From Trileptium ribeirensis (lineage: Eukaryota; Nematoda; Enoplea; Enoplida; Thoracostomopsidae), in assembly GCA_030248225.1 (NCBI GenBank), contig JASANE010017677.1, positions 53,497 to 117,496 of the forward strand: a DNA stretch of 64,000 nt. The letters are read 5' to 3'. This document shows positions 1 to 64,000 of the stretch, piece after piece. The position numbers were made by a program, and so were the translations under genes. The first letter of the stretch is position 1, and each line of letters opens with the position of its first letter. The notes beneath the pieces were generated by a model. It was given only the letters and a program-made list of their open reading frames with translations, ran no database searches and was not told the origin of the DNA.

Positions 1-950
1 ATTCAGTTTAATGAGTCTAACTGCGTTGTTTTGGCTTCAGAATCTAAATTTATAATGACTGATTTAATTTCAATGATAAGCCAATGAAACATTTATAATC
101 ACCTCCGTGGGTTGTTACATACAATAGACTCAGTGAGTTTATCTGTAGGGTGAGCCGGGCTGGGCTGGTAGCTTACATAATAGTAACAGGAGGAGTTATG
201 AGATTGAACGCGATAAGTGGGGTCTCCAAATTGGGCGGCTCTGACATTTTTAAGTACTCCCTCTCAAAAATGCGGTGCCCCTGGTAAATTTTTGGGTTCT
301 CCTCCCCGGTTCGTCACCAATTTTCAAAATTCTTGTTTCCGCTCGGTAAAACATTCCCAGATGACACACGTAAAATCTGATCAAAATTTATGCTAAAATT
401 CCGTCTTGAAGCCAAAAATTTCATTAACTTAGTCAAAACTAGCTTCAAAATCCTTTTTATAAACATCGTTTTGGCAGCGTTTCTGGTATAATTCCCGACC
501 GTTTTTTCTTGGCAAAATGGCCCTGCCAAAATTAGGCGCCCCTTCATTCAGAATCATTGGCTCACGGTTCATGCCTCCTGGCAAAATTTTCAGTGAATGG
601 AGACAACAGGACAATACATATTTTGCTCAGCTTATCTGAAAATAGAAAGTCGCTTTGTCCATTCGGCAAAATGAAAAAAATCGGCCTTTGCTCCAAGTAT
701 GTGCCTTGGCCTAAGTTCTGCTTTGGAATAAGTCATCAATAGTATTTACAACAAGATCTCTAACTCCACTTCAGGTGCCAAATTCCTAGCTGGTCATTCC
801 AAAGATTACATAGCATCCCTGTTATATGTCCCCCGGTTCCAGAGTTATGCGTGGATTATATTTACGAATGATGAGAAATTTTTATAATTATGCGTCGTTA
901 TGTATATAATCTCAGTATATGGTTTAGTTTTTCTTGTGTTTTTGTTTCAG
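1..950. other. Intronic sequence upstream of the first visible exon
   Basis: No coding sequence is supported here. Positions of about 230-735 hold a copy of a dispersed repeat described separately. The stretch ends in a good 3' splice site (T-rich tract then CAG at 948-950), so it is read as the end of an intron whose 5' exon lies outside the window. Confidence 0.6.
230..735 (+). repeat. Dispersed repeat, copy 1
   Basis: Shares ordered blocks with 10030-10620 and 35430-36110: a segment around CCTGGCAAAATTTT, GATCAAAATTT, GAAGCCAAAAATTTCAT, CAAAAT.GCTTCAAAATC and TTTTGGCAG.GTTTCTG. All three copies lie on the same strand. No long ORF and no clear terminal repeats are seen. It is probably an old non-autonomous element of unknown class. 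Confidence 0.55.
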
Positions 951-981
951 GTTAAAAGACAAGTCTAAAAAATTATCTGAG
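951..981 (+). CDS. Host RS-rich gene, first visible exon (31-nt micro-exon)
   Basis: The exon lies between a T-rich CAG acceptor at 948-950 and a GTACGG donor at 982. After one nucleotide that completes an upstream codon it reads L-K-D-K-S-K-K-L-S-E and ends on a whole codon. The next exon starts in phase 0, so the two fit. The short, lysine-rich piece matches the composition of the following exons. It is the start only of what can be seen: the phase-1 entry shows that more of the gene lies upstream of the window. Confidence rests on splice sites, phase and composition, because 31 nt alone cannot prove an exon. Confidence 0.6.
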
Positions 982-1613
982 GTACGGCGAACTTCTGTTT
1001 TTCTAATAATTCACGATTGCTCATTTGCACCATTCTATTTTATTATTTGTAGCAAAACAGTTAAATATTGAATAAACGTTTTTGTGTAATTTATATCATA
1101 TACTAACGTCAGCTATATGTGTCTATGATTTTGAAGTTAAAACAATTTGGGCAAAATTCAAAACATGTAATGGAAGTCAAAATTGCTGGTTGTCATGTAA
1201 TTTCTCCAATTAAAAGAGATAAGTAAGGTTACATACATAATAAAGTAGCATTGTTTTTGTCGTATTCTTTTATTGCATAAATCTGTAATACATTTTTACA
1301 CATGTAATACATACATATTTTACATAATAATGTGTACTCCAATGTGTGTTTTTCCCTCGGGCAGTGTAATAATGAATTGTTTAACAGACGAAGACAAAAA
1401 CGTTCCTGTTCAGTAAAACATTTGTCTTCTACCTATTGTAAATGTCATCGCTTAGCGCATTTTCTTTCGACGATTGATGAAAATGCAAACAAGCAGATTT
1501 GATACTTTGAATCGTGATGATGATCATACATGTGAAAGCATTTCTATCCATATGTTTATAATAGAGACTCTACATGAGATATTGTCTGCTTTACCTTTTC
1601 TGTTTTGTTTCAG
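982..1613 (+). other. Intron of the host RS-rich gene
   Basis: AT-rich, with GTACGG donor and TTTTGTTTCAG acceptor. No gene or clear mobile element seen. Confidence 0.55.
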
Positions 1614-1692
1614 ACGGAACAACGCGATGATGCAGCTAAAGTGCGTTCGGCAGCTGTTTTGGTGGCGAACAAGTCGAGTAAATGCGCAACAG
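1614..1692 (+). CDS. Host RS-rich gene, exon (79 nt)
   Basis: The acceptor is TTCTGTTTTGTTTCAG and the donor is CAG|GTAGTA. The reading frame starts T-E-Q-R-D-D-A-A-K-V-R-S-A-A-V-L-V-A-N-K and continues to S-S-K-C-A-T plus one nucleotide. It looks like a helical, charged segment. Its one-nucleotide overhang (G) is completed by AA of the next exon to give Glu, so the phase chain is unbroken. No known domain is recognised. Confidence 0.65.
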
Positions 1693-3743
1693 GTAGTATT
1701 ATACACTAATGATTTTGTTGTATGTAGTGCAAGAGTCATTTACGATACCATATTTGATTTATTATGGCACCGTCTTTTATAACATCCCGCCCTTAGTGTA
1801 TGAATTTCTTTGTGAATGAAAACAATGTCAGAAATGAATAATCTCAGAATTTACTTTTGGAAATTTATTTCTCGATCGCATTTTTCTGTGAATCAATTGT
1901 GCTATATATCGTACCAATGCGGATCTCAGGATTTTTTAAAAGGGGGATCCGTAGTGTGACGTGTGCAATATGGATAAATTTTTGGATTCACAGTACGTTA
2001 GCAATTTTCTAAAAATTACAAAGTTTTTAAGACAAAATTGGGGTAAATTATGTGGAAAAATTGGAGAGCTGGGAAAAATTTTTGGTTAACCCCTCCCCGC
2101 ATGTACCTACCGTTTACAACTGAATCGCGGTTCTTAGATACATATGAAGTGGAATCACTAAAATTTAACCATCAACATGCAATATTCGGTAGCAATTAAT
2201 TCCCGCTAAATGGTTCCACCAAGCCCCGACATTGGTCCGGTCCAATAGAACTGCACTAAAATTTGGGGCTCAAAGAAAGCTCTGCCACATATACATGTAT
2301 AAAGCATTCATAGCGACTTTGTTTTTATTTATTATGCTTGGCCGTTCGCTTGGTGTAGATTTTTGAAAAGGACAACACCATAATTATTTTTCTGGTCTAT
2401 TTACTTGAAAACAAGAAAACTTTCTGAAACAATATCAAGCGACTCTTTATTATCAAAACAAAACAAAGTCAAATCATTTTCATTGGGTTTAGGGTCAATG
2501 AACCCGATTTCCAAAATATAGTCGCTCTTCAGTAGTTTTGTGAATGGCATGGTATCAAAAATAGTCTATAGATATAGGTTTTTGGCATGCTGGATACTGT
2601 AGTCCAGTTATCTGAAGATCAGCAAGTATATTTCGAGCCTTTTCAAAGACTTTCAGTGCGTTTAGGTTCAGTGAACTTTATTTCCAGAGTGTAGCGTGTC
2701 TTCAGTAGTTTGGTTATGTACTGCGTGCGGGGCATCAAGAATTGTATATATAGGTTTTTCGGTAGGTTGAAAAGATGGTGTGGTTATATATAGACCAGCA
2801 CAAATACTTCATGCGTTGTCAGTTGTTCGAGTTAGGTTTAGGTTCAACAAGGTTTTAGGTTTTTTCAATGGGTTCAGGGTTCCAGCGGTTCTACGGTAGC
2901 ATCAGAGTTTTTCAATTTCCGAATAGCGAAAATAATGTAAATCAGTTTTTTAAATGCGTAACGGTGTACCAAAAAAGCGTATATTTTATCATAAAAAGAA
3001 AATCAAAAATACTTATATGCACACATATAAACATATGCATTAATATCAGCATGTAACTGTTTTTATCTTTCCAGAACGTATAAGTTATACGACGGATTCT
3101 TGAAAGACATAAACTGTTTATGCTGCTTTAATGCATATATTGTCATTGTAGCAGATGCTGTTGTGCATTGGGATTAATGTTGAATAGTTTGCGGAAAATA
3201 TTCGGTCCGCGGAAATTACGCATAGCTTGGTTAAAAATGCGAAACGGGTCCTCAAAAACACGTAAATTACGCAAAAAATGTGAAAAAACCGTTCGTAGTA
3301 TATACATCAAACACAGCCTGTTACAGGTGATTACTCAATATGATAACTTGTAAATGAAACCACGCTTCCAACAGTTCTCCCTCGTAAGCCAGATACTAGT
3401 TAAAATATTAATTTAGTGACTACTGACTAGATACTAGTTATGTATTTATATTGTATAAATTTTAAGGACAGATTCTCTGCTGATTTTTATAATTCGAAAG
3501 ATACTGTAGAAAGTTTTAACGCTCATTGATTGAACTATTAATTTTTGCTTCAACACTATGCAACGTAACTTTCTGTTAGTGTTTAAAAGATGATCACAAT
3601 GTTTTGACTTACCCTTATTTTTGGCAACATTTTGAGTTCAGGAACCATAGACATCCCTTTCAGCTGTTAGCAAGTATCGAAGACTTGTCGATGCGAATGC
3701 AAAGTAGTTTTGTTTACACTGTCAGTGAATTGTCTGCTTCTAG
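1693..3743 (+). other. Intron with degenerate local repeats
   Basis: Non-coding by inspection. At 2500-2780 two related blocks share GTCTTCAGTAGTTT, GGCATCAA.AAT and ATATAGGTTTTT.GG. A similar block recurs at about 12440-12680 in the large intron, so it is another decayed dispersed repeat. Nothing else of note. Confidence 0.5.
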
Positions 3744-3838
3744 AAAATGATCGCAAGGACCAGAAGATTGAGCAAAAACAACGAATGCTAAAAAGGCAGA
3801 TTGCTAAAACCGTGAAGGGGGACAGCACCAAGAAGAAG
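3744..3838 (+). CDS. Host RS-rich gene, exon (95 nt)
   Basis: It starts after CTTCTAG and ends before GTAAAA. With the G carried over, it reads E-N-D-R-K-D-Q-K-I-E-Q-K-Q-R-M-L-K-R-Q-I and then A-K-T-V-K-G-D-S-T-K-K-K, ending on a whole codon. The strongly basic, Lys/Gln-rich helix could be a nuclear localisation or coiled-coil segment. It joins in frame to the acidic exon that starts at 6009. Confidence 0.65.
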
Positions 3839-6008
3839 GTAAAACGTAAAGTAGGTATTGCAGTAGCATTGGAATCCGGGTCTACAAAGCATATAATACG
3901 ATAACAATACAATATGAATTGTTATTAGTGATATCGATCTGGACCGCGGGGCCGGTCCAGATAGCTGAAATGCTTGTTACCATAGCTGCAAATTCATTAT
4001 TATTTTCCGAAATTAATTTTGGTATTCGGAGTTGCCATGGAATTTCCTAACGTGTGTTACGATATCATTTCTCTAAACATGAAGTAAGTCAAAACTCTCT
4101 CTAAAAATTATCCTCAGCAAATTTATGAGGCACTGGACAAAAATTTTTATTATTATAAGCTGAAAATAGATTTTTCACGTAGTAGGTTCCTGATCGCCGA
4201 CAGTTCCTGAAATTTCCTTTCTTCAGGTTGCATCACTGATTTTATATAATATGTATTATGATATTATTATATTATGATTCATTGATAGGAGCAGAAATTG
4301 TTGAAGAGAAACCGCATTCTATTGACAGTCAGTACAGACAAAATGTGAAATTTTTTCGCACATTATTACTCCAATTCTTGGATATTTTGCCAGGTTGAGA
4401 TTTTTATAGTACGAAGCTCTCTCTGAACTCAAATGGTAATTTTCGACCATTTAAACGATTATTAAATTTTTGATATTTTCGAATGCACCAATCAACATAC
4501 ACAAACCACTTTATTTCGTGAGGTGTTCAACGATATAAAGGATGTAATCATATCAACTTTGAAGCTCGCATTAATCGTAGAATCATCCGTAACTTATAAT
4601 AACTCTCTGGTTTGACAGTACTAATGTAATTTGGCTAGTCCAAACCTCGGAAATTATAGCCAGGGGGGGCAATTTTTTGCCGGATTTTGTCGTGGGGGGG
4701 CATTTTTTTGCGCGATTTTGTCGCGTTTACACGTTGATTTTTCTCATAAGGGGCTTTGAGCCGGGGGTTACCTTCGTTTTGCCGGGGGGCAGTCTGACTA
4801 TCGTTTCGGTCCATAACAAATTAATTGTATAATATGCCGTGCGAATATATCCATTGGTTGGTGTTCGAAACATTCATCCCGTGTGTGTAGAATAATATTT
4901 TCGCGAGAAAAAACTGATCTTTTGTAAGTCCGGGTTTTCACAATTTATTTAGTTCTGGAGGACCTGTCGCTGTTGTTGTATCCATTTACAGTGTCATATA
5001 AAAATAGTACAGCACGCGTCAGACATGACTGTCGCGTTTTGAGCGAACAGTATAATTATAACATGTTTCGAGGAGCGAGCAAGCATTGAACGAACTTCGA
5101 ACCGGACATCGGTCATTTCAGACGCGTACTGTATGAAACGAGATGGAGAGAAATGAAAATTTTTGTTCTCATTCAGATTTCGCCACGTTCCTCCGCAAGT
5201 CTACACTGAGTATGGATATCCAGTTTTCAATTAAAAATTTGATGTCATGGTTTTAAATTTAAGAACAACTATGTCGAAGGCATATTTGTTGATTTTATAT
5301 AAATAGTTTAGCGCCATTGCGCCTTTTCGGAAGCATAGGAACAGTGTTATTTTTCCATAATATGGAGAGTTTTTTGTTTTAAAAAGTCCGCACTACAAAG
5401 GCATAGCGGTGTGTTGTTGTTACGGGAAGCACAGCGATTCTACGTTTGCACACTACCATTGCGCGCTTCGTGTAACCACAAGTGCTAAAACTTTCATGTC
5501 CTGAGGATAGTAAAGTTTAAATCGTTAACTCAAACAGGTGCCAAATGGTTATTGTTGCGCTAATTAAATTTATCGTGTGATGTGTGTTTGTACATTGTCT
5601 TATCGATGTTTTAAAGAACAGAGAAATAGCTACCATATAGCGAATGCTTCCCGTATCCTAAGGAACTGAGCAATAGCTACTATACATCCCAGTGGTTCGC
5701 ACATCTTGAGAAACTGAACAGTAGCTACTGTATAGCTTTGTGTACACAGGTTGCAACCATGCAATCCAGGTTCGATTTCTTGTGTCTCAAACATTGTACA
5801 ATTTTTGCTAACATTAATAATTGGTTGTGATGTGTTTTTAATGAAGCCACGAACATATCGATGTCGAATTTTTGTTATGTTATTGAGCTTTACAAGGCTT
5901 TTATATTATATCTGTAATATTGCTGGTGTACAATTTTCTTTGTACATTTATTCAGTGTATCACATTTTATGTATCGTTAGTAATATAGTTGGTTTTATTG
6001 CTTTGTAG
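3839..6008 (+). other. Intron
   Basis: No gene is supported. At 4660-4740 there is a near-duplicate of a G-run followed by an ATTTTTTGC.GGATTTTGTCG block. Around 5610-5740 there are imperfect repeats of an AACTGAGCAATAGCTACTATA type. The rest is AT-rich and featureless. It ends in TTTATTGCTTTGTAG at 6008. Confidence 0.5.
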
Positions 6009-6553
6009 AAGATTGCTAAACTGGAATCCGACTCCGACGACGACGACGATGATGATTCTTCAAGTTCAACAAGCGATGATCAAGACCACGATGAAAGCGA
6101 CGACGACGACGACAACGATGATGAGACCTCGTCTGAAGATAATTCCAGCGACGACGACGAGTCTAGTGACGCAGATGGCGGTGGAGCGCAACGAACGGCG
6201 CGAGCAGAAAAGAAGCAAAAACAAAAAGTCAAGTCAGCTGCTTCACTCGCTCGAGCAGCGACGACAACAACTATGCTTAACAACAGTTCGACGGCATCGA
6301 CGTCTGAAGTCAAATTAGGGTCAGCCAGCTGCAGTAGAGCAACGAGTGGTCGTCGGCGTGGAAGTGGTGGTGCAGAAAGCGGAAAAAGTGGCGGTCCACC
6401 TGGAGGGTCGACAAGAAGGACTACTCGAAAAGACTCTCAGCGAGCTGTGGTTGCAAAATCACCGCATGGTGTGAAAGATGTCGCGCCCTCTGCAATAGAT
6501 GAAATATCTGGTCCTCGCAGCATGATCGGCTCCAGCCCGACAGTCATAAAAAG
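6009..6553 (+). CDS. Host RS-rich gene, acidic/basic exon (545 nt)
   Basis: The exon is open for 181 codons between a TTTGTAG acceptor and an AAAAG|GTAGTC donor. It begins K-I-A-K-L-E-S-D-S and runs into long Asp/Ser tracts (positions 6027-6175, mostly GAC/GAT/TCT/AGT codons). A basic Lys/Gln stretch, an Ala/Thr/Ser linker and a Gly/Arg/Ser-rich segment follow. Such S-D-rich tracts are typical CK2-site disordered regions of nuclear proteins. It ends with AG, which the first base of the next exon completes to an Arg codon. The minus-strand reading frame through the Asp tract is a shadow. Confidence 0.8.
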
Positions 6554-7876
6554 GTAGTCACAGACATGCTTAATGGTTTCAATGCACGAATTAGCTGACT
6601 GTCGTCTCTGTCATTATGTGAAGTCCGGCTTTGCTGTCGGTGTTAACACAGATGTTTTGGTTCTGCAATTTGAATTGACTAGTAAACATAATAAATTACA
6701 AAAAGTAGTAATTAGCTAATTAGCATATTTTAACTTTCTCGAATAGTAATACATACCAGACTCATAATCAGCACGACGAGATGTAGTGTATGCACCAAAA
6801 CAATAGCTTTACGACAATTATTCATTGAAAAATAAGCAACTTTTGTTTGAAAATATTAAAAATATGCAAACACGCTTAACTAATTAGTTAATTACTAATT
6901 AGCTAAAGCAAATTTTGACAAAACTATTTGCCTTGCACCTGTCGGATATTAGGCCTTTCAAACAAAAAAATTAAAATCGGTCCAGTAGTTATTGAGGAGT
7001 TCGACGGGCGGATGGATAAACGTTGTCGATTTTTTCCTTTTGACGAAAACAAAAACGCGTCGCTTCACTCCGCTCTATTAGTTTCTGAGCGTATACAATT
7101 GAACTGTAAACTTCCACGATTTTAAGCTACGCAGCAGGTATGTACTTGATCCATGGTTCATTTTGTAACCATGCTCTGGTACTTTGACGGGCATGCAGTT
7201 GAATGTATGGAAAATTCTCAGGGTCCGGAAGCTAACATTATTTTTGAAAGTTTACTATATTTTAGGTAATTTTTCTGCATTAGGTGTGGTAGATATGAAC
7301 GAAGAGGTGGACTAATAATATTAGTCTGTGTTGATTTCGTTAATATTTAGGTTTTTATTGATATATACTTATCGTCTTTACTAATCAGAGGTCGTCGATT
7401 TTGTTGAAGACAGATTTGTTTAGGTGCTTTCTTTATATCTCAAAATTTTGTCAATATTTTATTTTTTTCGAACAGAATTAAGCCATAGTTGAGTTAACCC
7501 GAACATCTTTAGGGCAGTAAAATGTTTATCCATCGGGTTGTGTTTCAAGTCGCCTGCGCTAGTCTTAACCATATTTTTAGCTTCTAGTGTTGAAAAGGTA
7601 AGGGTCGCAATAAGGTGCCCATTGCCTGCATATTTTAACTAATAATGAGATTTAAACCAGCATACTGACTGTCTGCGATCTGGAATTTGGATATGGATCT
7701 AGATTTTCCGTAATTTTGGGTTGGCTTTTGTTCGGGGTGAAGTGTAAACTACGCTGGAGGTTTGAAGGGGACAAATTTTTTCCGAGGGGTGGAAGATATG
7801 TTTAAGGAACTATGTTTCCATTTGGAAAAGCCATCATTTATTGCGATAGTTCTTGAGCCAGTATGCTATTTTATAG
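6554..7876 (+). other. Intron with palindromic AT-rich segment
   Basis: Around 6695-6910, TTAGCTAATTAG-type palindromes occur on both sides of about 150 bp. They may be the ends of a small decayed foldback element. No gene is seen. A weak open stretch at 6928-7125 has no acceptable splice sites in frame and is not called. Confidence 0.45.
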
Positions 7877-9463
7877 GCAAAAGGTGCCCGACGACCTCAT
7901 ATCACCGCCGTCGCCGCATAACGAACCGTCGTCTTCCGGAAGAAATCGTTCTCCTGAATCACATTCAAGAACGCGAAATAAAGACGCTGATTTATCCAAT
8001 ATAGCCAAAACAAAAAGTAGATCAAAGGATCGCACTCCACGTAGAAATTCTCGTGACCGATATATAAATGTAAGTAATAGAGAGACGTCGCGTCAATACC
8101 GCAGTAGCAATAGCGGTAAGGATGTTGACCGACATAATTATGTTGGTGACCGTGGCGATTCCAGTTTACATCCGGAGATTCGTCACGAACGATTAGACAA
8201 CAGGCGTCTGCAGAGAATGTTTCGCGACGACAACGGCGGTGCTGACTCACGTTTTGTAACTTCTGGGAAACGAAGTTCTCATAACAATTGTAAGAGTCGG
8301 GAACAACAAACCGGCTCATCGAAAAAGGGTGACAGTATAGCAATTCAATCAGATAGCTCTGCTTGCCAACACGACACAGCCGAAAACAGGCAGTACAGTC
8401 GAAGACAGCATGAACACAATGAGGGAGTAGATCGCAGCCGGGATAAAGATGGTAGAGGACAGCGTGATCATGGTCATGTCTCGGTAGATAGATCTGGCAA
8501 CAACAGCCATACCGACTGTGTGGGACAGCGTAGCAATCGACGTTGGAATGAGTGTGATATGCCTGAAGACGAAAATACGGGCTCGGAGCATAGTAATAAT
8601 AATTATGAGCGAACGTTTCGTTTTCAACCAGATAACCGCTTCGATTTGGATGTGCACTCTAGTCGTGTTAATGATTTCAGTGCTCATCGTAATGATCGTG
8701 GTAGCGATTATAATCGAGATAAATCGCGGACAAGTTTTGACAACAAAGATGCGAGACGATCATGGCTTGTAGGTAACAGCGCGGAGCGAAGTCGTGATCA
8801 AGAGAATAGTAAGCTTTCTCGTGAAGGTCGTTTTTCTCCGAACAACGTAAAAGGCTTGGTAGAGGGATCAAATAACCGATATGATACATCACATGGTGGG
8901 AACCATAGCTCACGAGAGCGGCGATTATCTGGTGATGCGGAAAAGACTCGAGAACGACAAACAGGGAAAGATACTAATCGCAAGACAGAGCATCGCAGAG
9001 GGCCACCGGGTGAAGACAACAAACTACAGATGCGGTCTAGGAACTCCGGTGAGTCGAAGAACAGTATAGGGTCAAGCAGGATAATTAAACAGGACATTAG
9101 CGAAAACGATAACATAGGTATAAAACAGCATTCTAACGATAACCATTTGCATGGAAGCAAGCGTTGTGATGACGACAACCACATGCCTCTTCAGCAATTT
9201 ATTCGTGAAGCTAGAAAAGACAGTGCTGGCGATTCTACTCGCAGCGAACCGGCACCGCGCGACGAAACTGCTAACAACTCAGACTGTTCAAGAAAACTAA
9301 GATCGAACAAGGATAGTAGAAGTTATGAACATAGAAGACGAACTATTGCCGTTCCAGCTACCTCTGGAGCAATGCATTCTGCTTGGTCAGACTCGGAAGA
9401 TGAAATGACGACGCTGGCTGGTGGGAATTGCGATGGAATCGAAGTTAAAGATTTAAAGGATAA
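7877..9463 (+). CDS. Host RS-rich gene, large exon (1,587 nt)
   Basis: The exon follows TTTTATAG and ends before a strong GTAAGT donor. It starts R-Q-K-V-P-D-D-L-I-S and stays open for about 529 codons. The product is almost entirely Arg, Ser, Asp, Asn, His and Gly, with many R-D, S-R, R-S-R and D-R pairs and few hydrophobic residues. It has no recognisable fold. Near its end there is an acidic W-S-D-S-E-D-E-M motif. Low complexity with many different synonymous codons shows that selection keeps the protein composition and that this is not a simple DNA repeat. It ends with two nucleotides (AA) that G at 37187 completes to Lys, across an intron of 27.7 kb. Confidence 0.88.
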
Positions 9464-12400
9464 GTAAGTTACAAACATGTTTATGTATTTAAGACAATTA
9501 TATATGACGGTGTATAAGCAGGTTTCAACGTGTACTTTGTGCCCGAGATAAAACGTAACTTTGAAATCTGAACTATTCTGAAACAAGCTAAAGTGATAAG
9601 GGAAAGATTGGGAAATTTATGTACTATCAGATCCAAAAAAGTTGCTGGTGTGAAAAGTGACAACTGCAACACGGGGATGTTTTCACAGCTGCAAAGATAA
9701 TTTTCCGAATTATACATCTCCAGGAACAGCTTAACGAATGCTTGCATATAGCTCGTAATATAGAGAATACAGAGCAGCAAATAGATATTCTGGTTGGTCT
9801 CTGAAATATCACTGTTCCAACACGGGAAGAATATGACTCAGTCCTTGCTCGCTTCTGTCTTTGCAGATGAGTGTTGTTTCGCAGATTGTGATAAGAGCGG
9901 ATTTGCTCAACTACATTGTTGCAAGATTTTTCGGTTTCAATAAACCTAATAAATTATGGTTCTTATAAGAGTTCCTAAATATTCGTTGTTTCTCAGCTAA
10001 CTAGCACATCTTTTGTCTAGAGAACATGGACCGGAGGTCCAATTGCTTTCCAGGCTTGCCCTGTAAAAGGCTGTGCTCTCCAAATTGGTTGTGGCTGGCA
10101 TTTTTCGGTGCCCTATGGTTCAGAACAGGTTCCCCCTGGCAAAATTTTTGGGCTCCCCGGTTCATCGCCTCTTGGAAAATTTTTTGTTTCCAATCGGTCC
10201 GCGGTACAAAAAATGATCAAAATTTGTACTAAAATTTCGTTCTGAAGCCAAAAATTTCATAAATTTTATCAAAATTTGCTTCAAAATCGCTTTTTCTCTC
10301 AATCAAAAACATTTTGGCAGTGTTTCTGAAATTGGGATTTCTTATCTAGACGCTGCTCTCAATCAAAAACATTTTGGCAGTGTTTCTGACACGATTTTTT
10401 ACCGTTATTCTCTTGACAAAATGCAACCTGGTAAAATCGGGCGCCCCCTTCGGAACCTGGTGGGGGTTGGTTCATGCCCCCTGGCAAAATTGTCAGAGAA
10501 TGGAGAGCCCAGAACGGTAAATATGACAAATAATCTCAGTTGGGATTTCTTATCTAGACGCTGTAGGAATTGTACGTCTTCAGCTTGTGTTAATAAAACA
10601 AAGCCAGGTGGACGCTTGTAGCTACTGTTTTGCCCATTCATCAAATCTCTACGTATGTTCGAAGTGAACCGGTCCTACCTGGTTGCATAGCAGAGTATGG
10701 ATTATGTAGAACTACTTTTAGGCCGGAACTTTTGACGCTGAACATTGCACCGCAACATAATTTAGTTTGTTTCGCAATGATCTAATCTTGGCTAACATAA
10801 CTAGCCTGAATCACCTGACTGCTTGTAAATTTTGTAAATCTGTATACATTCGTACAAAGTACCATATATACAACGCATCCAGACCCTGCGTTCTTGGTAA
10901 TGAACTGTATTTATTTCAAACTGCTTAGTATATAATATATAATATGCCTCATTTATAGCAGTTTGTTCAGAAAATTATAGCATTCCTCCGGTTATTTTTC
11001 GGACAAGATAAATCAATAATTGCAAGTTTACTACAAAATTACATGTAACAAAGGCATGTGTATGAAAGGGAGGCAATAGAAAACAGCGAAATTGTCTAGT
11101 CTACGCTTCACGCGTTGGTAGCACATTCAGCGAAACGCAGTTCACATAGAGCTATATAGTAGAAAACATTTTTTGCGCTGACGAACCAAAACGACAAACG
11201 ACATCTTGTTCGACAAATAGAGATTGTTAGCTTCTTTTGCCTCTTGAAAGTCCCAGAGAGGCAATAATGTCAGCGCAATATATTAAGCACACAGTGGTTA
11301 GTTCTTGTTATTCTTTGGATGAAAGCAATTTGTATTTGGGTAATATGCATGAAATATGGCAAGTGTTGGGTTTGTACAACGTGAAAATTACTCTTCAAAT
11401 AATAATTTTTCTTAAATCAATTTCAAAAGTTTTTTTGGTCATTGAAAGACAAAAATACAGAGAATTTTTCTGTTTTGATGACTAAAGTGACCTTATAGTT
11501 GCCAGAAGCAATACATTACTGTAGCGTTGAAGCAGTGGCGGTGTATAATTGCTATCCTGGGACTACAAATGAGCTCAAAACCTGAATTATGGACGACCAA
11601 ATGGTTTCTAAGCGTAGAATAGCCATATTTGTTACCGCTTCCCTCATTCTGCGTGTTACTGGCACTAATAAATTAAAACGGGCAAAACGGAGTTCACAAT
11701 AACCAATAGCACCAACGTGACAGTAATAAAAACAAAGAAATTTCCTGCCAGAATTTCACGTATACATTCCTCATAACCGCTACTGTTATAGAAAGACCAT
11801 TTGGATCACAGTTCCACCTCAATTTTCTAATGTATTCAACCCCTGATAAATTCATAAAGGTTGCTGTAGAAAGTTTAGTTTAATCCAAAGTTACGCTGCT
11901 GCAGAAGAATAGTTCAAACAAAGCGGGCGGAATTTGGACTGTCAGCTATAGGAAAATCGTAACAAGATTACTTTTCTGTTTGTCAGTGTAACTAACAACT
12001 CATGTTTGCGTTGTCGTATTTCGACATTTTTGTTGGATGGCAAAAGTCGCGACGTTGTGCTCCTTAGTTGAATGCTACGTCTGATACCATCTTTCAGTTC
12101 AAATTAGCAGAACTGGTTTTAAGGGTTCTTTGCCAAATCTGGCCATACGGATCCCAGTGTTTCTCAGAACGTATCTCGCGACACAGGCTTCACGTCGTAA
12201 GTACTGAATACTATCTCAAATCAGCTCATACTAATTTACAACTTTACTTTTCTTGAGACTACTCTTTGGGCCCATTGCAAGAAATATCGATATTTCAAAT
12301 TTCTGTGTGTTGTTAAGTGTCCTTACCTTACAAGGAGTGTTTATCAGGTTATCAAGCACGCTGAGTACGATTTTTGTTATTATAGAGGCAGCACTGCTAT

Positions 12401-13977
12401 ATCTTTCGTTTCAGGAGTTTCTGATTTTAGGGTTACCCATCTCGATTTCTAGAATTTAGTGTGTCTTCATTTGTTTAGTCAGGTATTGACTATTGAGTGA
12501 CGCATTTATTTCATTATGTATTGCCTGACGTGTATAACAGGCGCGCATTCAGACTTAGACTTTTACTATCCTTTCAAAAACAACGAACTTTCACAGCGAA
12601 GATTACCGATGAGTATGTATTCGTGCACGGCATCAAGAATTGTCTACATACATATAGGGCTTTCGATACTGAATGCGATGGTTTGGTTATCATGAATATT
12701 TTTGCTTTAATGACTTTCATGCTTTTCTTTGGTACTGGGATCGACGAAACCGATGTTCAGAATATAGTCTGTCTTAAGTTTTTTATTATATATATGTAGG
12801 TCCTTTCAAGCAAGCATGTACTGATTTTGAAGGGATAAATGAAATAACACCCACATTTTTTGTCACAGAAACTGGCTAGAAATACTCAGATTTTTTAGAA
12901 ATACTATGTGTCTTAGACATTTTTCATGTGAAATTCGCATTAAGTGCCTAAACTACGCTTCCCTTATGAAAATTGGCTTGTTGGTTTAGAGCCAAAAATA
13001 AAGCGTAAAAATCGTTATTGCAGTGTCCCATTGTTTCAGTGCTTAGTTCAAGGTCTAAAAACGCTAAAAATCTTATTGTTCGCGACGTCTTAAATGCAAA
13101 ATATGTGGAAGTCTGATCTCACAAAAGCTTAAACATCTTAGACAAGTAGTAGAAAAGTTTTTTCTTGTAAAATCTTAGCCATCAGATGATGTGTTTTTGT
13201 CATAAATGTATATGTTGGGGCTGAAGTTGTTTGGACCAACTCAACACAGTAAAGTTACACCCTGGCAGATGAAGTATGTGACAAGGTCGCACGTAGGGGG
13301 TCACACCCTAGTCGCGCAGGGAGGTTCACATTTTCCGAACAGATGCCACGAGTCATCCGCCATATAAATTCAAACTAGTTAGAAAATGCATAGTGTAATG
13401 CTGAAACTTTGCTACAAACAATTTAGTGAATTTCTTATTAGTCTTGGCAAACATAAATCTTATAAGACCACGGTGTGAACGCCTCGCAGTCTTGTTTAAG
13501 CTAAAAAGTAGAAAAAGGCTAAAAACGAAGATATTATAGATCCGAAATACTGTTGCAACCAACGCTAACAGGGTTCAGATCTATTGTCGTAACACCGCAC
13601 CATGCTATAATTGTACCAGTCGATACCCCCAACCTCACTCGTACCAATGTTGCATAGTTATTGCCTTTAAAAGGAGTCCTTTACTGGACCCCTTTGTGGT
13701 GTTGCACAAATAGGTAATGTGCAGCATTCAAGTCGTGATCGGTTAGCTTGATGTACCGACCGTTACCGCAAACTAAGCCTTCAACTTAAGATTAAGATAT
13801 CGCAATTCTTTATACGTTCCTCATCAGGGCGCAAAGCAGGTTTATGCGTGGGCATCTTTGTCCATTGGAAAAATTGTACATTGGTGAACCCATACAGTGT
13901 ATCGGCAATGGGAGCAATAACGGTGGCAACATAACATTTGCTGTACTAAACAGGAGCAACGATTTTGCCCGCAGTCT
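9464..13977 (+). other. First part of the 27.7-kb intron, left of the Polinton
   Basis: It starts with a consensus GTAAGT donor. It holds dispersed repeat copy 2 (10030-10620) and a decayed repeat related to 2500-2780 near 12440-12680. Short open frames (for example 12497-12799, 11237-11485) have no splice sites or family resemblance and are not called. Confidence 0.6.
10030..10620 (+). repeat. Dispersed repeat, copy 2, with internal duplication
   Basis: Same ordered blocks as 230-735 and 35430-36110. Inside it, about 34 bp beginning CTCTCAATCAAAAACATTTT is present twice (around 10297 and 10355). The block TTGGGATTTCTTATCTAGAC also recurs (near 10334 and 10538), so the copy has suffered local tandem duplication. 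Confidence 0.6.
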
Positions 13978-14486
13978 ACTTTTTTAACGTCCGAAGTTAC
14001 TGGTAATTGGATAGGTTCGGTATACTATCGAAACTTCTGCATGACGAAGAAAATCAAATTTAAAACCCGATTCCATAGCGGCAGAACATGTCGCTTCGGC
14101 AATAAAGTGGTCGCAATAGCATGAAGTGCGCCATATCTGGGCACGGCGAAAAGTTACTGGTTTGAAGCAATGTGATCTTTGGGTATTGAAAACTGAAAGT
14201 TCTACGCCAGTAGTCGCAGATTGTATGTCTTTATTACTGCACAAAAGCAATTTTCCAGCATGTTTGGGCTATATCATCTCCAAAAATTCCGATGCAATAT
14301 GAATGATGCTTCCTCGAGTGAAACCAGTGGTGGCAGTTTAATGTGCTCCGCCAAGGCCGTCACATGCGCCTTTACCGTAGGCTTTAGCAAGAAAATGCCA
14401 AGCTGCGGGGACGCCAAAATTCAAGTAGTGGTGGCACAAATTAAATAAAGCTTTTATCATTTTTATATTGACTGCTAGGCCTATCG
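13978..14486 (-). pseudogene. Decayed repeated coding sequence, C-terminal half (left of the Polinton)
   Basis: Read on the minus strand from 14486, the frame gives S-D-R-P-S-S-Q-Y-K-N, then (after a frameshift) L-C-H-H-Y-L-N-F-G-V-P-A-A-W-H-F and Y-G-K-G-A-C-D-G-L-G-G. Stops and shifts follow, and a last open piece ends at 13984. The pattern S-D-x-x-x-S-Q-Y-K-N ... W-H-F-x-A-x-x-x-G-K-G-x-C-D-G-x-G-G is one I know from a multicopy uncharacterised protein family of many invertebrate genomes, probably spread by transposition. The other half of the same copy lies at 30748-31363. The Polinton separates them. It is dead by its stops and frameshifts. Confidence 0.6.
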
Positions 14487-14492
14487 CTTAGA
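14487..14492. repeat. Polinton target site duplication, left
   Basis: CTTAGA, identical to 30742-30747. Six bases is the standard duplication length for Maverick/Polinton integration. Confidence 0.93.
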
Positions 14493-14558
14493 AGTAGATA
14501 AAAAAGGCTGGTTTTACCCCCCCCCCACACGGTGGTGGGGGAAGTGGGATGACAGATG
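14493..14558 (+). repeat. Polinton terminal inverted repeat, left
   Basis: Begins AGTAGATAAAAAAGGCT, then a C-run and GGTGGTGGGGGAAGTGG, and ends GACAGATG. It matches the reverse complement of 30679-30741 with a few substitutions and a C-run length difference. Similarity stops abruptly after GACAGATG; in the right end TATATATATACCCCACAC follows. Confidence 0.93.
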
Positions 14559-15035
14559 ACTATTGCTAAATCCATTTATTGTGATAAACTAATTTTGTCC
14601 CACCAGTTGTAGAGCGCATTTTGCTGAAATTAAGTCAACCGAGAGTGTTTCGGCAACAGCACTACCTCAAGTATAATTATTATATATTTACAAGCTATCA
14701 AACCAACATCACTTCATTTTGTTTATAATATTAGATTTGGAACACACTTTTTCGACTAGCATAAAATTGACTAGTATATAATACAAGTGGTCAAGCTTAG
14801 TCGAAATTCCATGTAGGTTTCGTCATCGTCATTTAACCATATGCACATCAACGTCTATATATGTTTAATATGACATTTTTTTTGCTTAAACAACATCATA
14901 ATGATCCAAACGTCATTGATACCTCTTAGGAAATAGCATTATTGGTGACTACACCTCCAATTCCAAACAGAACGGTGCATGGTGATTAGAGTCTCATTAT
15001 ACCCAATGTGAGCACTCAAATATATATCTCTACAT
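14559..15035. other. Polinton left arm, non-coding
   Basis: AT-rich, no gene seen. It ends with CTCTACAT (15028-15035), the target duplication of the hAT element. Confidence 0.6.
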
Positions 15036-16217
15036 CAGGGAATAACCGGAACCAAAATTTACCGGAACCGGAACCAGCAACCGGAACCGTCCATTTAAAC
15101 CGGATCCGGAACCGGAACCGGAACCTGGTCTTCGAAATTTATATATAGTAAAACAGATGATGGAAGAAATGAAGGTATAGTGGATTTAAAATGCATTAAA
15201 AATAACTTTTACATTAAACTTAAGGTTTTGCGATGGTATTATTGCCTTTCTGAAACTTTAAAGAGACTGATGAAGCTAATAATGTTTATTTATCGATCAA
15301 ATATGTCGATTTTTGGACACCCAGAGCAAAAATGCCTTCCACTATACACCATTGCATACACTGCGTCAAATCGAATATGCTTACAAAGCTTGGAGCATAG
15401 AATACACACTTTCGCTCTGTCTCCAGTCGCCTCCCTTTACTACACATACGTTTGTTGTATGTTCTTCTGTAGGAAACTTAAAATTATTGGTTTATATGAT
15501 TCTAAGAGAAAATAATAGATAGAAGGTAATTTTCTGATCAGTGGTCAGAGACACTGTTTAGGCTAGCGTTGACCAAACAGTGCCCGTCAGTTAGATCATA
15601 ATGATGATAACTTTCTAATCAGAATGCTATAAATGAGACACACTGTGATGCTGCTCGCACAGTTTCAATAAATACAGTTCATTGACAAGAAAGCAGTTTC
15701 TAGCTGCGTTGCAGATAACGTTAGTTTACTTCAATTTATACTGATTTATCAAGTTTACGAGCGCACTGGCGGGTGCCTGACGCAATTTATGTTAGCCAAG
15801 CATACCCTAAGTACTTCTGCGTAAGCCATACTCTGTTACCGAGTTGGACCGGTTTAATTCAAACGTATCCAACAGACTTCTGGATGTGTAAAATAGCTGC
15901 TACAAGCATTGACCTGGCTTTGATTTAACAAACTCCTGCAGGTTATTATGAAAAATTCCTGCTCAAATTATGTGACCTACTTGCGTTTTACACGGCAAAT
16001 TGGTTAGTTAATCTTTTCTTTTGCTTTGTTGTATTGGAGCTTGATCATTGTATAATATATATTACATATGTTTGGATTGCAGGATAAAGCAAAAACGTGG
16101 AAAATTTCAAACAAAATTTTTAAACCGGAATTCCGGTTCCGGTATGGTTTTTGCCCTTTGCCGGAACCGGAACACGATTTTCGCCGGAACCGGAACCGGA
16201 ATTCCGGTTACTCCCTG
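15036..16217. mobile_element. Non-autonomous hAT-type transposon nested in the Polinton
   Basis: The ends are CAGGGAATAACCGGAACC (left) and the complement of CAGGGAGTAACCGGAATTCC (right). Both sides carry the same 8-bp sequence CTCTACAT (15028-15035 and 16218-16225). Terminal CAGGG and an 8-bp target duplication are hAT hallmarks. Subterminal CCGGAA repeats in both orientations (15045-15126 and 16123-16208) look like transposase-binding repeats. The 1,182-bp interior has no transposase-like ORF, so it must be mobilised in trans. The intact duplication shows it inserted after the Polinton and has not moved. Confidence 0.9.
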
Positions 16218-16225
16218 CTCTACAT

Positions 16226-16550
16226 CTATCTTTAGCGTTCTCCTATGGAAATGATGTATATCATATTCCAAGCATATATACCAAAATAACTGGTAAATTG
16301 AGCTTTTCGTTGTTCGCAAAAATGGAAAAATGATGTCATACAATTTTTAGTTTCAAACTTGTGTTCTGGTAGGTGATTCAACCAATTTGAAAATATTTGA
16401 CACAACACACCATATATAAACACACACACTAGTAGTTCCAGTTTTCATGGAACTATATATATTGCGAGTCGTTGAATAATGTATACCCCACACAAATAAC
16501 CACATGTGGGGTATATATATATATATTTCGGTTGCGACATATTCTTAAAG
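16226..16550. other. Polinton left arm, non-coding, with palindromic GTGGGG-TATA sites
   Basis: AT-rich sequence ending in two opposed copies of a GTGGGGTATA box: TATACCCCACAC at 16486-16497 (reads leftward) and TGTGGGGTATATATAT from 16505 (reads rightward). Together they form an imperfect palindrome around 16500. Confidence 0.55.
16505..16527 (+). promoter_or_regulatory. GTGGGG-TATA promoter candidate for the BECR-like gene
   Basis: TGTGGGG followed by a run of TA repeats, 24-46 nt before the ATG at 16551. The same box plus TATA occurs before the 190-aa gene, before NADAR-TBP and near the right end of the element. Confidence 0.55.
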
Positions 16551-16820
16551 ATGTTCATAACCCCACACGTATTTGAAAAACATGGTTCATCAGGGGATGG
16601 ATCATATTTTTATGTTTCACAATATAAAATTATTAAATTAATTAATAAAACTATTAACAAACCTGATAAAACCGTGATTAGTAATAATAACCGGGTGGTG
16701 GTGGAGAGGCGGTTTGAAAACATTATAAGAAACTGTCACGAATCTGGAGATACTGATCGAATCCGGGTTGTGATGGATAAGCGTCGCAGTGTTGTCATTA
16801 CTGCATATCCTGTGGGGTGA
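16551..16820 (+). CDS. BECR-type nuclease-like protein (89 aa)
   Basis: The small protein has H6, K10-H11-G12, a G-S-Y-F stretch (17-20), R48-V-V, and near the end R70-I-R-V-V-M-D and V-I-T-A-Y-P (82-87). This order, H...KHG then I-R-V-V-x-D...V-I-T-A-Y-P, is like the BECR (barnase/EndoU/colicin E5-D/RelE) ribonuclease domains known from phage and bacterial polymorphic-toxin proteins. The function is inferred from this pattern only, and activity is unknown. An upstream in-frame GTG lies inside the TATA tract, so I chose the ATG at 16551, 24 nt after it. It and the next gene are the only Polinton genes on the plus strand. It might be a conflict or host-control factor, or a fragment of one. Confidence 0.5.
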   Translation: MFITPHVFEKHGSSGDGSYFYVSQYKIIKLINKTINKPDKTVISNNNRVVVERRFENIIRNCHESGDTDRIRVVMDKRRSVVITAYPVG

Positions 16821-16899
16821 ATTTCACTTATGTGGGGTTGATATATGGCTTGTGGGGGCTGCATTTTACTAGTGTGGGGCCTGTGGGGTTGATATATGA
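16811..16899 (+). promoter_or_regulatory. Cluster of GTGGGG boxes with two GATATATG TATA elements
   Basis: Five TGTGGGG-type boxes lie in under 90 bp (near 16811, 16831, 16850, 16872 and 16881). Two of them continue as TTGATATATG. The cluster overlaps the stop of the BECR-like gene and precedes the acidic-protein gene. It is a likely promoter region with repeated factor-binding sites. Confidence 0.5.
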
Positions 16900-16934
16900 T
16901 ACTGTATGACATTGGTTATTTAATCAAGACTTCA

Positions 16935-17510
16935 ATGGTTTTGGATTCACTTTACACATCAAGTTTCATCATGGCTTTCACACAGTCTGCTGGTAATTCG
17001 GATTCGCTCAATGTATTAGTCGACAATGACATGTTCAATTCACTGTTCAACAACGACGACTCACTGTTCAACGATGCGCTGCTTGGTGGCGACAATTCAC
17101 TTCTCAACGTCAGCGACGGCCGTGACAATCCAACAACCAGCGACAAAGTTGAAGATCAACTCGACAACGACCTCAATCGACGAGCGGACGCGCAACGGCT
17201 GGCGGATATGGTCTACGAGCAGATCGATTTCGATCGCTGCGAAGATCCGCACCTGATCATCGAGAACGAATTCTGGAGTGTCCTCCGTTCGATCATCTGC
17301 ATCGATGTGATGCAGGTGCAGAAGTTGGTTTGGGATCGCATCTTCCAACAATTACAACAAGGTGAACGAGTACTCGAGAAGCTCCATAAACAGTACAAAG
17401 ACGAATGCGACGCATGTTATTACGAGGATCCTGGGCAACGTCTTCTCTTTCAAGCTGATGGCTGCATGCATTCTACTGCAAGCAGGACATTAAAGATGCT
17501 TGTAAAATGA
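16935..17510 (+). CDS. Uncharacterised acidic Polinton protein (about 191 aa)
   Basis: I do not recognise this gene. The open frame starts at 16896, but that ATG is part of the GATATATG TATA element. The next in-frame ATGs are 16935 and 16971, and I use 16935. The N-terminal third is Asn/Asp/Leu-rich (N-D-D-S-L-F-N-D type). The middle is helical and charged, with R-R-A-D-A-Q-R-L-A-D. The end contains C-D-A-C ... D-G-C-M-H, a possible C-x2-C-x15-C-x-H metal site. Base use is more GC-rich than neighbouring Polinton genes. It is followed by AATAAA at 17601 and converges on the minus-strand cluster. Confidence 0.7.
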   Translation: MVLDSLYTSSFIMAFTQSAGNSDSLNVLVDNDMFNSLFNNDDSLFNDALLGGDNSLLNVSDGRDNPTTSDKVEDQLDNDLNRRADAQRLADMVYEQIDFDRCEDPHLIIENEFWSVLRSIICIDVMQVQKLVWDRIFQQLQQGERVLEKLHKQYKDECDACYYEDPGQRLLFQADGCMHSTASRTLKMLVK

Positions 17511-17600
17511 TAAACATTGAATACAATGAAAAGTTGTACAATATTATTCGTGAAAAATTGAGTTGTTATAACGATATGTATTAATGTTATATTTTTTCTT

Positions 17601-17606
17601 AATAAA
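17601..17606 (+). terminator. Poly(A) signal of the plus-strand genes
   Basis: AATAAA, 90 nt after the stop of the acidic-protein gene. Confidence 0.6.
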
Positions 17607-17802
17607 GTGTTAAAACTGAAACATTCTAAGCAGGTAAACTTCGATACTTGCTCAGCATGTCCCAGCTACACTGATTGGAACCTCTGTTCCCTGTATACCG
17701 CCACATAAGTTGAAATATCAAAATTACGATGTTTGAAAAAACGTTTCAGCCGGACCAAGGGCCTCATCAGACGGTTATAGGCTACCGTTACGTTTTTTTC
17801 AT

Positions 17803-17808
17803 TTTATT
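17803..17808 (-). terminator. Poly(A) signal of the minus-strand cluster
   Basis: TTTATT on the plus strand, AATAAA on the minus strand, 28 nt after the stop of the 96-aa gene. Confidence 0.6.
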
Positions 17809-17835
17809 CAATACAAACAATGATAAATTATACAA

Positions 17836-18126
17836 TCAATTACAATTTATACATTTTACAATATCACAGTTATATTCAACAAAAATACAAGGATATATCA
17901 ATGACAGTTTATACATTGAATGTTCAAATGATTGTCCTTTCTTCATTTCTTTCTTCACAAATTCCGCAGCTGTGAGCACCGCTGTACGTTTTCGTATTAG
18001 CGCCATCAGCGTTTCTTCTTCCTGCGAACGTCCATCTATGAAGTCACCACTAGCCTCACACTGACGATAAAATTCATCCACCTTTGACTGCCAATACGCA
18101 ATCTCATCTTGAAGATAGTCATCCAT
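17836..18126 (-). CDS. Uncharacterised 96-aa Polinton protein, start coupled to upstream stop
   Basis: Not recognised. It begins M-D-D-Y-L-Q-D-E-I-A-Y-W. It is charged and helix-rich for about 65 residues (a K-K-E-M-K-K-G segment in the middle) and has a Cys-containing tail ending C-I-N-C-N. An earlier in-frame ATG at 18186 would overlap 68 nt of the upstream gene. I prefer ATG 18126, which overlaps the TGA of the 159-aa gene by 8 nt. The same kind of tight junction as NADAR/TBP suggests both are made from one transcript by reinitiation. Last gene of the minus-strand cluster. Confidence 0.65.
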   Translation of the reverse strand: MDDYLQDEIAYWQSKVDEFYRQCEASGDFIDGRSQEEETLMALIRKRTAVLTAAEFVKKEMKKGQSFEHSMYKLSLIYPCIFVEYNCDIVKCINCN

Positions 18127-18598
18127 CGTAAGCTTGAAGAATGTTGATTCCAACGTATCGCTGACGAAGTACTTTATCCAAATCATACGTTGCTAGATGC
18201 TTCATAAATCTAGCTCCCATGTAGCAATTACTAAATGTGTATCCACGATAGATACCAACAGCTCGCGCAAGTATCAATCCGTAATGGTATGGTATTGATA
18301 GGTTGTTGAATATATGTTCAAAGACGTCAAAGAGATATACCATTTTCGAGCTCCATTTAAGGTTTTGCGGTGGTTTGAGATGAACGTTGAAATGTAGGTT
18401 GGATAAAGATTTATTTATCCAAATTATATCATAGCCTTTTGCAGGATTCCACTTTTCGCTTGACCCATTTGTCCAATCATCGTAGCACAGAGTTTTGTTT
18501 TCTTGCTTTGACGGGTTGTTATTTAAGCATAATAAAACAGTTTCAACAATAGTAGCTATAAATAGTGCACAACATAATAAAATTATGCGTTTATCCAT
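18119..18598 (-). CDS. Membrane-anchored Polinton protein (159 aa)
   Basis: The N-terminus is M-D-K-R followed by a hydrophobic helix of about 20 residues (I5 to L24, with C9-C10). This looks like a signal anchor. The remainder (25-159) is a soluble domain with W residues and conserved-looking aromatic stretches. I do not recognise the family. A longer frame opens at 18700 inside the major capsid gene, but the shared promoter element (18623-18633) lies 25 nt before the ATG at 18598, which decides this start. The position after the capsid genes and the anchor suggest a virion or membrane-associated late product (inference). Confidence 0.72.
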   Translation of the reverse strand: MDKRIILLCCALFIATIVETVLLCLNNNPSKQENKTLCYDDWTNGSSEKWNPAKGYDIIWINKSLSNLHFNVHLKPPQNLKWSSKMVYLFDVFEHIFNNLSIPYHYGLILARAVGIYRGYTFSNCYMGARFMKHLATYDLDKVLRQRYVGINILQAYDG

Positions 18599-18622
18599 GG
18601 TTGTTATACAATGGGATTCATT

Positions 18623-18633
18623 CCTTTTAAGAA
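18623..18633 (-). promoter_or_regulatory. TTCTTAAAAGG promoter element of the 159-aa gene
   Basis: Minus-strand copy of the shared element, with one A fewer. Its 5' end is 35 nt before the ATG at 18598. The TAA inside it (18627-18629) is the stop codon of the major capsid gene. Confidence 0.7.
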
Positions 18634-19913
18634 ATTTTATTCCAAGACACTTCCCTTTTTTCGTTAATATGTAGTTCAGAGGTAAACTCTCCCATTGCAA
18701 ATATCACAATTGCATGTTTCAACTCCTCTACAAAATCTATTGATAGTCTTACCTGTCCATCTGATGGGTTTGAAATATAATTACAATCACTACTGTGATC
18801 TTTACTTAAATCTATACAAAATATTTGATATCCTGCACCATATCTAAACCCAACTTCAGTTAGTCCCAAATTTTCATTTCTACCATTTAACGCGTATAAT
18901 GTATTGTAAAACAGTCTCATATTATTACCAGCTTTACACGGTAGGGAGACATTACAAGGGTATCTATCATCATTCATAAATAATGTAAAGCTATTCATAT
19001 CAGGTAGATTTAGCTTAAACAAGTTTGATTTTGCTGCACCTGTGTACGCTTCCTGTGTTATTCCCCAAATATATATTCTTCGAGGTAACACACCATCAAA
19101 AATTGTCCAATCTACGTTTTGTAGACCTTTATTTACAGACAATGTATATAATTTGTATCTTATCGCGGGAAGTATAACTGCCCCAATTCTATTTTGAATT
19201 TCAAGAGCTTCTTTTGTTAATCGTGCTTTAGGTATATAGAGTTTGAAATCATTGATACGAATTTGAAATTTATTAGCTGGTTCATGCAGCAGTATTAGAG
19301 ATGGTGTACTTCGCGTAAATTTAAATTCTAACCTTGTTTTTGGTGGTAGGTATTTAGGAGTTAAATGTGCATCGATAATTAGTGGAAAATAAAGCTCACA
19401 TTTTTGAGACACCGCAGTCAACGCGTTTCTATAAATGGAACCTTCATTATCTTCAAGATCATCAAACATATATGTCTGATCAGGTTTGTAAAGACATCCT
19501 GCTAAATATTGTTTTCTTTGTTCCTCACTCATATGTAACATATACAATATGTATGTCATCCAGGGGTAATGTTTTTGGTTGTAGGTTATCGGTTCTCCAT
19601 TTATTTTCATCTCAACTGATGAAAAGAGTCCATACCCGAACATATTACATGGTGCAAATTTAAGAGTTGTATCTTTAATCTCCTTACCATCACCTTTCAG
19701 TATTTGAAATTCAATATATACAAATATTTCAGATAAATCAATCAAATCAAATGCACTTTCACCAATTTTAAAACGAAACGAGTCATCTGTATCAGTGCTC
19801 GGTAAAGTTGTTTCACAAGCGACTTCAATCATTTGTGTTGACATGATTGAGTCTTGAACAGGGTACTTATCACCCTGCCAATTAAGTTTTTCGACGCCGC
19901 ATACGTTTGACAT
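18627..19913 (-). CDS. Polinton major capsid protein, double jelly-roll (428 aa)
   Basis: The length and landmarks fit the Polinton/adintovirus hexon-like capsid protein. These are an N-terminal D-S-F-R-F-K-I-G-E-S then D-L-I-D-L-S-E-I-F-V-Y-I-E-F region (about 45-70), F-G-Y-G-L-F-S-S-V-E-M-K-I-N-G (about 92-106) with Y-P-W-M-T-Y, and a second half with L-P-R-R-I-Y-I-W-G (about 278-286). It would form trimeric capsomers of an icosahedral virion. This gene, the minor capsid protein and the ATPase are the morphogenesis module that marks Polintons as virus-like. It is intact. The ATG at 19913 lies 38 nt after the promoter element at 19951-19942 and inside the 3' end of the basic-peptide gene (32-nt overlap). 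It ends in Ser-stop within the next promoter element. Confidence 0.93.
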   Translation of the reverse strand: MSNVCGVEKLNWQGDKYPVQDSIMSTQMIEVACETTLPSTDTDDSFRFKIGESAFDLIDLSEIFVYIEFQILKGDGKEIKDTTLKFAPCNMFGYGLFSSVEMKINGEPITYNQKHYPWMTYILYMLHMSEEQRKQYLAGCLYKPDQTYMFDDLEDNEGSIYRNALTAVSQKCELYFPLIIDAHLTPKYLPPKTRLEFKFTRSTPSLILLHEPANKFQIRINDFKLYIPKARLTKEALEIQNRIGAVILPAIRYKLYTLSVNKGLQNVDWTIFDGVLPRRIYIWGITQEAYTGAAKSNLFKLNLPDMNSFTLFMNDDRYPCNVSLPCKAGNNMRLFYNTLYALNGRNENLGLTEVGFRYGAGYQIFCIDLSKDHSSDCNYISNPSDGQVRLSIDFVEELKHAIVIFAMGEFTSELHINEKREVSWNKIS

Positions 19914-20019
19914 TTTTCTTTTTCTTTGCTGGTTTACGATGCTTTTTAAGACTTTTCTTCTTCTTAATGATTGGAATAGCTTTTAGAAGCTTTCTCGAAT
20001 TAAAACATAGAGGTAGCAT
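19882..20019 (-). CDS. Small very basic peptide, core/condensing type (45 aa)
   Basis: A short frame between the minor and major capsid genes. It starts M-L-P-L-C-F-N-S-R-K and ends V-K-R-M-R-R-R-K-T. About half of all residues are Lys or Arg, including K-K-K-K and K-K-K-K-N. It has its own upstream promoter element (20052-20063), 44 nt before the ATG, and its coding sequence contains the promoter element of the major capsid gene (S-L-K-K codons). Composition, size and position resemble the DNA-condensing core peptides of adenovirus-like virions, so I infer a role in genome packaging or nuclear targeting of the capsid. No sequence family can be asserted at this length. Confidence 0.62.
   Translation of the reverse strand: MLPLCFNSRKLLKAIPIIKKKKSLKKHRKPAKKKKNVKRMRRRKT
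19942..19951 (-). promoter_or_regulatory. TCTTAAAAAG promoter element of the major capsid gene
   Basis: Minus-strand copy lying inside the coding sequence of the basic peptide. Its 5' end is 38 nt before the capsid ATG. Confidence 0.65.
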
Positions 20020-20051
20020 TTTTTAAACTTAGATTTATTAAATTTATTCAT

Positions 20052-20063
20052 CCTTTTTAAGAA
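20052..20063 (-). promoter_or_regulatory. TTCTTAAAAAGG promoter element of the basic-peptide gene
   Basis: Exact copy of the consensus, 44 nt before the ATG at 20019. It contains the stop TAA (20057-20059) of the minor capsid gene. Confidence 0.72.
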
Positions 20064-20677
20064 CTAAACCATAACCTCAATATCATCTTTGCGTTTGGAA
20101 AAAACTCAACAGTTTGAAATTCTGAATCAAGCACATCAAATCGGAAAAACTTTAACATGCAACTGTTTAACTCTAGGTTCATTGTATTTTTCACATTAGA
20201 TGAAATTACGTGTAGTAGTGGTTTATATCTTCCGTTTACTATTCGTTCTTTCACAAAAGAACTCATTATAAACGTGGGTTTGTTATGTTGCATGTTGACA
20301 CATTTGTTTCCAACATGTTTACCGTTTTTCAGGTGTAAAGCGTTGAATCCAAATAATTGTTGTATTTCCGGAAATATCTTAATTTCTGCCTTACCTAACA
20401 TATATACACTAACACGATCACAGATGGGGTCAACTGTAAACTCAATGTCTTGACTAAATGTGTTTAGGTAAGATAACAAATTGTTGATATTGTAGTAGCC
20501 TTTATCAACAGTAAATCGTTTCCAAGATTTATTTGTGAAATATTCAACAATACCACCCTCAATATTTTTGTATTTGGTGGGAAGTTGAACATCCAGTACT
20601 TTAACTTTTGTAGCGCAAAATGCTGTCGGAAACTCAACAACCGGTTCGCTCAGATTGCAAACAACTACAACTTCCAT
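20057..20677 (-). CDS. Polinton minor capsid (penton-type) protein (206 aa)
   Basis: The size and pattern fit the single jelly-roll penton protein of Polintons: a beta-rich start (M-E-V-V-V-V-C-N-L-S-E), F-P-T-A-F then V-K-V-L-D-V-Q-L-P, and K-G-Y-Y-N-I-N-N-L-L-S-Y-L-N (about 59-72), the hallmark strand-helix of this family. L-F-G-F-N follows near the middle and a final R-L-W-F-S-S. It would fill the five-fold vertices of the capsid. It lies directly between the TBP gene and the basic peptide. The ATG is 20 nt after the TBP stop. It is intact and ends in Ser-stop that is part of the next promoter element. Confidence 0.85.
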   Translation of the reverse strand: MEVVVVCNLSEPVVEFPTAFCATKVKVLDVQLPTKYKNIEGGIVEYFTNKSWKRFTVDKGYYNINNLLSYLNTFSQDIEFTVDPICDRVSVYMLGKAEIKIFPEIQQLFGFNALHLKNGKHVGNKCVNMQHNKPTFIMSSFVKERIVNGRYKPLLHVISSNVKNTMNLELNSCMLKFFRFDVLDSEFQTVEFFPNAKMILRLWFSS

Positions 20678-20696
20678 GATTGTTGATTACATTTTA

Positions 20697-21215
20697 TTAA
20701 AGTCTTTTAAGGATATTATATACAGTATTGCAAGACAAATAGAAATCATTTATACACTTACAACCAGTTATAACTACATTCCCACTCCCATAAATCAAAC
20801 ACACACCCTTCTCAATCTTAAGTTTCATACTATTATGCAGCTCGGTTTCATACATTACAGTGTATTTGGATCTCAGACTTTCATAGACGAAAGGTAAATT
20901 TAAGTTAAATCTACATTTCAACATTCCAACAACATTTTTAAGTTGTACGTCAAATTTTCGAATGCATGAATATCCCAATTCGTTTAATTTTTCGTAAACT
21001 ATATATAAAATTAATTTTGCTTCATCTTCTGACTTCACCCCCACTACTACTAGCTTTCCATTGGAAAACAGTAAAATCGTTCCCCTCGGTTTGAATTTCC
21101 ATATACCACCATTAAATCGTAAAATATCAAAGTCAAAATTATCAAGTACACAAGATAGATATAACAAATCAACGTTGCATCCAATGTCTGATGTTATTGT
21201 CATATTTGTTATCAT
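20697..21215 (-). CDS. TATA-binding protein (TBP) encoded by the Polinton (172 aa)
   Basis: The two direct repeats of a TBP core are clear. Repeat 1: T-N-M-T-I-T-S-D-I-G-C-N-V-D-L (3-17), I-L-R-F (31-34), T-I-L-L-F-S-N-G-K-L-V-V-V-G-V-K-S-E (46-63). Repeat 2: K-N-V-V-G (93-97), Y-E-T-E-L (122-126), L-I-Y-G-S-G-N-V-V-I-T-G-C-K (140-153). The two DNA-contact Asn (N4, N94) and the first intercalating Phe pair (F34, F50) are kept. The second pair is changed (H127, Y142). The frame is open up to 21461, but the ATG at 21215 overlaps the NADAR stop as ATGA and gives exactly a TBP core. TBP nucleates transcription by binding the promoter minor groove; here it probably serves the element's own promoters (inference). 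TBP is not among the usual Polinton genes I know. Confidence 0.88.
   Translation of the reverse strand: MITNMTITSDIGCNVDLLYLSCVLDNFDFDILRFNGGIWKFKPRGTILLFSNGKLVVVGVKSEDEAKLILYIVYEKLNELGYSCIRKFDVQLKNVVGMLKCRFNLNLPFVYESLRSKYTVMYETELHNSMKLKIEKGVCLIYGSGNVVITGCKCINDFYLSCNTVYNILKRL
20703..20713 (-). promoter_or_regulatory. Weak promoter element of the minor capsid gene
   Basis: TCCTTAAAAGA on the minus strand, a variant of the shared element, in the last codons of the TBP gene. Its 5' end is 36 nt before the ATG at 20677, the same distance as other copies. Confidence 0.5.
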
Positions 21216-21721
21216 TTGTTTTCTTCTCGAATTTCCATCCATAACCCACCCAACTTGTTTAGTCCCTTCCATTCGCTCATGTCTCGACTTTTTACATCGA
21301 ACACGCTTTTTCCGATTCCCCAGTACAGGTCCCATTCCGACGCTTCCGCTATTATCGCATTTTCTGTTCCCATTACTGCAGCTCGTACGTGAGGTAGTTG
21401 ATGAAATTTCGCTTTCATCCCCACTTTCATAACGTTTACAGCGCGATCGTTTGCTATCCATTCCGCAATATCGAAATTTGCGACCTGTTGTCCAAGTCGC
21501 TTATGTATTGATGGTTTATAAGAGTTCATAATATGATGATATGTGATTTCATCGTTGAAATAACGAGCCTTTTCGCTTTGATACCATTGTTCAACGCAGT
21601 TGTAGGTTACTCCATTAATAGTTATTTTAGCAATATTAAAATTACTAAATAAACTCCATCCAGATCGGAACAAAACAAGTGGTTTCCCATCAGTGCTAAC
21701 ACAATACTTTGTATGATCCAT
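21212..21721 (-). CDS. NADAR-domain (YbiA-like) protein (169 aa)
   Basis: The whole NADAR pattern is present: F25-S-N-F28, I-N-G-V-T-Y (35-40), V-E-Q-W-Y-Q-S-E-K-A (43-52), W88, K-A-K-F (103-106), E-A-S (126-128), W-G-I-G (134-137) and G-L-N-K-L-G-G-L-W-M-E-I-R (153-165). NADAR enzymes are N-glycosidases acting on ADP-ribose-type and related glycosidic bonds. Members remove ADP-ribose from modified guanine, and others act on riboflavin intermediates. They occur in phage-bacterium conflict loci. In a Polinton it may act on host or self ADP-ribosylation (inference). The ATG at 21721 is preceded by a GTGGGG-TATA promoter. A 15-codon frame starts 22 nt earlier out of frame. The stop overlaps the TBP start as ATGA, so the two form one unit. 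Confidence 0.88.
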   Translation of the reverse strand: MDHTKYCVSTDGKPLVLFRSGWSLFSNFNIAKITINGVTYNCVEQWYQSEKARYFNDEITYHHIMNSYKPSIHKRLGQQVANFDIAEWIANDRAVNVMKVGMKAKFHQLPHVRAAVMGTENAIIAEASEWDLYWGIGKSVFDVKSRDMSEWKGLNKLGGLWMEIREENK

Positions 21722-21752
21722 TTTCAATAATGATGATATCCATGTTTGTGAA

Positions 21753-21780
21753 CCTTTATATATATTAGTAAATACCCCAC
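21753..21780 (-). promoter_or_regulatory. GTGGGG plus TATATATAAAGG promoter of NADAR-TBP
   Basis: On the minus strand GTGGGGTATT (21780-21771) is followed by ATATATATAAAGG ending near 21753, 32 nt before the NADAR ATG. It looks like an ordinary TATA box and unlike the TTCTTAAAAAGG element of the structural genes. Confidence 0.6.
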
Positions 21781-21799
21781 ATGAATATGATTGGTTGGT

Positions 21800-22219
21800 T
21801 TACCCCCACAAAGTTCTCCATTTAGATTTCTGCTCAGCTACTTTACCTTTTCTACCTCTTCCAAATGCTGACAAAGGAACTCCTCTAAGAAGTGATTCAA
21901 ATTTATCAGAGTCAAGAGGTCTTGGTGGTGAAAAGTTGATATCTGAGACAAAATACTTTACCAAATCATAAATATTTGAACCAACAGTCTTATCCGGGTA
22001 AATTATATTGTTATTATCATTTAGTTTTAAATCTTTAATATTGTTTAACATTAGTTTAGCTTTAGATCGTAAATTTTTAGGAAACATTAGGGATAAATCT
22101 GGTTTTTCTCTGGTTTCGTAAACAGTCACTTCATTTTTTATTGGTTCTTTATCTTGCAATCCTCCATTCTTTATAATATCCAACCAGCTAACAGGTACCA
22201 CTGCCATCTTACGTGCCAT
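21800..22219 (-). CDS. Uncharacterised 139-aa Polinton protein
   Basis: Not recognised by family. It begins M-A-R-K-M-A-V-V-P-V-S-W-L-D. The middle is rich in Lys/Asp/Asn (L-K-L-N-D-N-N-N). The C-terminal third has D-L-V-K-Y-F-V-S-D (about 86-94) then L-R-G-V-P-L-S-A-F-G-R-G-R-K-G-K and a final K-W-R-T-L-W-G. The basic Gly-Arg stretch suggests nucleic-acid or capsid contact. Its ATG overlaps the end of the 91-aa gene by 11 nt, so the two are probably co-transcribed. It may correspond to one of the short capsid-accessory proteins that vary among Polintons (inference). Confidence 0.7.
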   Translation of the reverse strand: MARKMAVVPVSWLDIIKNGGLQDKEPIKNEVTVYETREKPDLSLMFPKNLRSKAKLMLNNIKDLKLNDNNNIIYPDKTVGSNIYDLVKYFVSDINFSPPRPLDSDKFESLLRGVPLSAFGRGRKGKVAEQKSKWRTLWG

Positions 22220-22484
22220 AATGTTTATTAAAATAATTAATCAAATGTTTAACCACAGTAGGTTTGAGTAACTTTTTCTTTTTAGAAATTGAAATACGTT
22301 TGCTTGCAATACTTTTAAGAACTTTTCGCTTCGTTTTGGTTTTTTGTATGATATTATATGCAATTTCTGTAAATGTGTTAAGTAAAGACTGAGGTGCAAC
22401 TTTAATTACAGCAGAGACAACTTTAGCTGACGATCCCTCAAGAAACTGCAGTGCTGTTAGATTACGTTCAACAGTTCGAGACAT
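22209..22484 (-). CDS. Conserved small Polinton structural/core-type protein (91 aa)
   Basis: It begins M-S-R-T-V-E-R-N-L-T-A-L-Q-F-L and ends with lysine-rich segments (K-R-I-S-I-S-K-K-K-K-L-L-K). The order E-R-N-L-x-x-L-Q-x-L ... A-V-I-K ... L-L-N-T ... K-R-x-S-x-x-K-K-K-L-L matches a short protein I know from many invertebrate Polintons and adinto-like elements, usually next to the capsid genes; its exact role is not settled. An amphipathic first half and a basic tail suggest a virion core or membrane-active peptide. The exact promoter consensus lies 36 nt before its ATG and contains the stop of the ATPase gene. Confidence 0.7.
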   Translation of the reverse strand: MSRTVERNLTALQFLEGSSAKVVSAVIKVAPQSLLNTFTEIAYNIIQKTKTKRKVLKSIASKRISISKKKKLLKPTVVKHLINYFNKHYGT

Positions 22485-22508
22485 ATTTATTACATCTAAA
22501 AAATTAAA

Positions 22509-22520
22509 CCTTTTTAAGAA
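22509..22520 (-). promoter_or_regulatory. TTCTTAAAAAGG promoter element of the 91-aa gene
   Basis: Exact consensus on the minus strand, 36 nt before the ATG at 22484. TAA at 22514-22516 inside it is the stop codon closing the ATPase frame. Confidence 0.72.
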
Positions 22521-23245
22521 TAAACAAACATCTGACTGTCATCGGGAAAAATACATTGTCGTACCCTTAGTACACTCTCTGTAGCTGGTTTTAGATCAAG
22601 AAATAGATAACCATACGGTTCCCTTGTTGCTTGCTCAAATGCGCTTGAAAGAAAATCTGGTTTTGAAGGCCACATTTGTCTTCCCAGGGTATGTATCACT
22701 GACTGATCTCAAAAGTTGGGGAACAGAACCATATACTGTGCGTTTCGAGTTATTGTTCGCATGTATTTACCTTCATGATACAAATTCTGTGTAACAAAAA
22801 TTGTGCTTAACTTATTATGACGCATACGGGAAAATGCTGCTGCAAGCTTTTTATCATTTGAGGCCTCAATCATTAAATCGTCCAATACACATAAAACGTG
22901 TCCTGTGCCAGTGGGAAATTCAGAGGGAATACCTTCGTGTAGTTCAAAGTTGGGTATTTTTCTCAACATTTTAGCATATATATCTTGAAAAATACTGTAA
23001 CAGTATAAAATTTTCTCCACCTTTTCATCGAAGTACATGTGTTTAAGTAATTTGTAAATCCAAAGTGTTTTTCCACTTCCAGTTTGACCACTCACAACAC
23101 ATGTGAACGGTAATTCCAAAGGTAAAGGTATTTTATCACAGCTTGACATTGTTTGAGCTGTACAAGTTTTCTTATGTCTATGTAAATGTTGACGAGAAGT
23201 ATAAGATCGTTCACACTTGTTACATACATGATCCATAATTATCAT
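22514..23245 (-). CDS. Polinton packaging ATPase (FtsK/HerA type) with N-terminal zinc finger, interrupted by one in-frame TGA
   Basis: The ATPase would drive genome packaging into the capsid. Residues 8-28 form a zinc finger (C8, C11, H24, C28). Walker A is G53-Q-T-G-S-G-K-T60 and Walker B is V117-L-C-V-L-D-D123. The arginine-containing sensor region F-S-R-M-R-H-N-K (about 138-145) and V-T-Q-N-L follow. At 22709-22711 there is a TGA after F-P-N-F. The same frame then continues with no other break to 22514 and carries the normal family end (L-G-R-Q-M near 22690, E-P-Y-G-Y-L near 22610). So this is a single nonsense codon and not a frameshift. The 178-aa product would keep both Walker motifs but lose about 65 residues. 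The N-terminal finger is unusual for the family. The ATG is 28 nt after the promoter element. Confidence 0.85.
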
Positions 23246-23261
23246 GGATTACATGATTAAA

Positions 23262-23273
23262 CCTTTTTAAGAA
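23262..23273 (-). promoter_or_regulatory. TTCTTAAAAAGG promoter element of the ATPase gene
   Basis: Exact consensus on the minus strand; the 5' end is 28 nt before the ATG at 23245. Confidence 0.72.
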
Positions 23274-23279
23274 CTTTAA

Positions 23280-23575
23280 CACCACCATATTGTACCCTGT
23301 GTATCCCTATTCTGTACCCCTACGGGTACTTATTGTACCCCTATATACCCTACATTTATCAATGTGTACCCCTATATTGTACCCTGTGCACCCGTATTCT
23401 GTACCCCTATGGTTACGTATTGTACCCATATATCCCCTACATTTACCACTGTATACTCCTGTTGTACCCCTATTCTGTACCCCTACGGGTACCTATTGTA
23501 CCCATATATCCCCCTACATTTACCACTTGTACTAATTCCATACGACGTATGTACCCGTATATCCCTTACATTTAA
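23280..23575. repeat. TACCCC-rich minisatellite between integrase and ATPase
   Basis: Units of about 77-88 bp, roughly two and a half to three copies. Each contains ATTCTGTACCCCTA, then TATTGTACCC.TATAT.CCC and TACATTTA.CA. GTACCC alone occurs more than ten times. Plus-strand open frames through it (Y-P-Y-I-P-Y type) are repeat shadows. The minus strand is GGGTA-rich. It follows the end of the integrase frame directly, and may have replaced the last part of the chromodomain. Confidence 0.8.
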
Positions 23576-23598
23576 TGGTAACCCCTACAAGCCTCATG

Positions 23599-24618
23599 TC
23601 ATGAATTCATTGATTTAGGGTATCCAAGCCACTTTACAAGGTACTCTGTACCCCTTTTGTCCTTGCGTAAAATTTTCTCAATTTTATATGAATCACCCAC
23701 TACTTTAACGTTTTGCAGCTCTTGCTTATAAAATCTTCCCAATATAGTTTCCTTATTTGCATCTTCAAGCTCGTAAACTGGAGGATTGAATGGTAGTTGT
23801 TTACTTATCGTAAACACTTCACGTGACCACAACTGGTTAAATCCACGTTCAAAAGGAAGCCGTTCAATGGAAACACGTACAATATCGCCTAGTTGAAACT
23901 TATATCGAACATCCACATCTTGCGCTGGAAATAACTTTTCCCGAATTTCATCCTCATTATCAACCTTTGAAGGTGTGAAACCATAACTGTTTTCAGTATT
24001 ATTATAACTTTCTACAAGTGATTGAAGATTATCAATATATCTGCGGGAATTTTTAGATGTTAAAAATTTATAAATTTTCCCCTTCAAAGTACGTATAAAC
24101 CGCTCAGCAATACTTGCTTTTGTTTCCTTATTCTTAGCTGTATAAACATTAATACCCTTTTCCTTACAATAATCATATAACAGGTTATTTACAAACTCTT
24201 TACCGTTATCAGTTTGAAAGTTTTCGGGTCGAGACTGTTCAAATACAGTCTTTAATCCTGTCAAAATGGTGGATGCTAGTTTGTTCTTGACAGGTACAAC
24301 CCAAGCATATTTGGAAAAGCAGTCAATAACAACAAGTAAATATTTTATACCATCATTATATGATGACAAGTTACTCATATCAGCTAAATCGGCCTGAAAT
24401 AAATCATTTAAACCTTTAACAACAGTACGTCTACGCTGAAATCTTAATCTTCTAGGTTTATGTAAAGTATATGTTTCCTGACCGCGAAGCCAGTCTTGAA
24501 CTTCACGAAGTTTAACTTTATGACCACGTTTACGTGCTTCTTTATACAACTTGAGAGCAGTGGAGAAGCTAGCAACATTGGTTGCATCGAAGTAAATTGG
24601 TTTAAGCTGTTCATCCAT
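23599..24618 (-). CDS. Polinton integrase (retroviral type, DDE) with truncated chromodomain (339 aa)
   Basis: The catalytic core carries D77 (F-Q-A-D-L-A-D-M), D137 (Q-T-D-N-G-K-E-F) and E172 (S-I-A-E-R-F-I-R-T-L), the last two 35 residues apart. It would cut and join the element ends and make the 6-bp duplication. Residues 311-339 are the first part of a chromodomain (Y-K-I-E-K-I-L, T-E-Y-L-V-K-W-L-G-Y-P) that would tether it to chromatin. The frame ends with N-S and TGA just where the family normally has a Trp and the last helix. The frame is open to ATG 24639, but that lies only 2 nt from the promoter element. ATG 24618 sits at the usual distance (32 nt) and is chosen. Otherwise intact. 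Confidence 0.9.
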   Translation of the reverse strand: MDEQLKPIYFDATNVASFSTALKLYKEARKRGHKVKLREVQDWLRGQETYTLHKPRRLRFQRRRTVVKGLNDLFQADLADMSNLSSYNDGIKYLLVVIDCFSKYAWVVPVKNKLASTILTGLKTVFEQSRPENFQTDNGKEFVNNLLYDYCKEKGINVYTAKNKETKASIAERFIRTLKGKIYKFLTSKNSRRYIDNLQSLVESYNNTENSYGFTPSKVDNEDEIREKLFPAQDVDVRYKFQLGDIVRVSIERLPFERGFNQLWSREVFTISKQLPFNPPVYELEDANKETILGRFYKQELQNVKVVGDSYKIEKILRKDKRGTEYLVKWLGYPKSMNS

Positions 24619-24640
24619 TTTACAAATACAAAATAACATA

Positions 24641-24650
24641 GCTTTTAAGA
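24641..24650 (-). promoter_or_regulatory. TCTTAAAAGC promoter element of the integrase gene
   Basis: Variant of the shared element; its 5' end is 32 nt before ATG 24618. Confidence 0.6.
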
Positions 24651-24734
24651 CATTCCTGCATGTTTAACATCTTTAAGATGCGCAGGTAGTCTATATCAGC
24701 TCAAAGAAAAGAAAGCATGTGAAATCATATATCA

Positions 24735-24740
24735 TTTATT
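24735..24740 (-). terminator. Poly(A) signal of the polymerase gene
   Basis: AATAAA on the minus strand, 3 nt after the polymerase stop (TAA at 24744-24746). Confidence 0.55.
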
Positions 24741-24743
24741 GAA

Positions 24744-27700
24744 TTAAACATCAATATCAATACTCATAAGCAAATCATCATCATCATTATCATTACACAA
24801 ATCAAGTAATAGATCCATAAAATCATCATCACTAACAGAATATGTATTGAAATGTCCATACGCATACGAAGAAATTCCATCATCCAAAATATACCGTTTA
24901 TCGTCATATGTAGATAAGCTCGTCTTATTAAGTGTCACTGTATTTAACACATGTTTATCACTGCGTATCAAGTTCATTTTATGCTTCATGTTACTGCCAC
25001 TGAACAATATATTACAATAGTCCTGGTGACGAATATCTTTCTTTACAACTGTCTTTTTGATACCCTTTGCACGTTTCTTTTCCACACCACCACACTTTAT
25101 ACTATACATTTTCGATCTGAGTCCAACAAATTCTTCGATGGGTTTACCAGCGGTCTCGTCTTTCATTTTACCAAGCACCTTTTTATTCACCGTTGAGAAG
25201 AGGGGGTGATCAGAGGGGTAATCGCTGGTATCGAAGAAAGATGAATTTGCTGCCATGTCGTCGTAAATGTCTTTGGTTTCAACCAAATAACACAGTGAAT
25301 CGGTATCGGTAAATAGTAATTTACATTTACCATCATACAATGGTTTCATATAATTGTAATGGAAGTTATACATAAGGGACTTTGAAAGTTCCAAAACTGT
25401 AAACCCAACATAAATGGGTTTACACAGTTTGACAGTTTTGCGGTGCATTTTAACCGCAACAAGGTCTTCGTTAAATATTGAAGACATGGAGTAACGGGGG
25501 TTCGCCACCAACTTTTCAAATTTATGTTCATTAGTTATTAGTTTAATGTCAACATAAGCTCGTACATTCTCCATGGTTTTACCGAACACAGCGTTATTAA
25601 GAAGTTTATACAAGTCTTTCTCGAAATCACTATTAGCATGTTTACGCATTTCGGTATTAAAACTAATATATGGTTCCATCCATTGACACTGGTTGAAGGA
25701 GACGACTCGATGCACTTTTTTAAGTTCCAAACCAAGTGCAAGGTATTGTTGAAGGTTCCGGATATGTACTTTATAATATTGTTTATCGTTTAGATTGGGG
25801 ACCAGTTTTTCAACTGGTGCAGAACGATCTTGTTTGATCGCACTGCAATATGGGGACAGCATTGAATCGGAAATCTTTAAACGTTCGGGAGCTAAAGGGT
25901 AATCGTTGTGAAGGTTGTGGAGATGGTATGGATAGTGTAAGTCCACTTCCAATATATATCCAACATCTCCATTTGCGTTCACTGAATACCAATCGATTAA
26001 ACCGATTTGAGTTTGGGAAAGCCACTTGAAATTGTTGCAGGGTAGCTTTTGTACCATCGACCACCCGTATAAATTGTTTGCGTCGAGGTACATTATATAG
26101 TTGATGAGTTCTTCAGCGTTGTAACCGTCAACGTATGGATTATTCGCCTTTGCATATCGGTGGGATATCACAGAGACGCCGCCTCGAATTCCATCCTCGA
26201 AGAACTGGTACATATCGGGGTCGGAGATGAGATCCAGCTTGACGCCTGTCTTCATAAGACAAGCGTCCCATGCGAAGCTGGGGAGGGTGATGTAATGAGC
26301 GGGGTCTAGACGGAATTTGTCTAGACAAAACAAACGAAAGTTTTCAAAGACGTCGCGAAGGAGCAGGACGTCGGTTTTCAGGTATAGGTCGTGGTATTGA
26401 CCTAGGTTGTGAACGTTCATCTCCCGCCAAACAGCTTGCGCTTGTTGATAATCTTCGTCGCCAATACCACTTTCGGTGAGACTTGAATAAAAGTCTCGTT
26501 GAGGAGGTAGCGATGTTTCTGCAAATCGATCGACGGAATCCATATATTCGTAAGGGTATATACCCTTACGCAGCATTAAATTGAGTTTATCTCCAAACAC
26601 ATGCTGCATTGCCTGGAACCGATCGACTCCAGTTTTCTTCAAATTGTCGACCAGCGTTTGAAGAGATGACGGAAGGAACTGGATGGTGTCTATGAATCGA
26701 ATTTTCCATCCAACTTCATCTTCAGCTGTATCATCGTTACCGAGGATGAAATCAATACCATCGACGTTTTTATCCCAGCATTCGTCATCGTTGTCATCGT
26801 CAACGTCTACTTCTTCCATTATGAAAGGATTTTCGCCTTCGCTGCTCTTCTTGGATTTACGTTTGATGGAAAACGTCATATAGTCTTCCATCCCTTTCGC
26901 AATGCATTCAATCTCTAGGCCCTTTTGTTTACATATAGCACCAAGTTCTTGCATTATGCGGTGTCCGTCGTATCGACGTAAATTATGAGATAATACAGTT
27001 ACTTCGCGATTGAGTGTATACCCAATATTACATTGTGCGTGAACAGCGCCTCGATATCGACCACAAAAATGACAGTGGTCCCTAGCTTTATCGTCAGGAT
27101 CCATGGAATTATTACATATATAACATTCTAAAGTATTATTGAATTCACATTGTTCATTATTTGTTAGATTGAGAGGTTTAGTTGGAAACTTTTGAAATTG
27201 TTCCGATAATTCAATTACATTATTAAGAAAATGTGTGACGGTATCGTCTCCGCGATATATTGTTGGTTCACTAATTTGGACTTTATCGTTGCAACATCCA
27301 AAACAGTCAATCAGTCCATATCCACAAGGGGTATGACGTTGATATGGATTTGTATATGAAGTAGATGTTGATGGTTCACAAGTGACGACCTTTTCGAGAA
27401 TACACTCGAAATCAGCATATATGACGTATGGGGATCGTTGCATACGTTGAATGTTTGTGAATTGAAGCGTTGAATTGGATGGTGGTGTTTGGATTCGGGA
27501 CGGTTGGTCGTGTCGACAGCGCTGCAAATGTTCGTCCCGTTTAGCTTTACTGTAGCACGGGACGAGACATTTATCACAAAAGAATAGTTTGTTAGTCTTT
27601 CGCCGCTGACGATTCAGCAACGAATCCAAATTGCGAACTAGACAGTAGTGTTCTTTATACAGCAGCAGATGGATGTATTGCGGATGTAGGGATTTAGATA

Positions 27701-28757
27701 TATACAATGGGTAAATTACTCCATCTTCAAGTCCGTATACATTAATAGCAATATTGTTTTGACGCTCGAATCGTGGAATATCTTTAAGTTTGACGGGGTA
27801 CTGAATACCGTTCATATTAAGTTCAGCTGCATATTGTTCATAATTCGATACCCTCTCAGCATGTTGATTATAACTGAGAGGGTGTAGAGCAGCCAATACC
27901 GACCACAGGAAGCATTTATTGTCATTGTTTTGTATGTTGAGGACCGCATGTTTGTTGCGGATTGACGCTGGGAGTTCGACATAGGAGGATGCACGCAGCG
28001 GTCGATACTTGCTGATATGTACATCAGCATGTTGGACGTCTTGTACGATCCATCCGGATCCTAAGCGTTGAAAATCGTCCAATTTCTTCGTCAACTCTTT
28101 GGAGAAGTTGGTGAGCTCGACGTGGATGTTGTTCCCACGCATGATTGCATGGGATTTGGTGTTAAAGTGCGCAGAGATTTGTGTGCCGTCCAGTTTGCGC
28201 AGCACACATTTGACGGAGATCCAGATCTTGATTCCATGCTCTGGATGGTTGTCGATCAATCGATGAAGCATCTGACGCGATTGCGCCAGGAAGACGGAAA
28301 GATCGTTGATGTGCTGCTTGGGTACCAAGTAGTAGCTGTGCAGGTACCCTTTCAACGCTTTGATCCATTGCCGTAGAGTGATATAATCGGATTGCTCGAT
28401 AACGGAGCAATCGTCGACGATCGCTTGCGCCATCTGATGCAACTGATCTAGGTGATCAGCATCGGTCGACGGTTGTTGAGCAGCGTCGCTCGACGGTTGT
28501 TGAACGACGACGGATGTAGACTGCTCCTCCATTTGCTCGTTGGTTGTTGGTTGAGGAGCGGCGTCGCTTGACGTTGATGGTTTCATAAGAGTCAAACAAT
28601 TTTTCTTTTGATGTCTTGTGAGAGCGTCTTGTCGGGAAAATATTTTCCCGCAATATTCACACCAATTGAGCTGCATCCCATGAACAGTATTATTGTGACG
28701 TTTTAAATGATCACGTCTAGTAAACCTTTTGTTACATTTATTACACGTTAATGCCAT
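24744..28757 (-). CDS. Protein-primed DNA polymerase B of the Polinton (1,337 aa)
   Basis: It copies the linear element from protein-primed ends. Order of parts: two zinc fingers (C5, C8, H21, H26; C33, C36, H49, C54). A Gln/Ser/Thr linker follows, then a region with N-D-N-K-C-F-L-W (C282) and H-Y-C-L-V (H370), like the cysteine-protease-like part of invertebrate Polinton polymerases. Next is C394-D-K-C. Exo I is D449-F-E451. A C545-Y-I-C...D-H-C-H...R-G-A-V-H-A-Q-C-N endonuclease VII-like zinc insert follows. Exo II is H591-N...Y-D596 and Exo III is Y-L-K-T-D796. Polymerase motif A is Y-L-D892-A-N-N-L-Y-G, motif B K1051-L-L-N-N-A-V-F-G-K and motif C D1151-T-D1153-S. All key residues are present and the gene is uninterrupted. 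First gene of the minus-strand cluster. Confidence 0.96.
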   Translation of the reverse strand: MALTCNKCNKRFTRRDHLKRHNNTVHGMQLNWCEYCGKIFSRQDALTRHQKKNCLTLMKPSTSSDAAPQPTTNEQMEEQSTSVVVQQPSSDAAQQPSTDADHLDQLHQMAQAIVDDCSVIEQSDYITLRQWIKALKGYLHSYYLVPKQHINDLSVFLAQSRQMLHRLIDNHPEHGIKIWISVKCVLRKLDGTQISAHFNTKSHAIMRGNNIHVELTNFSKELTKKLDDFQRLGSGWIVQDVQHADVHISKYRPLRASSYVELPASIRNKHAVLNIQNNDNKCFLWSVLAALHPLSYNQHAERVSNYEQYAAELNMNGIQYPVKLKDIPRFERQNNIAINVYGLEDGVIYPLYISKSLHPQYIHLLLYKEHYCLVRNLDSLLNRQRRKTNKLFFCDKCLVPCYSKAKRDEHLQRCRHDQPSRIQTPPSNSTLQFTNIQRMQRSPYVIYADFECILEKVVTCEPSTSTSYTNPYQRHTPCGYGLIDCFGCCNDKVQISEPTIYRGDDTVTHFLNNVIELSEQFQKFPTKPLNLTNNEQCEFNNTLECYICNNSMDPDDKARDHCHFCGRYRGAVHAQCNIGYTLNREVTVLSHNLRRYDGHRIMQELGAICKQKGLEIECIAKGMEDYMTFSIKRKSKKSSEGENPFIMEEVDVDDDNDDECWDKNVDGIDFILGNDDTAEDEVGWKIRFIDTIQFLPSSLQTLVDNLKKTGVDRFQAMQHVFGDKLNLMLRKGIYPYEYMDSVDRFAETSLPPQRDFYSSLTESGIGDEDYQQAQAVWREMNVHNLGQYHDLYLKTDVLLLRDVFENFRLFCLDKFRLDPAHYITLPSFAWDACLMKTGVKLDLISDPDMYQFFEDGIRGGVSVISHRYAKANNPYVDGYNAEELINYIMYLDANNLYGWSMVQKLPCNNFKWLSQTQIGLIDWYSVNANGDVGYILEVDLHYPYHLHNLHNDYPLAPERLKISDSMLSPYCSAIKQDRSAPVEKLVPNLNDKQYYKVHIRNLQQYLALGLELKKVHRVVSFNQCQWMEPYISFNTEMRKHANSDFEKDLYKLLNNAVFGKTMENVRAYVDIKLITNEHKFEKLVANPRYSMSSIFNEDLVAVKMHRKTVKLCKPIYVGFTVLELSKSLMYNFHYNYMKPLYDGKCKLLFTDTDSLCYLVETKDIYDDMAANSSFFDTSDYPSDHPLFSTVNKKVLGKMKDETAGKPIEEFVGLRSKMYSIKCGGVEKKRAKGIKKTVVKKDIRHQDYCNILFSGSNMKHKMNLIRSDKHVLNTVTLNKTSLSTYDDKRYILDDGISSYAYGHFNTYSVSDDDFMDLLLDLCNDNDDDDLLMSIDIDV

Positions 28758-28758
28758 T

Positions 28759-28793
28759 CTTTTTAAGAGATTCTGAAATAGTTCTTAAAAAGG
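28759..28793. promoter_or_regulatory. Inverted pair of the promoter element before the polymerase gene
   Basis: TCTTAAAAAG on the minus strand (28768-28759) lies almost against the polymerase ATG. TTCTTAAAAAGG on the plus strand (28782-28793) faces the other way. The two arms form a hairpin-capable palindrome with a short loop. The spacing differs from the other genes, and no plus-strand gene follows. It could be a bidirectional or autoregulatory site. Confidence 0.5.
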
Positions 28794-28859
28794 ATATAAG
28801 CACAAAAATAACTGTGGAACAATCTGAACAGACTCAGCGTATATGAAAACTGTTTAACC
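28794..28859. other. Short spacer upstream of the polymerase gene
   Basis: AT-rich spacer between the palindrome and the tandem array. No gene seen. Confidence 0.5.
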
Positions 28860-29950
28860 ACTCTATGATTAGTTGTAAAGTATTTATCAGCTATGTAACC
28901 CAATTGAATAACAACATAAGTAAATTAAGGATAGTTGAATACCTATAGTTACTAATTTTGGTAAATTTTCGACTACTAGGTAAATAGTTATTAACGAATA
29001 ACCAATAAACATATTAGCTATGTAATCATAACATATTATCTAATGAACATGGACTAATTTGAGTAGAAGGTATGAAATCAGGGTAGTTGAAAACCTATAG
29101 CTATAAATTTTTGTTACTTTACTACTATTACTTGAAAAGATATTAAGTTATAGCTTATAAATTATTAGCTATGTAATAATTACATATTAGCTATGTAATA
29201 TAGATTTATTTAAGTAGCAAAAATGAAATCAGAATATCAGAAAACCTATAAGTATAAATTTTAACTACTTTATGACTATTAGTTGAAAAGTTATTGAATT
29301 ATTAGCTATGTAACTAAGCTTCATTAAAAATAAAATGAGCGTGCTCGAAAACATATAGATACGAATTTTTATTACTTTAAGACTGTTATTGAATTATTAG
29401 CTATGTAATTATAACTTATTAGCTATGTAACTTAACTTTATTTAAATTGTAGAAATGAAATAAGCATATCAGAAAATCTATAAGTATGGATTTTTACTAT
29501 TTTATGACTAGTATTTGAAAAGTTATTGCATTATTAGCTATGTAATTATAACTTATTAGCTATGCAACTTAACTTTATTTAAATAGTAAAAATGAAATAA
29601 GCATATCAGAAAACCTATACGTATAAATTTTTACTACTTTATGACTATTATTTGAAAAGTTATTGAATTATTAGCTATGTAATTATAACTTATTAGCTAT
29701 GTAACTTAACTTTATTTAAGCAACAAAAATGAAATGAGAATATCAGAAAACCTATAAGTACAAATTTTTATTAATTTGCTGCTATTGGTTGAAAAGTTAT
29801 TGAATTATTAGCTATGTAATCATAGCTTATTAGCTATGTAACATAGTTTATTTAAGTAGAAAAAATAAAATCAACGTGGTTAGAAACCTAAAGTTATGAA
29901 TTTTGACAGCTTTGCTGCTAATAGTTCAAAAGTTATTAAAGTATATATAG
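28860..29950. repeat. Tandem array of about 137-bp units, TTAGCTATGTAA motif
   Basis: Seven or eight diverged units lie between the polymerase gene and the right terminus. Each unit carries ATTAGCTATGTAA, often twice about 28 bp apart, then TTTATTTAA, AAAATGAAAT.A, ATCAGAAAACCTATA and TTACT.CTTTATGACTATT. The best-kept neighbours start near 29523, 29660 and 29798, which gives the 137-138-bp period. No ORF. It could be a replication, packaging or transcription-control region, or simply a satellite expansion in the element. Confidence 0.85.
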
Positions 29951-30678
29951 CTTTTATATTATTAGTTAGCTTAATTTAAATAGAATAAATGGGATAAGAG
30001 CAGTTGAAAACCCATGGTTATGCATTTGGACAGTTTGCGAGTATGAGATAAGATGTATTACAGTATTATCTATAAATTTTTTAGTTATATAACCGCTCAT
30101 TGGATCACTAAACATATACCCTCTCGATTGGTTAGCAAGAATACATTTACGTTTTTCTATCCACTATAGTATCACACGTGCCTCACACATGTATTAATCC
30201 CCACATGGACACCCTTTCGAAATCATGAAACCATGATTAAATACCTAGATAACCCACAAATCCATGTTTATATTATATATAAGCAGATATGTATATATTA
30301 ATCACTGTGAGAAATGCCTTATTTTCAAAAATACTGATTTGTTGGAAACATAGATATCAAACAGGAAGCAACTACTACCCAAAAGCACGTGTCGGTTTAT
30401 CAACATAAAGTATAAAGTCATGCCACAAATAGTAGTGATTTGTACTACATATGTGGGGATTTGAATACGTAGATGTGTTATTGGTTTAACTACAGATGAT
30501 GTCATTGGAAAAACTATAGCTGGAAACATGTTATCGTAAGTACGACAATCTCAATCGTTGCCTGCTATTATTCGAACTAAATGAATTGTTGCCATGGTGA
30601 TTATTTGTTTATTTTAACATGGAACTGACATATGGCAGCTTAAGTTGACTCATAAGTAATGTGTGGGGTATATATATA
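29951..30678. other. Polinton right arm, non-coding
   Basis: AT-rich. It contains scattered CCCCACATG/CATGTGGGG words (30200, 30450) and a GTGTGGGGTATATATATAC box at 30661-30679 next to the terminal repeat, like the boxes at the left end. No gene is supported. Confidence 0.6.
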
Positions 30679-30741
30679 CATCTGTCACACCACTTCCCCC
30701 ACCACCGTTTGGGGGGGTAAAACAAGCCTTTTTTATCTACT
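30679..30741 (-). repeat. Polinton terminal inverted repeat, right
   Basis: Reverse complement of 14493-14558 with small differences. It ends in TATCTACT at 30741, followed by the CTTAGA duplication. Confidence 0.93.
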
Positions 30742-30747
30742 CTTAGA
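30742..30747. repeat. Polinton target site duplication, right
   Basis: CTTAGA, identical to 14487-14492. Confidence 0.93.
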
Positions 30748-31363
30748 TAACAACACACCACCAACACTTGGTCAAAAATAGCAAGCAAGTACTGCACACG
30801 ATTCATTTTTAAATTTGTGTAATGCTTCGGCTGTACTTATGAGTTATGAAATCAGCAAGCGCTGTCACTGTAATCTTCACAGCTAATACCTGCTTCAGGA
30901 TAAATCCAACAGAACATTGGATGGACGGTAACTTGGAGCTCTACCCAAGGGCGCGGCCAGGGCTCGCCAGCTAATGAACAAATACAATTGCCGCAAAGTC
31001 CATCTGTATCAGCAGTGTCTCGGCCGCAAAGTTTTGTAGTGTTAGTTTGACAAAACAAAATTGATTCCCAGTAATAAAATGACGGGACGCAAATTGGTTG
31101 TCAATAGTCTCACCTAAATCTATCAAGTAGAAAAATGCAAAATCGAATGTTATTACTTCCACTTGGATTGACAGGAGCAGTATTCTGGTTGACTCGTTAT
31201 TTACACGAAATTTCGCTTGACAGATTGAGAGCTGAGTGCTGTGGAAGGAAGCGATTCGAAGTGTTAATAATTTGCATTCCCTACATTCACGGAACCAACA
31301 TTCGTCATTTGGATCTGGACACGACACAGTTGGAATCAAGGTTTCAGTATCGTGAGCATACAA
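30748..31363 (-). pseudogene. Decayed repeated coding sequence, N-terminal half (right of the Polinton)
   Basis: Read leftward, it holds C-P-D-P-N-D-E-C-W-F-R-E-C-R-E-C-K, then in shifted frames F-D-F-A and a piece with V-T-V-H-P-M-F-C-W-I-Y-P. The last stretch before the Polinton, F-D-Q-V-L-V-V-C-C-Y-L, runs into the duplication. These are the motifs (C-x6-C-x3-C-x2-C, D-F-A, T-x-H-P) that precede S-Q-Y-K-N and G-K-G-x-C-D-G-x-G-G in the multicopy family described for 13978-14486. Same strand, right order: one copy split by the Polinton. Confidence 0.55.
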
Positions 31364-31572
31364 TGTATCGGCTTTTAAGGGCTTCTATGTTCAGACCAAT
31401 GTTACTGTGATAAATACCCAAACAAGCTCGGCGTTTAGATTTCAGTGGAGCGAGAACGTAATGTCGTAATTGACAAAGTGAAGTGTATATAGCTCAGTTT
31501 TATTTATGGATATTCTGCCTGAAACTTCTTGTCAAGTCATGACATAGTCTCAAGTAGAAATTGTAACAGGTA

Positions 31573-32307
31573 CAGTCCTCGCCAGAAATGGCTGTTGTTC
31601 GTTCGATAAGTGTTCGATGTTCGTTCGAGCCTTGTTCGAAATTTTTCAGTTTCTGTTCGATATTTGTTCGAATGAGTCATAAGACGCGTTCGACAAATGT
31701 TCGAAAGCTGTTCGAGAGATATGTATTTTAATATAAATGGAAACAGTGTGATAAATTTATTATTTTGCAGTTATATACGCAGATATTTTATCTAGCACTA
31801 ACATAGAATGATCAGCATAGTGGAGTACGCGAGGATTATTGTTCATTGTGAAGCACTATATTGAAAACACTACACTAAAAAAACTAAGAACAAAAAATAA
31901 CATATAAAATTATACAACACGATAACAGCCGCAAACAGAAATTACAATTAAAAACACTGACGTTCCCAGGATTCAATATTTAATACTACGGTTACTGTAG
32001 CACGAAAAAGAATATAATAATATATATGTATATAACAATATTTATAGTCAATATGGTATATATAATCTGGAGCACATATGTACATATCAACACAAACATA
32101 CTTCAAGGATATACTGTGAAAGTATTGTAAGTGTAAGGGTGTGGACTTCAATACATTTTCAAACTGGCTGAGCTGTTCGCATCGTGTTCGATATCTGTTC
32201 GAAAGTTGTTCAAGGTATAGAGTTTACCTGTTCGAGTTGTGATCGAAATTTTAAAATTTTTGTTCGATGTTCGTTCGAAAGGCAGCACTCATTTCTGGCG
32301 AGGACTG
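31573..32307. mobile_element. Tc1/mariner-type MITE (735 bp)
   Basis: The ends are CAGTCCTCGCCAGAAATG and its complement CATTTCTGGCGAGGACTG, each flanked by TA (31571-31572 and 32308-32309). Subterminal GTTCGA repeats lie at both ends (31600-31715 and 32175-32280). There is no transposase ORF. Confidence 0.88.
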
Positions 32308-32589
32308 TACTTAGTCTTGTTCACTGTCTTTATTTAGAAACGGGTTCTACGACTGAAACTCCCTACGGAAGGTAAATGTGGTTCACCATACGTTGCACAT
32401 CTTGTGAATGAGATCGAGATACAAAAGGCGTCTGTGATTGATCTAGATCTGAATATGTCTAAAAAATTTTTTTATCAACCTTCAGTTCTATATCTAGTAA
32501 ATTTTAATGATCTCTGTTGCTAACTCTCTTATTGGTTCCTACCAGTAGAGCCTGTTTGGCTGAACAAGCTTTGCAACTTGAGGCTGCGC

Positions 32590-33235
32590 GGACACTAATA
32601 GTAATGGCTTTCAGTGATGCTTGGTGATAGTTTTACCCAGTAATTTACGAGAAATATTAGCAGCGCGCGTCTTTGGTGTAGTATTTCTTGGAGACGGGGA
32701 GAAACGACCCGTTTTCAAAGCCTTTGCCTTTTCAAGCTGACAAATTTGTTGTTGCGCTACACCGAGCCTTTTGTCGAAGATTTGTAATTTCATCTTGTTT
32801 CATAATGAGTTTTTCAACGGGTTTTGTATATGTTTCGCTAAGTTAGCTGCACCCTGACTGCTGCTACCAGAACAAGCCAAGATTAATGACGACCCAGAAG
32901 CCAACCGACGATTACTTGGAGTGGCCGAGGCGCCCAAAGGCAACGACGACATCGGGCTCATAACTACAGCCTGTTCGAGGAGCGCATGCAGCCATCGATG
33001 GACCGGCTCCCGAAGATGGACCAGCAATCGACAATGGACTGGATCCCGGCGATAGGACCGGAACCCGACGCTTGGACCGGCATCAGCTTACTAATTGTGT
33101 TAAACGACGAGCAGCAGTTTTTTCACGATTTTGTCTCCTTGATTTCTCACGATCTGCAGCGGATGCAATTTACATTCTACGATATTTTGTTGCGACTGCG
33201 CTGCCTATATCGCCGTCTTTCTTTTCAGATATTAT
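32590..33235 (-). pseudogene. Possible decayed (retro)pseudogene of a nuclear protein
   Basis: On the minus strand, coding-like pieces follow each other in alternating frames: a basic R-E-K-S-R-R-Q-N-R-E-K-T-A-A-R-R piece, a Pro/Ser/Gly stretch, then M-K-Q-D-E-I-T-N-L-R-Q-K-A and a K-T-G-R-F-S-P-S-P-R-N piece. No introns are evident. The identity is unknown. It could also be an anonymous GC-richer repeat. Confidence 0.28.
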
Positions 33236-33484
33236 AGAATGCAGAAATCACTATTACTAGAAATAGCATGGCTCATTAATCCGAAATTTTGAATTGTATT
33301 AACTTTACGTACTAATAATTTCCCGAAATACAGCTAAGATATAAATTCTGCGACAGAATGTTTAAAATACTAATATCTTGTGTTATCGTAATGGCGGGCA
33401 ACTTTATTGGAGCCCCTTGTGATAGATAAAATTAGTTAAAAGTTGCATTTAATCACCTGAAGTGCTAGATAAGGTACGGCTGGC

Positions 33485-33790
33485 GCAATTCATCGCTGAG
33501 TTAGGGGTGCCCTCAGTCGCAGTAACCGACGAATCAAGCGTAACAACATTGGTCGTGGTGATACAGTCGGGAGAGGTAAAGACCAAGGCAACTCAAACGT
33601 ATGGCGCTTAACTCAGCAACCAGTTAAGGTTTTCTGGGAAAGTCAACGCTGAGTAGGTGTGCCCTCATCGTAGTAACCGCCGAATAAAACAGAAAAATTT
33701 TGATCGAGGTGATACACTCAAGTAAGTACAGTGCAAGGCAACTCAAACTTATGGCCCTTAATTCAGCAACGCCTTGAGGTTTGCTGATAT
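33485..33790. repeat. Tandem duplication of about 155 bp
   Basis: Two diverged copies share GCTGAGT.GG.GTGCCCTCA, CGCAGTAACCG.CGAAT, GTGATACA.TC, CAAGGCAACTCAAAC.TATGG and TTAA.TCAGCAAC. Confidence 0.65.
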
Positions 33791-34009
33791 ATATACTTTG
33801 CATTATAGTTAGAACGTTATGGCTAACAAAGTGCCGTGAAATTAACAACAAAAAATTAGTCGGGGGATACAGTCGGGGACCACTAGCTATATACCACAGC
33901 TTGTTACACAGCTGTTAAAATTGTAGCTTATGTTTGTTTACAACAACTATGAGCTGTTCCATGCAAAGTGCGCACCTCCAACAGCAACATGCTTACTGAA
34001 AATCAACCA

Positions 34010-34391
34010 TACTGGCCTGTCCACAGCCTCTGAAAAGTGGGATGGAGAAACTTTCGGGGAGCCCGAGTTCATTCTCTGGGCAAATTTCAAAGTGGGGGAA
34101 CAATGAATTTTGCTAAAAATACTAAATATTTTCATATTGTCGTGTAGTTTTACTGACGTGTATACATATATGCATTTTCAAGCTATAAAACGACGTTTTA
34201 ACATTAAAAATAGTAGTTATTAATGTTCAAAAAACACGTTACATACAAAAAAACAAATTTTTAGACATCAAAAAATTTTGGACTGGTTAAACATGGGGTT
34301 TCGGCCGAGGGGGTTGACGGAAATGAGGGAAATCTCACGAACTTGATGGTTTGGAAAGTGGGATCCCCACTCTTACTGTGGACAGACCAAT
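34010..34391. mobile_element. MITE, copy A of a family with CTGG.CTGTCCACAG ends
   Basis: About 380 bp between CTGGCCTGTCCACAG (34012) and CTGTGGACAGACCA. It shares its interior (CTAAAAATACTAAATATTT, TTTCAAGCTA, GGGGTT.CGGCCGAG) with 46020-46396, which has cleaner ends. Non-coding. Confidence 0.75.
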
Positions 34392-35429
34392 TTAGGGCGT
34401 TTAGAACGGTCTTTATAGATTTTGCATTAGCTGCCGGCGTGTTTATCTTGCATTTCACGTGATTGTACCACACTCTTTGAAGAGTTCTCAATAGGTTCAA
34501 TTTCGACCGTCCGTGTCACTGAAAAATAATTCGTATCGGACAATAAGGCTTCAGTGGTTTCAGATGTAATAAGGCATACATGCCGAAGCAGGGGTTCAGG
34601 GAGGGCTATCCCCTGAGGCCCTGGTCTAGCCCCCTTAGGATACCACCTTATCCATCACCGTCCCCATGCGGTTCCCCCTCTCCGCGCGCGGAAATTTTTG
34701 CAAAATTAGGGAAAAGTTGTAAAATTCCGTGTGCGACGGACTGTAGCTTTGCCATATATCTGTTTCTCAGTACTAAGTTTTGCTTCGAAGCACGTAGTCC
34801 AATTAATTGGATTCCAACTAGTCCATTAAATAATTGTGCAATCGGGACCAATCAATTAAATTGGAATTAATTTTTCATCAATTAATGATTTACATCCTTT
34901 GGTGCTGATTGAAAAACAAATGCGTGGTTACAATGTCTGTGTGGTTAAACTTTCAGTATTTTTCTAGATTTTTAAAAGAATGTAATTGTTTTTGGTAAAG
35001 CAAGCGACCGGTATTTCTTGAAAAGAGAAAAGAAAATCCGAAATTTAATTTTGGTAGCATTGTGCTTTCGCGAATTGTGTTAAATTTAGCGGATTACCCC
35101 TTATTATATTCGTATAGATTTTACAAAGTAATTTTACTTGTTTTCAATATAACACCAGATAATGTGGAAAGTAGTATTAATATTGAATTTTTGGACAGAA
35201 ATTATCTGGAGTAGATAAAATGGTTTTTCAGAAGCGTCCAAGAAAACGAGGATTACATAAAACTGTTTCAAACACATTTCGAGCTTTCATTATTGTGCTG
35301 ATATTCTGTCGCCAATAACTTGATATTTTATGTCCTTTTTGTAATATGGCTTGCGGATGAAGGTAATTGAATATTCTGAGTGTACTGCTGAGTGAAACGA
35401 GCGGTGACGAATTCTTACTGTCCATATAG

Positions 35430-36110
35430 TGGTGAAGTTTGACAATGTCCGTATTTTATTGCATGGTTTCTCCAGTGTGGCTGTTAGGGCCCCTGACATT
35501 TTTCGGTACCATGGTTGCGGCCCCTGGCAAAATTTTTGCCTCAGCATCCCCCCGGTAACAACACCGCCAGGTGACAAAACAAATTTCACAAAATGTTTTC
35601 AAAAATTCGTTTCTGAAGTTAAAAACTTGATTAATTTCATCAAAAAAATGATTGAAATGTGAGTTGTAATCTCAATAATCTTTGCGTTTTTGCTCCGTGT
35701 CTGAGGCCATTTATTAATCTTAACGTTTTCCGCTGAAAAATATAAAATTTTGAAAATTTTTACATTTCGGCCCACAGTTCACGCCGATTTTTTGAACCAG
35801 AGAGTTTCATATTCGGCACCCCTACTTTCGAACCAGAGAGCCCTCTGGCAAAATTTTTAGCAAATGGAGAAGCCAGATTGCTTGTTTAGGCCTACTTGTC
35901 TGGCTCAACTTGGATGGGCGGATTGGTTGGCGCGGCAGCCCATTTCCGTGCTTGCGTGCGAATCCACATTCCAACATCTTCCCGGGAAAAGCAGGTCGAA
36001 TGAGGTCGGATCGAGTCTCGAAGGGGCCCGAAAAATTATATTATTTGTTGTATCTCGACGGCCCGTGTTGATATCTGAGCCAAATTTATATAGTGAGTAA
36101 GCCCCTACGA
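35430..36110 (+). repeat. Dispersed repeat, copy 3
   Basis: Shares CTGACATTTTTCGGT, CCCCTGGCAAAATTTTTG, TTC.GAAG.TAAAAA.TT.ATTAATTT and a second CTGGCAAAATTTTTAG.AAATGGAGA block with copies at 230-735 and 10030-10620. Confidence 0.55.
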
Positions 36111-37186
36111 GACTTCAATGTTTTGCTGCGCGGCTGTTTTATTATATAAGTTTTTTCAAAAGCGGTTTTAAAATCAGACCATAAGGCCCCAAAACATGAA
36201 AATGACTATATCTTCGCAACCGGTATAGCTGTATTTAAGGGTGGGTATTTTGGAGAGCATGCCATCCCCTTAGCTGCAGCTGGTATGCTGCTATTATTAT
36301 CTACGCAGCAGGGATAGGCGTAAACCGTTCATCCCCAAATGGGGCCCTCAAAATGGATGGGTTTTTGAATGGGCCCACAAGTCCCAACATACAATAAAAC
36401 GAAAATATCTCCATAGCCTCTCGGATTGTATGGATGTTATTTTGTAGGGCAATTCATTCTTATATCTGTATACGTTGTGTGTTTTGCTATTGTCATTGTT
36501 TCCGATACAAAATTGCGTATAAAAGGGTCTTCATTTGCCCATGAGACGCAAGACAAACGAATACTTCAATGTCTGCGCAACCGCTGGGCCAAAATGGGAT
36601 TTATTGGCTTCATTTTGTTGAGCAACTTATCCTCTATGTACTGAGAATTTTGATTTTGAGTCCTCTTAGTAAGCGGGTACATATCTTTCAAGCTATACGC
36701 ATGCTGATATTCAGCTCATTTTGTAAGTTGAGGCTTAGTATAGGTGTGTGTCTCTAATTCACATATTCAGAATTCGCAACCTTGGCGTTAAGCCAAGCAA
36801 CATACTAGTCCTATATACCACAGCTATTGGTTTCTTTATCAAAACAGTCTATTTTGGCTACAATGCGAACTATTTAGGCGACTTTACTTTTGATGAATGT
36901 TGTACCTTGTTTCTGCAAGGACGACTTTATTGTGCGTTTTTGTGAACTTTGTCCGTGCAGTTCGCATTTATTATGTTGCCAATAATTTTTTGCAGCTCCT
37001 TCTTTGGCTGTGAAAAATTTGAGTCTAAATTCAATGTTGGGTCATTTCATTTAAGAAAATAATCTAGTTGCAATTCTTGTTCACAATGCCACTGTACTTT
37101 CGGGTCTTGCTTCTGTAGGAATGACTTTAAATCGCTTGTTTCAATTTTGTGTATACCTTTAAGTATATATTGACCGATTATTATAG

Positions 37187-39805
37187 GTCTTCCGTAGCTG
37201 ACAAAAAAGAGTTCATATCAGAAGAAAAACTTAGTGTCGAAACTGGTTATCCGAAATTTTCGAAACGTCATGAAGCATCGCGCGATCGTCGTAATAGTAA
37301 CGTTAATGAAAAGACTGGTGGCGAATCGACACCTAGTGGACGGCGACATGATGTCGATAACGGCAGAAATATTGTCACCCAAGGAAGATTAACACAAGAG
37401 TCGTCTGTAGGAGACAAATCACTTAAAGTTCAAAACTTAGAACGACGAGAGCTATCGTATGAACGTTCAGTGACTAGTCATCGCATAAGTCCTGAACATT
37501 CAAGGAACGATAAAAAGCAGTTAATTGGGCAACGACACAGATCACGGTTGGAGCAGGAGTTAAATTATGTTTCGACACAACAGCGCAGCAATCCTGACTT
37601 ACCTGAATTTCCAGAAAAACGAAATTTGGCTGATGTGAGCGGCCGCGGACGAAAGGGTGATCATCTAGACTACATGTCGCCATCAGTTAGTACACAGCTT
37701 CATCAACAAGAAAGGGTTGATACAGACCAAGGATACTCACATTTAAAGGAATGTGATTCACGCGATCTCAGACTTAAAAAGCACCAACACCACGATGATT
37801 CACTTTTTTCTAAATCTGACACTAATAGCGTGGTGAAACCTCGTTCTGGTACTAGTGATCGCGACTTTAACGATGACCGTTTTCGTAGATCACCGAAACT
37901 AGAGTTCGGAGCGGGGTGTGGCGGTCGTGACGAGGATAAAAAAAGGTCACTGTTTAGAGAAAATGACAAACACGATAGGACTAGTGGCTTATTAGTGGAT
38001 TTTAGTCATTCATCTGATAGGCGAGCTAGTGCGAAAATCACACAGGTGAACGATGTGACTTCTCGCACAGGTGACAGTCCCTTGCGTGACCATAAGGACG
38101 GTTCATCCTCATCATCCAATCGTTATCGCAAGGAAAAACACCGAAGTTCGCTTGATCGCGAGATTGGTTTCTCTTGTAACGCTGAAAGATCACATGATGA
38201 TAGGCACCATAATCGAAACAGTGAACATAAAAGAGATAGCAATAGCGGTGTGGCTAAACGCAATTCCGCTAAAATTCAACCGGATTTGTCTGTTGCTTCC
38301 CCGCCACGACCAGTTACTCGTCGAGGTCCATTTCCTGCAGCATCCCCTCCGGCTCCAAGCATGCCAGTTCAGACATGCAGTAATACGACTGAGTATAACG
38401 ATAAATGTTTCCGAACTGATGATCAAAATATAGCATCGCGTCAAAGTAGTCATGACTACTCCGATATAGGCATCTCGTCTTCGGTAACCACCAGCGCTAC
38501 CCCAAATCGACGGTCACGTTGTGACATTGGGGCTTTACATTCTCCTCGTAGAACAGACACCCGACGAAATTCGCCGTCACATGACAGTCGTGAAAAGCAA
38601 CGTGATTTTGAACGATCATTTCACAATGATGGTAGCCGCAGCGGTGCTGTTTCATCGATTGATAAACGCACACTGCGCACTGCTCGAGACGATACGCAAA
38701 GAGAACGCCGTATGCTTGATAGTCAGCGTAAACGGCAGAAGAGCGATAGTGAAACGGAATTTAGCAGCGTAGTTGGTGCTGACCGGCCTCATGAAACAGA
38801 TTTCAGTAACGATGATTCACGTCGTGGCCACGCCGTTTCTCCTGGACCTGAGAAACGAACATTTATTAAACAATTTGGGTCCACGGAAAACCAAGATCGA
38901 GATCTTGCAGCGCGTGGTGTCCGTCACAGATCGGGGTCCGCTAAACATATGTTTTGGAATGTAAACAACATTGTTTCACCTCGACGCGACAACTGTCGTC
39001 CAGGGTGTAGCGTTATTGAACCACGGTCGAATCGATCATCTGCTGATCGGTCAACGGCCGGCGACCAGACAGACCGGTTCGCTTGTCGAAGATGGTCACC
39101 TCGGTGCCAAAAAGATAGCTACATCAGTCATACGTCGCCGCCATTTGATGATAGAAGACGACTTCATTATCAGCAGCAATTTCAGGACTTATTGAGCGAT
39201 AGTAGCGTAGCTACACGGAAACCGTCACCGTATGACACACATGACGAAAATCGTTGTCGCGATTATGGCGTTGACCAAACTCGCCGGTTCGAGAACGCAG
39301 AACGATGGCAAGGTGACACCAGTGCATCTTTACAATTAGACCGTGCAGCCGATGGGCGTTATAATCAGAAGTCTAGCGACGGCACATCTAAGCCACGTCA
39401 CGACAGGCGTCAGCAATGTCATCGTGACATGTCGGGTGCTTCAGAAGCTGAAAATACAGCTTTTCGTGGTTCTGGCGATTTGCGTGATGACATATCACAT
39501 AGAGGCGAGCGGCGCCGAAGTAAACGAGAATACAATAGCACGGAACGCGCGTCGTCGCCATATATTTCTGGTCTCTTGGATACTAGTTACGAAATTCGAC
39601 GTGATCGATATCAACGTCTTAGCGGTGAAATGCTCAATACTGTTGGTGACAATGACGATATTGCAGATCGTAGGTCATGGACGGACAGAAAATCTGCCGC
39701 AAACATGGAAAGCTCACCTCGTAGCAACGGTATTGAAAATAATGATGTTTTGCTAACAAACCTGAATGAATGTAGCTCCTATCACGAAAGACAGCTGTCG
39801 TATGG
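37187..39805 (+). CDS. Host RS-rich gene, largest exon (2,619 nt)
   Basis: It starts after GATTATTATAG. The G completes the AA from 9463 to Lys, followed by S-S-V-A-D-K-K-E-F-I-S-E-E-K-L. It is open for 872 codons and ends before GTACGT. Like the 7877 exon it is dominated by Arg, Ser, Asp and His (R-D-R, S-R, S-P-R-R, S-S-D-R repeats). There is one Pro/Ala-rich patch (P-P-R-P-V-T-R-R-G-P-F-P near 38300) and many S-P sites. No folded domain is seen. An exon this long with such composition and no stop in one frame, bordered by phase-matched splice sites, is strong evidence of coding. Minus-strand frames here are shadows. Confidence 0.9.
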
Positions 39806-42800
39806 GTACGTGAATACTTTTACTTTTAAAAATTATGTTTAACTTTTAGCAGGATAGTTGGCGAAAGGGTTAATTTTTCAATTGGATTCAAATGTGAAGT
39901 AAAATAGAGTACAACAGTTGGGAAACCGGAACACCTTTCTTACAATCACTTGAAACAACTCTGAAATAGAATTTAAAAAGTGCTAAAATCGTGTAAAACC
40001 TGCGTTAGTCGAGCACTTTTTCAATGAACTTTTAAATTCATTGCCCGAGCAGTGCTCATTTATGGCGATTTGTGCGGTACAACGCAGTAATAGCGCCTAC
40101 ATTTGTATTTACGTTACGTTCAGTTTTGTTCTCTATTATGTAACTAACTTTGATGGTATATATTTGTCGTCGTGTGCATCCCGTCTTGCTGCTATCTGTT
40201 TTGATAGAAAAGTCCCTTTTCCTGTAGTACATAAATCCCAATCGATCGGAGAATTCGTTGAATTGACAGAAGTCATAGTTGTTTATGCTGATACAGTGAG
40301 CGAATTTTCTCTTATAGCTTTGCTGGCAAAATCGTAGAAATTTCTTTTTGGTCTGTCTGTGGAGATCATAATTCATCACGGGATGGATGGATTTTGTATT
40401 TGATCATAAATTCAGTCTACCTGTGCCCATTATCAGGCGCTTAATCCGCCGACCACCGCTTTCTAGTCAAAATCGATCCCAAAGAGTTCAGGGGTCACAC
40501 ACTGAAACTTGACCATCTGGATATCTATCGATCGCGAACTATATCTCGAGATAGAGGCTTCCCATGATACCGCCTTGCAAAATCAGCATATCAAGAGCTA
40601 CAACTTTGCTGGAAATCACTTTTTGGTCAGGCGACACTCTGGACCGATATGGGTCCGAGACCCATGGTTGCTGTGTAATGTCTTTTCAGGTGATATAAGG
40701 TGTTTTAGCGTCTGCCGATCCATTCTCACGGAACACTGTTTTTGCCTTTTTGACATGTTATTTCGGGCTGCGAATGTCAAAACATTCTTACATAGGTCTG
40801 CTAGCATGCTTGAATACCATGGTATTGCCGTTGGCGACCTGTTGTTGCTCTATCGTATGCTTCCAAGAGGATATGGGGTGCTTTAGGATCAATATATTCA
40901 CGATCGTCACTGCGCGACCAATGCGGTATTTTTATAATTGATGTCAAAATAAGTTATAGCGTTAATAGCTACCCAAAATTGCATTTATCGTTGTCGGCCA
41001 AAAATCTCGGGACCTGAAATAGATTAGTCAAGGCATTGCGTTTCAGGGGAGGGTCGTCAATAGTTTCGTGTAGCTAAATATGAACCGGTCTCCCTACTCC
41101 CCTGTTCCGAAAGCCCGATGACATACTGGACCTCACTTTGTTCATTTATAACATAAGACTCCATGATTTTAGCTTAAATTCATGTATTAGAAGCAAATTT
41201 AAATTCCGTTTTGCATAATGCTATTATTGTTGTAGGCTCGGCATTACTAAGCATTTCAGCCAAAGAACCGATTTTAAAGTCCGTGTAAAAACTGTCATAT
41301 ATAATTGCGTTGTGAACGGGATTGCCTAGGTCTACATTGCCTTATAAATGAACTGGCGATGAATTTGCATCAAGAGTCACACTCAATACGAGTGCAACGC
41401 AGCGAAGAATATTTTTAGTTCGGCATTCTTGATATTTTGTTATTTATGCTTAAAGCACTAGTCTCTGTCAATGATCGGTTGTACTTTTGGCTAAAGGCCC
41501 AATTTCCGTAGTTTTATAAAACGTTAAACTAAAGTTTAAATGTTTTGCAGCGTTTTCATACAAATATCGATGCGATGATTCTTCGTATATAAGTGTGGAA
41601 AAACATCACAGGCGGCTTTTAATGACTGTATCGTACTCTAAAATATAATGCGAATTTGGGTTCTGTTATATAATATAAATTTTGTTCATATTTACACGAT
41701 GGCCGAGTGTTAATGCGTCGGAATTTATTATAAGTCGACATTATTTGTTAATTATTGTGTCCAATACAGTTTCAGATTTTCAAGCATTAGTTCTAGATGA
41801 AATAGATGGAGCAACATGTTTGTGCACTGTTGAGTACCATTGAGAGAAATAATGTGTATTTGACAAATTAGGGCAGATTAGCTTTTTTTTCATGTCAAAT
41901 TTTTTTTTATTAAATTTATAGATTTCCTTTACCGTCGATATTAATTCAGCCACCGATTTACTGTTTTCCTTGGAACACTAAGTTGTACGGGATGTAATTG
42001 GGCCAGTTCCATGTACCGATTGCTTGCTATTCAAGCATTACTCCGTTTCAGAACCGTTCATCCGTTTTTCATCGCTTTTTGCCGGGGGCGTAAATTTGTC
42101 CTTGGTTTAACTCCCATCCCACTATTGACAGGCTAGATCCAGTGAGTAGCTAGAATTTTAGTGTCGGCGAAAATCGTGCTTACCCACAGAGAGCGGCACA
42201 TATATTTCGCTCCCCCCTCCCCCAGTTTCGCTCCCAGGTATTATTTGGCTTCCCCTTAGTTTAGCTCACAGGTCCCACAATATTTTTCTGCACGACAAAA
42301 ATAGACCAATTGTTCTCTACGAGGCAAACAAATATGCCCGTTTTCTCTTATGGAACTGAAAATTCCTTAGTTTTTCCCTGTGGGGCATGTAATTGCCGTC
42401 AATCGATGTGGTTTAACTATATCATGTGCATCATTGTATTTTTACTGTGAATAATTTCTTTATGCTATTTTCGCTTTTTTACTGTCCCTCAGTTCGACCA
42501 TAGGTGATCGCAGTTGTCTCCCCCCACACACACATGTGCCCCCCAGATACTTTGGATGCACTTTTGGAAAGCCAAAAGTCGTGTTCATGTTACGGTTTCG
42601 GCAAAAACCACAGTATTAAAATTTGAAAATACATTATTTTGCTGTAGTTGTGGCCCGGAAACGCTGACCAATTTCTTTTCCAGGCCAGACACAGTTTTAC
42701 GTCAAGAAATTGCCTGGTAAAATGTTAGTAATGAAATACTTTCTGTAAAAAATTTCTTATTAACCCTATGGGAGTTGTTCATCTTAACCTTATTTTAACT

Positions 42801-43419
42801 TAATTAGAAAATGTCAGGTGGGGTCGTGATAACGGTTGTAGCACTTCCTTAGTACAAGCATCGAGCTGTGGTATACGTTCATATTGAGTGTGCAAAATTT
42901 GTGTAGACCAATACACAAAGCTTTTTAGCTTCTTCAGCCACTTAACGTTCCCAGAGGGACAGCAATCATGGCAATGAATTAAGTTCAAAGTAACGGTTAT
43001 GATCAACATCTCGGTTTCGGTTATTTCCTGGTTGGTCTATGTACTACTGGAGCTATAGGCAAAAACAACTATCTTTCGCGAATTTTTGGCGAACGATTTG
43101 CTTTTATTTTTGTCCGCAACTGTAACTTTTTGTGTGATTAACAAGTACACCTTCCTACTGGGTGAGGCGGTTTTCTCAGATTATGTTGTGCAACATTTTG
43201 TGCTTTATTTTATTTGGCAGCGGTAGGCTCTTGTTTATGGAGTTTAAATAAATACTGTCAAATTTTAGTTATTTTTAGAAAAAGTATAGATTTTTCCAGT
43301 AAAGCGTTTTTAATTTCTAATTTGAATCTAGTTTTAATCTCTAATTTTTAATTTTAATTATTTCAGAGCGTAGTTAGTAGAATGTTGTTTTGTATATGCT
43401 TAGTCCGATCTTGTTTCAG
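39806..43419 (+). other. Intron (3.6 kb)
   Basis: Donor GTACGTGA and acceptor GATCTTGTTTCAG. No gene or defined mobile element is recognised. Short frames at 40041-40337 and 40509-40886 have no supporting features. Confidence 0.55.
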
Positions 43420-43586
43420 GAGCCGGCATAGTGGAAACTGTAAGCTTGAATCCGACGACAGCGCTCTGGTACCGACACCATTAATGGATTTGCACCTTCC
43501 TCCACTTGGTAAATCAGCTACATCGGGAGGTGGCCGAGATTCGTCGGAAATAATTGATGACAGAGACAGTGCTCACATTCGTGCTG
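43420..43586 (+). CDS. Host RS-rich gene, exon (167 nt)
   Basis: The acceptor is TTGTTTCAG and the donor GTGAGA. The first base completes a Gly codon, then S-R-H-S-G-N-C-K-L-E-S-D-D-S-A-L-V-P-T-P continues into L-M-D-L-H-L-P-P-L-G-K and G-G-G-R-D-S-S-E. It is less charged than its neighbours, with a short hydrophobic L-M-D-L-H-L-P-P-L motif that could be a binding peptide. It ends with one base that is completed by the next exon. Confidence 0.75.
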
Positions 43587-45182
43587 GTGAGAACAGAAAA
43601 GGTTCGAATTTTGACTGTTTACGCGCGATTATGCTTTGTATCCATTATGAAAATGACTTTGGCGTTTGGCACAACCGCTAATACTTATTGAACAGTGCCT
43701 GCTACTATTTCCTTTATGCTTCAGAAGTTAGAAATAATTTTTTGCTAGTTGAAAAAATTTTCTAGAAAATCTGAGTCAATATTTCATTAGTTTGAATTAG
43801 ATTTTGGAATTTTTCGGTTATGCGAGAGTAAACTTAACCCACGCCCATCAATAATCCTATTTTGCTATTTCGGTTAAAAATCTGTTACTGAACGTTTTTT
43901 GGTAAACCATAATGCGGCGCAAAACCGTTCGCGAACACAAAGCTCTGTGATAGTAATCCGGTAAATTTGTGTTCGCGAAAATTCAAGGAAAATTATCGAA
44001 TTTTTTGCGAACGAAAATCTACCGAATTTGGATTCGCTGAATTTGTTCGCGAACACTGTAACGTAAACAACATGAACGATTGATTTGTGACGTCAGTATT
44101 GCGTTAAATTTGTTCGCGAACACAGAGAATTACGAATCAGAAGCTGATAGGCGTTCGATAACAGTTTTCACTGCAAATTCAAAATCGTCAAAATTCTGTT
44201 CGAACACAAACTGTAATTTTAGGTGCTTGTTTCTGATTTTGCCAATTTTCTGTTATCGAAAAGCCGATGAAATTTCCACATTTGTTCCGTAACAATGATT
44301 TGCGCTTCGCTATCGGCTTTTACAAAATAGGATAGTCGATATGCGCATTTTAAGTTTACTCGCGCATTATGAATAGAAGTCTGCTAACAAGTAGTTTTAG
44401 AATATTTACAGCGTCGGATTCGTTAATTTCTGATAGGACAAGCAGTATTCTGACTGCTTCTTATCATAGTGATACTATTGGTGTGCAACGGTGTTTACTA
44501 CAGTCGGTAGACGATAGACAGGCTGCGAACGTTCGGTGAGAGTAGTACCTCCGCCCCTTCTGAGCCTCCTCTAGATATGCAGGCTGATAGTATTGACTAA
44601 GTTTTTTTCAGTATTCAGTAATAGAAACAAAAATACGATCTTTTGAACAAGGAAATTTTGATATAAGGTCAGGGGATCTGCTTTGCTAAGCACAGTAAGC
44701 CATTGATGTTGAAAAATCATGCAGCGTATTTTTTCACACTAAAGAATTAACAAAACCACCAAATGCTGCACAATTTTTGGAACGAAAGCGAACGCGATGC
44801 ACAAGCAAAAAAGTTTTGTATGACGATCAGTAAGCATGAGCTGGTTATCAGTGTAATTTGATGTTAATTTCAGCAAAATCAGCTTCAAAAGTCACATTCC
44901 GCTGGGCTGGATTACACCTTCCGATCTTCTATGTATACCAAAAAGCCTATATCACGTCAAAAACTAGTCTGATAATGTGTAATAATTATTTAAAAGTATA
45001 AAAATAAATAATTATTTATTAAAACCAGTTTGTTTTATTTTGATATGGTAACGGTAAAAATTTTATTCTTATCGCGATATGGTAATAGTAAAAAATTTTT
45101 CAAAAATTTCTAGCTCGCTTATTTTTAGTGTAGAAACATTAGCTTCATTTTTTATACAGTGGCTACGTATTTGTGTTTTAAG
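43587..45182 (+). other. Intron containing a Harbinger-type MITE
   Basis: Apart from the element at 43821-44366 no feature is supported. Acceptor TATTTGTGTTTTAAG. Confidence 0.55.
43821..44366. mobile_element. PIF/Harbinger-type MITE (546 bp)
   Basis: Imperfect inverted ends of about 45 bp begin TGCGAGAGTAAACTTAA on the left and match the complement of TTAAGTTTACTCGCGCA on the right. ATCCTATTTTG is shared further in. Both sides are flanked by TTA (43818-43820, 44367-44369), the 3-bp duplication typical of Harbinger elements. The interior carries three perfect GTTCGCGAAC palindromes (43927, 44045, 44112) and partial ones. No ORF. Confidence 0.8.
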
Positions 45183-45302
45183 ATCGATGGGCTTCATTCG
45201 AAATCGAGCATGAAGATAATTCGACGGCTATCAACAGATCAACAGGGATCGACTACCGTGATGACGAACAACGGACTCGAAGATCACCTAGGAGAAATCG
45301 GG
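45183..45302 (+). CDS. Host RS-rich gene, exon (120 nt)
   Basis: This exon is easy to miss because it starts with no Met in frame. With G carried over it reads D-R-W-A-S-F-E-I-E-H-E-D-N-S-T-A-I-N-R-S and on to D-Y-R-D-D-E-Q-R-T-R-R-S-P-R-R-N-R, then one base before a GTGAGG donor. The R-S-P-R-R-N-R ending matches the gene's character. The phase fits on both sides. The acceptor (GTGTTTTAAG) is weaker than the others. Confidence 0.65.
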
Positions 45303-45740
45303 GTGAGGAAAGTTGATCTGCAGTTTGACCAGAGTAACTTGCTGAAGTTATGATGTTCTGCAGCATTACTAGTAGTCTATCGATTGGGTGGTTAATCGTA
45401 CGCGCCCTAAATGACTGTCGCCTATCGAGCATGCGAGCAGCGTCCAAACATTGAGCACTAGTAACTTCTGACACGTATTGCACGTTGTTAAGGATTATCA
45501 TGGTTAAAGCCATGTAGCCCATCGTGTGTAAAGGAAGATTCGAACACTTTTATAATATACATTATCGTTAAGCAAAAGCGCATTGGCCGACGGCGAATTC
45601 GGTTATAATATTTGCACAGCATGCCTAGGTGGTCGAGAGAGCTTTTCGAATTTGAGATGTCACACGTTCCATTTCTGACGCCAAGGTTTTCTTACTACAA
45701 GTTAGATTACATAAGTGTTTGTTAAAAATATAGGTATATA

Positions 45741-45934
45741 CAGTCATGGCCAGAAATATGTACAAAATAATCGATCGATTGCGATTTCAGCGTTATAATT
45801 AAAATAAATTTCAAATTTATAAAATTCCTATTATTTTCGATTAAACGAAATTTCGATCGATTTTGGTCGACTGTGATTAAAATTAAAAAGTAGCTTCGAC
45901 CGTGTTCGATTGTACTTATTTTTGGCCGGACCTG
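45741..45934. mobile_element. Mariner-type MITE (194 bp)
   Basis: CAGTCATGGCCAGAAATATG at the left and the complement of CAGGTCCGGCCAAAAATAAG at the right, with TA on both sides (45739-45740, 45935-45936). The whole element can fold on itself. Confidence 0.85.
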
Positions 45935-46019
45935 TAGAAAACAGGAGTAACAATAATTTACCATTTTAATGTGGTTCGTATACTATGGAATACAAAGACG
46001 AATTATGCCTACGTACATA

Positions 46020-46396
46020 CTGGTCTGTCCACAGCCTTCCGAAAAGTGGGTGCAATTTCGGGGGGTCCCCATGTTAATTCTCGGGGGGGATTAAAAGTGG
46101 AAGGGAGTTAAATTTTGCTAAAAAATACTAAATATTTCCATATTTTCTTGTATTTTTACTACCGTGAATGTATTTTCAAGCTAAAAACTATATTTTAGCA
46201 TTATAAATAGTGGTAATTAATGTTTAAAAAACAATATGCCAACAAAAATATAAATTTTCAAACATAAACGATTTTTAGAATTAGTTGAACATGGGGGGGT
46301 TCGGCCGAGTGGGGGGAGACGGACACGGGGAAAATTTCATGAACACGGGAAATTTGGCAAGTGGAAGGGGGCTCCCCACCACTGTGGACAGGCCAG
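46020..46396. mobile_element. MITE, copy B of the CTGG.CTGTCCACAG family (377 bp)
   Basis: The ends CTGGTCTGTCCACAG and CTGTGGACAGGCCAG are exact complements but for one base, and are flanked by TA (46018-46019, 46397-46398). Related to 34010-34391. Non-coding. Confidence 0.85.
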
Positions 46397-46460
46397 TACA
46401 TACATAGTATATTCTTGCTAGATACGGCAGAATCATTATTATTGATATTGACTATTTATG

Positions 46461-46667
46461 TAGTCTCGGCCAAAAATATGTAAGTGCGAGAGAAAACGAT
46501 TAGAAAGGAAATGCCAATCGGTCAGAATTTCGTTTAATCGCAATCGATCACAAGTTTGTTTAATCAAAAATAATTGAAATTTTATAACTTTGTATTTAAT
46601 TGCACTAAAATAGAAATCAATCGAAATTTCGGTTAATATTATTTTTACTCACTTTTGGCCTTGACTG
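46461..46667. mobile_element. Mariner-type MITE, related to 45741 (about 207 bp)
   Basis: Left end TAGTCTCGGCCAAAAATATG, right end the complement of CAGTCAAGGCCAAAAGTGAG. The interior shares CGATTG..ATTTCG runs with the 194-bp element. The flanks are no longer a clear TA pair. Confidence 0.65.
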
Positions 46668-46917
46668 TGCTCTGTCATGCAGTCGAGTGTAACATTGGAT
46701 GAAAAATTGGTAAGATCCTGGGTGTAGATCAATTAGTTGTTTTTGGTTATTGCCGGCTAAACTTACTGCATTCTTGCGTTTATTAATAGTAAAAGCGACT
46801 AAGGTTTTTTCGATCCACAAAATTTTGCAATTTACAGAAAACCAGAATCGATATCCATATCGACAATCCTTCATTAATTTTTAAATAATATTGCTACTTT
46901 ATGATTTCGAAAGTAAA

Positions 46918-47540
46918 ATGATAAATGCCGATGCCTCTTTTTTGTTTTTCGATTAAGGCTCCGGTTCATAAGGTTTGAGGTATGGCACCCCGGTGGTTCC
47001 TCGCTGGGCGGCTGAAAATTTTCACTTGGGGGTTTTCGGGCATTGTAAACTCATTGTCGGTGTTGGGTTTTTCTATGTGACCCATGGGTACGGGGGTATG
47101 GCACCCCCAAGGTTCGGAGTTGGGGAGCAAAATAAAGTTTTCACCTCATTTTAGTACCCTTCACGGAAACAAAATTATTTTTATCTTAACATTAGAATTT
47201 TTTCTCTGCTTGGTTTTATTTCATAGGAAAATGATAGATGCCGATGCCTCTTTTTTGTTTTTCGATTAAGGTTCCGGTTCATGGGTTTGAGGTTCTAGTT
47301 CATGGAACCCTCGTGGTTCTCGACCCAAAATTCGAAAATTTGTTCTGACATCCTGGGCGGCTGAAAACTTTTACTTCTGGGTTTTTGGGCATGGCACGCT
47401 CATTGCTGGTGTTGATTTTGCTCTGCGATCCACGGTTCTTAGGGTACGGGGGTATGGCGTCGCCATGGTTCATCGACCCAAAATTCCTAAATTTTACTGT
47501 TACGTCCTCGGAAGATGCTTGCTTGAACTTGGGGGTTTTG
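46918..47540 (+). repeat. Direct duplication of about 306 bp
   Basis: GATGCCGATGCCTCTTTTTT with GTTTTTCGATTAAGG.TCCG starts two copies near 46927 and 47238. Both continue with GGTTTGAGG, GG.TGG.TCTC and CTGGGCGGCTGAAAA..TT. A third partial copy is recognisable by CACGGTTCTTAGGGTACGG. Confidence 0.65.
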
Positions 47541-47770
47541 GTGCATGTGTACTTATTGGCGGTGGTAGTTTTATTCTAACCTGTGCGGTATTGTGTGGTA
47601 TCTACATATATAACATATTGACGTATGCTATCGAGAAGTGATTGGCTATGCACGCAAAAGGCGTAGGTGTAACTAAGCTTCACTACGTTCTGCAATCTCG
47701 ATAGAGTTAATAGTTGTATGGTATCGTATTTTTATGTTTTTATTACACTGCGGTATATTTTTTCTTATAG

Positions 47771-48042
47771 AAGATCATCGGTTTTCGGTATCATCGGATG
47801 ATAAGTCGCCGTCAAAGATGCATCGCGGGGCTGGCAGTACTGCAGGTAGTGAGTCTGCAGGATCAGATCACAGGCACGGATCTCATCGCTCCAGGAACAA
47901 TGATAGTGTTACCGGCAGTGGATCGAGAAGTACAGCTGAAGCACGTGGTCAGCACGGTAACGATTATACCTTTAGGCACGGATTTGGCAGTAGTAATCGT
48001 CGTGCCGGAGCGCGTAGCAGATCGCGGTCGCCTCATGATGGG
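47771..48042 (+). CDS. Host RS-rich gene, exon (272 nt)
   Basis: Acceptor TTTTTTCTTATAG, donor GTAAGA. AA completes a Glu codon, followed by D-H-R-F-S-V-S-S-D-D-K-S-P-S-K-M. A G-S-x-S-A-G-S-D-H-R-H-G-S-H-R-S-R stretch and R-A-G-A-R-S-R-S-R-S-P-H-D-G follow at the end. The R-S-R-S-R-S-P run is a classical RS dipeptide segment, a target of SR-protein kinases in splicing-associated proteins. It ends on a whole codon. Confidence 0.82.
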
Positions 48043-50370
48043 GTAAGATTAATATTATTTAGATAATTAAAGTCACGACCATTTAATATGTTTATTCACA
48101 ATACGGCTATCATCCGAGTCATTTGATCACGGGTATTTCCAAATCAAATATTTACGAGCAATGGTTAGTGGTACTAGCATCGAATACAGTCAAAGCAATA
48201 AACAAAATTTATTTATCTAGGCAACTTTGTGCCAAATATCTCTCAAAATTACAAGCAATCTGTTTTGAAGGAAATTTCAATCATTCCCAATCTACTTATT
48301 ACCTACCCTATTCTTTGTAAGAGGCGCCGTTTTTATTGCAGCATTAAAAGCTCATGAACGCAAAATTACGCTGTATACAACTGAAAACATACTGACATCC
48401 AGTTAAGAAATCTTTTTAACATATCCAATGTGTTAGTACACAAATTTGGTAGTTATATAGCTGGAGATGCAATTTTATGTGAACTAATATTGTCAATATG
48501 CATATTGGTGGCCATCATGGCTTAAATTTTAGTCAGAAAGGGTTTGTGACCGGTAATTAATTTTATTTCATAGCGGCACAAAAAATTTTATTCCATTAAA
48601 ATTTTCCTGTAAAACTTAAATAGGACAAATTCTTCCCGTATAATCTTTTCTTCTGTAGCCATTTAGGAATTGTTCACTTAAGTTTATAATAATCAAAAAA
48701 CGCTACGTATATTGGTGGACAATTGTTCGATTTATTAAGAACGTTTTAGGGTGTCTTTAGATAGGACGTATTCAGCCTGAGATGTATGGAATTACGGAAT
48801 GTACTGTATACCCCAGAAATGACTGCCACATTTCGAGCATGCGAGTTCTAGTGATTCTCGAGCGAGCCACGAGCGAGATTTTGAAACTATTATAATAAAT
48901 AATGAACTCTGTTAGAACAAATTTATTTCGAGCGAGTCGCGTGCGAGCGGCAGTCATTTTTTGATGGATACTGTACTTACCGGAGCTAGAACCTTCAAAC
49001 TTGAGCATGACAGCACAACATGAAGAATTTTTATTGCTGCAAGTTGGTCGAACATAAAGTTCCTGAACCTCTGTTCAGTGCTTATGTAGACTTCGTAAAT
49101 CACTATACAGTGAAATTGGCTACTGTAAATCACTATGCAGTGAAGTCGACTGCAATCTTTCAATTTGTCTAAATTGTCAAGGGGCTATTAAAAAACCTTT
49201 GGATCCTGGGCCCAGCGGCACCTTTGTGTAAACACAGTGTATACAGCCTTTGTTGTTCTACAAAATATGTGTGTCTGTTGTTGACATAGTACAGTGAAGA
49301 ACTTGTTTTGTAGCATCCTATTTTGACCAGACCCGAAGGGCCTAGTTTTACGGAGGAAAAATTTGGAATCTGTTTTTGGCCTCAATCAATAAGCATAAAC
49401 TTCAAGATTTCAAGCTTTTGTTTGAGCTATCGCACCCGCACAACATGCTCGAACTTTGTAAAATTGAGTTATGGATGCCGCAAGAAATATGTAAATTTGA
49501 GGTATGGATGCCGCAAGAAATATATAGTCCACAAACTGATAATTCTAAATTTCACTATATGAAAAGTGAGAACAATTCCTCGCGAGCTGTCATATATATA
49601 GTTATATATAGAGTATTGATTGCCCTCACCAAATTACCTTCACCCCTCTTCACATCTGACTCTGATAGCTTACCTTTTTCCATTACTCTGGAAAAAATTT
49701 TCAAAAATGTCGAACAACAAAACAGTTTTATCGAATGCATTTCGAATACTTTCGACCACATAATTAAAAGGAACAGATAATGTAAATTCATTTGCTTGCA
49801 TGTATGTACATTAACAGATAATTTCTGTTCGTGACTAGCGAAAAAATGGCATTCTATTTTGAAGCCTAAAAGATACCGAATTTAAGTAAAAATTCCGGTT
49901 TCAGACCTACATGTTTCTTTATGACAACCGATTTAATTATGAAATTTGTAGAATTACTGGATGCTAAGAATTCGATTATATTAAATTTAAGGTGTATAAC
50001 AGCTTTCCTTTGTATCTTCGGCTTTAATATTACCATCATAGTTACGTATAAAAATCGCAAAAATTTCAATTTTGTCTATAAATTTATAAATTTTGTGAAT
50101 CCATTGTCTGCAACATTGTCAACTTGAATTTTTTGTAACAGATTTTTTGTGATTCAGTGATCATTTTGGTTTATTTCTGATACAAGAGTTTACCGCAGCA
50201 TCTGAAAACTTTGCCCGGTATGCTAAGCACGCACGGGATAAATGCTTTTGCACTAACCTGAAATGTGTTCTGCTGAGTAATGGAAAGAGTGGTTACATTA
50301 TTTTAATCTTATACTTTTGACCTAAATAATCCAAAACGTACCATGTTTTATAATATATTTCTACATTTAG
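48043..50370 (+). other. Intron
   Basis: No gene is supported. Two short tandem duplications stand out: GTAAATCACTAT.CAGTGAA at 49095-49145, and TATGGATGCCGCAAGAAATAT at 49469 and 49502. Frames at 49323-49780 reflect the latter. Confidence 0.5.
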
Positions 50371-50703
50371 GACAGTTTTGCTTTAACGACGCGAGCACAC
50401 TCCCGGAGTAGTGTTGGTACTGAGAGATCGTCGTTTTCTGGTGGTTATGGTGGATCAGTTGGAGAGCAGCAACGAAGTGGTGGTAGTGGCCGCCGGTCGT
50501 ATTTTTACCGCAAAGTTGGAAATGTGGCGGAAGACAACTACAGTAACAGTCGCTCGAGTGTTAGGAACAATGATTATTCTAGAGGTCGTAGGAGAAGTCT
50601 ACCTCGATTGGGACACGGTGACTCGTCTCAGTCGTCCTTGAATGTTGTGTCGCCGATCGATCATACAGATCGCAATATACGACGCGAACGGGACAAAGAT
50701 AGT
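50371..50703 (+). CDS. Host RS-rich gene, exon (333 nt)
   Basis: Acceptor TTTCTACATTTAG, donor GTATGT. The frame is exactly 111 codons: D-S-F-A-L-T-T-R-A-H-S-R-S-S, then Gly/Ser/Arg-rich with S-G-G-Y-G-G-S and R-S-G-G-S-G-R-R-S-Y-F-Y, and R-N-I-R-R-E-R-D-K-D-S at the end. The G-G-Y-G-G and Arg-Tyr pattern resembles RGG/YG-type RNA-binding low-complexity segments. Confidence 0.82.
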
Positions 50704-51025
50704 GTATGTGTGTAACCGGTGTTATGTTTATGCCGCATTACTTATTTATTTATTTTCTCTTTATTGTCGTTTTCTTATACTTTCGTCACCTTTTTGCATC
50801 GTTAGAGGTCCGCCTGGCTCTCAACTTTAGGGCTGTAGGCAGTTTGATCAGTCGAAAGAAACAGGAGCTCATTGGGTTCTCGTTATTTAGTACTACGCGT
50901 TATTGTGATTGGTTTGTTATATTTTTGCTTGAACTACGATATTACGCAACTGTTTATTCATTCAATTGGTTTTATATTTTCATGGTTTAGTAGAACCTCG
51001 TGTAGGCTCATAATGTTATTTATAG
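50704..51025 (+). other. Intron (322 bp)
   Basis: GTATGT donor, TTATTTATAG acceptor. Nothing else is seen. Confidence 0.6.
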
Positions 51026-51113
51026 GGTCACTTCAATGATGAAAATGCGAGATATAGCCGTCAAACTGAGTCAAGAGATGATAGTTTTGGATACGGCAAT
51101 GATTCATACCGAG
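51026..51113 (+). CDS. Host RS-rich gene, exon (88 nt)
   Basis: Reads G-H-F-N-D-E-N-A-R-Y-S-R-Q-T-E-S-R-D-D-S and F-G-Y-G-N-D-S-Y-R plus one base before GTATGT. It continues the Tyr/Gly/Arg/Asp character of the previous exon, in phase. Confidence 0.75.
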
Positions 51114-53453
51114 GTATGTTATATTAATATACATAGCTTCTTAAAAATCAATGTTGTATTAGAATACGATACAGTGGATACTTGGTTTTTTATAACATAG
51201 CGTCCGTATTACCGTAGTAGGCAATAATAGGTTTAGCTAAACATATGGAAACATAGATGTGGAACAACGTAAAATTTGGACGTGCTTGCAGTAGAAATTT
51301 CACAATATAATTGTTTTGTATATACCGCTATATAACAATGTCTTTGATGTTTTAGTAGCCTATCGCTGGAACTAAAATGATTCAAAAATTGCATATCGCG
51401 TACATTTATATACCAATAGTTGAGATAACGCAGGAACAGTAAGATCGAAATCTGAAACACCAGCGCGAAACCCGGCCTTTGGACGGCGCGGGCCTTCGCG
51501 CCGCAGCATGTCAGAGTGGGCCTGCGGTCCACGTTTTTCCAGAAAACATGCCGACAACGCTCGGCAAGCCATGCTCGCACAGCGAAAACCCGAGTTGGTA
51601 ACATGAAGACCACCACAACATTAAACATAAATAAGATCCTACCGAACTCTTTGTTTTTTAACTTTTAAAGGGTCAACTTCTTTCTGATGGAATGCTATTT
51701 AACTTTTAAAGCGTCAACCTCTTTCTTATGGAAGGCTATTTATTGAGATGGGACCTGCGTAGTGGGGGTGCACCCACTAAAATATTTTTTGTCAATATGT
51801 CCCACAAACTAAAGCAAACAAAACAAAACTATTTTGTCAAAGTCCACCAAATCGTCCTCGAAATATTGCAAATTTTACGGTTTTTCAGTTTTCGCGAGTT
51901 AGGGGAATATCTTCTTAGCGAGGGGTGTACCGCACTAAAATGTTATTTTTTTGTGTCAACATTTAACCCAGGCTGATGGAAACGAAAAAAATTGTCAATA
52001 TTCATTATTCCTTCTCCGAAATATGACCTTTTCCAAAACTTGGGAAATTAAGATAGTTTAAGGGGGTCCTCTTATTAGGGGGTACATCCCCTTTGAAAAA
52101 TTTTGTCGATGCTTTCTGCACGTCCCTGTACTTTAAAGAAATGAAACAAAAAGTGTTTGTGAAAAGCTATGAAGCAGTTGAAAAGTTACAGAATTAAAAC
52201 CTATAACTTGACACTATTTTTTTAATTCAAAAGGTGTGGGCTCTGAAAAAAGCGCAGGGGATACCCAAAATATTGTCCCTGCATTCCCATATCAATTTAT
52301 TTCCTACCCAACAAAAATCGCATAAAAATCCATAAACGGTTTCAAAAGCTATGGTCAAAAATATGTGACAAACCCAAAACTTGGGACACACACAAAACAT
52401 ACGGCGATTACATTATTAGATGACTGTATTTTTGGCGGGTACTGTTTTTCTTTGTGGATGCTGGAGAAGGATGGGTCACGAAGCCATCTTGGTTCTAAAG
52501 TGGTTAAAGCTTCACAGCTCCGTATACATTGAGATTCTTATGCCGGTAAAATATTATTGGTAGAAATATTCTGGCTTCTCCAAAACTAACAAAATTAGAT
52601 CAGAGCTGGGAGAACAGGAAGTACACGGGGTATAATTCCACAAAATCTGGGAGTCCATAAATCAGTGTAACTGTCAGACAACGTTAAAAAAATTGTAAAG
52701 ACTGACTGAAATAATTGGGGATACGTAAAAAGTAAAATTTTAGTGATTTTACCCTGTATATAGAAATTTGGAAATTTTTTAGACAAAATAAGAAAAATTA
52801 GCGTTTTTTGACCCATATTTCACTAATTTTTACGCTAGGCGGGGAAGCGCAGTAAACGAACAACAAAGAACGATCATCAACTTCGACGTTACAATTTTGT
52901 TTGGCTATGTTCGTCTATACACGAACGCTACGTCGTTCGTGCTTCGCTCACAAATATAACATGTTGTTTTCTTTTAAGCTCATTTCCTATGCAGTTATTT
53001 TGTCTGCGACTGTACCTGTAGGGCGTGAAATTGAAGTTGCCAAAATTTACTTTGGTGCATGAACTGGGGAACATGGGGCGTTTGAAATATCTGCTCCCAT
53101 GTCCCATTAAGAGAAGTATGTATTGTGTAGTGTCTTTTGTAAATCAGTGATATGCGGAGACTTAATCCCTTCATCAAGTTTTATGTTTGACCGCTGTCCA
53201 TGTCTGTCGTCTAATCTAAGCATGTCTTACATTTTGTAATCAATTCACGTGAAACCGTCTGTACAACCATGTCGTAGACCTAGGTAGGAACAAGTCTATT
53301 TCAATTTTTACTGTAAATGTGTAAATAAACGAAATGTGAAAAATCATATAAAATAATAGAAGAGTGGAGGCTCGCTGAGCACGTTCACTCAATCAACCAT
53401 ATTTAACATGATAAATATACTGAATATTAAAGCGTAAGTGTCGCGTTTTCTAG
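51114..53453 (+). other. Intron (2.3 kb)
   Basis: No gene is recognised. A GC-richer stretch at 51440-51600 and G/T-rich AGGGG-containing text at 51660-52300 look like old repeats (TTTAACTTTTAAAG.GTCAAC occurs twice near 51655 and 51700). Confidence 0.5.
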
Positions 53454-53805
53454 ACGGCCAACACTTTAGTCGCAACCGGGCCAACGACAGATTTCGCATA
53501 TCCGGTGGGGGTAGTGGCTCTCGCGATTATGCTTCTTTCGGCCGTCGTAATAACCCGAATGATTTTAGTCGGGACTATAACAGAACTGTTGATGGAGCTA
53601 CTGGAAAAACTGGTGATCGCTTTCGCGACGAGTCCTGGTCCCGCTTTCGCGACAACAGAGTCGATCGTGATTCATTGCAGCAAAGTAGCTATAATAGGCC
53701 AAACACTGGTGGTATCTCCGGTCTAAGAGATTATAACGCTCGAGTACAGCAACGTGTTGGCGAGTGCGATACGCGTGATGAAGAAAGGTACTTTGGAGTA
53801 TCGAC
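53454..53805 (+). CDS. Host RS-rich gene, last well-supported exon (352 nt)
   Basis: After GCGTTTTCTAG, AC completes an Asp codon and the frame reads G-Q-H-F-S-R-N-R-A-N-D-R-F-R, S-G-S-R-D-Y-A-S-F-G-R-R-N-N and R-D-E-S-W-S-R-F-R-D-N-R. It ends near E-C-D-T-R-D-E-E-R-Y-F-G-V-S. The donor GTACGT at 53806 matches the style of the 39806 donor; a weaker in-phase donor is GTACTT at 53788. Aromatic-Arg repeats (F-R, R-F, D-Y) continue the low-complexity, RNA-binding-like C-terminal part. Confidence 0.78.
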
Positions 53806-54170
53806 GTACGTTTCTTTTTTAAATCTTGAGACAATTTCAATGATATTTATAGTTGCGCTCACTAAAGCTATCTTTGTCATTATTAGTCATTAAAATAGAA
53901 GACGTGTACATTATTGTTGTAAGTGAAGTGAAGTGGTAATTAACATTTTTAAATAGTACGCCTATCGCGCCGTTATGAACACAACTGATTGTCTAAGCTG
54001 TTGTCCATAATCTATGATTAAAGCTATAAAGTTACGGTATTTATTATGTATTAGATCGACGTGACGCTGCTGCATTACGCACTTCCACAAACGTAATGCC
54101 CATACGACCCCGGCTATCGTGACTTCAAGGGCGGACCTATTGGGTTCAGAATCTTAAGTTTTCTTTTTAG

Positions 54171-54237
54171 TCGGGTCAGGCCTAAGAAATTACGGAGCTT
54201 AGCAAGCCGCAGGAGCGCTTCACAGGACGTTTTCTGA
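54171..54237 (+). CDS. Candidate terminal exon of the host RS-rich gene
   Basis: A strong acceptor (TTTTCTTTTTAG) is followed in the right phase by R-V-R-P-K-K-L-R-S-L-A-S-R-R-S-A-S-Q-D-V and F, then TGA at 54235-54237. The basic, Ser-rich ending suits the protein. A competing acceptor at 54054 would end the protein after three codons. No poly(A) signal was pinned down, so this is tentative. Confidence 0.35.
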
Positions 54238-57200
54238 TCCTACCGGACGGGTGCGCACGTAGTCTTTGAGGTACTACCTTTGAGGTCCCCAGGGAGGTCG
54301 GCTCCGTCACCTGCTCACAGGCCAAAGAGATCATACCGCTATTCCCTATCCACGTTTAACCCGGGAAGTGTATTGAGACGGTATCTGGATTAGATTAATT
54401 TTCCTACTTTCCTAAACGGATAATTTATTTAGCCAGTGGCCCCCACTAGGGTTCGACAAATCCCTAGATGTTTAACGTCGGATTCGCGCGTGTAATTTCC
54501 TATTCTGTGTGTTCAGCGAGAGTTTTAATTTTGGGGTGGTGACTTTTCCTTATTAGCCGCATGAGTTGTACTTACACAGTAATGTAATTGACACAATTAT
54601 GGAATCGGCGAGTCACGCTAAGGTTTGCTTCTTCAATGCGCGTATCAAACCTGAACGTGGGTTGTCGATAGGGGTGAAACCCCTTTGAACGAATATCTAT
54701 CGCTATTCGGGTCAGTAAAACACTTGAACACATTGGGTTTGATTGAGCATTTATTGATGAGTCAAAATTTGGATACGGACAAAACATATTGTACGGGCGA
54801 ATACATTAGGTACAATGTCACTGATATGGTACGCTATCAGGAGAATGAGCAGAGCGTCAAACGGGATAAGTTACGGAGTCATCGCCTTTTTCACGAAACA
54901 CTCACAGCTGATTCAAATTACGGCAAGTACTGCTAAGCCTTTTCTAATGGCAGCTGCGCTTACTTTACTGATTAAAAATGGGCCAGGTTAAAAGTAAATA
55001 CCGGTAAATAATACGGAGCGTAAGTCGGCTAGTTATTGAAGGTGGCGCCATTCAACTAACTGCTCGCTCGGCACTGCGATTGCTACTGGAGGGTACTCCG
55101 ACAAAACAGCAGGTTCAGGTAAGCGAAAGGCCGTAACAGAGCGGGTACGAATGAGACGCACGGGGCGAAGCGTACAAAGCGGGATTGCGGGACTCAATCT
55201 TGCTCATTCTAATCACGAGACTATGGTACATGATAAGTAAGCATTTGTAAATGTAATAAGGTAGCGATTGGATTAACATACGGCAAAGTATTATAACAAA
55301 CGAGCAATGGTACATATTGACAAAACAGTAAGTTTGGGGAGGTAATCATCGGTACGACTCATGAATTTTCCTATGACGCGACAATAGTACTATAACATTT
55401 TTCTTCCTACTCACATACATACGTATGTACGGTGACCATAAGTAAGAGCTAAAATTTCCAGCAGGTTGCATATGTATCACTGGTTAATTTTGGGTTCTAA
55501 TCTCCTATCAAATCATTTCTCAATCATGGTGACAAAACGATCAACTCTGGGCCTTAATTTGAGGCTCGTATAACTACCAAAAAACGGACTTTTCATGTCC
55601 ATAAACATGAGCTAAAACGATACTAGAACTTGTCGAGGGGACTTATCTTCCAAATAGCTTAGTGGTCCCGGTAGGCTAAGGTTGGGACCGAATTTTCTAA
55701 CTTTTCGGAACTTACAGTTGTAAAATTTGCACTAAACTTATTGCTAAAATTTACTGTGCGCTGTGTGCATTAACTGCACTTTATCTAAAGCGATCGAAGC
55801 GTTCGTTATCGCTGCTAGACAGCGGTACAAACACGGGCCAAGAGACAAGCTCGGGCGAGTCCCCAACTTATGACATAATCTATAAATTCTCTGGGTGCCA
55901 TTAACTTATGCCAAGAAGAGGCTATGCGTTATCCTTATACAAATCTTATGCCATCTTTGGGGCATAGGAGGAGAGGTTAAAATTGTGTTCAGGTATCTAC
56001 AAGTTTGACTAAAACGAGAACTATTCGTAGCGATACCTCATCGGTTATTGGCATTATCCTAAAAGCGCTAAAACCTAAGTTATTTTGACTGGAAAAAAGG
56101 CTCTCGAAAAGAGCTCTATTTGGTCCTAAAATTTCGGTTGAGTTATTAGCAGATTCTCCTCGATAAAACGAGTCAGTAAGCGGAGGCCCTGCTTGCCGGG
56201 ACAACCGTAACAATTTTATCAACTGAAATTGATTCCGTGGGTATCCTGCGGTTGTTCGGGTTTCTAGTTTTCGATCGGGATTTGAGGATAATTATAGGGA
56301 CTGGGAAAACCTATAATTCCTGATTTCTCGCTAATTCGCCAGCCTTTCTCTGTGGAATTTTGTATAGTGGCTGGCCTTGACCTCATTTATCACTTTACTA
56401 GGACCGGATCGGCGGTCCTCACAAAAATTGGTCCGTCGGGCCGAGACCCGATATCGTGTCTAGTGACTTCTTCAAATTTACTATACTAACACTTTGCCAC
56501 TACAATCAAATTTACCAACTCTGGTAAATTTAATATTTTCAGTGCAGCGGCCGTATATCGGAGATTCAAGTATCCGACGGCTTGTGTGCTGCATTGATGA
56601 CTATACTCAGATAGAGAGAAACTAAAGCGGAAAACTTGCAAAAGTATGTGCAAAAGCTAAACCGAGACCTAACTATGAATATACTTATACGGGAGAGAAA
56701 ATCTGCGAATTCTGTGCAAAACCTGAGCGGCTTTTGCGCTGCTCGGGTTTAATTTTTATATATAACTTTTGAACGGGCCACGGTTTTGCCGGGCTCGATA
56801 GCTCAAATAGAAGGCCTAACGGGCCTCTATTTGTATAAAAAAATCAGCAAAATCCCTGGAATAAATTTTAGGTTATTTACATTTGAAGTTTTGGGTAGGG
56901 GCGGACCCCTATCGGGCCGTCGGGTTTGTGATTCCGACCTGATAATATTGGGTTTTGGAGTGGTGTCCAGTAGCGGACACTCATACGAAGAAACGGCGAA
57001 AGTTTCAACAAAGTTCCTGGAGGGAATCTCAAAATATTTTGATTCTACGTTTTCAGTGGGGGTAGGCCCCTTCAGGGCCGTCGGGTTTAGGGTTCCGACG
57101 CGAAATCAGTAAGTTTTAGAGTTGCAGTCATTACTACGAAGAAACTGCCAAAAAAGTTATAGCTAAATTCCTGGAGTAAATCCCAAGATATTTCAATTTT

Positions 57201-59233
57201 CGCTTTTTGGTGGGGGCGAGCCCCTTCTGGGTCGTCGGGTTTATGATTCCGGCGCAATATTTGAATGTTTTAAGTATCAAATCAATAGCTCAGAAACTTC
57301 TCGAGACCCGGGTAAAATTTTAACCAAATTCCTGGGATTGTTCCCGAGATGTGCCAAATTTTCACTCAAAGTGAACTATCTCGCTCATGGGGCGTTGAGT
57401 CAGAATGTGTAGTCGTAGACCGACACAAATTTCAGCTTGCGGCGATGTTTGGAGCGCTATTGCTATGTTAATAAGGCATCAACTAGATTCCAAAGATAAC
57501 TGGATCTTACACTGTCTAATTTGTCCTAGATTCCTACTAACCAAGCATCAAAACATGCGGACAAAATCGTGTCCAAAGAAATTATAAAGCAAGTAAAAAC
57601 TGGAGCAAAACCATTAATGAATGCTTGACAAAAACGATATGACCACGGATGATTCGGAGTTCTACTACTAATTTTCAACCAAAAGTTTGTTTAATCTCGG
57701 TCGGCTCAAAGAATATATTTTCAAACTCGACTCAGGGAATCGTGTAAACATAAATGTTTACGCGAGTGTCGCGTTTGTTTGTGCCCTAACTCAATGACCG
57801 AGGGAGGTTTTCAGTATGACTCCGGGCGTCTAATCTAATCGTGTGAGTGGCTAACCATGGCTGCGTATCTGTCTGCGGGACAAGCTAGGACGGGCAGGGC
57901 TATCATGTAAAAGGGAAGTATGGACAGGGGAGGCAAAACGGTATACATTGATACGCCTACTACCACGCTGTTCCACCTTACGGGCTAACTGGTAAGCTTC
58001 GCATCTACCTATCAGGAATATACGGCTACCCTAACGGCCTCCGTGTCCACATTTACAGTCCTTCGTTCCGGGGGTCGACGTCCATCGCGCGCGTCCATCC
58101 ATTCGCCAAGCCAAAATGAAAGCCAAGAAAAAGAAGACTAAAGTCAAATCGAACACTTGGAACCAAAAGAAAGCGACAGAGGCGGTCTGCAAAACCACCG
58201 CACTCTGCGTTGCCGAAGTCACACTGAACTCTGCAAAGCTCGCGCGTCTCTGCTTAAATACTAAAATTTTATAATTTTGAATTTTTGAATTTTGGACGGT
58301 TAAAGTGCTTACTCAGCAGTTTCGGGGCGATTTGACCTCGTTTTCTAAGCCTTAATGTAAATATTATTATCAGTCCAAAATTTAATAAATTTTGGACCAT
58401 TTTAATATTAAAATTTATATAATAAATTTGATTTATTACTTTATTTACAATAATCTAATATTAAATTCTTCTGAAATACTAGGAACTTTGTAGAAACTGC
58501 GTGCAGTATTCAAACCTCCGACCGGAATTTATACCACCATTCTGTAAACTAATAACAAGCCATTATTTACTCAAATGCGAGTATCATTCCGACATTAAAC
58601 TAAATTAATACTAGCTGAAATAATACTAATTGAAAACTGCTAGTGCTCCAACCGTCCCAATAAGCTTGATATAATTTCATCAACGCGGCTCATCTACTGA
58701 TAAGAGGTTTTCGCGAACTTCATTGCATCCCCAGCTTTATATAAACTTGATATCGATCTTATATAAATTTTATATGGCCTAATAAAACTTGCTTCAATGC
58801 TACTGTCGACTAACCGGTCTAATTTTATAAAATTTTATAGTATTAGTTGGAACTGCCACATCGATGAAAACTTCCACTTCTTACATTAACCTAATATTAA
58901 CTTGTTTATTTATGCAACGTGTCGCCGAGTTCTCCTACTACTAAATGCTACGGACTATACTAGACCAGCACATTTACCATACGGAAAGGTAGCTGTTGTC
59001 CGAAACCGTGGAAGCTGACTATGGTCTTTCTAACTAGCGCTAAAAGCGCCGATATTACAGGATATATACTCCAGAAATGGGAGCGACCGGGCGCCGATAT
59101 TATTAGGAGCAGAGATAGCGCTGAAGCGCCGGATGTCGAGTAACTAGCTCGTACGCGCCTACAATTACTGCAACTGCGCTGAGTGTATAGGTAGTATCAA
59201 TTTTTGACAGAGAAAACCATAAGCAACAAGCGC
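54238..59233. other. Anonymous region, GC-richer than the introns, no convincing gene
   Basis: From about 54.1 to 58.25 kb the base composition is clearly richer in G and C than the introns, with many CGGG/CCGAC words but stops in all frames. I see no family resemblance. It may be a decayed large repeat. A short basic frame (58116-58277, starting M-K-A-K-K-K-K-T-K) is too short to call. 58260-59030 is AT-rich. 59030-59160 has GCGCT/AGCGC inverted repeats. Confidence 0.45.
56880..57350 (+). repeat. Three tandem units of about 160 bp
   Basis: G-rich GGGGGCG.GCCCCT.CGGG then CGTCGGGTTT.TGATTCCG recurs near 56896, 57060 and 57214, each followed by ACGAAGAAAC.GC and AATTCCTGGA blocks. Confidence 0.75.
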
Positions 59234-59562
59234 TGTAGCTTAGCGCCGCAGTTTTACAATAACGATCAGATACAATGTTTTATTATAATGCCACATTAAG
59301 GACAGATCAAGAAAATAAGCGAAACAACTCGAAAACGAATAACTGCTCTCTACCCTTTTCGCAAAACCTTTATATATAGTACATAGTTTTTTTATATTTT
59401 CCGACGCCGACAATAAGCTAAACTAATTGTGAAAGTTTACTTGTAGACAAAACACATCACGATTTGCAATCCACCGACGCCTTTCGAAAACTGCCATCAA
59501 CAAAGAAGTGGCAAACAAGCATATAAGCTCGCCAGCCAAAATAACAATTTTATAATGCTACA
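59234..59562 (-). repeat. 3' LTR of the Ty3/Gypsy element (329 bp)
   Basis: On the minus strand it begins TGTAGCATTATA and ends GCTACA, so the ends are TGTAGC/GCTACA inverted repeats with TG...CA. A GGGGGGAATCA polypurine tract stands just upstream (59563-59573). Inside are TATATAAAGG (about 59371-59380) and AATAAA (about 59278-59283) in the order promoter then poly(A) signal. The matching 5' LTR lies outside the window, so the boundaries rest on these internal signs. Confidence 0.72.
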
Positions 59563-59719
59563 TGATTCCCCCCGAAGCGTAGTGTGTCCCCACACTAGCT
59601 AACTATTGGCGATGCTAATGTAACCATTCCTGTTATACAAAACTTGTCCACTTCGTCAGGTTGTCCGGTTGAAAAATTATGCGCGTAAAAAAAATTTGAC
59701 ACTAACAACTATGTGATAC

Positions 59720-60954
59720 TCAGTTCGGTGGCTGTCGCCTTCGCTCTCGCATTTTAGCAAGAAATCTCTGCCGTGAGTTATGACCGCGCTGACCCCTACG
59801 GCGCCTATCACCCTGACGTTGCTGTTCGGCAGTCCCATCATTGCGTTGTTGTTGTACCGCATTATTAGGTTGTTGTTGTGGCTGAGGCACGTTACAATAT
59901 CGTTGTGGCGGTTGCTGACTTTGCCATTCAGTTAGCGTTGGCTGAGCACTTGTTGACGGCTGAGACTGAAACTCTGGTCGAAAACGATTGCCGCCATTAC
60001 AATAAATGTGCTGTAAAGTAGAGCCATTGTTGGCCATATTTACGTGGCTATCGTTAAACATCTTGAGCGTATTATAGACCATGAACTGGATGAGTGTAGC
60101 AGCCATTACCGCAACATTGGTGTTCGGTAATGTTGTAGATGGTGTTATTGACGCTTGTGATTGAACGCATGAAATTTCGGCATTATTGTTATTTACCTCC
60201 TGTACTGAATTGGTTGTACGTGGTTCTATTGTTATATTAGTTGAATTATCGGTATCTGTATATGGCAGAGTATTAGCGGTTTTGACCTTTGATGTTTTTC
60301 CATTTGTAACATTAAATCAGTTTCGCGATGGCCAAACGCATCAGGAGACCGATACTGTGATCGCAACCGAACTACATCTTCCGATATATTTTGCTGTTTG
60401 CGGTCCGGTAATCGCCAATTTGTTGTTGGATTATACTGTAATTTGTATTTGTGCGTTGGACGAATACATTTATCGCTCCATTTGTTCCGATCTGCGTCCG
60501 AGAAATATTTCTCGTGGTGTTTTATCCATCTCCCGCACATTATTTTGCTCCGGATGGATGGAATTCGCCGCAGTTGTTGGTATCCCTTCGATCGCCGAAA
60601 ATACCGTCGATTACTTGTAGCTGCTGAAACACAACTCGGTAGATTTGGGCGACTGCGTCGCTCACTACTCTTGTGATGACACTGAAATTCACGTGTTTTT
60701 ATTGGATGTTTATTGTTGTTATTTGTCGAACAATTTGCTTTACTGTTTGCTATCTGTTTATCACGCTCTACGCGTTGTCGAGGGCTCTTTTCCGCTTTGT
60801 TTACGAAGACTTTAGCCAGCGGTCGATCATTTGTTTTATTTAACTTCTCCGGTCCAATATTACTATGCGCACCATCCTCCACACCATATTCGATCACAAC
60901 ACCATCCTCCGTGTCTAGAACCTCAATATTTGGCTCATCGTCGTTACTTTCCAT
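59720..60954 (-). pseudogene. Extra ORF downstream of pol, split by a frameshift
   Basis: Two open stretches (60954-60232 and, after a shift near 60240-60300, about 60290-59720) belong together. The first begins M-E-S-N-D-D-E-P-N-I-E-V-L-D and has a C...H-H-K and K-W-S-D-K-C...T-H type region. The second is Asn/Gln/Pro-rich and ends in a strongly basic tail (R-R-R-R-G-Q-R-G-H-N-S-R-Q-R-F). It lies in the env position, but no signal peptide, membrane helix or envelope motif is seen. Basic, Gln-rich composition suggests a nucleic-acid-binding accessory protein (inference). Family unknown. Confidence 0.55.
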
Positions 60955-61180
60955 TTAGAATAGTGCAACCAATACTTAATACGATGCTTAAAAATGTTTT
61001 TCCTAATAATTAAGAACTATTCTTTACGGATTTAATCTAAACTGAGTACTATAGTCACTGAAATTAAGTAATTTGTATTATTTAATAGCAATTATTATAA
61101 ACACTAAAAATTACAAATGCTAAAAAATTATTTTGCATAACAGAATTTATAAAGATTTTTTCCGAGTTCAGCTACCCATC

Positions 61181-64000
61181 TTATTTATGGCGTTTCCGCA
61201 AGTTATATCTCCCTGGTATTTTTGAAATTACATCCTGCTCAAAACCGTCAATATTGTCATTAGCTACAGTGATTTTGTTATTTTGGGGTACCCTTACTCC
61301 TAGATTTTGTTTTGCAGTAACAGAATTTGGGCTATTCAGGTTGAAATATGTCTGATCTGTGAACTGTGCTTCTTCTCCACATCTGTTATCTGCGGGAACC
61401 AAATTATTTTTAATGTGGTCTGAGTTAAATATCTGTGCACCATCACCCGTTGGTGCTACTGTTGCTTGCTCCTCGCCTGTAACGTGCCCTGCTAGCTTCG
61501 CACATTTATTAACCTTGCTTGACTGAATTTCGTCGTCCGAATCTATATCACTTTGTTCACATTCTTTAGATACTACATCAGGAGTATCGAACGGAGCCCG
61601 CTTCAGCCGACGAACATTAACACGCTTTGATGCACTTCGCGTTGACTTGAACGCTGCCTCTATAACAGCTCCTGTTCCATCTATCGTAACATGCGTTACC
61701 CGATATGGCCCTCTCCAATGACGAGCGAGTTTCTTCGATTTACCGCGTACGGTGGGAACACGCAGATATACTTTATCTCCTTCGACAAACGGAAGATTTC
61801 TTGCTTTACGATCATGGTAAAACTTATGTTTGTCCAGCGCCTTTTGTACGCATGTTGACGCCAACTCCCATGCTTCGTGGAAGCGGTTACATAGCGAAAA
61901 CACAAAGTCCTCCGTATCTGGCTCTTCTCCATGGTATGCTCTTGTCATAAGATCGATGGGTAGCACTGGGTCTCGACCAAAATTTAATAAGAACGGTGTT
62001 TCCTTCGTGGACTCGTGGACGCTACTTCGATAAGCAAAACACGCGTAAGGCAAGATCTCGTCCCAGTTGTCTTGATTCGTATTAACGTATAGGCTTATCA
62101 TTGCTTCCATTGTACGATTAAATCGTTCCACCATACCGTCACACGCTTTATGATAGGCCGCGGTATTCAGTTTCTTTATACCCAGCAATCGACATACTTC
62201 CATCATTGTCTCGGAGATAAGATTTGGTCCCCGGTCAGTGAGAAACCGCGCAGGCACCCCAAATCTACATACTATTTGTTCCACGAATATTTTGGCAATC
62301 GTTGTTGATTTCATATCAGCTACAGCAACACATTCTACCCACTTTGTAAAATAATCCATGAAAACTACGATAAATTTATTTTTGGATTTTGTTAGCGGCA
62401 ACAGCCCCACGATGTCACACGCGATTTGGTGCCATGGAGCGACAACAGGGATAGACTGCAATGGCGGAATGGTGTACTTTGTTGGATTTTTCCTTGTTGC
62501 ACAAGCGGCACAACTCGCACACCATCGTTTCACATCACTGTATATCATGGGCCAATAGAAACGATCGGACACCTTCTTAAACGTTTTGCGTATGCCTAGG
62601 TGACCACCTAACAAATGGTCGTGGCAGGCGATCAGAACTTGTTCACGCAACGTTTTTGGCACATAACATTGCATTTGTCCCCGCACGTTACTTTTATGGT
62701 ATGACATTCCCTGCACCAGACTCCAATCGTCATTAGCCGTCTCGTCCGTTGATTCTAAACGTGAAATTATCACTTTTGCGAAATCATCATTCATCTGCGC
62801 TTCGTGCCAAGTGTTAGTGCCATCTTCTATACTGTCCGTAGTCACGTCGATATTCGCTACTGGCGCGACAGTTATTTTCTCGTTGACTGATGCCTTAAGC
62901 ATGTCCGTACAGGTTTGACAGCTTGTCAGCGACTCACCCAAATCGCAATTCTGTAATGTCGGTACATTCTTCCTTTGCGCGACAAAGCATCCGCGTTTGA
63001 ATTCTCTTTGCCAGGCTTGTGCACAATCGTAATGTCGTATTCTTGTAGTAGCAAGCTCGATCGACATAACCTGCCATGAGGATCACGTGCAGTTAGCAAC
63101 CATTTTAACGGCTGGTGAATTGTCACCACCGAAAATCCTCGACCGTACAAGTACGGCCGGAAATGTCGTATTGCCCAAACAACAGCAAGTGTTTCTCTTT
63201 CTACTACTGGATATTGCCGTTCAGCCTTTGTTAATGTACGACTCGCATAAGATATCGGATGATCCTTGCCGTTGTCGTCGGTTTGGCTGAGCACAGCACC
63301 GATAGCTTTATCGCTTGCATTAGTCTGAACTATAAATGGCTTGGAGAAATCAGGAAACGCAAGAATTGGTTTACTGGATAGCCGCGATTTCAGCTCATCA
63401 AATGCGCGTTGGCAATCATCCGACCACATAAACTTCGTATTCTTCTTGTATAATGCGTGCAGGGGTGCTGCAATTTTCGCGAAGCACCACACAAATTGTC
63501 GATAATATGATGCTAGGCCCATAAAACTTTGCACTTCCTTGGCGGACTACGGTATTGGCCAACCGATGATCTTACGGACCTTTTCACATTCGGGAAAAAA
63601 TCCGTCACGGGACAACACGTGTCCAAGATACGGCACACTGCTTCGTCCAAACTGGCATTTTTCATGGTTAGCTTAAGATCGGCCAACCTTAAACGATCGA
63701 AAACCATTTTTAATCGTTGAAGCAATTCATCCGGTGTTGATCCAATAACTAAAATATCGTCGAGATAAACTAGGCAGATCTTCCAATCTAAACCAGCTAA
63801 CACGTTCTCCATCAACCGCTGGAAAGTAGCTGGAGCATTCGATAACCCAAACGGTAATTTTCGGAACTGGTAAAGTCCATCGTACGTGATAAACGCTGTT
63901 TTATGCTTACTACTAGTGTCCATCTGTATTTGGTGATAACCACTTTTCATGTCCAGTGTACAGAATAACTTCGCCTTATTTAGCGAACACATTACCTCAT
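61181..64000 (-). pseudogene. Ty3/Gypsy pol: RT, RNase H and integrase, partial and broken
   Basis: RT (63992 down to about 63665) has L-D-M-K-S-G-Y-H-Q-I, L-P-F-G-L-S-N-A-P-A-T-F-Q and the active site Y-L-D-D. A one-base frameshift near 63665 (A-run) and an in-frame TAG near 63550 break the RT tail. RNase H (about 63534-62990) shows Q-T-N-A-S-D-K-A-I-G-A-V-L and the H-K-P-G-K-E-N-S-N-A-D-A-L-S-R end. A further shift near 62980 leads into a long open integrase frame (to 61181). It has an H-H-C-C finger (G-G-H-L-G...C-A-S-C-A-A-C), catalytic D (A-C-D-I-V), D (L-T-D-R-G-P) and E (M-V-E-R-F-N-R-T), a G-P-Y-R-V tail domain and a long hydrophilic extension. Confidence 0.88.

Follow-up and report, generated by a model that had tools for sequence, protein, structure and literature searches.

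The window, by which we mean the whole 64,000-nt stretch analyzed (Trileptium ribeirensis assembly GCA_030248225.1, contig JASANE010017677.1, forward strand, positions 53,497–117,496), contains a Polinton that encodes a TATA-binding protein (TBP) between a NADAR-domain gene and a minor capsid gene (Table 1). Read by eye, the element termini at 14493 and 30741 are AGTAGATAAAAAAGG, and the left and right copies of the 6-bp target duplication, CTTAGA, match perfectly, while the terminal inverted repeats match imperfectly over a short length (44 nt at 89%). These repeats and the target duplication, together with a retrovirus-like integrase and an A32-type packaging ATPase, identify the element as a Polinton/Maverick. 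The original prediction had described its borders as intact, which holds for the termini and the duplication, but the element is not wholly intact, as its ATPase frame is broken by an in-frame TGA. The same frame is open in several other copies. No Pfam match to an adenain-like protease was found among the element ORFs scanned, and an Rfam search returned zero matches. In the flank, at 61181–63546 on the minus strand, are frames that we take to be related to retrotransposon integrase and reverse transcriptase.

The labels pX, basic91, p139, TM159, p116, and p204 were coined in this analysis, the 45-aa ORF being presumably pX-like, and the name minor capsid (penton) is presumptive as well, taken over from the original prediction. 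The major capsid protein (MCP) falls under the Capsid_N cut-off and had no match in a PDB search. The 1337-aa frame is assumed to be a DNA polymerase (PolB) on the motifs that we recognize in it; Pfam polymerase models did not match it, a sub-threshold Endonuclease_7-like patch was found, and among the best 60 of its 112 PDB matches only the zinc fingers were represented, with no match to the C-terminal part. On the opposite strand, p204 has homologs at locus L025 (strong, 6e-70) and at loci L011 and L022 (both weak), and belongs to no Pfam family matched here. The NADAR domain presumably has a role related to NAD/ADP-ribose, and its gene is possibly that of a counter-defence enzyme; our literature search found no report of a Polinton or adintovirus paired with NADAR.

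Table 1. Coordinates of the Polinton, its genes, and the TATA-like boxes within the window.
Feature	Position	Strand	Remarks
Polinton element	14493..30741	-	16,249 bp; most genes on minus strand; AGT-type termini, 6-bp target duplication, gene content
Target-site duplication CTTAGA, left	14487..14492
Target-site duplication CTTAGA, right	30742..30747
Left terminal inverted repeat	14493..14563		Short, imperfect
Right terminal inverted repeat	30674..30741
p204	16896..17510	+	Opposite-strand gene; homolog in L025
p116	17836..18186	-	Conserved element gene, unassigned
TM159	18119..18598	-	Conserved element gene, unassigned
CTTAAAA box of TM159	18625..18631	-
Major capsid protein (MCP) gene	18627..19913	-	Sub-threshold Capsid_N (0.067) and context; 98 scored genome places
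pX-like ORF	19882..20019	-	Small, very basic, 45 aa
CTTAAAA box of MCP	19944..19950	-
CTTAAAA box of pX	20055..20061	-
Minor capsid (penton-like) gene	20057..20677	-	Position and homology among copies; zero Pfam matches
TBP gene	20697..21215	-	172 aa
CTTAAAA box of penton gene	20705..20711	-	Within TBP 3' end
NADAR-domain gene	21212..21721	-	PF08719 5.4e-34; stop overlaps TBP start codon
TATATATAAAGG, canonical-looking TATA box of NADAR	21753..21764	-	43 nt before NADAR start codon
p139	21800..22219	-	Conserved element gene
basic91	22209..22484	-	Small, basic, conserved
CTTAAAA box of basic91	22512..22518	-
A32-like packaging ATPase	22514..23245	-	Pox_A32 2.3e-07 (31 bits, cut-off 22.8); in-frame TGA splits it into 23245-22709 and 22675-22514
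CTTAAAA box of ATPase	23265..23271	-
Retrovirus-like integrase and start of chromodomain	23599..24639	-	rve 2.3e-11; Chromo 7.6e-05, just under cut-off
CTTAAAA box of integrase	24643..24649	-
DNA polymerase (PolB)-like frame	24744..28757	-	1337 aa; N-terminal zinc fingers (zf-C2H2 2.1e-06)
CTTAAAA box of DNA polymerase	28761..28767	-	10 nt from ATG

The TBP Gene and Its Protein

The TBP ORF begins with the ATG at 21215 on the minus strand, a strand that the original prediction had left unstated, with an ATGA overlap between its start and the NADAR stop codon; the plus strand of the same interval is full of stop codons. The protein matches PF00352 in two stretches (E 2.1e-29, 101.6 bits, cut-off 22.9), which rules out a chance open frame and answers the profile check proposed in the original prediction. 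Searched with phmmer against PDB sequences, it matches the TBPs of Methanocaldococcus (6.1e-19) and yeast (4.6e-18, over residues 3–170), in agreement with the earlier description of a frame that has both repeats and is all TBP core; N4, N94, F34, F50, and the string S-x-G-K-x-V-x-x-G-x-K-S-E are likewise present as described. With two tandem repeats and a saddle fold, the protein is a member of the TBP superfamily. Its structural matches are stronger to cellular TBPs (8.8e-12) than to viral proteins (best 1.7e-06, unnamed; best named 7.0e-06), in two libraries of unequal size.

Unlike a canonical TBP, the protein does not have all four DNA-wedging phenylalanines, as the second pair is changed (yeast F190 to H127 and F207 to Y142). 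The concave side is largely retained, with 8 of 12 DNA-contact positions identical, and the TFIIB-contact acids E123 and E125 are present. For the DNA, TFIIB, and TFIIA contacts and the mapping to yeast residue numbers we rely on lists that we presume to be correct, E188 excepted. According to the available text of one report, E188 is a TFIIB residue and E184 is named as the other (PMC12529657).

TBP Across Polinton Copies in the Host Genome

The genome that contains the window (one host; 687,459,628 bases in 20,229 contigs) was searched with the TBP profile, and the best 150 of 975 candidates were scored, all of them over the cut-off. The top match is the host TBP gene, split over exons on contig C9496 (L009). 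With the window TBP as query, 16 of the best 150 scored among 780 candidates, including the window itself, are 98–100% identical. Among 19 Polinton loci around TBP matches (L010–L028), TBP is accompanied by NADAR in 17, by the penton gene in 16, and by at least one of the two in all 19, and gene order is uniform wherever the genes were seen. Ten further loci (L029–L038) all contain NADAR, and TBP is the best label of the adjoining frame in eight of them, the frame being labeled penton in the other two.

The same association is seen from the capsid side. At least 73 of the 98 scored MCP places have TBP upstream on the same strand at less than 5 kb (median 2.07 kb). Of the other 25 places, 12 were fetched; TBP pieces are present in seven, and the five without TBP are truncated or deleted copies in which neighboring genes, or parts of them, are also missing. 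The search for the same neighbor in other Polintons, as suggested in the original prediction, thus turned up many insertions, all examined within this one host genome.

Individual loci depart from this pattern. In L053, p139 runs directly into penton, with NADAR and TBP jointly absent, and L013 and L028 represent a lineage that has NADAR-TBP but near which capsid genes were not found, PolB adjoining in L013. A motif around ACCAATATCAAACTGGAG is strongly repeated downstream of the capsid gene in L041.

An MCP 100% identical to that of the window, with equal score, occurs at two other places (contigs C17226 and C19723), which suggests that the Polinton family was recently active and very recently amplified. 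Beyond this genome, a 5.8-billion protein set contained no TBP relatives among the 30 candidates returned for the window protein and no MCP relatives among 1673 candidates; in a yeast TBP alignment search, the best 120 of 7706 were all fungal where named, and scans of viral contigs gave zero matches.

Age and Selection

In a tree of 24 sequences rooted with archaeal TBP, the Polinton TBPs form one clade separate from host, human, and yeast TBP (support 0.924). The clade is also present in a second tree of 30 sequences (UFBoot 94), from which frames of <140 aa were excluded and L034, L047, and L048 were dropped for broken or extended frames. The phylogeny called for in the original prediction therefore sets the Polinton proteins apart from host TBP. 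Identity between the window TBP and other Polinton copies ranges from 25 to 98%. In 10 measurable pairs of 12 (two being saturated), dN/dS was 0.26, 0.25, 0.12, 0.15, 0.13, 0.09, 0.54, 0.16, 0.38, and 0.27, i.e., 0.09–0.27 in eight of the ten; the two high values belong to L016-L019 (dS 0.03) and L011-L022 (dS 0.15). These values indicate that the gene is retained by selection within the elements.

The original prediction would have been overturned by an intron-bearing host gene of which the element copy were a recent capture confined to one insertion. Such a host gene exists, and the element copy is intronless, as a captured gene or a passenger in a single insertion might be. However, Polinton TBPs are only 27–33% identical to the host protein, compared with 81% between host and human TBP, and diverged copies under purifying selection fall into one clade across many insertions, so that recent capture is ruled out and this explanation retains a negligible probability. 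A single clade apart from host TBP, low dN/dS, and presence in many elements point instead to an old, selected Polinton gene and, judged from sequence, TBP appears to be a lasting gene of the whole family.

TATA-Like Boxes Upstream of Element Genes

One 7-mer is common to 7 of the 11 upstream 50-nt windows of the element, compared with a maximum of five in 2000 dinucleotide shuffles and five in 5000 random sets; with 6-mers in place of 7-mers, the observed seven was reached by 10 of 2000 shuffles. The sequence TCTTAAAAAG occurs six times in the 16-kb element and not once in the remaining 48 kb, while plain CTTAAAA occurs 13 times in each, 11 of the 13 in the element being on the coding strand. 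The NADAR-TBP unit of the window has TATATATAAAGG in place of the element box. With the ATPase taken as one gene, a box is found at 4 of 11 gene ends, in each case followed 33–42 nt later by a start codon. The boxes downstream of penton, MCP, and ATPase include the stop codon of that preceding gene, and the PolB box has no preceding gene. A second, divergent CTTAAAA box (28784–28790, plus strand), 17 nt from the PolB box, faces away from PolB; the 2 kb ahead of it contain no ATG-initiated plus-strand frame of at least 50 aa.

We extended the count to other copies, with gene starts set by alignment to the window proteins and the nearest ATG within 15 codons. For INT, ATPase, basic91, penton, MCP, and TM159, counting also the genes of the window itself, CTTAAAA is present within 65 nt upstream of the start in 77/97 cases, as against 0/97 on the other strand and 1/97 inside genes. 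A control at -200..-135 gave 16/94, 14 of these before MCP, where the pX box sits. The C of the box is mostly 29–44 nt before the ATG. Before other genes CTTAAAA is infrequent (NADAR, 2/27; p139, 1/19; TBP, 4/28; p116, 2/12). TATATAA precedes NADAR in 8 of 27 windows (other strand, 0/27; inside the gene, 3/27), the clade B NADAR-TBP unit carries a CATGAAAAG box of its own, and a separate CTTAAAA box precedes TBP in copies of the L012 type.

The box differs between Polinton clades, as counted in 70-nt windows of the six core genes, with clade B starts set by hand. The 95 windows of 25 clade A loci, many of which are close copies that inflate the counts, contain CTTAAAA in 80, CATAAAA in three, and CATGAAA in none. 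Ten windows of three clade B1 elements have CATAAAA (nine) or CATGAAA (one) and never CTTAAAA, and 14 windows of five clade B2 elements have CATGAAA (13) or CTTAAAA (one). All three are absent from the opposite strand in every clade set. Distances to the start codon are equivalent to those in clade A (B1, 33–44 nt; B2, 34–47 nt apart from a single box at 26). The 3' half of the box is constant (AAAA, then A/G) and the 5' half varies (CTTA, CATA, CATG), the clade A box differing from TATAWAWR at positions 1–2 only.

The proteins vary in parallel. In clade A, F190 is absent from all 22 TBPs (H in 16, Y in 4, Q in 2), N191 is present in 22/22, F207 is missing in 8/22, and E186 and E188 are both retained in 22/22. 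Clade B TBPs have F190-P191 in 8/8 and W116, and the clade B2 protein still scores 99.5 bits against PF00352. Across all Polinton TBPs, E188 and F99 are invariant (30/30 each), E186 is present in 25/30 and lost in B2, and the presumed TFIIA-contact positions vary among copies and were set aside. Residues 190–191 and the 5' half of the box thus divide along the same line between A and B; from B1 to B2 the box changes but residues 190–191 do not.

We take a proline known to affect TATA recognition to be residue 191 in the present numbering. In the available texts, that proline favors T at TATA position 1 (PMC12529657), and in human TBP, Phe 284/301 wedge between TATA base pairs 1 and 2, and Phe 193/210 between base pairs 7 and 8 (PMC3142196). 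Given this placement of the Phe pairs, the changed residues 190–191 would face the changed bases of the box. The covariation is nonetheless one evolutionary split, which other clade differences follow likewise, and is insufficient by itself to prove recognition.

Proposed Function and Alternatives

We propose that TBP is probably the element's own initiation factor, predicted to bind the TATA-like boxes located mostly 29–47 nt before the start codons of the integrase, ATPase, capsid, and adjoining genes. Host TBP would first drive NADAR-TBP from the canonical TATA box that this unit has in the window and in certain other copies of clade A. The element TBP would then recruit host TFIIB and RNA polymerase II, the TFIIB-contact residues being retained in clade A. 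The altered 5' half of the box (CT for TA at TATA positions 1–2) would be matched by the altered second repeat of the element TBP (190–191 FP to HN in the majority of clade A TBPs), while both the Phe pair of the first repeat and the AAAAR of the box are unchanged. As a result, transcription of element genes would follow a promoter code that differs between Polinton lineages and is in part separate from that of the host, in a system that is nuclear and dependent on host Pol II, with an element-specific initiation factor. By analogy, we infer that TBP would bring host TFIIB and Pol II to the boxes much as herpesvirus late-gene TBPs do on TATT boxes. The host-TBP-first step is not general, given the CATGAAAAG box of clade B NADAR and the presence of TATATAA in only 8/27 NADAR windows; in most copies, which have no TATATAA, in those with the L012-type TBP box, and in clade B, self-activation is as likely. 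The chances seem to us about even that each Polinton lineage combines a TBP with a matching, co-evolving box (CTTAAAAR, CATAAAA, CATGAAAAG), so that distinct codes would operate in one nucleus, insulated from host TBP and from each other.

Of the earlier claim that the element brings its own initiation factor to control its promoters, the encoded TBP, its family-wide presence, and promoter-like boxes are borne out, while promoter control is what the boxes suggest. The likening to a cytoplasmic-style virus was not supported. Zero Pfam matches to RNA polymerase or capping families were found in the ten element ORFs scanned, on which basis cytoplasmic transcription was rejected, and this absence, together with the retained TFIIB-contact acids of clade A, favors nuclear transcription by host Pol II.

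Two observations sit oddly with the proposed initiation factor. If the boxes are read as TATA boxes, transcription would begin just a few bases upstream of the ATG or, for the PolB box at 10 nt, within the PolB gene, and E186 is missing from clade B2. The hardly existing leader that follows from a box mostly 29–47 nt from the ATG, and the stop codons inside three boxes, would be accommodated if the boxes instead marked an initiator, a leader, or a gene junction and were recognized by host factors or by another element protein, e.g., the zinc-finger polymerase, with TBP acting elsewhere. We consider this unlikely, though it is the most credible of the alternatives: the boxes mark gene starts rather than ends (4/11 gene ends; no gene before the PolB box), they resemble TATAWAWR changed at the 5' end, and a host reader would not explain why box type shifts with element lineage inside one host.

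Retained TFIIB-contact residues in clade A and altered DNA-wedge residues would also suit a decoy that sequesters host TFIIB or competes with host TBP, dampening host transcription, with the boxes being weak TATA elements read by host TBP. This would leave the lineage-specific boxes unexplained and is at odds with a concave DNA-contact side that is largely retained (8/12 of the contacts we assume, in the window; F99 in 30/30), and we regard it as more doubtful still. As TBP bends DNA in general, according to the available text of PMC12529657, the fold could in principle serve replication or packaging at the element ends and not transcription. A position of the boxes before genes, and the persistence of TFIIB-facing acidic residues that would then have no reason to persist, make this highly improbable.

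Comparison With Known TBP Systems

Viral TBPs on variant boxes are known from herpesviruses, and TBP genes from giant viruses and mirusviruses. What appears to be new is a Polinton clade in which TBP is a permanent gene and the boxes vary by lineage: our literature search, with subscription papers and Repbase outside its scope, found no report of a Polinton or adintovirus TBP, and the term TBP occurs zero times in the available texts of PMC8097293, PMC10120064, PMC11071308, and PMC12220804. General initiation factors are regarded as part of a fixed host machinery from which small elements borrow. An element-encoded TBP and a position-locked box varying by lineage in one genome would form a natural series for studying TBP/box co-evolution and the origin of orthogonal promoters, and bear on whether gene control in Polintons is virus-like and on the origin of viral TBPs in herpesviruses, giant viruses, and mirusviruses. 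Natural variants for binding comparisons are already at hand in the clade A, B1, and B2 TBPs and the three boxes.

The beta- and gamma-herpesvirus TBP-like proteins (EBV BcRF1, KSHV ORF24, and MHV-68 ORF24) share with the Polinton protein a virus-encoded TBP fold. As described in the available texts, they read a variant TATA box (TATT/TATTWAA) and use host RNA polymerase II (PMC4893493, PMC12529657), and KSHV ORF24 has five other viral activators as partners, has extra domains, requires all four Phe, and is missing the TFIIB-contact acids (PMC12529657). In contrast, the Polinton protein is a bare 172-aa TBP core that keeps E123/E125, and clade A as a whole retains the acids without F190 (22/22) and, in 8/22, without F207; it is thus not of the herpesvirus type.

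Among large DNA viruses, the accessible literature records TBP with TFIIB in Yellowstone Lake phycodnaviruses 1–3 (PMC4602308) and TBP in 59% of mirusviruses (PMC10132985), as well as TBPs encoded by algal elements putatively derived from mirusviruses. These viruses likewise encode TBP, but have large genomes and other transcription genes, whereas none of the latter were found in this 16-kb transposon-like element. Mavirus-type virophages, as far as their description was available, are small Polinton relatives that similarly have one motif before their genes, varying by element type. Their TCTA motif, that of the CroV late promoter, matches the promoter of the helper giant virus (PMC8547959), whereas the Polinton element brings its own TBP. 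Finally, TRF1, TRF2/TLF, and TBP2 are paralogous TBPs that serve separate promoter sets, according to the text available (PMC3142196); these are host genes, whereas mobile elements encode the TBPs of the Polinton clade.
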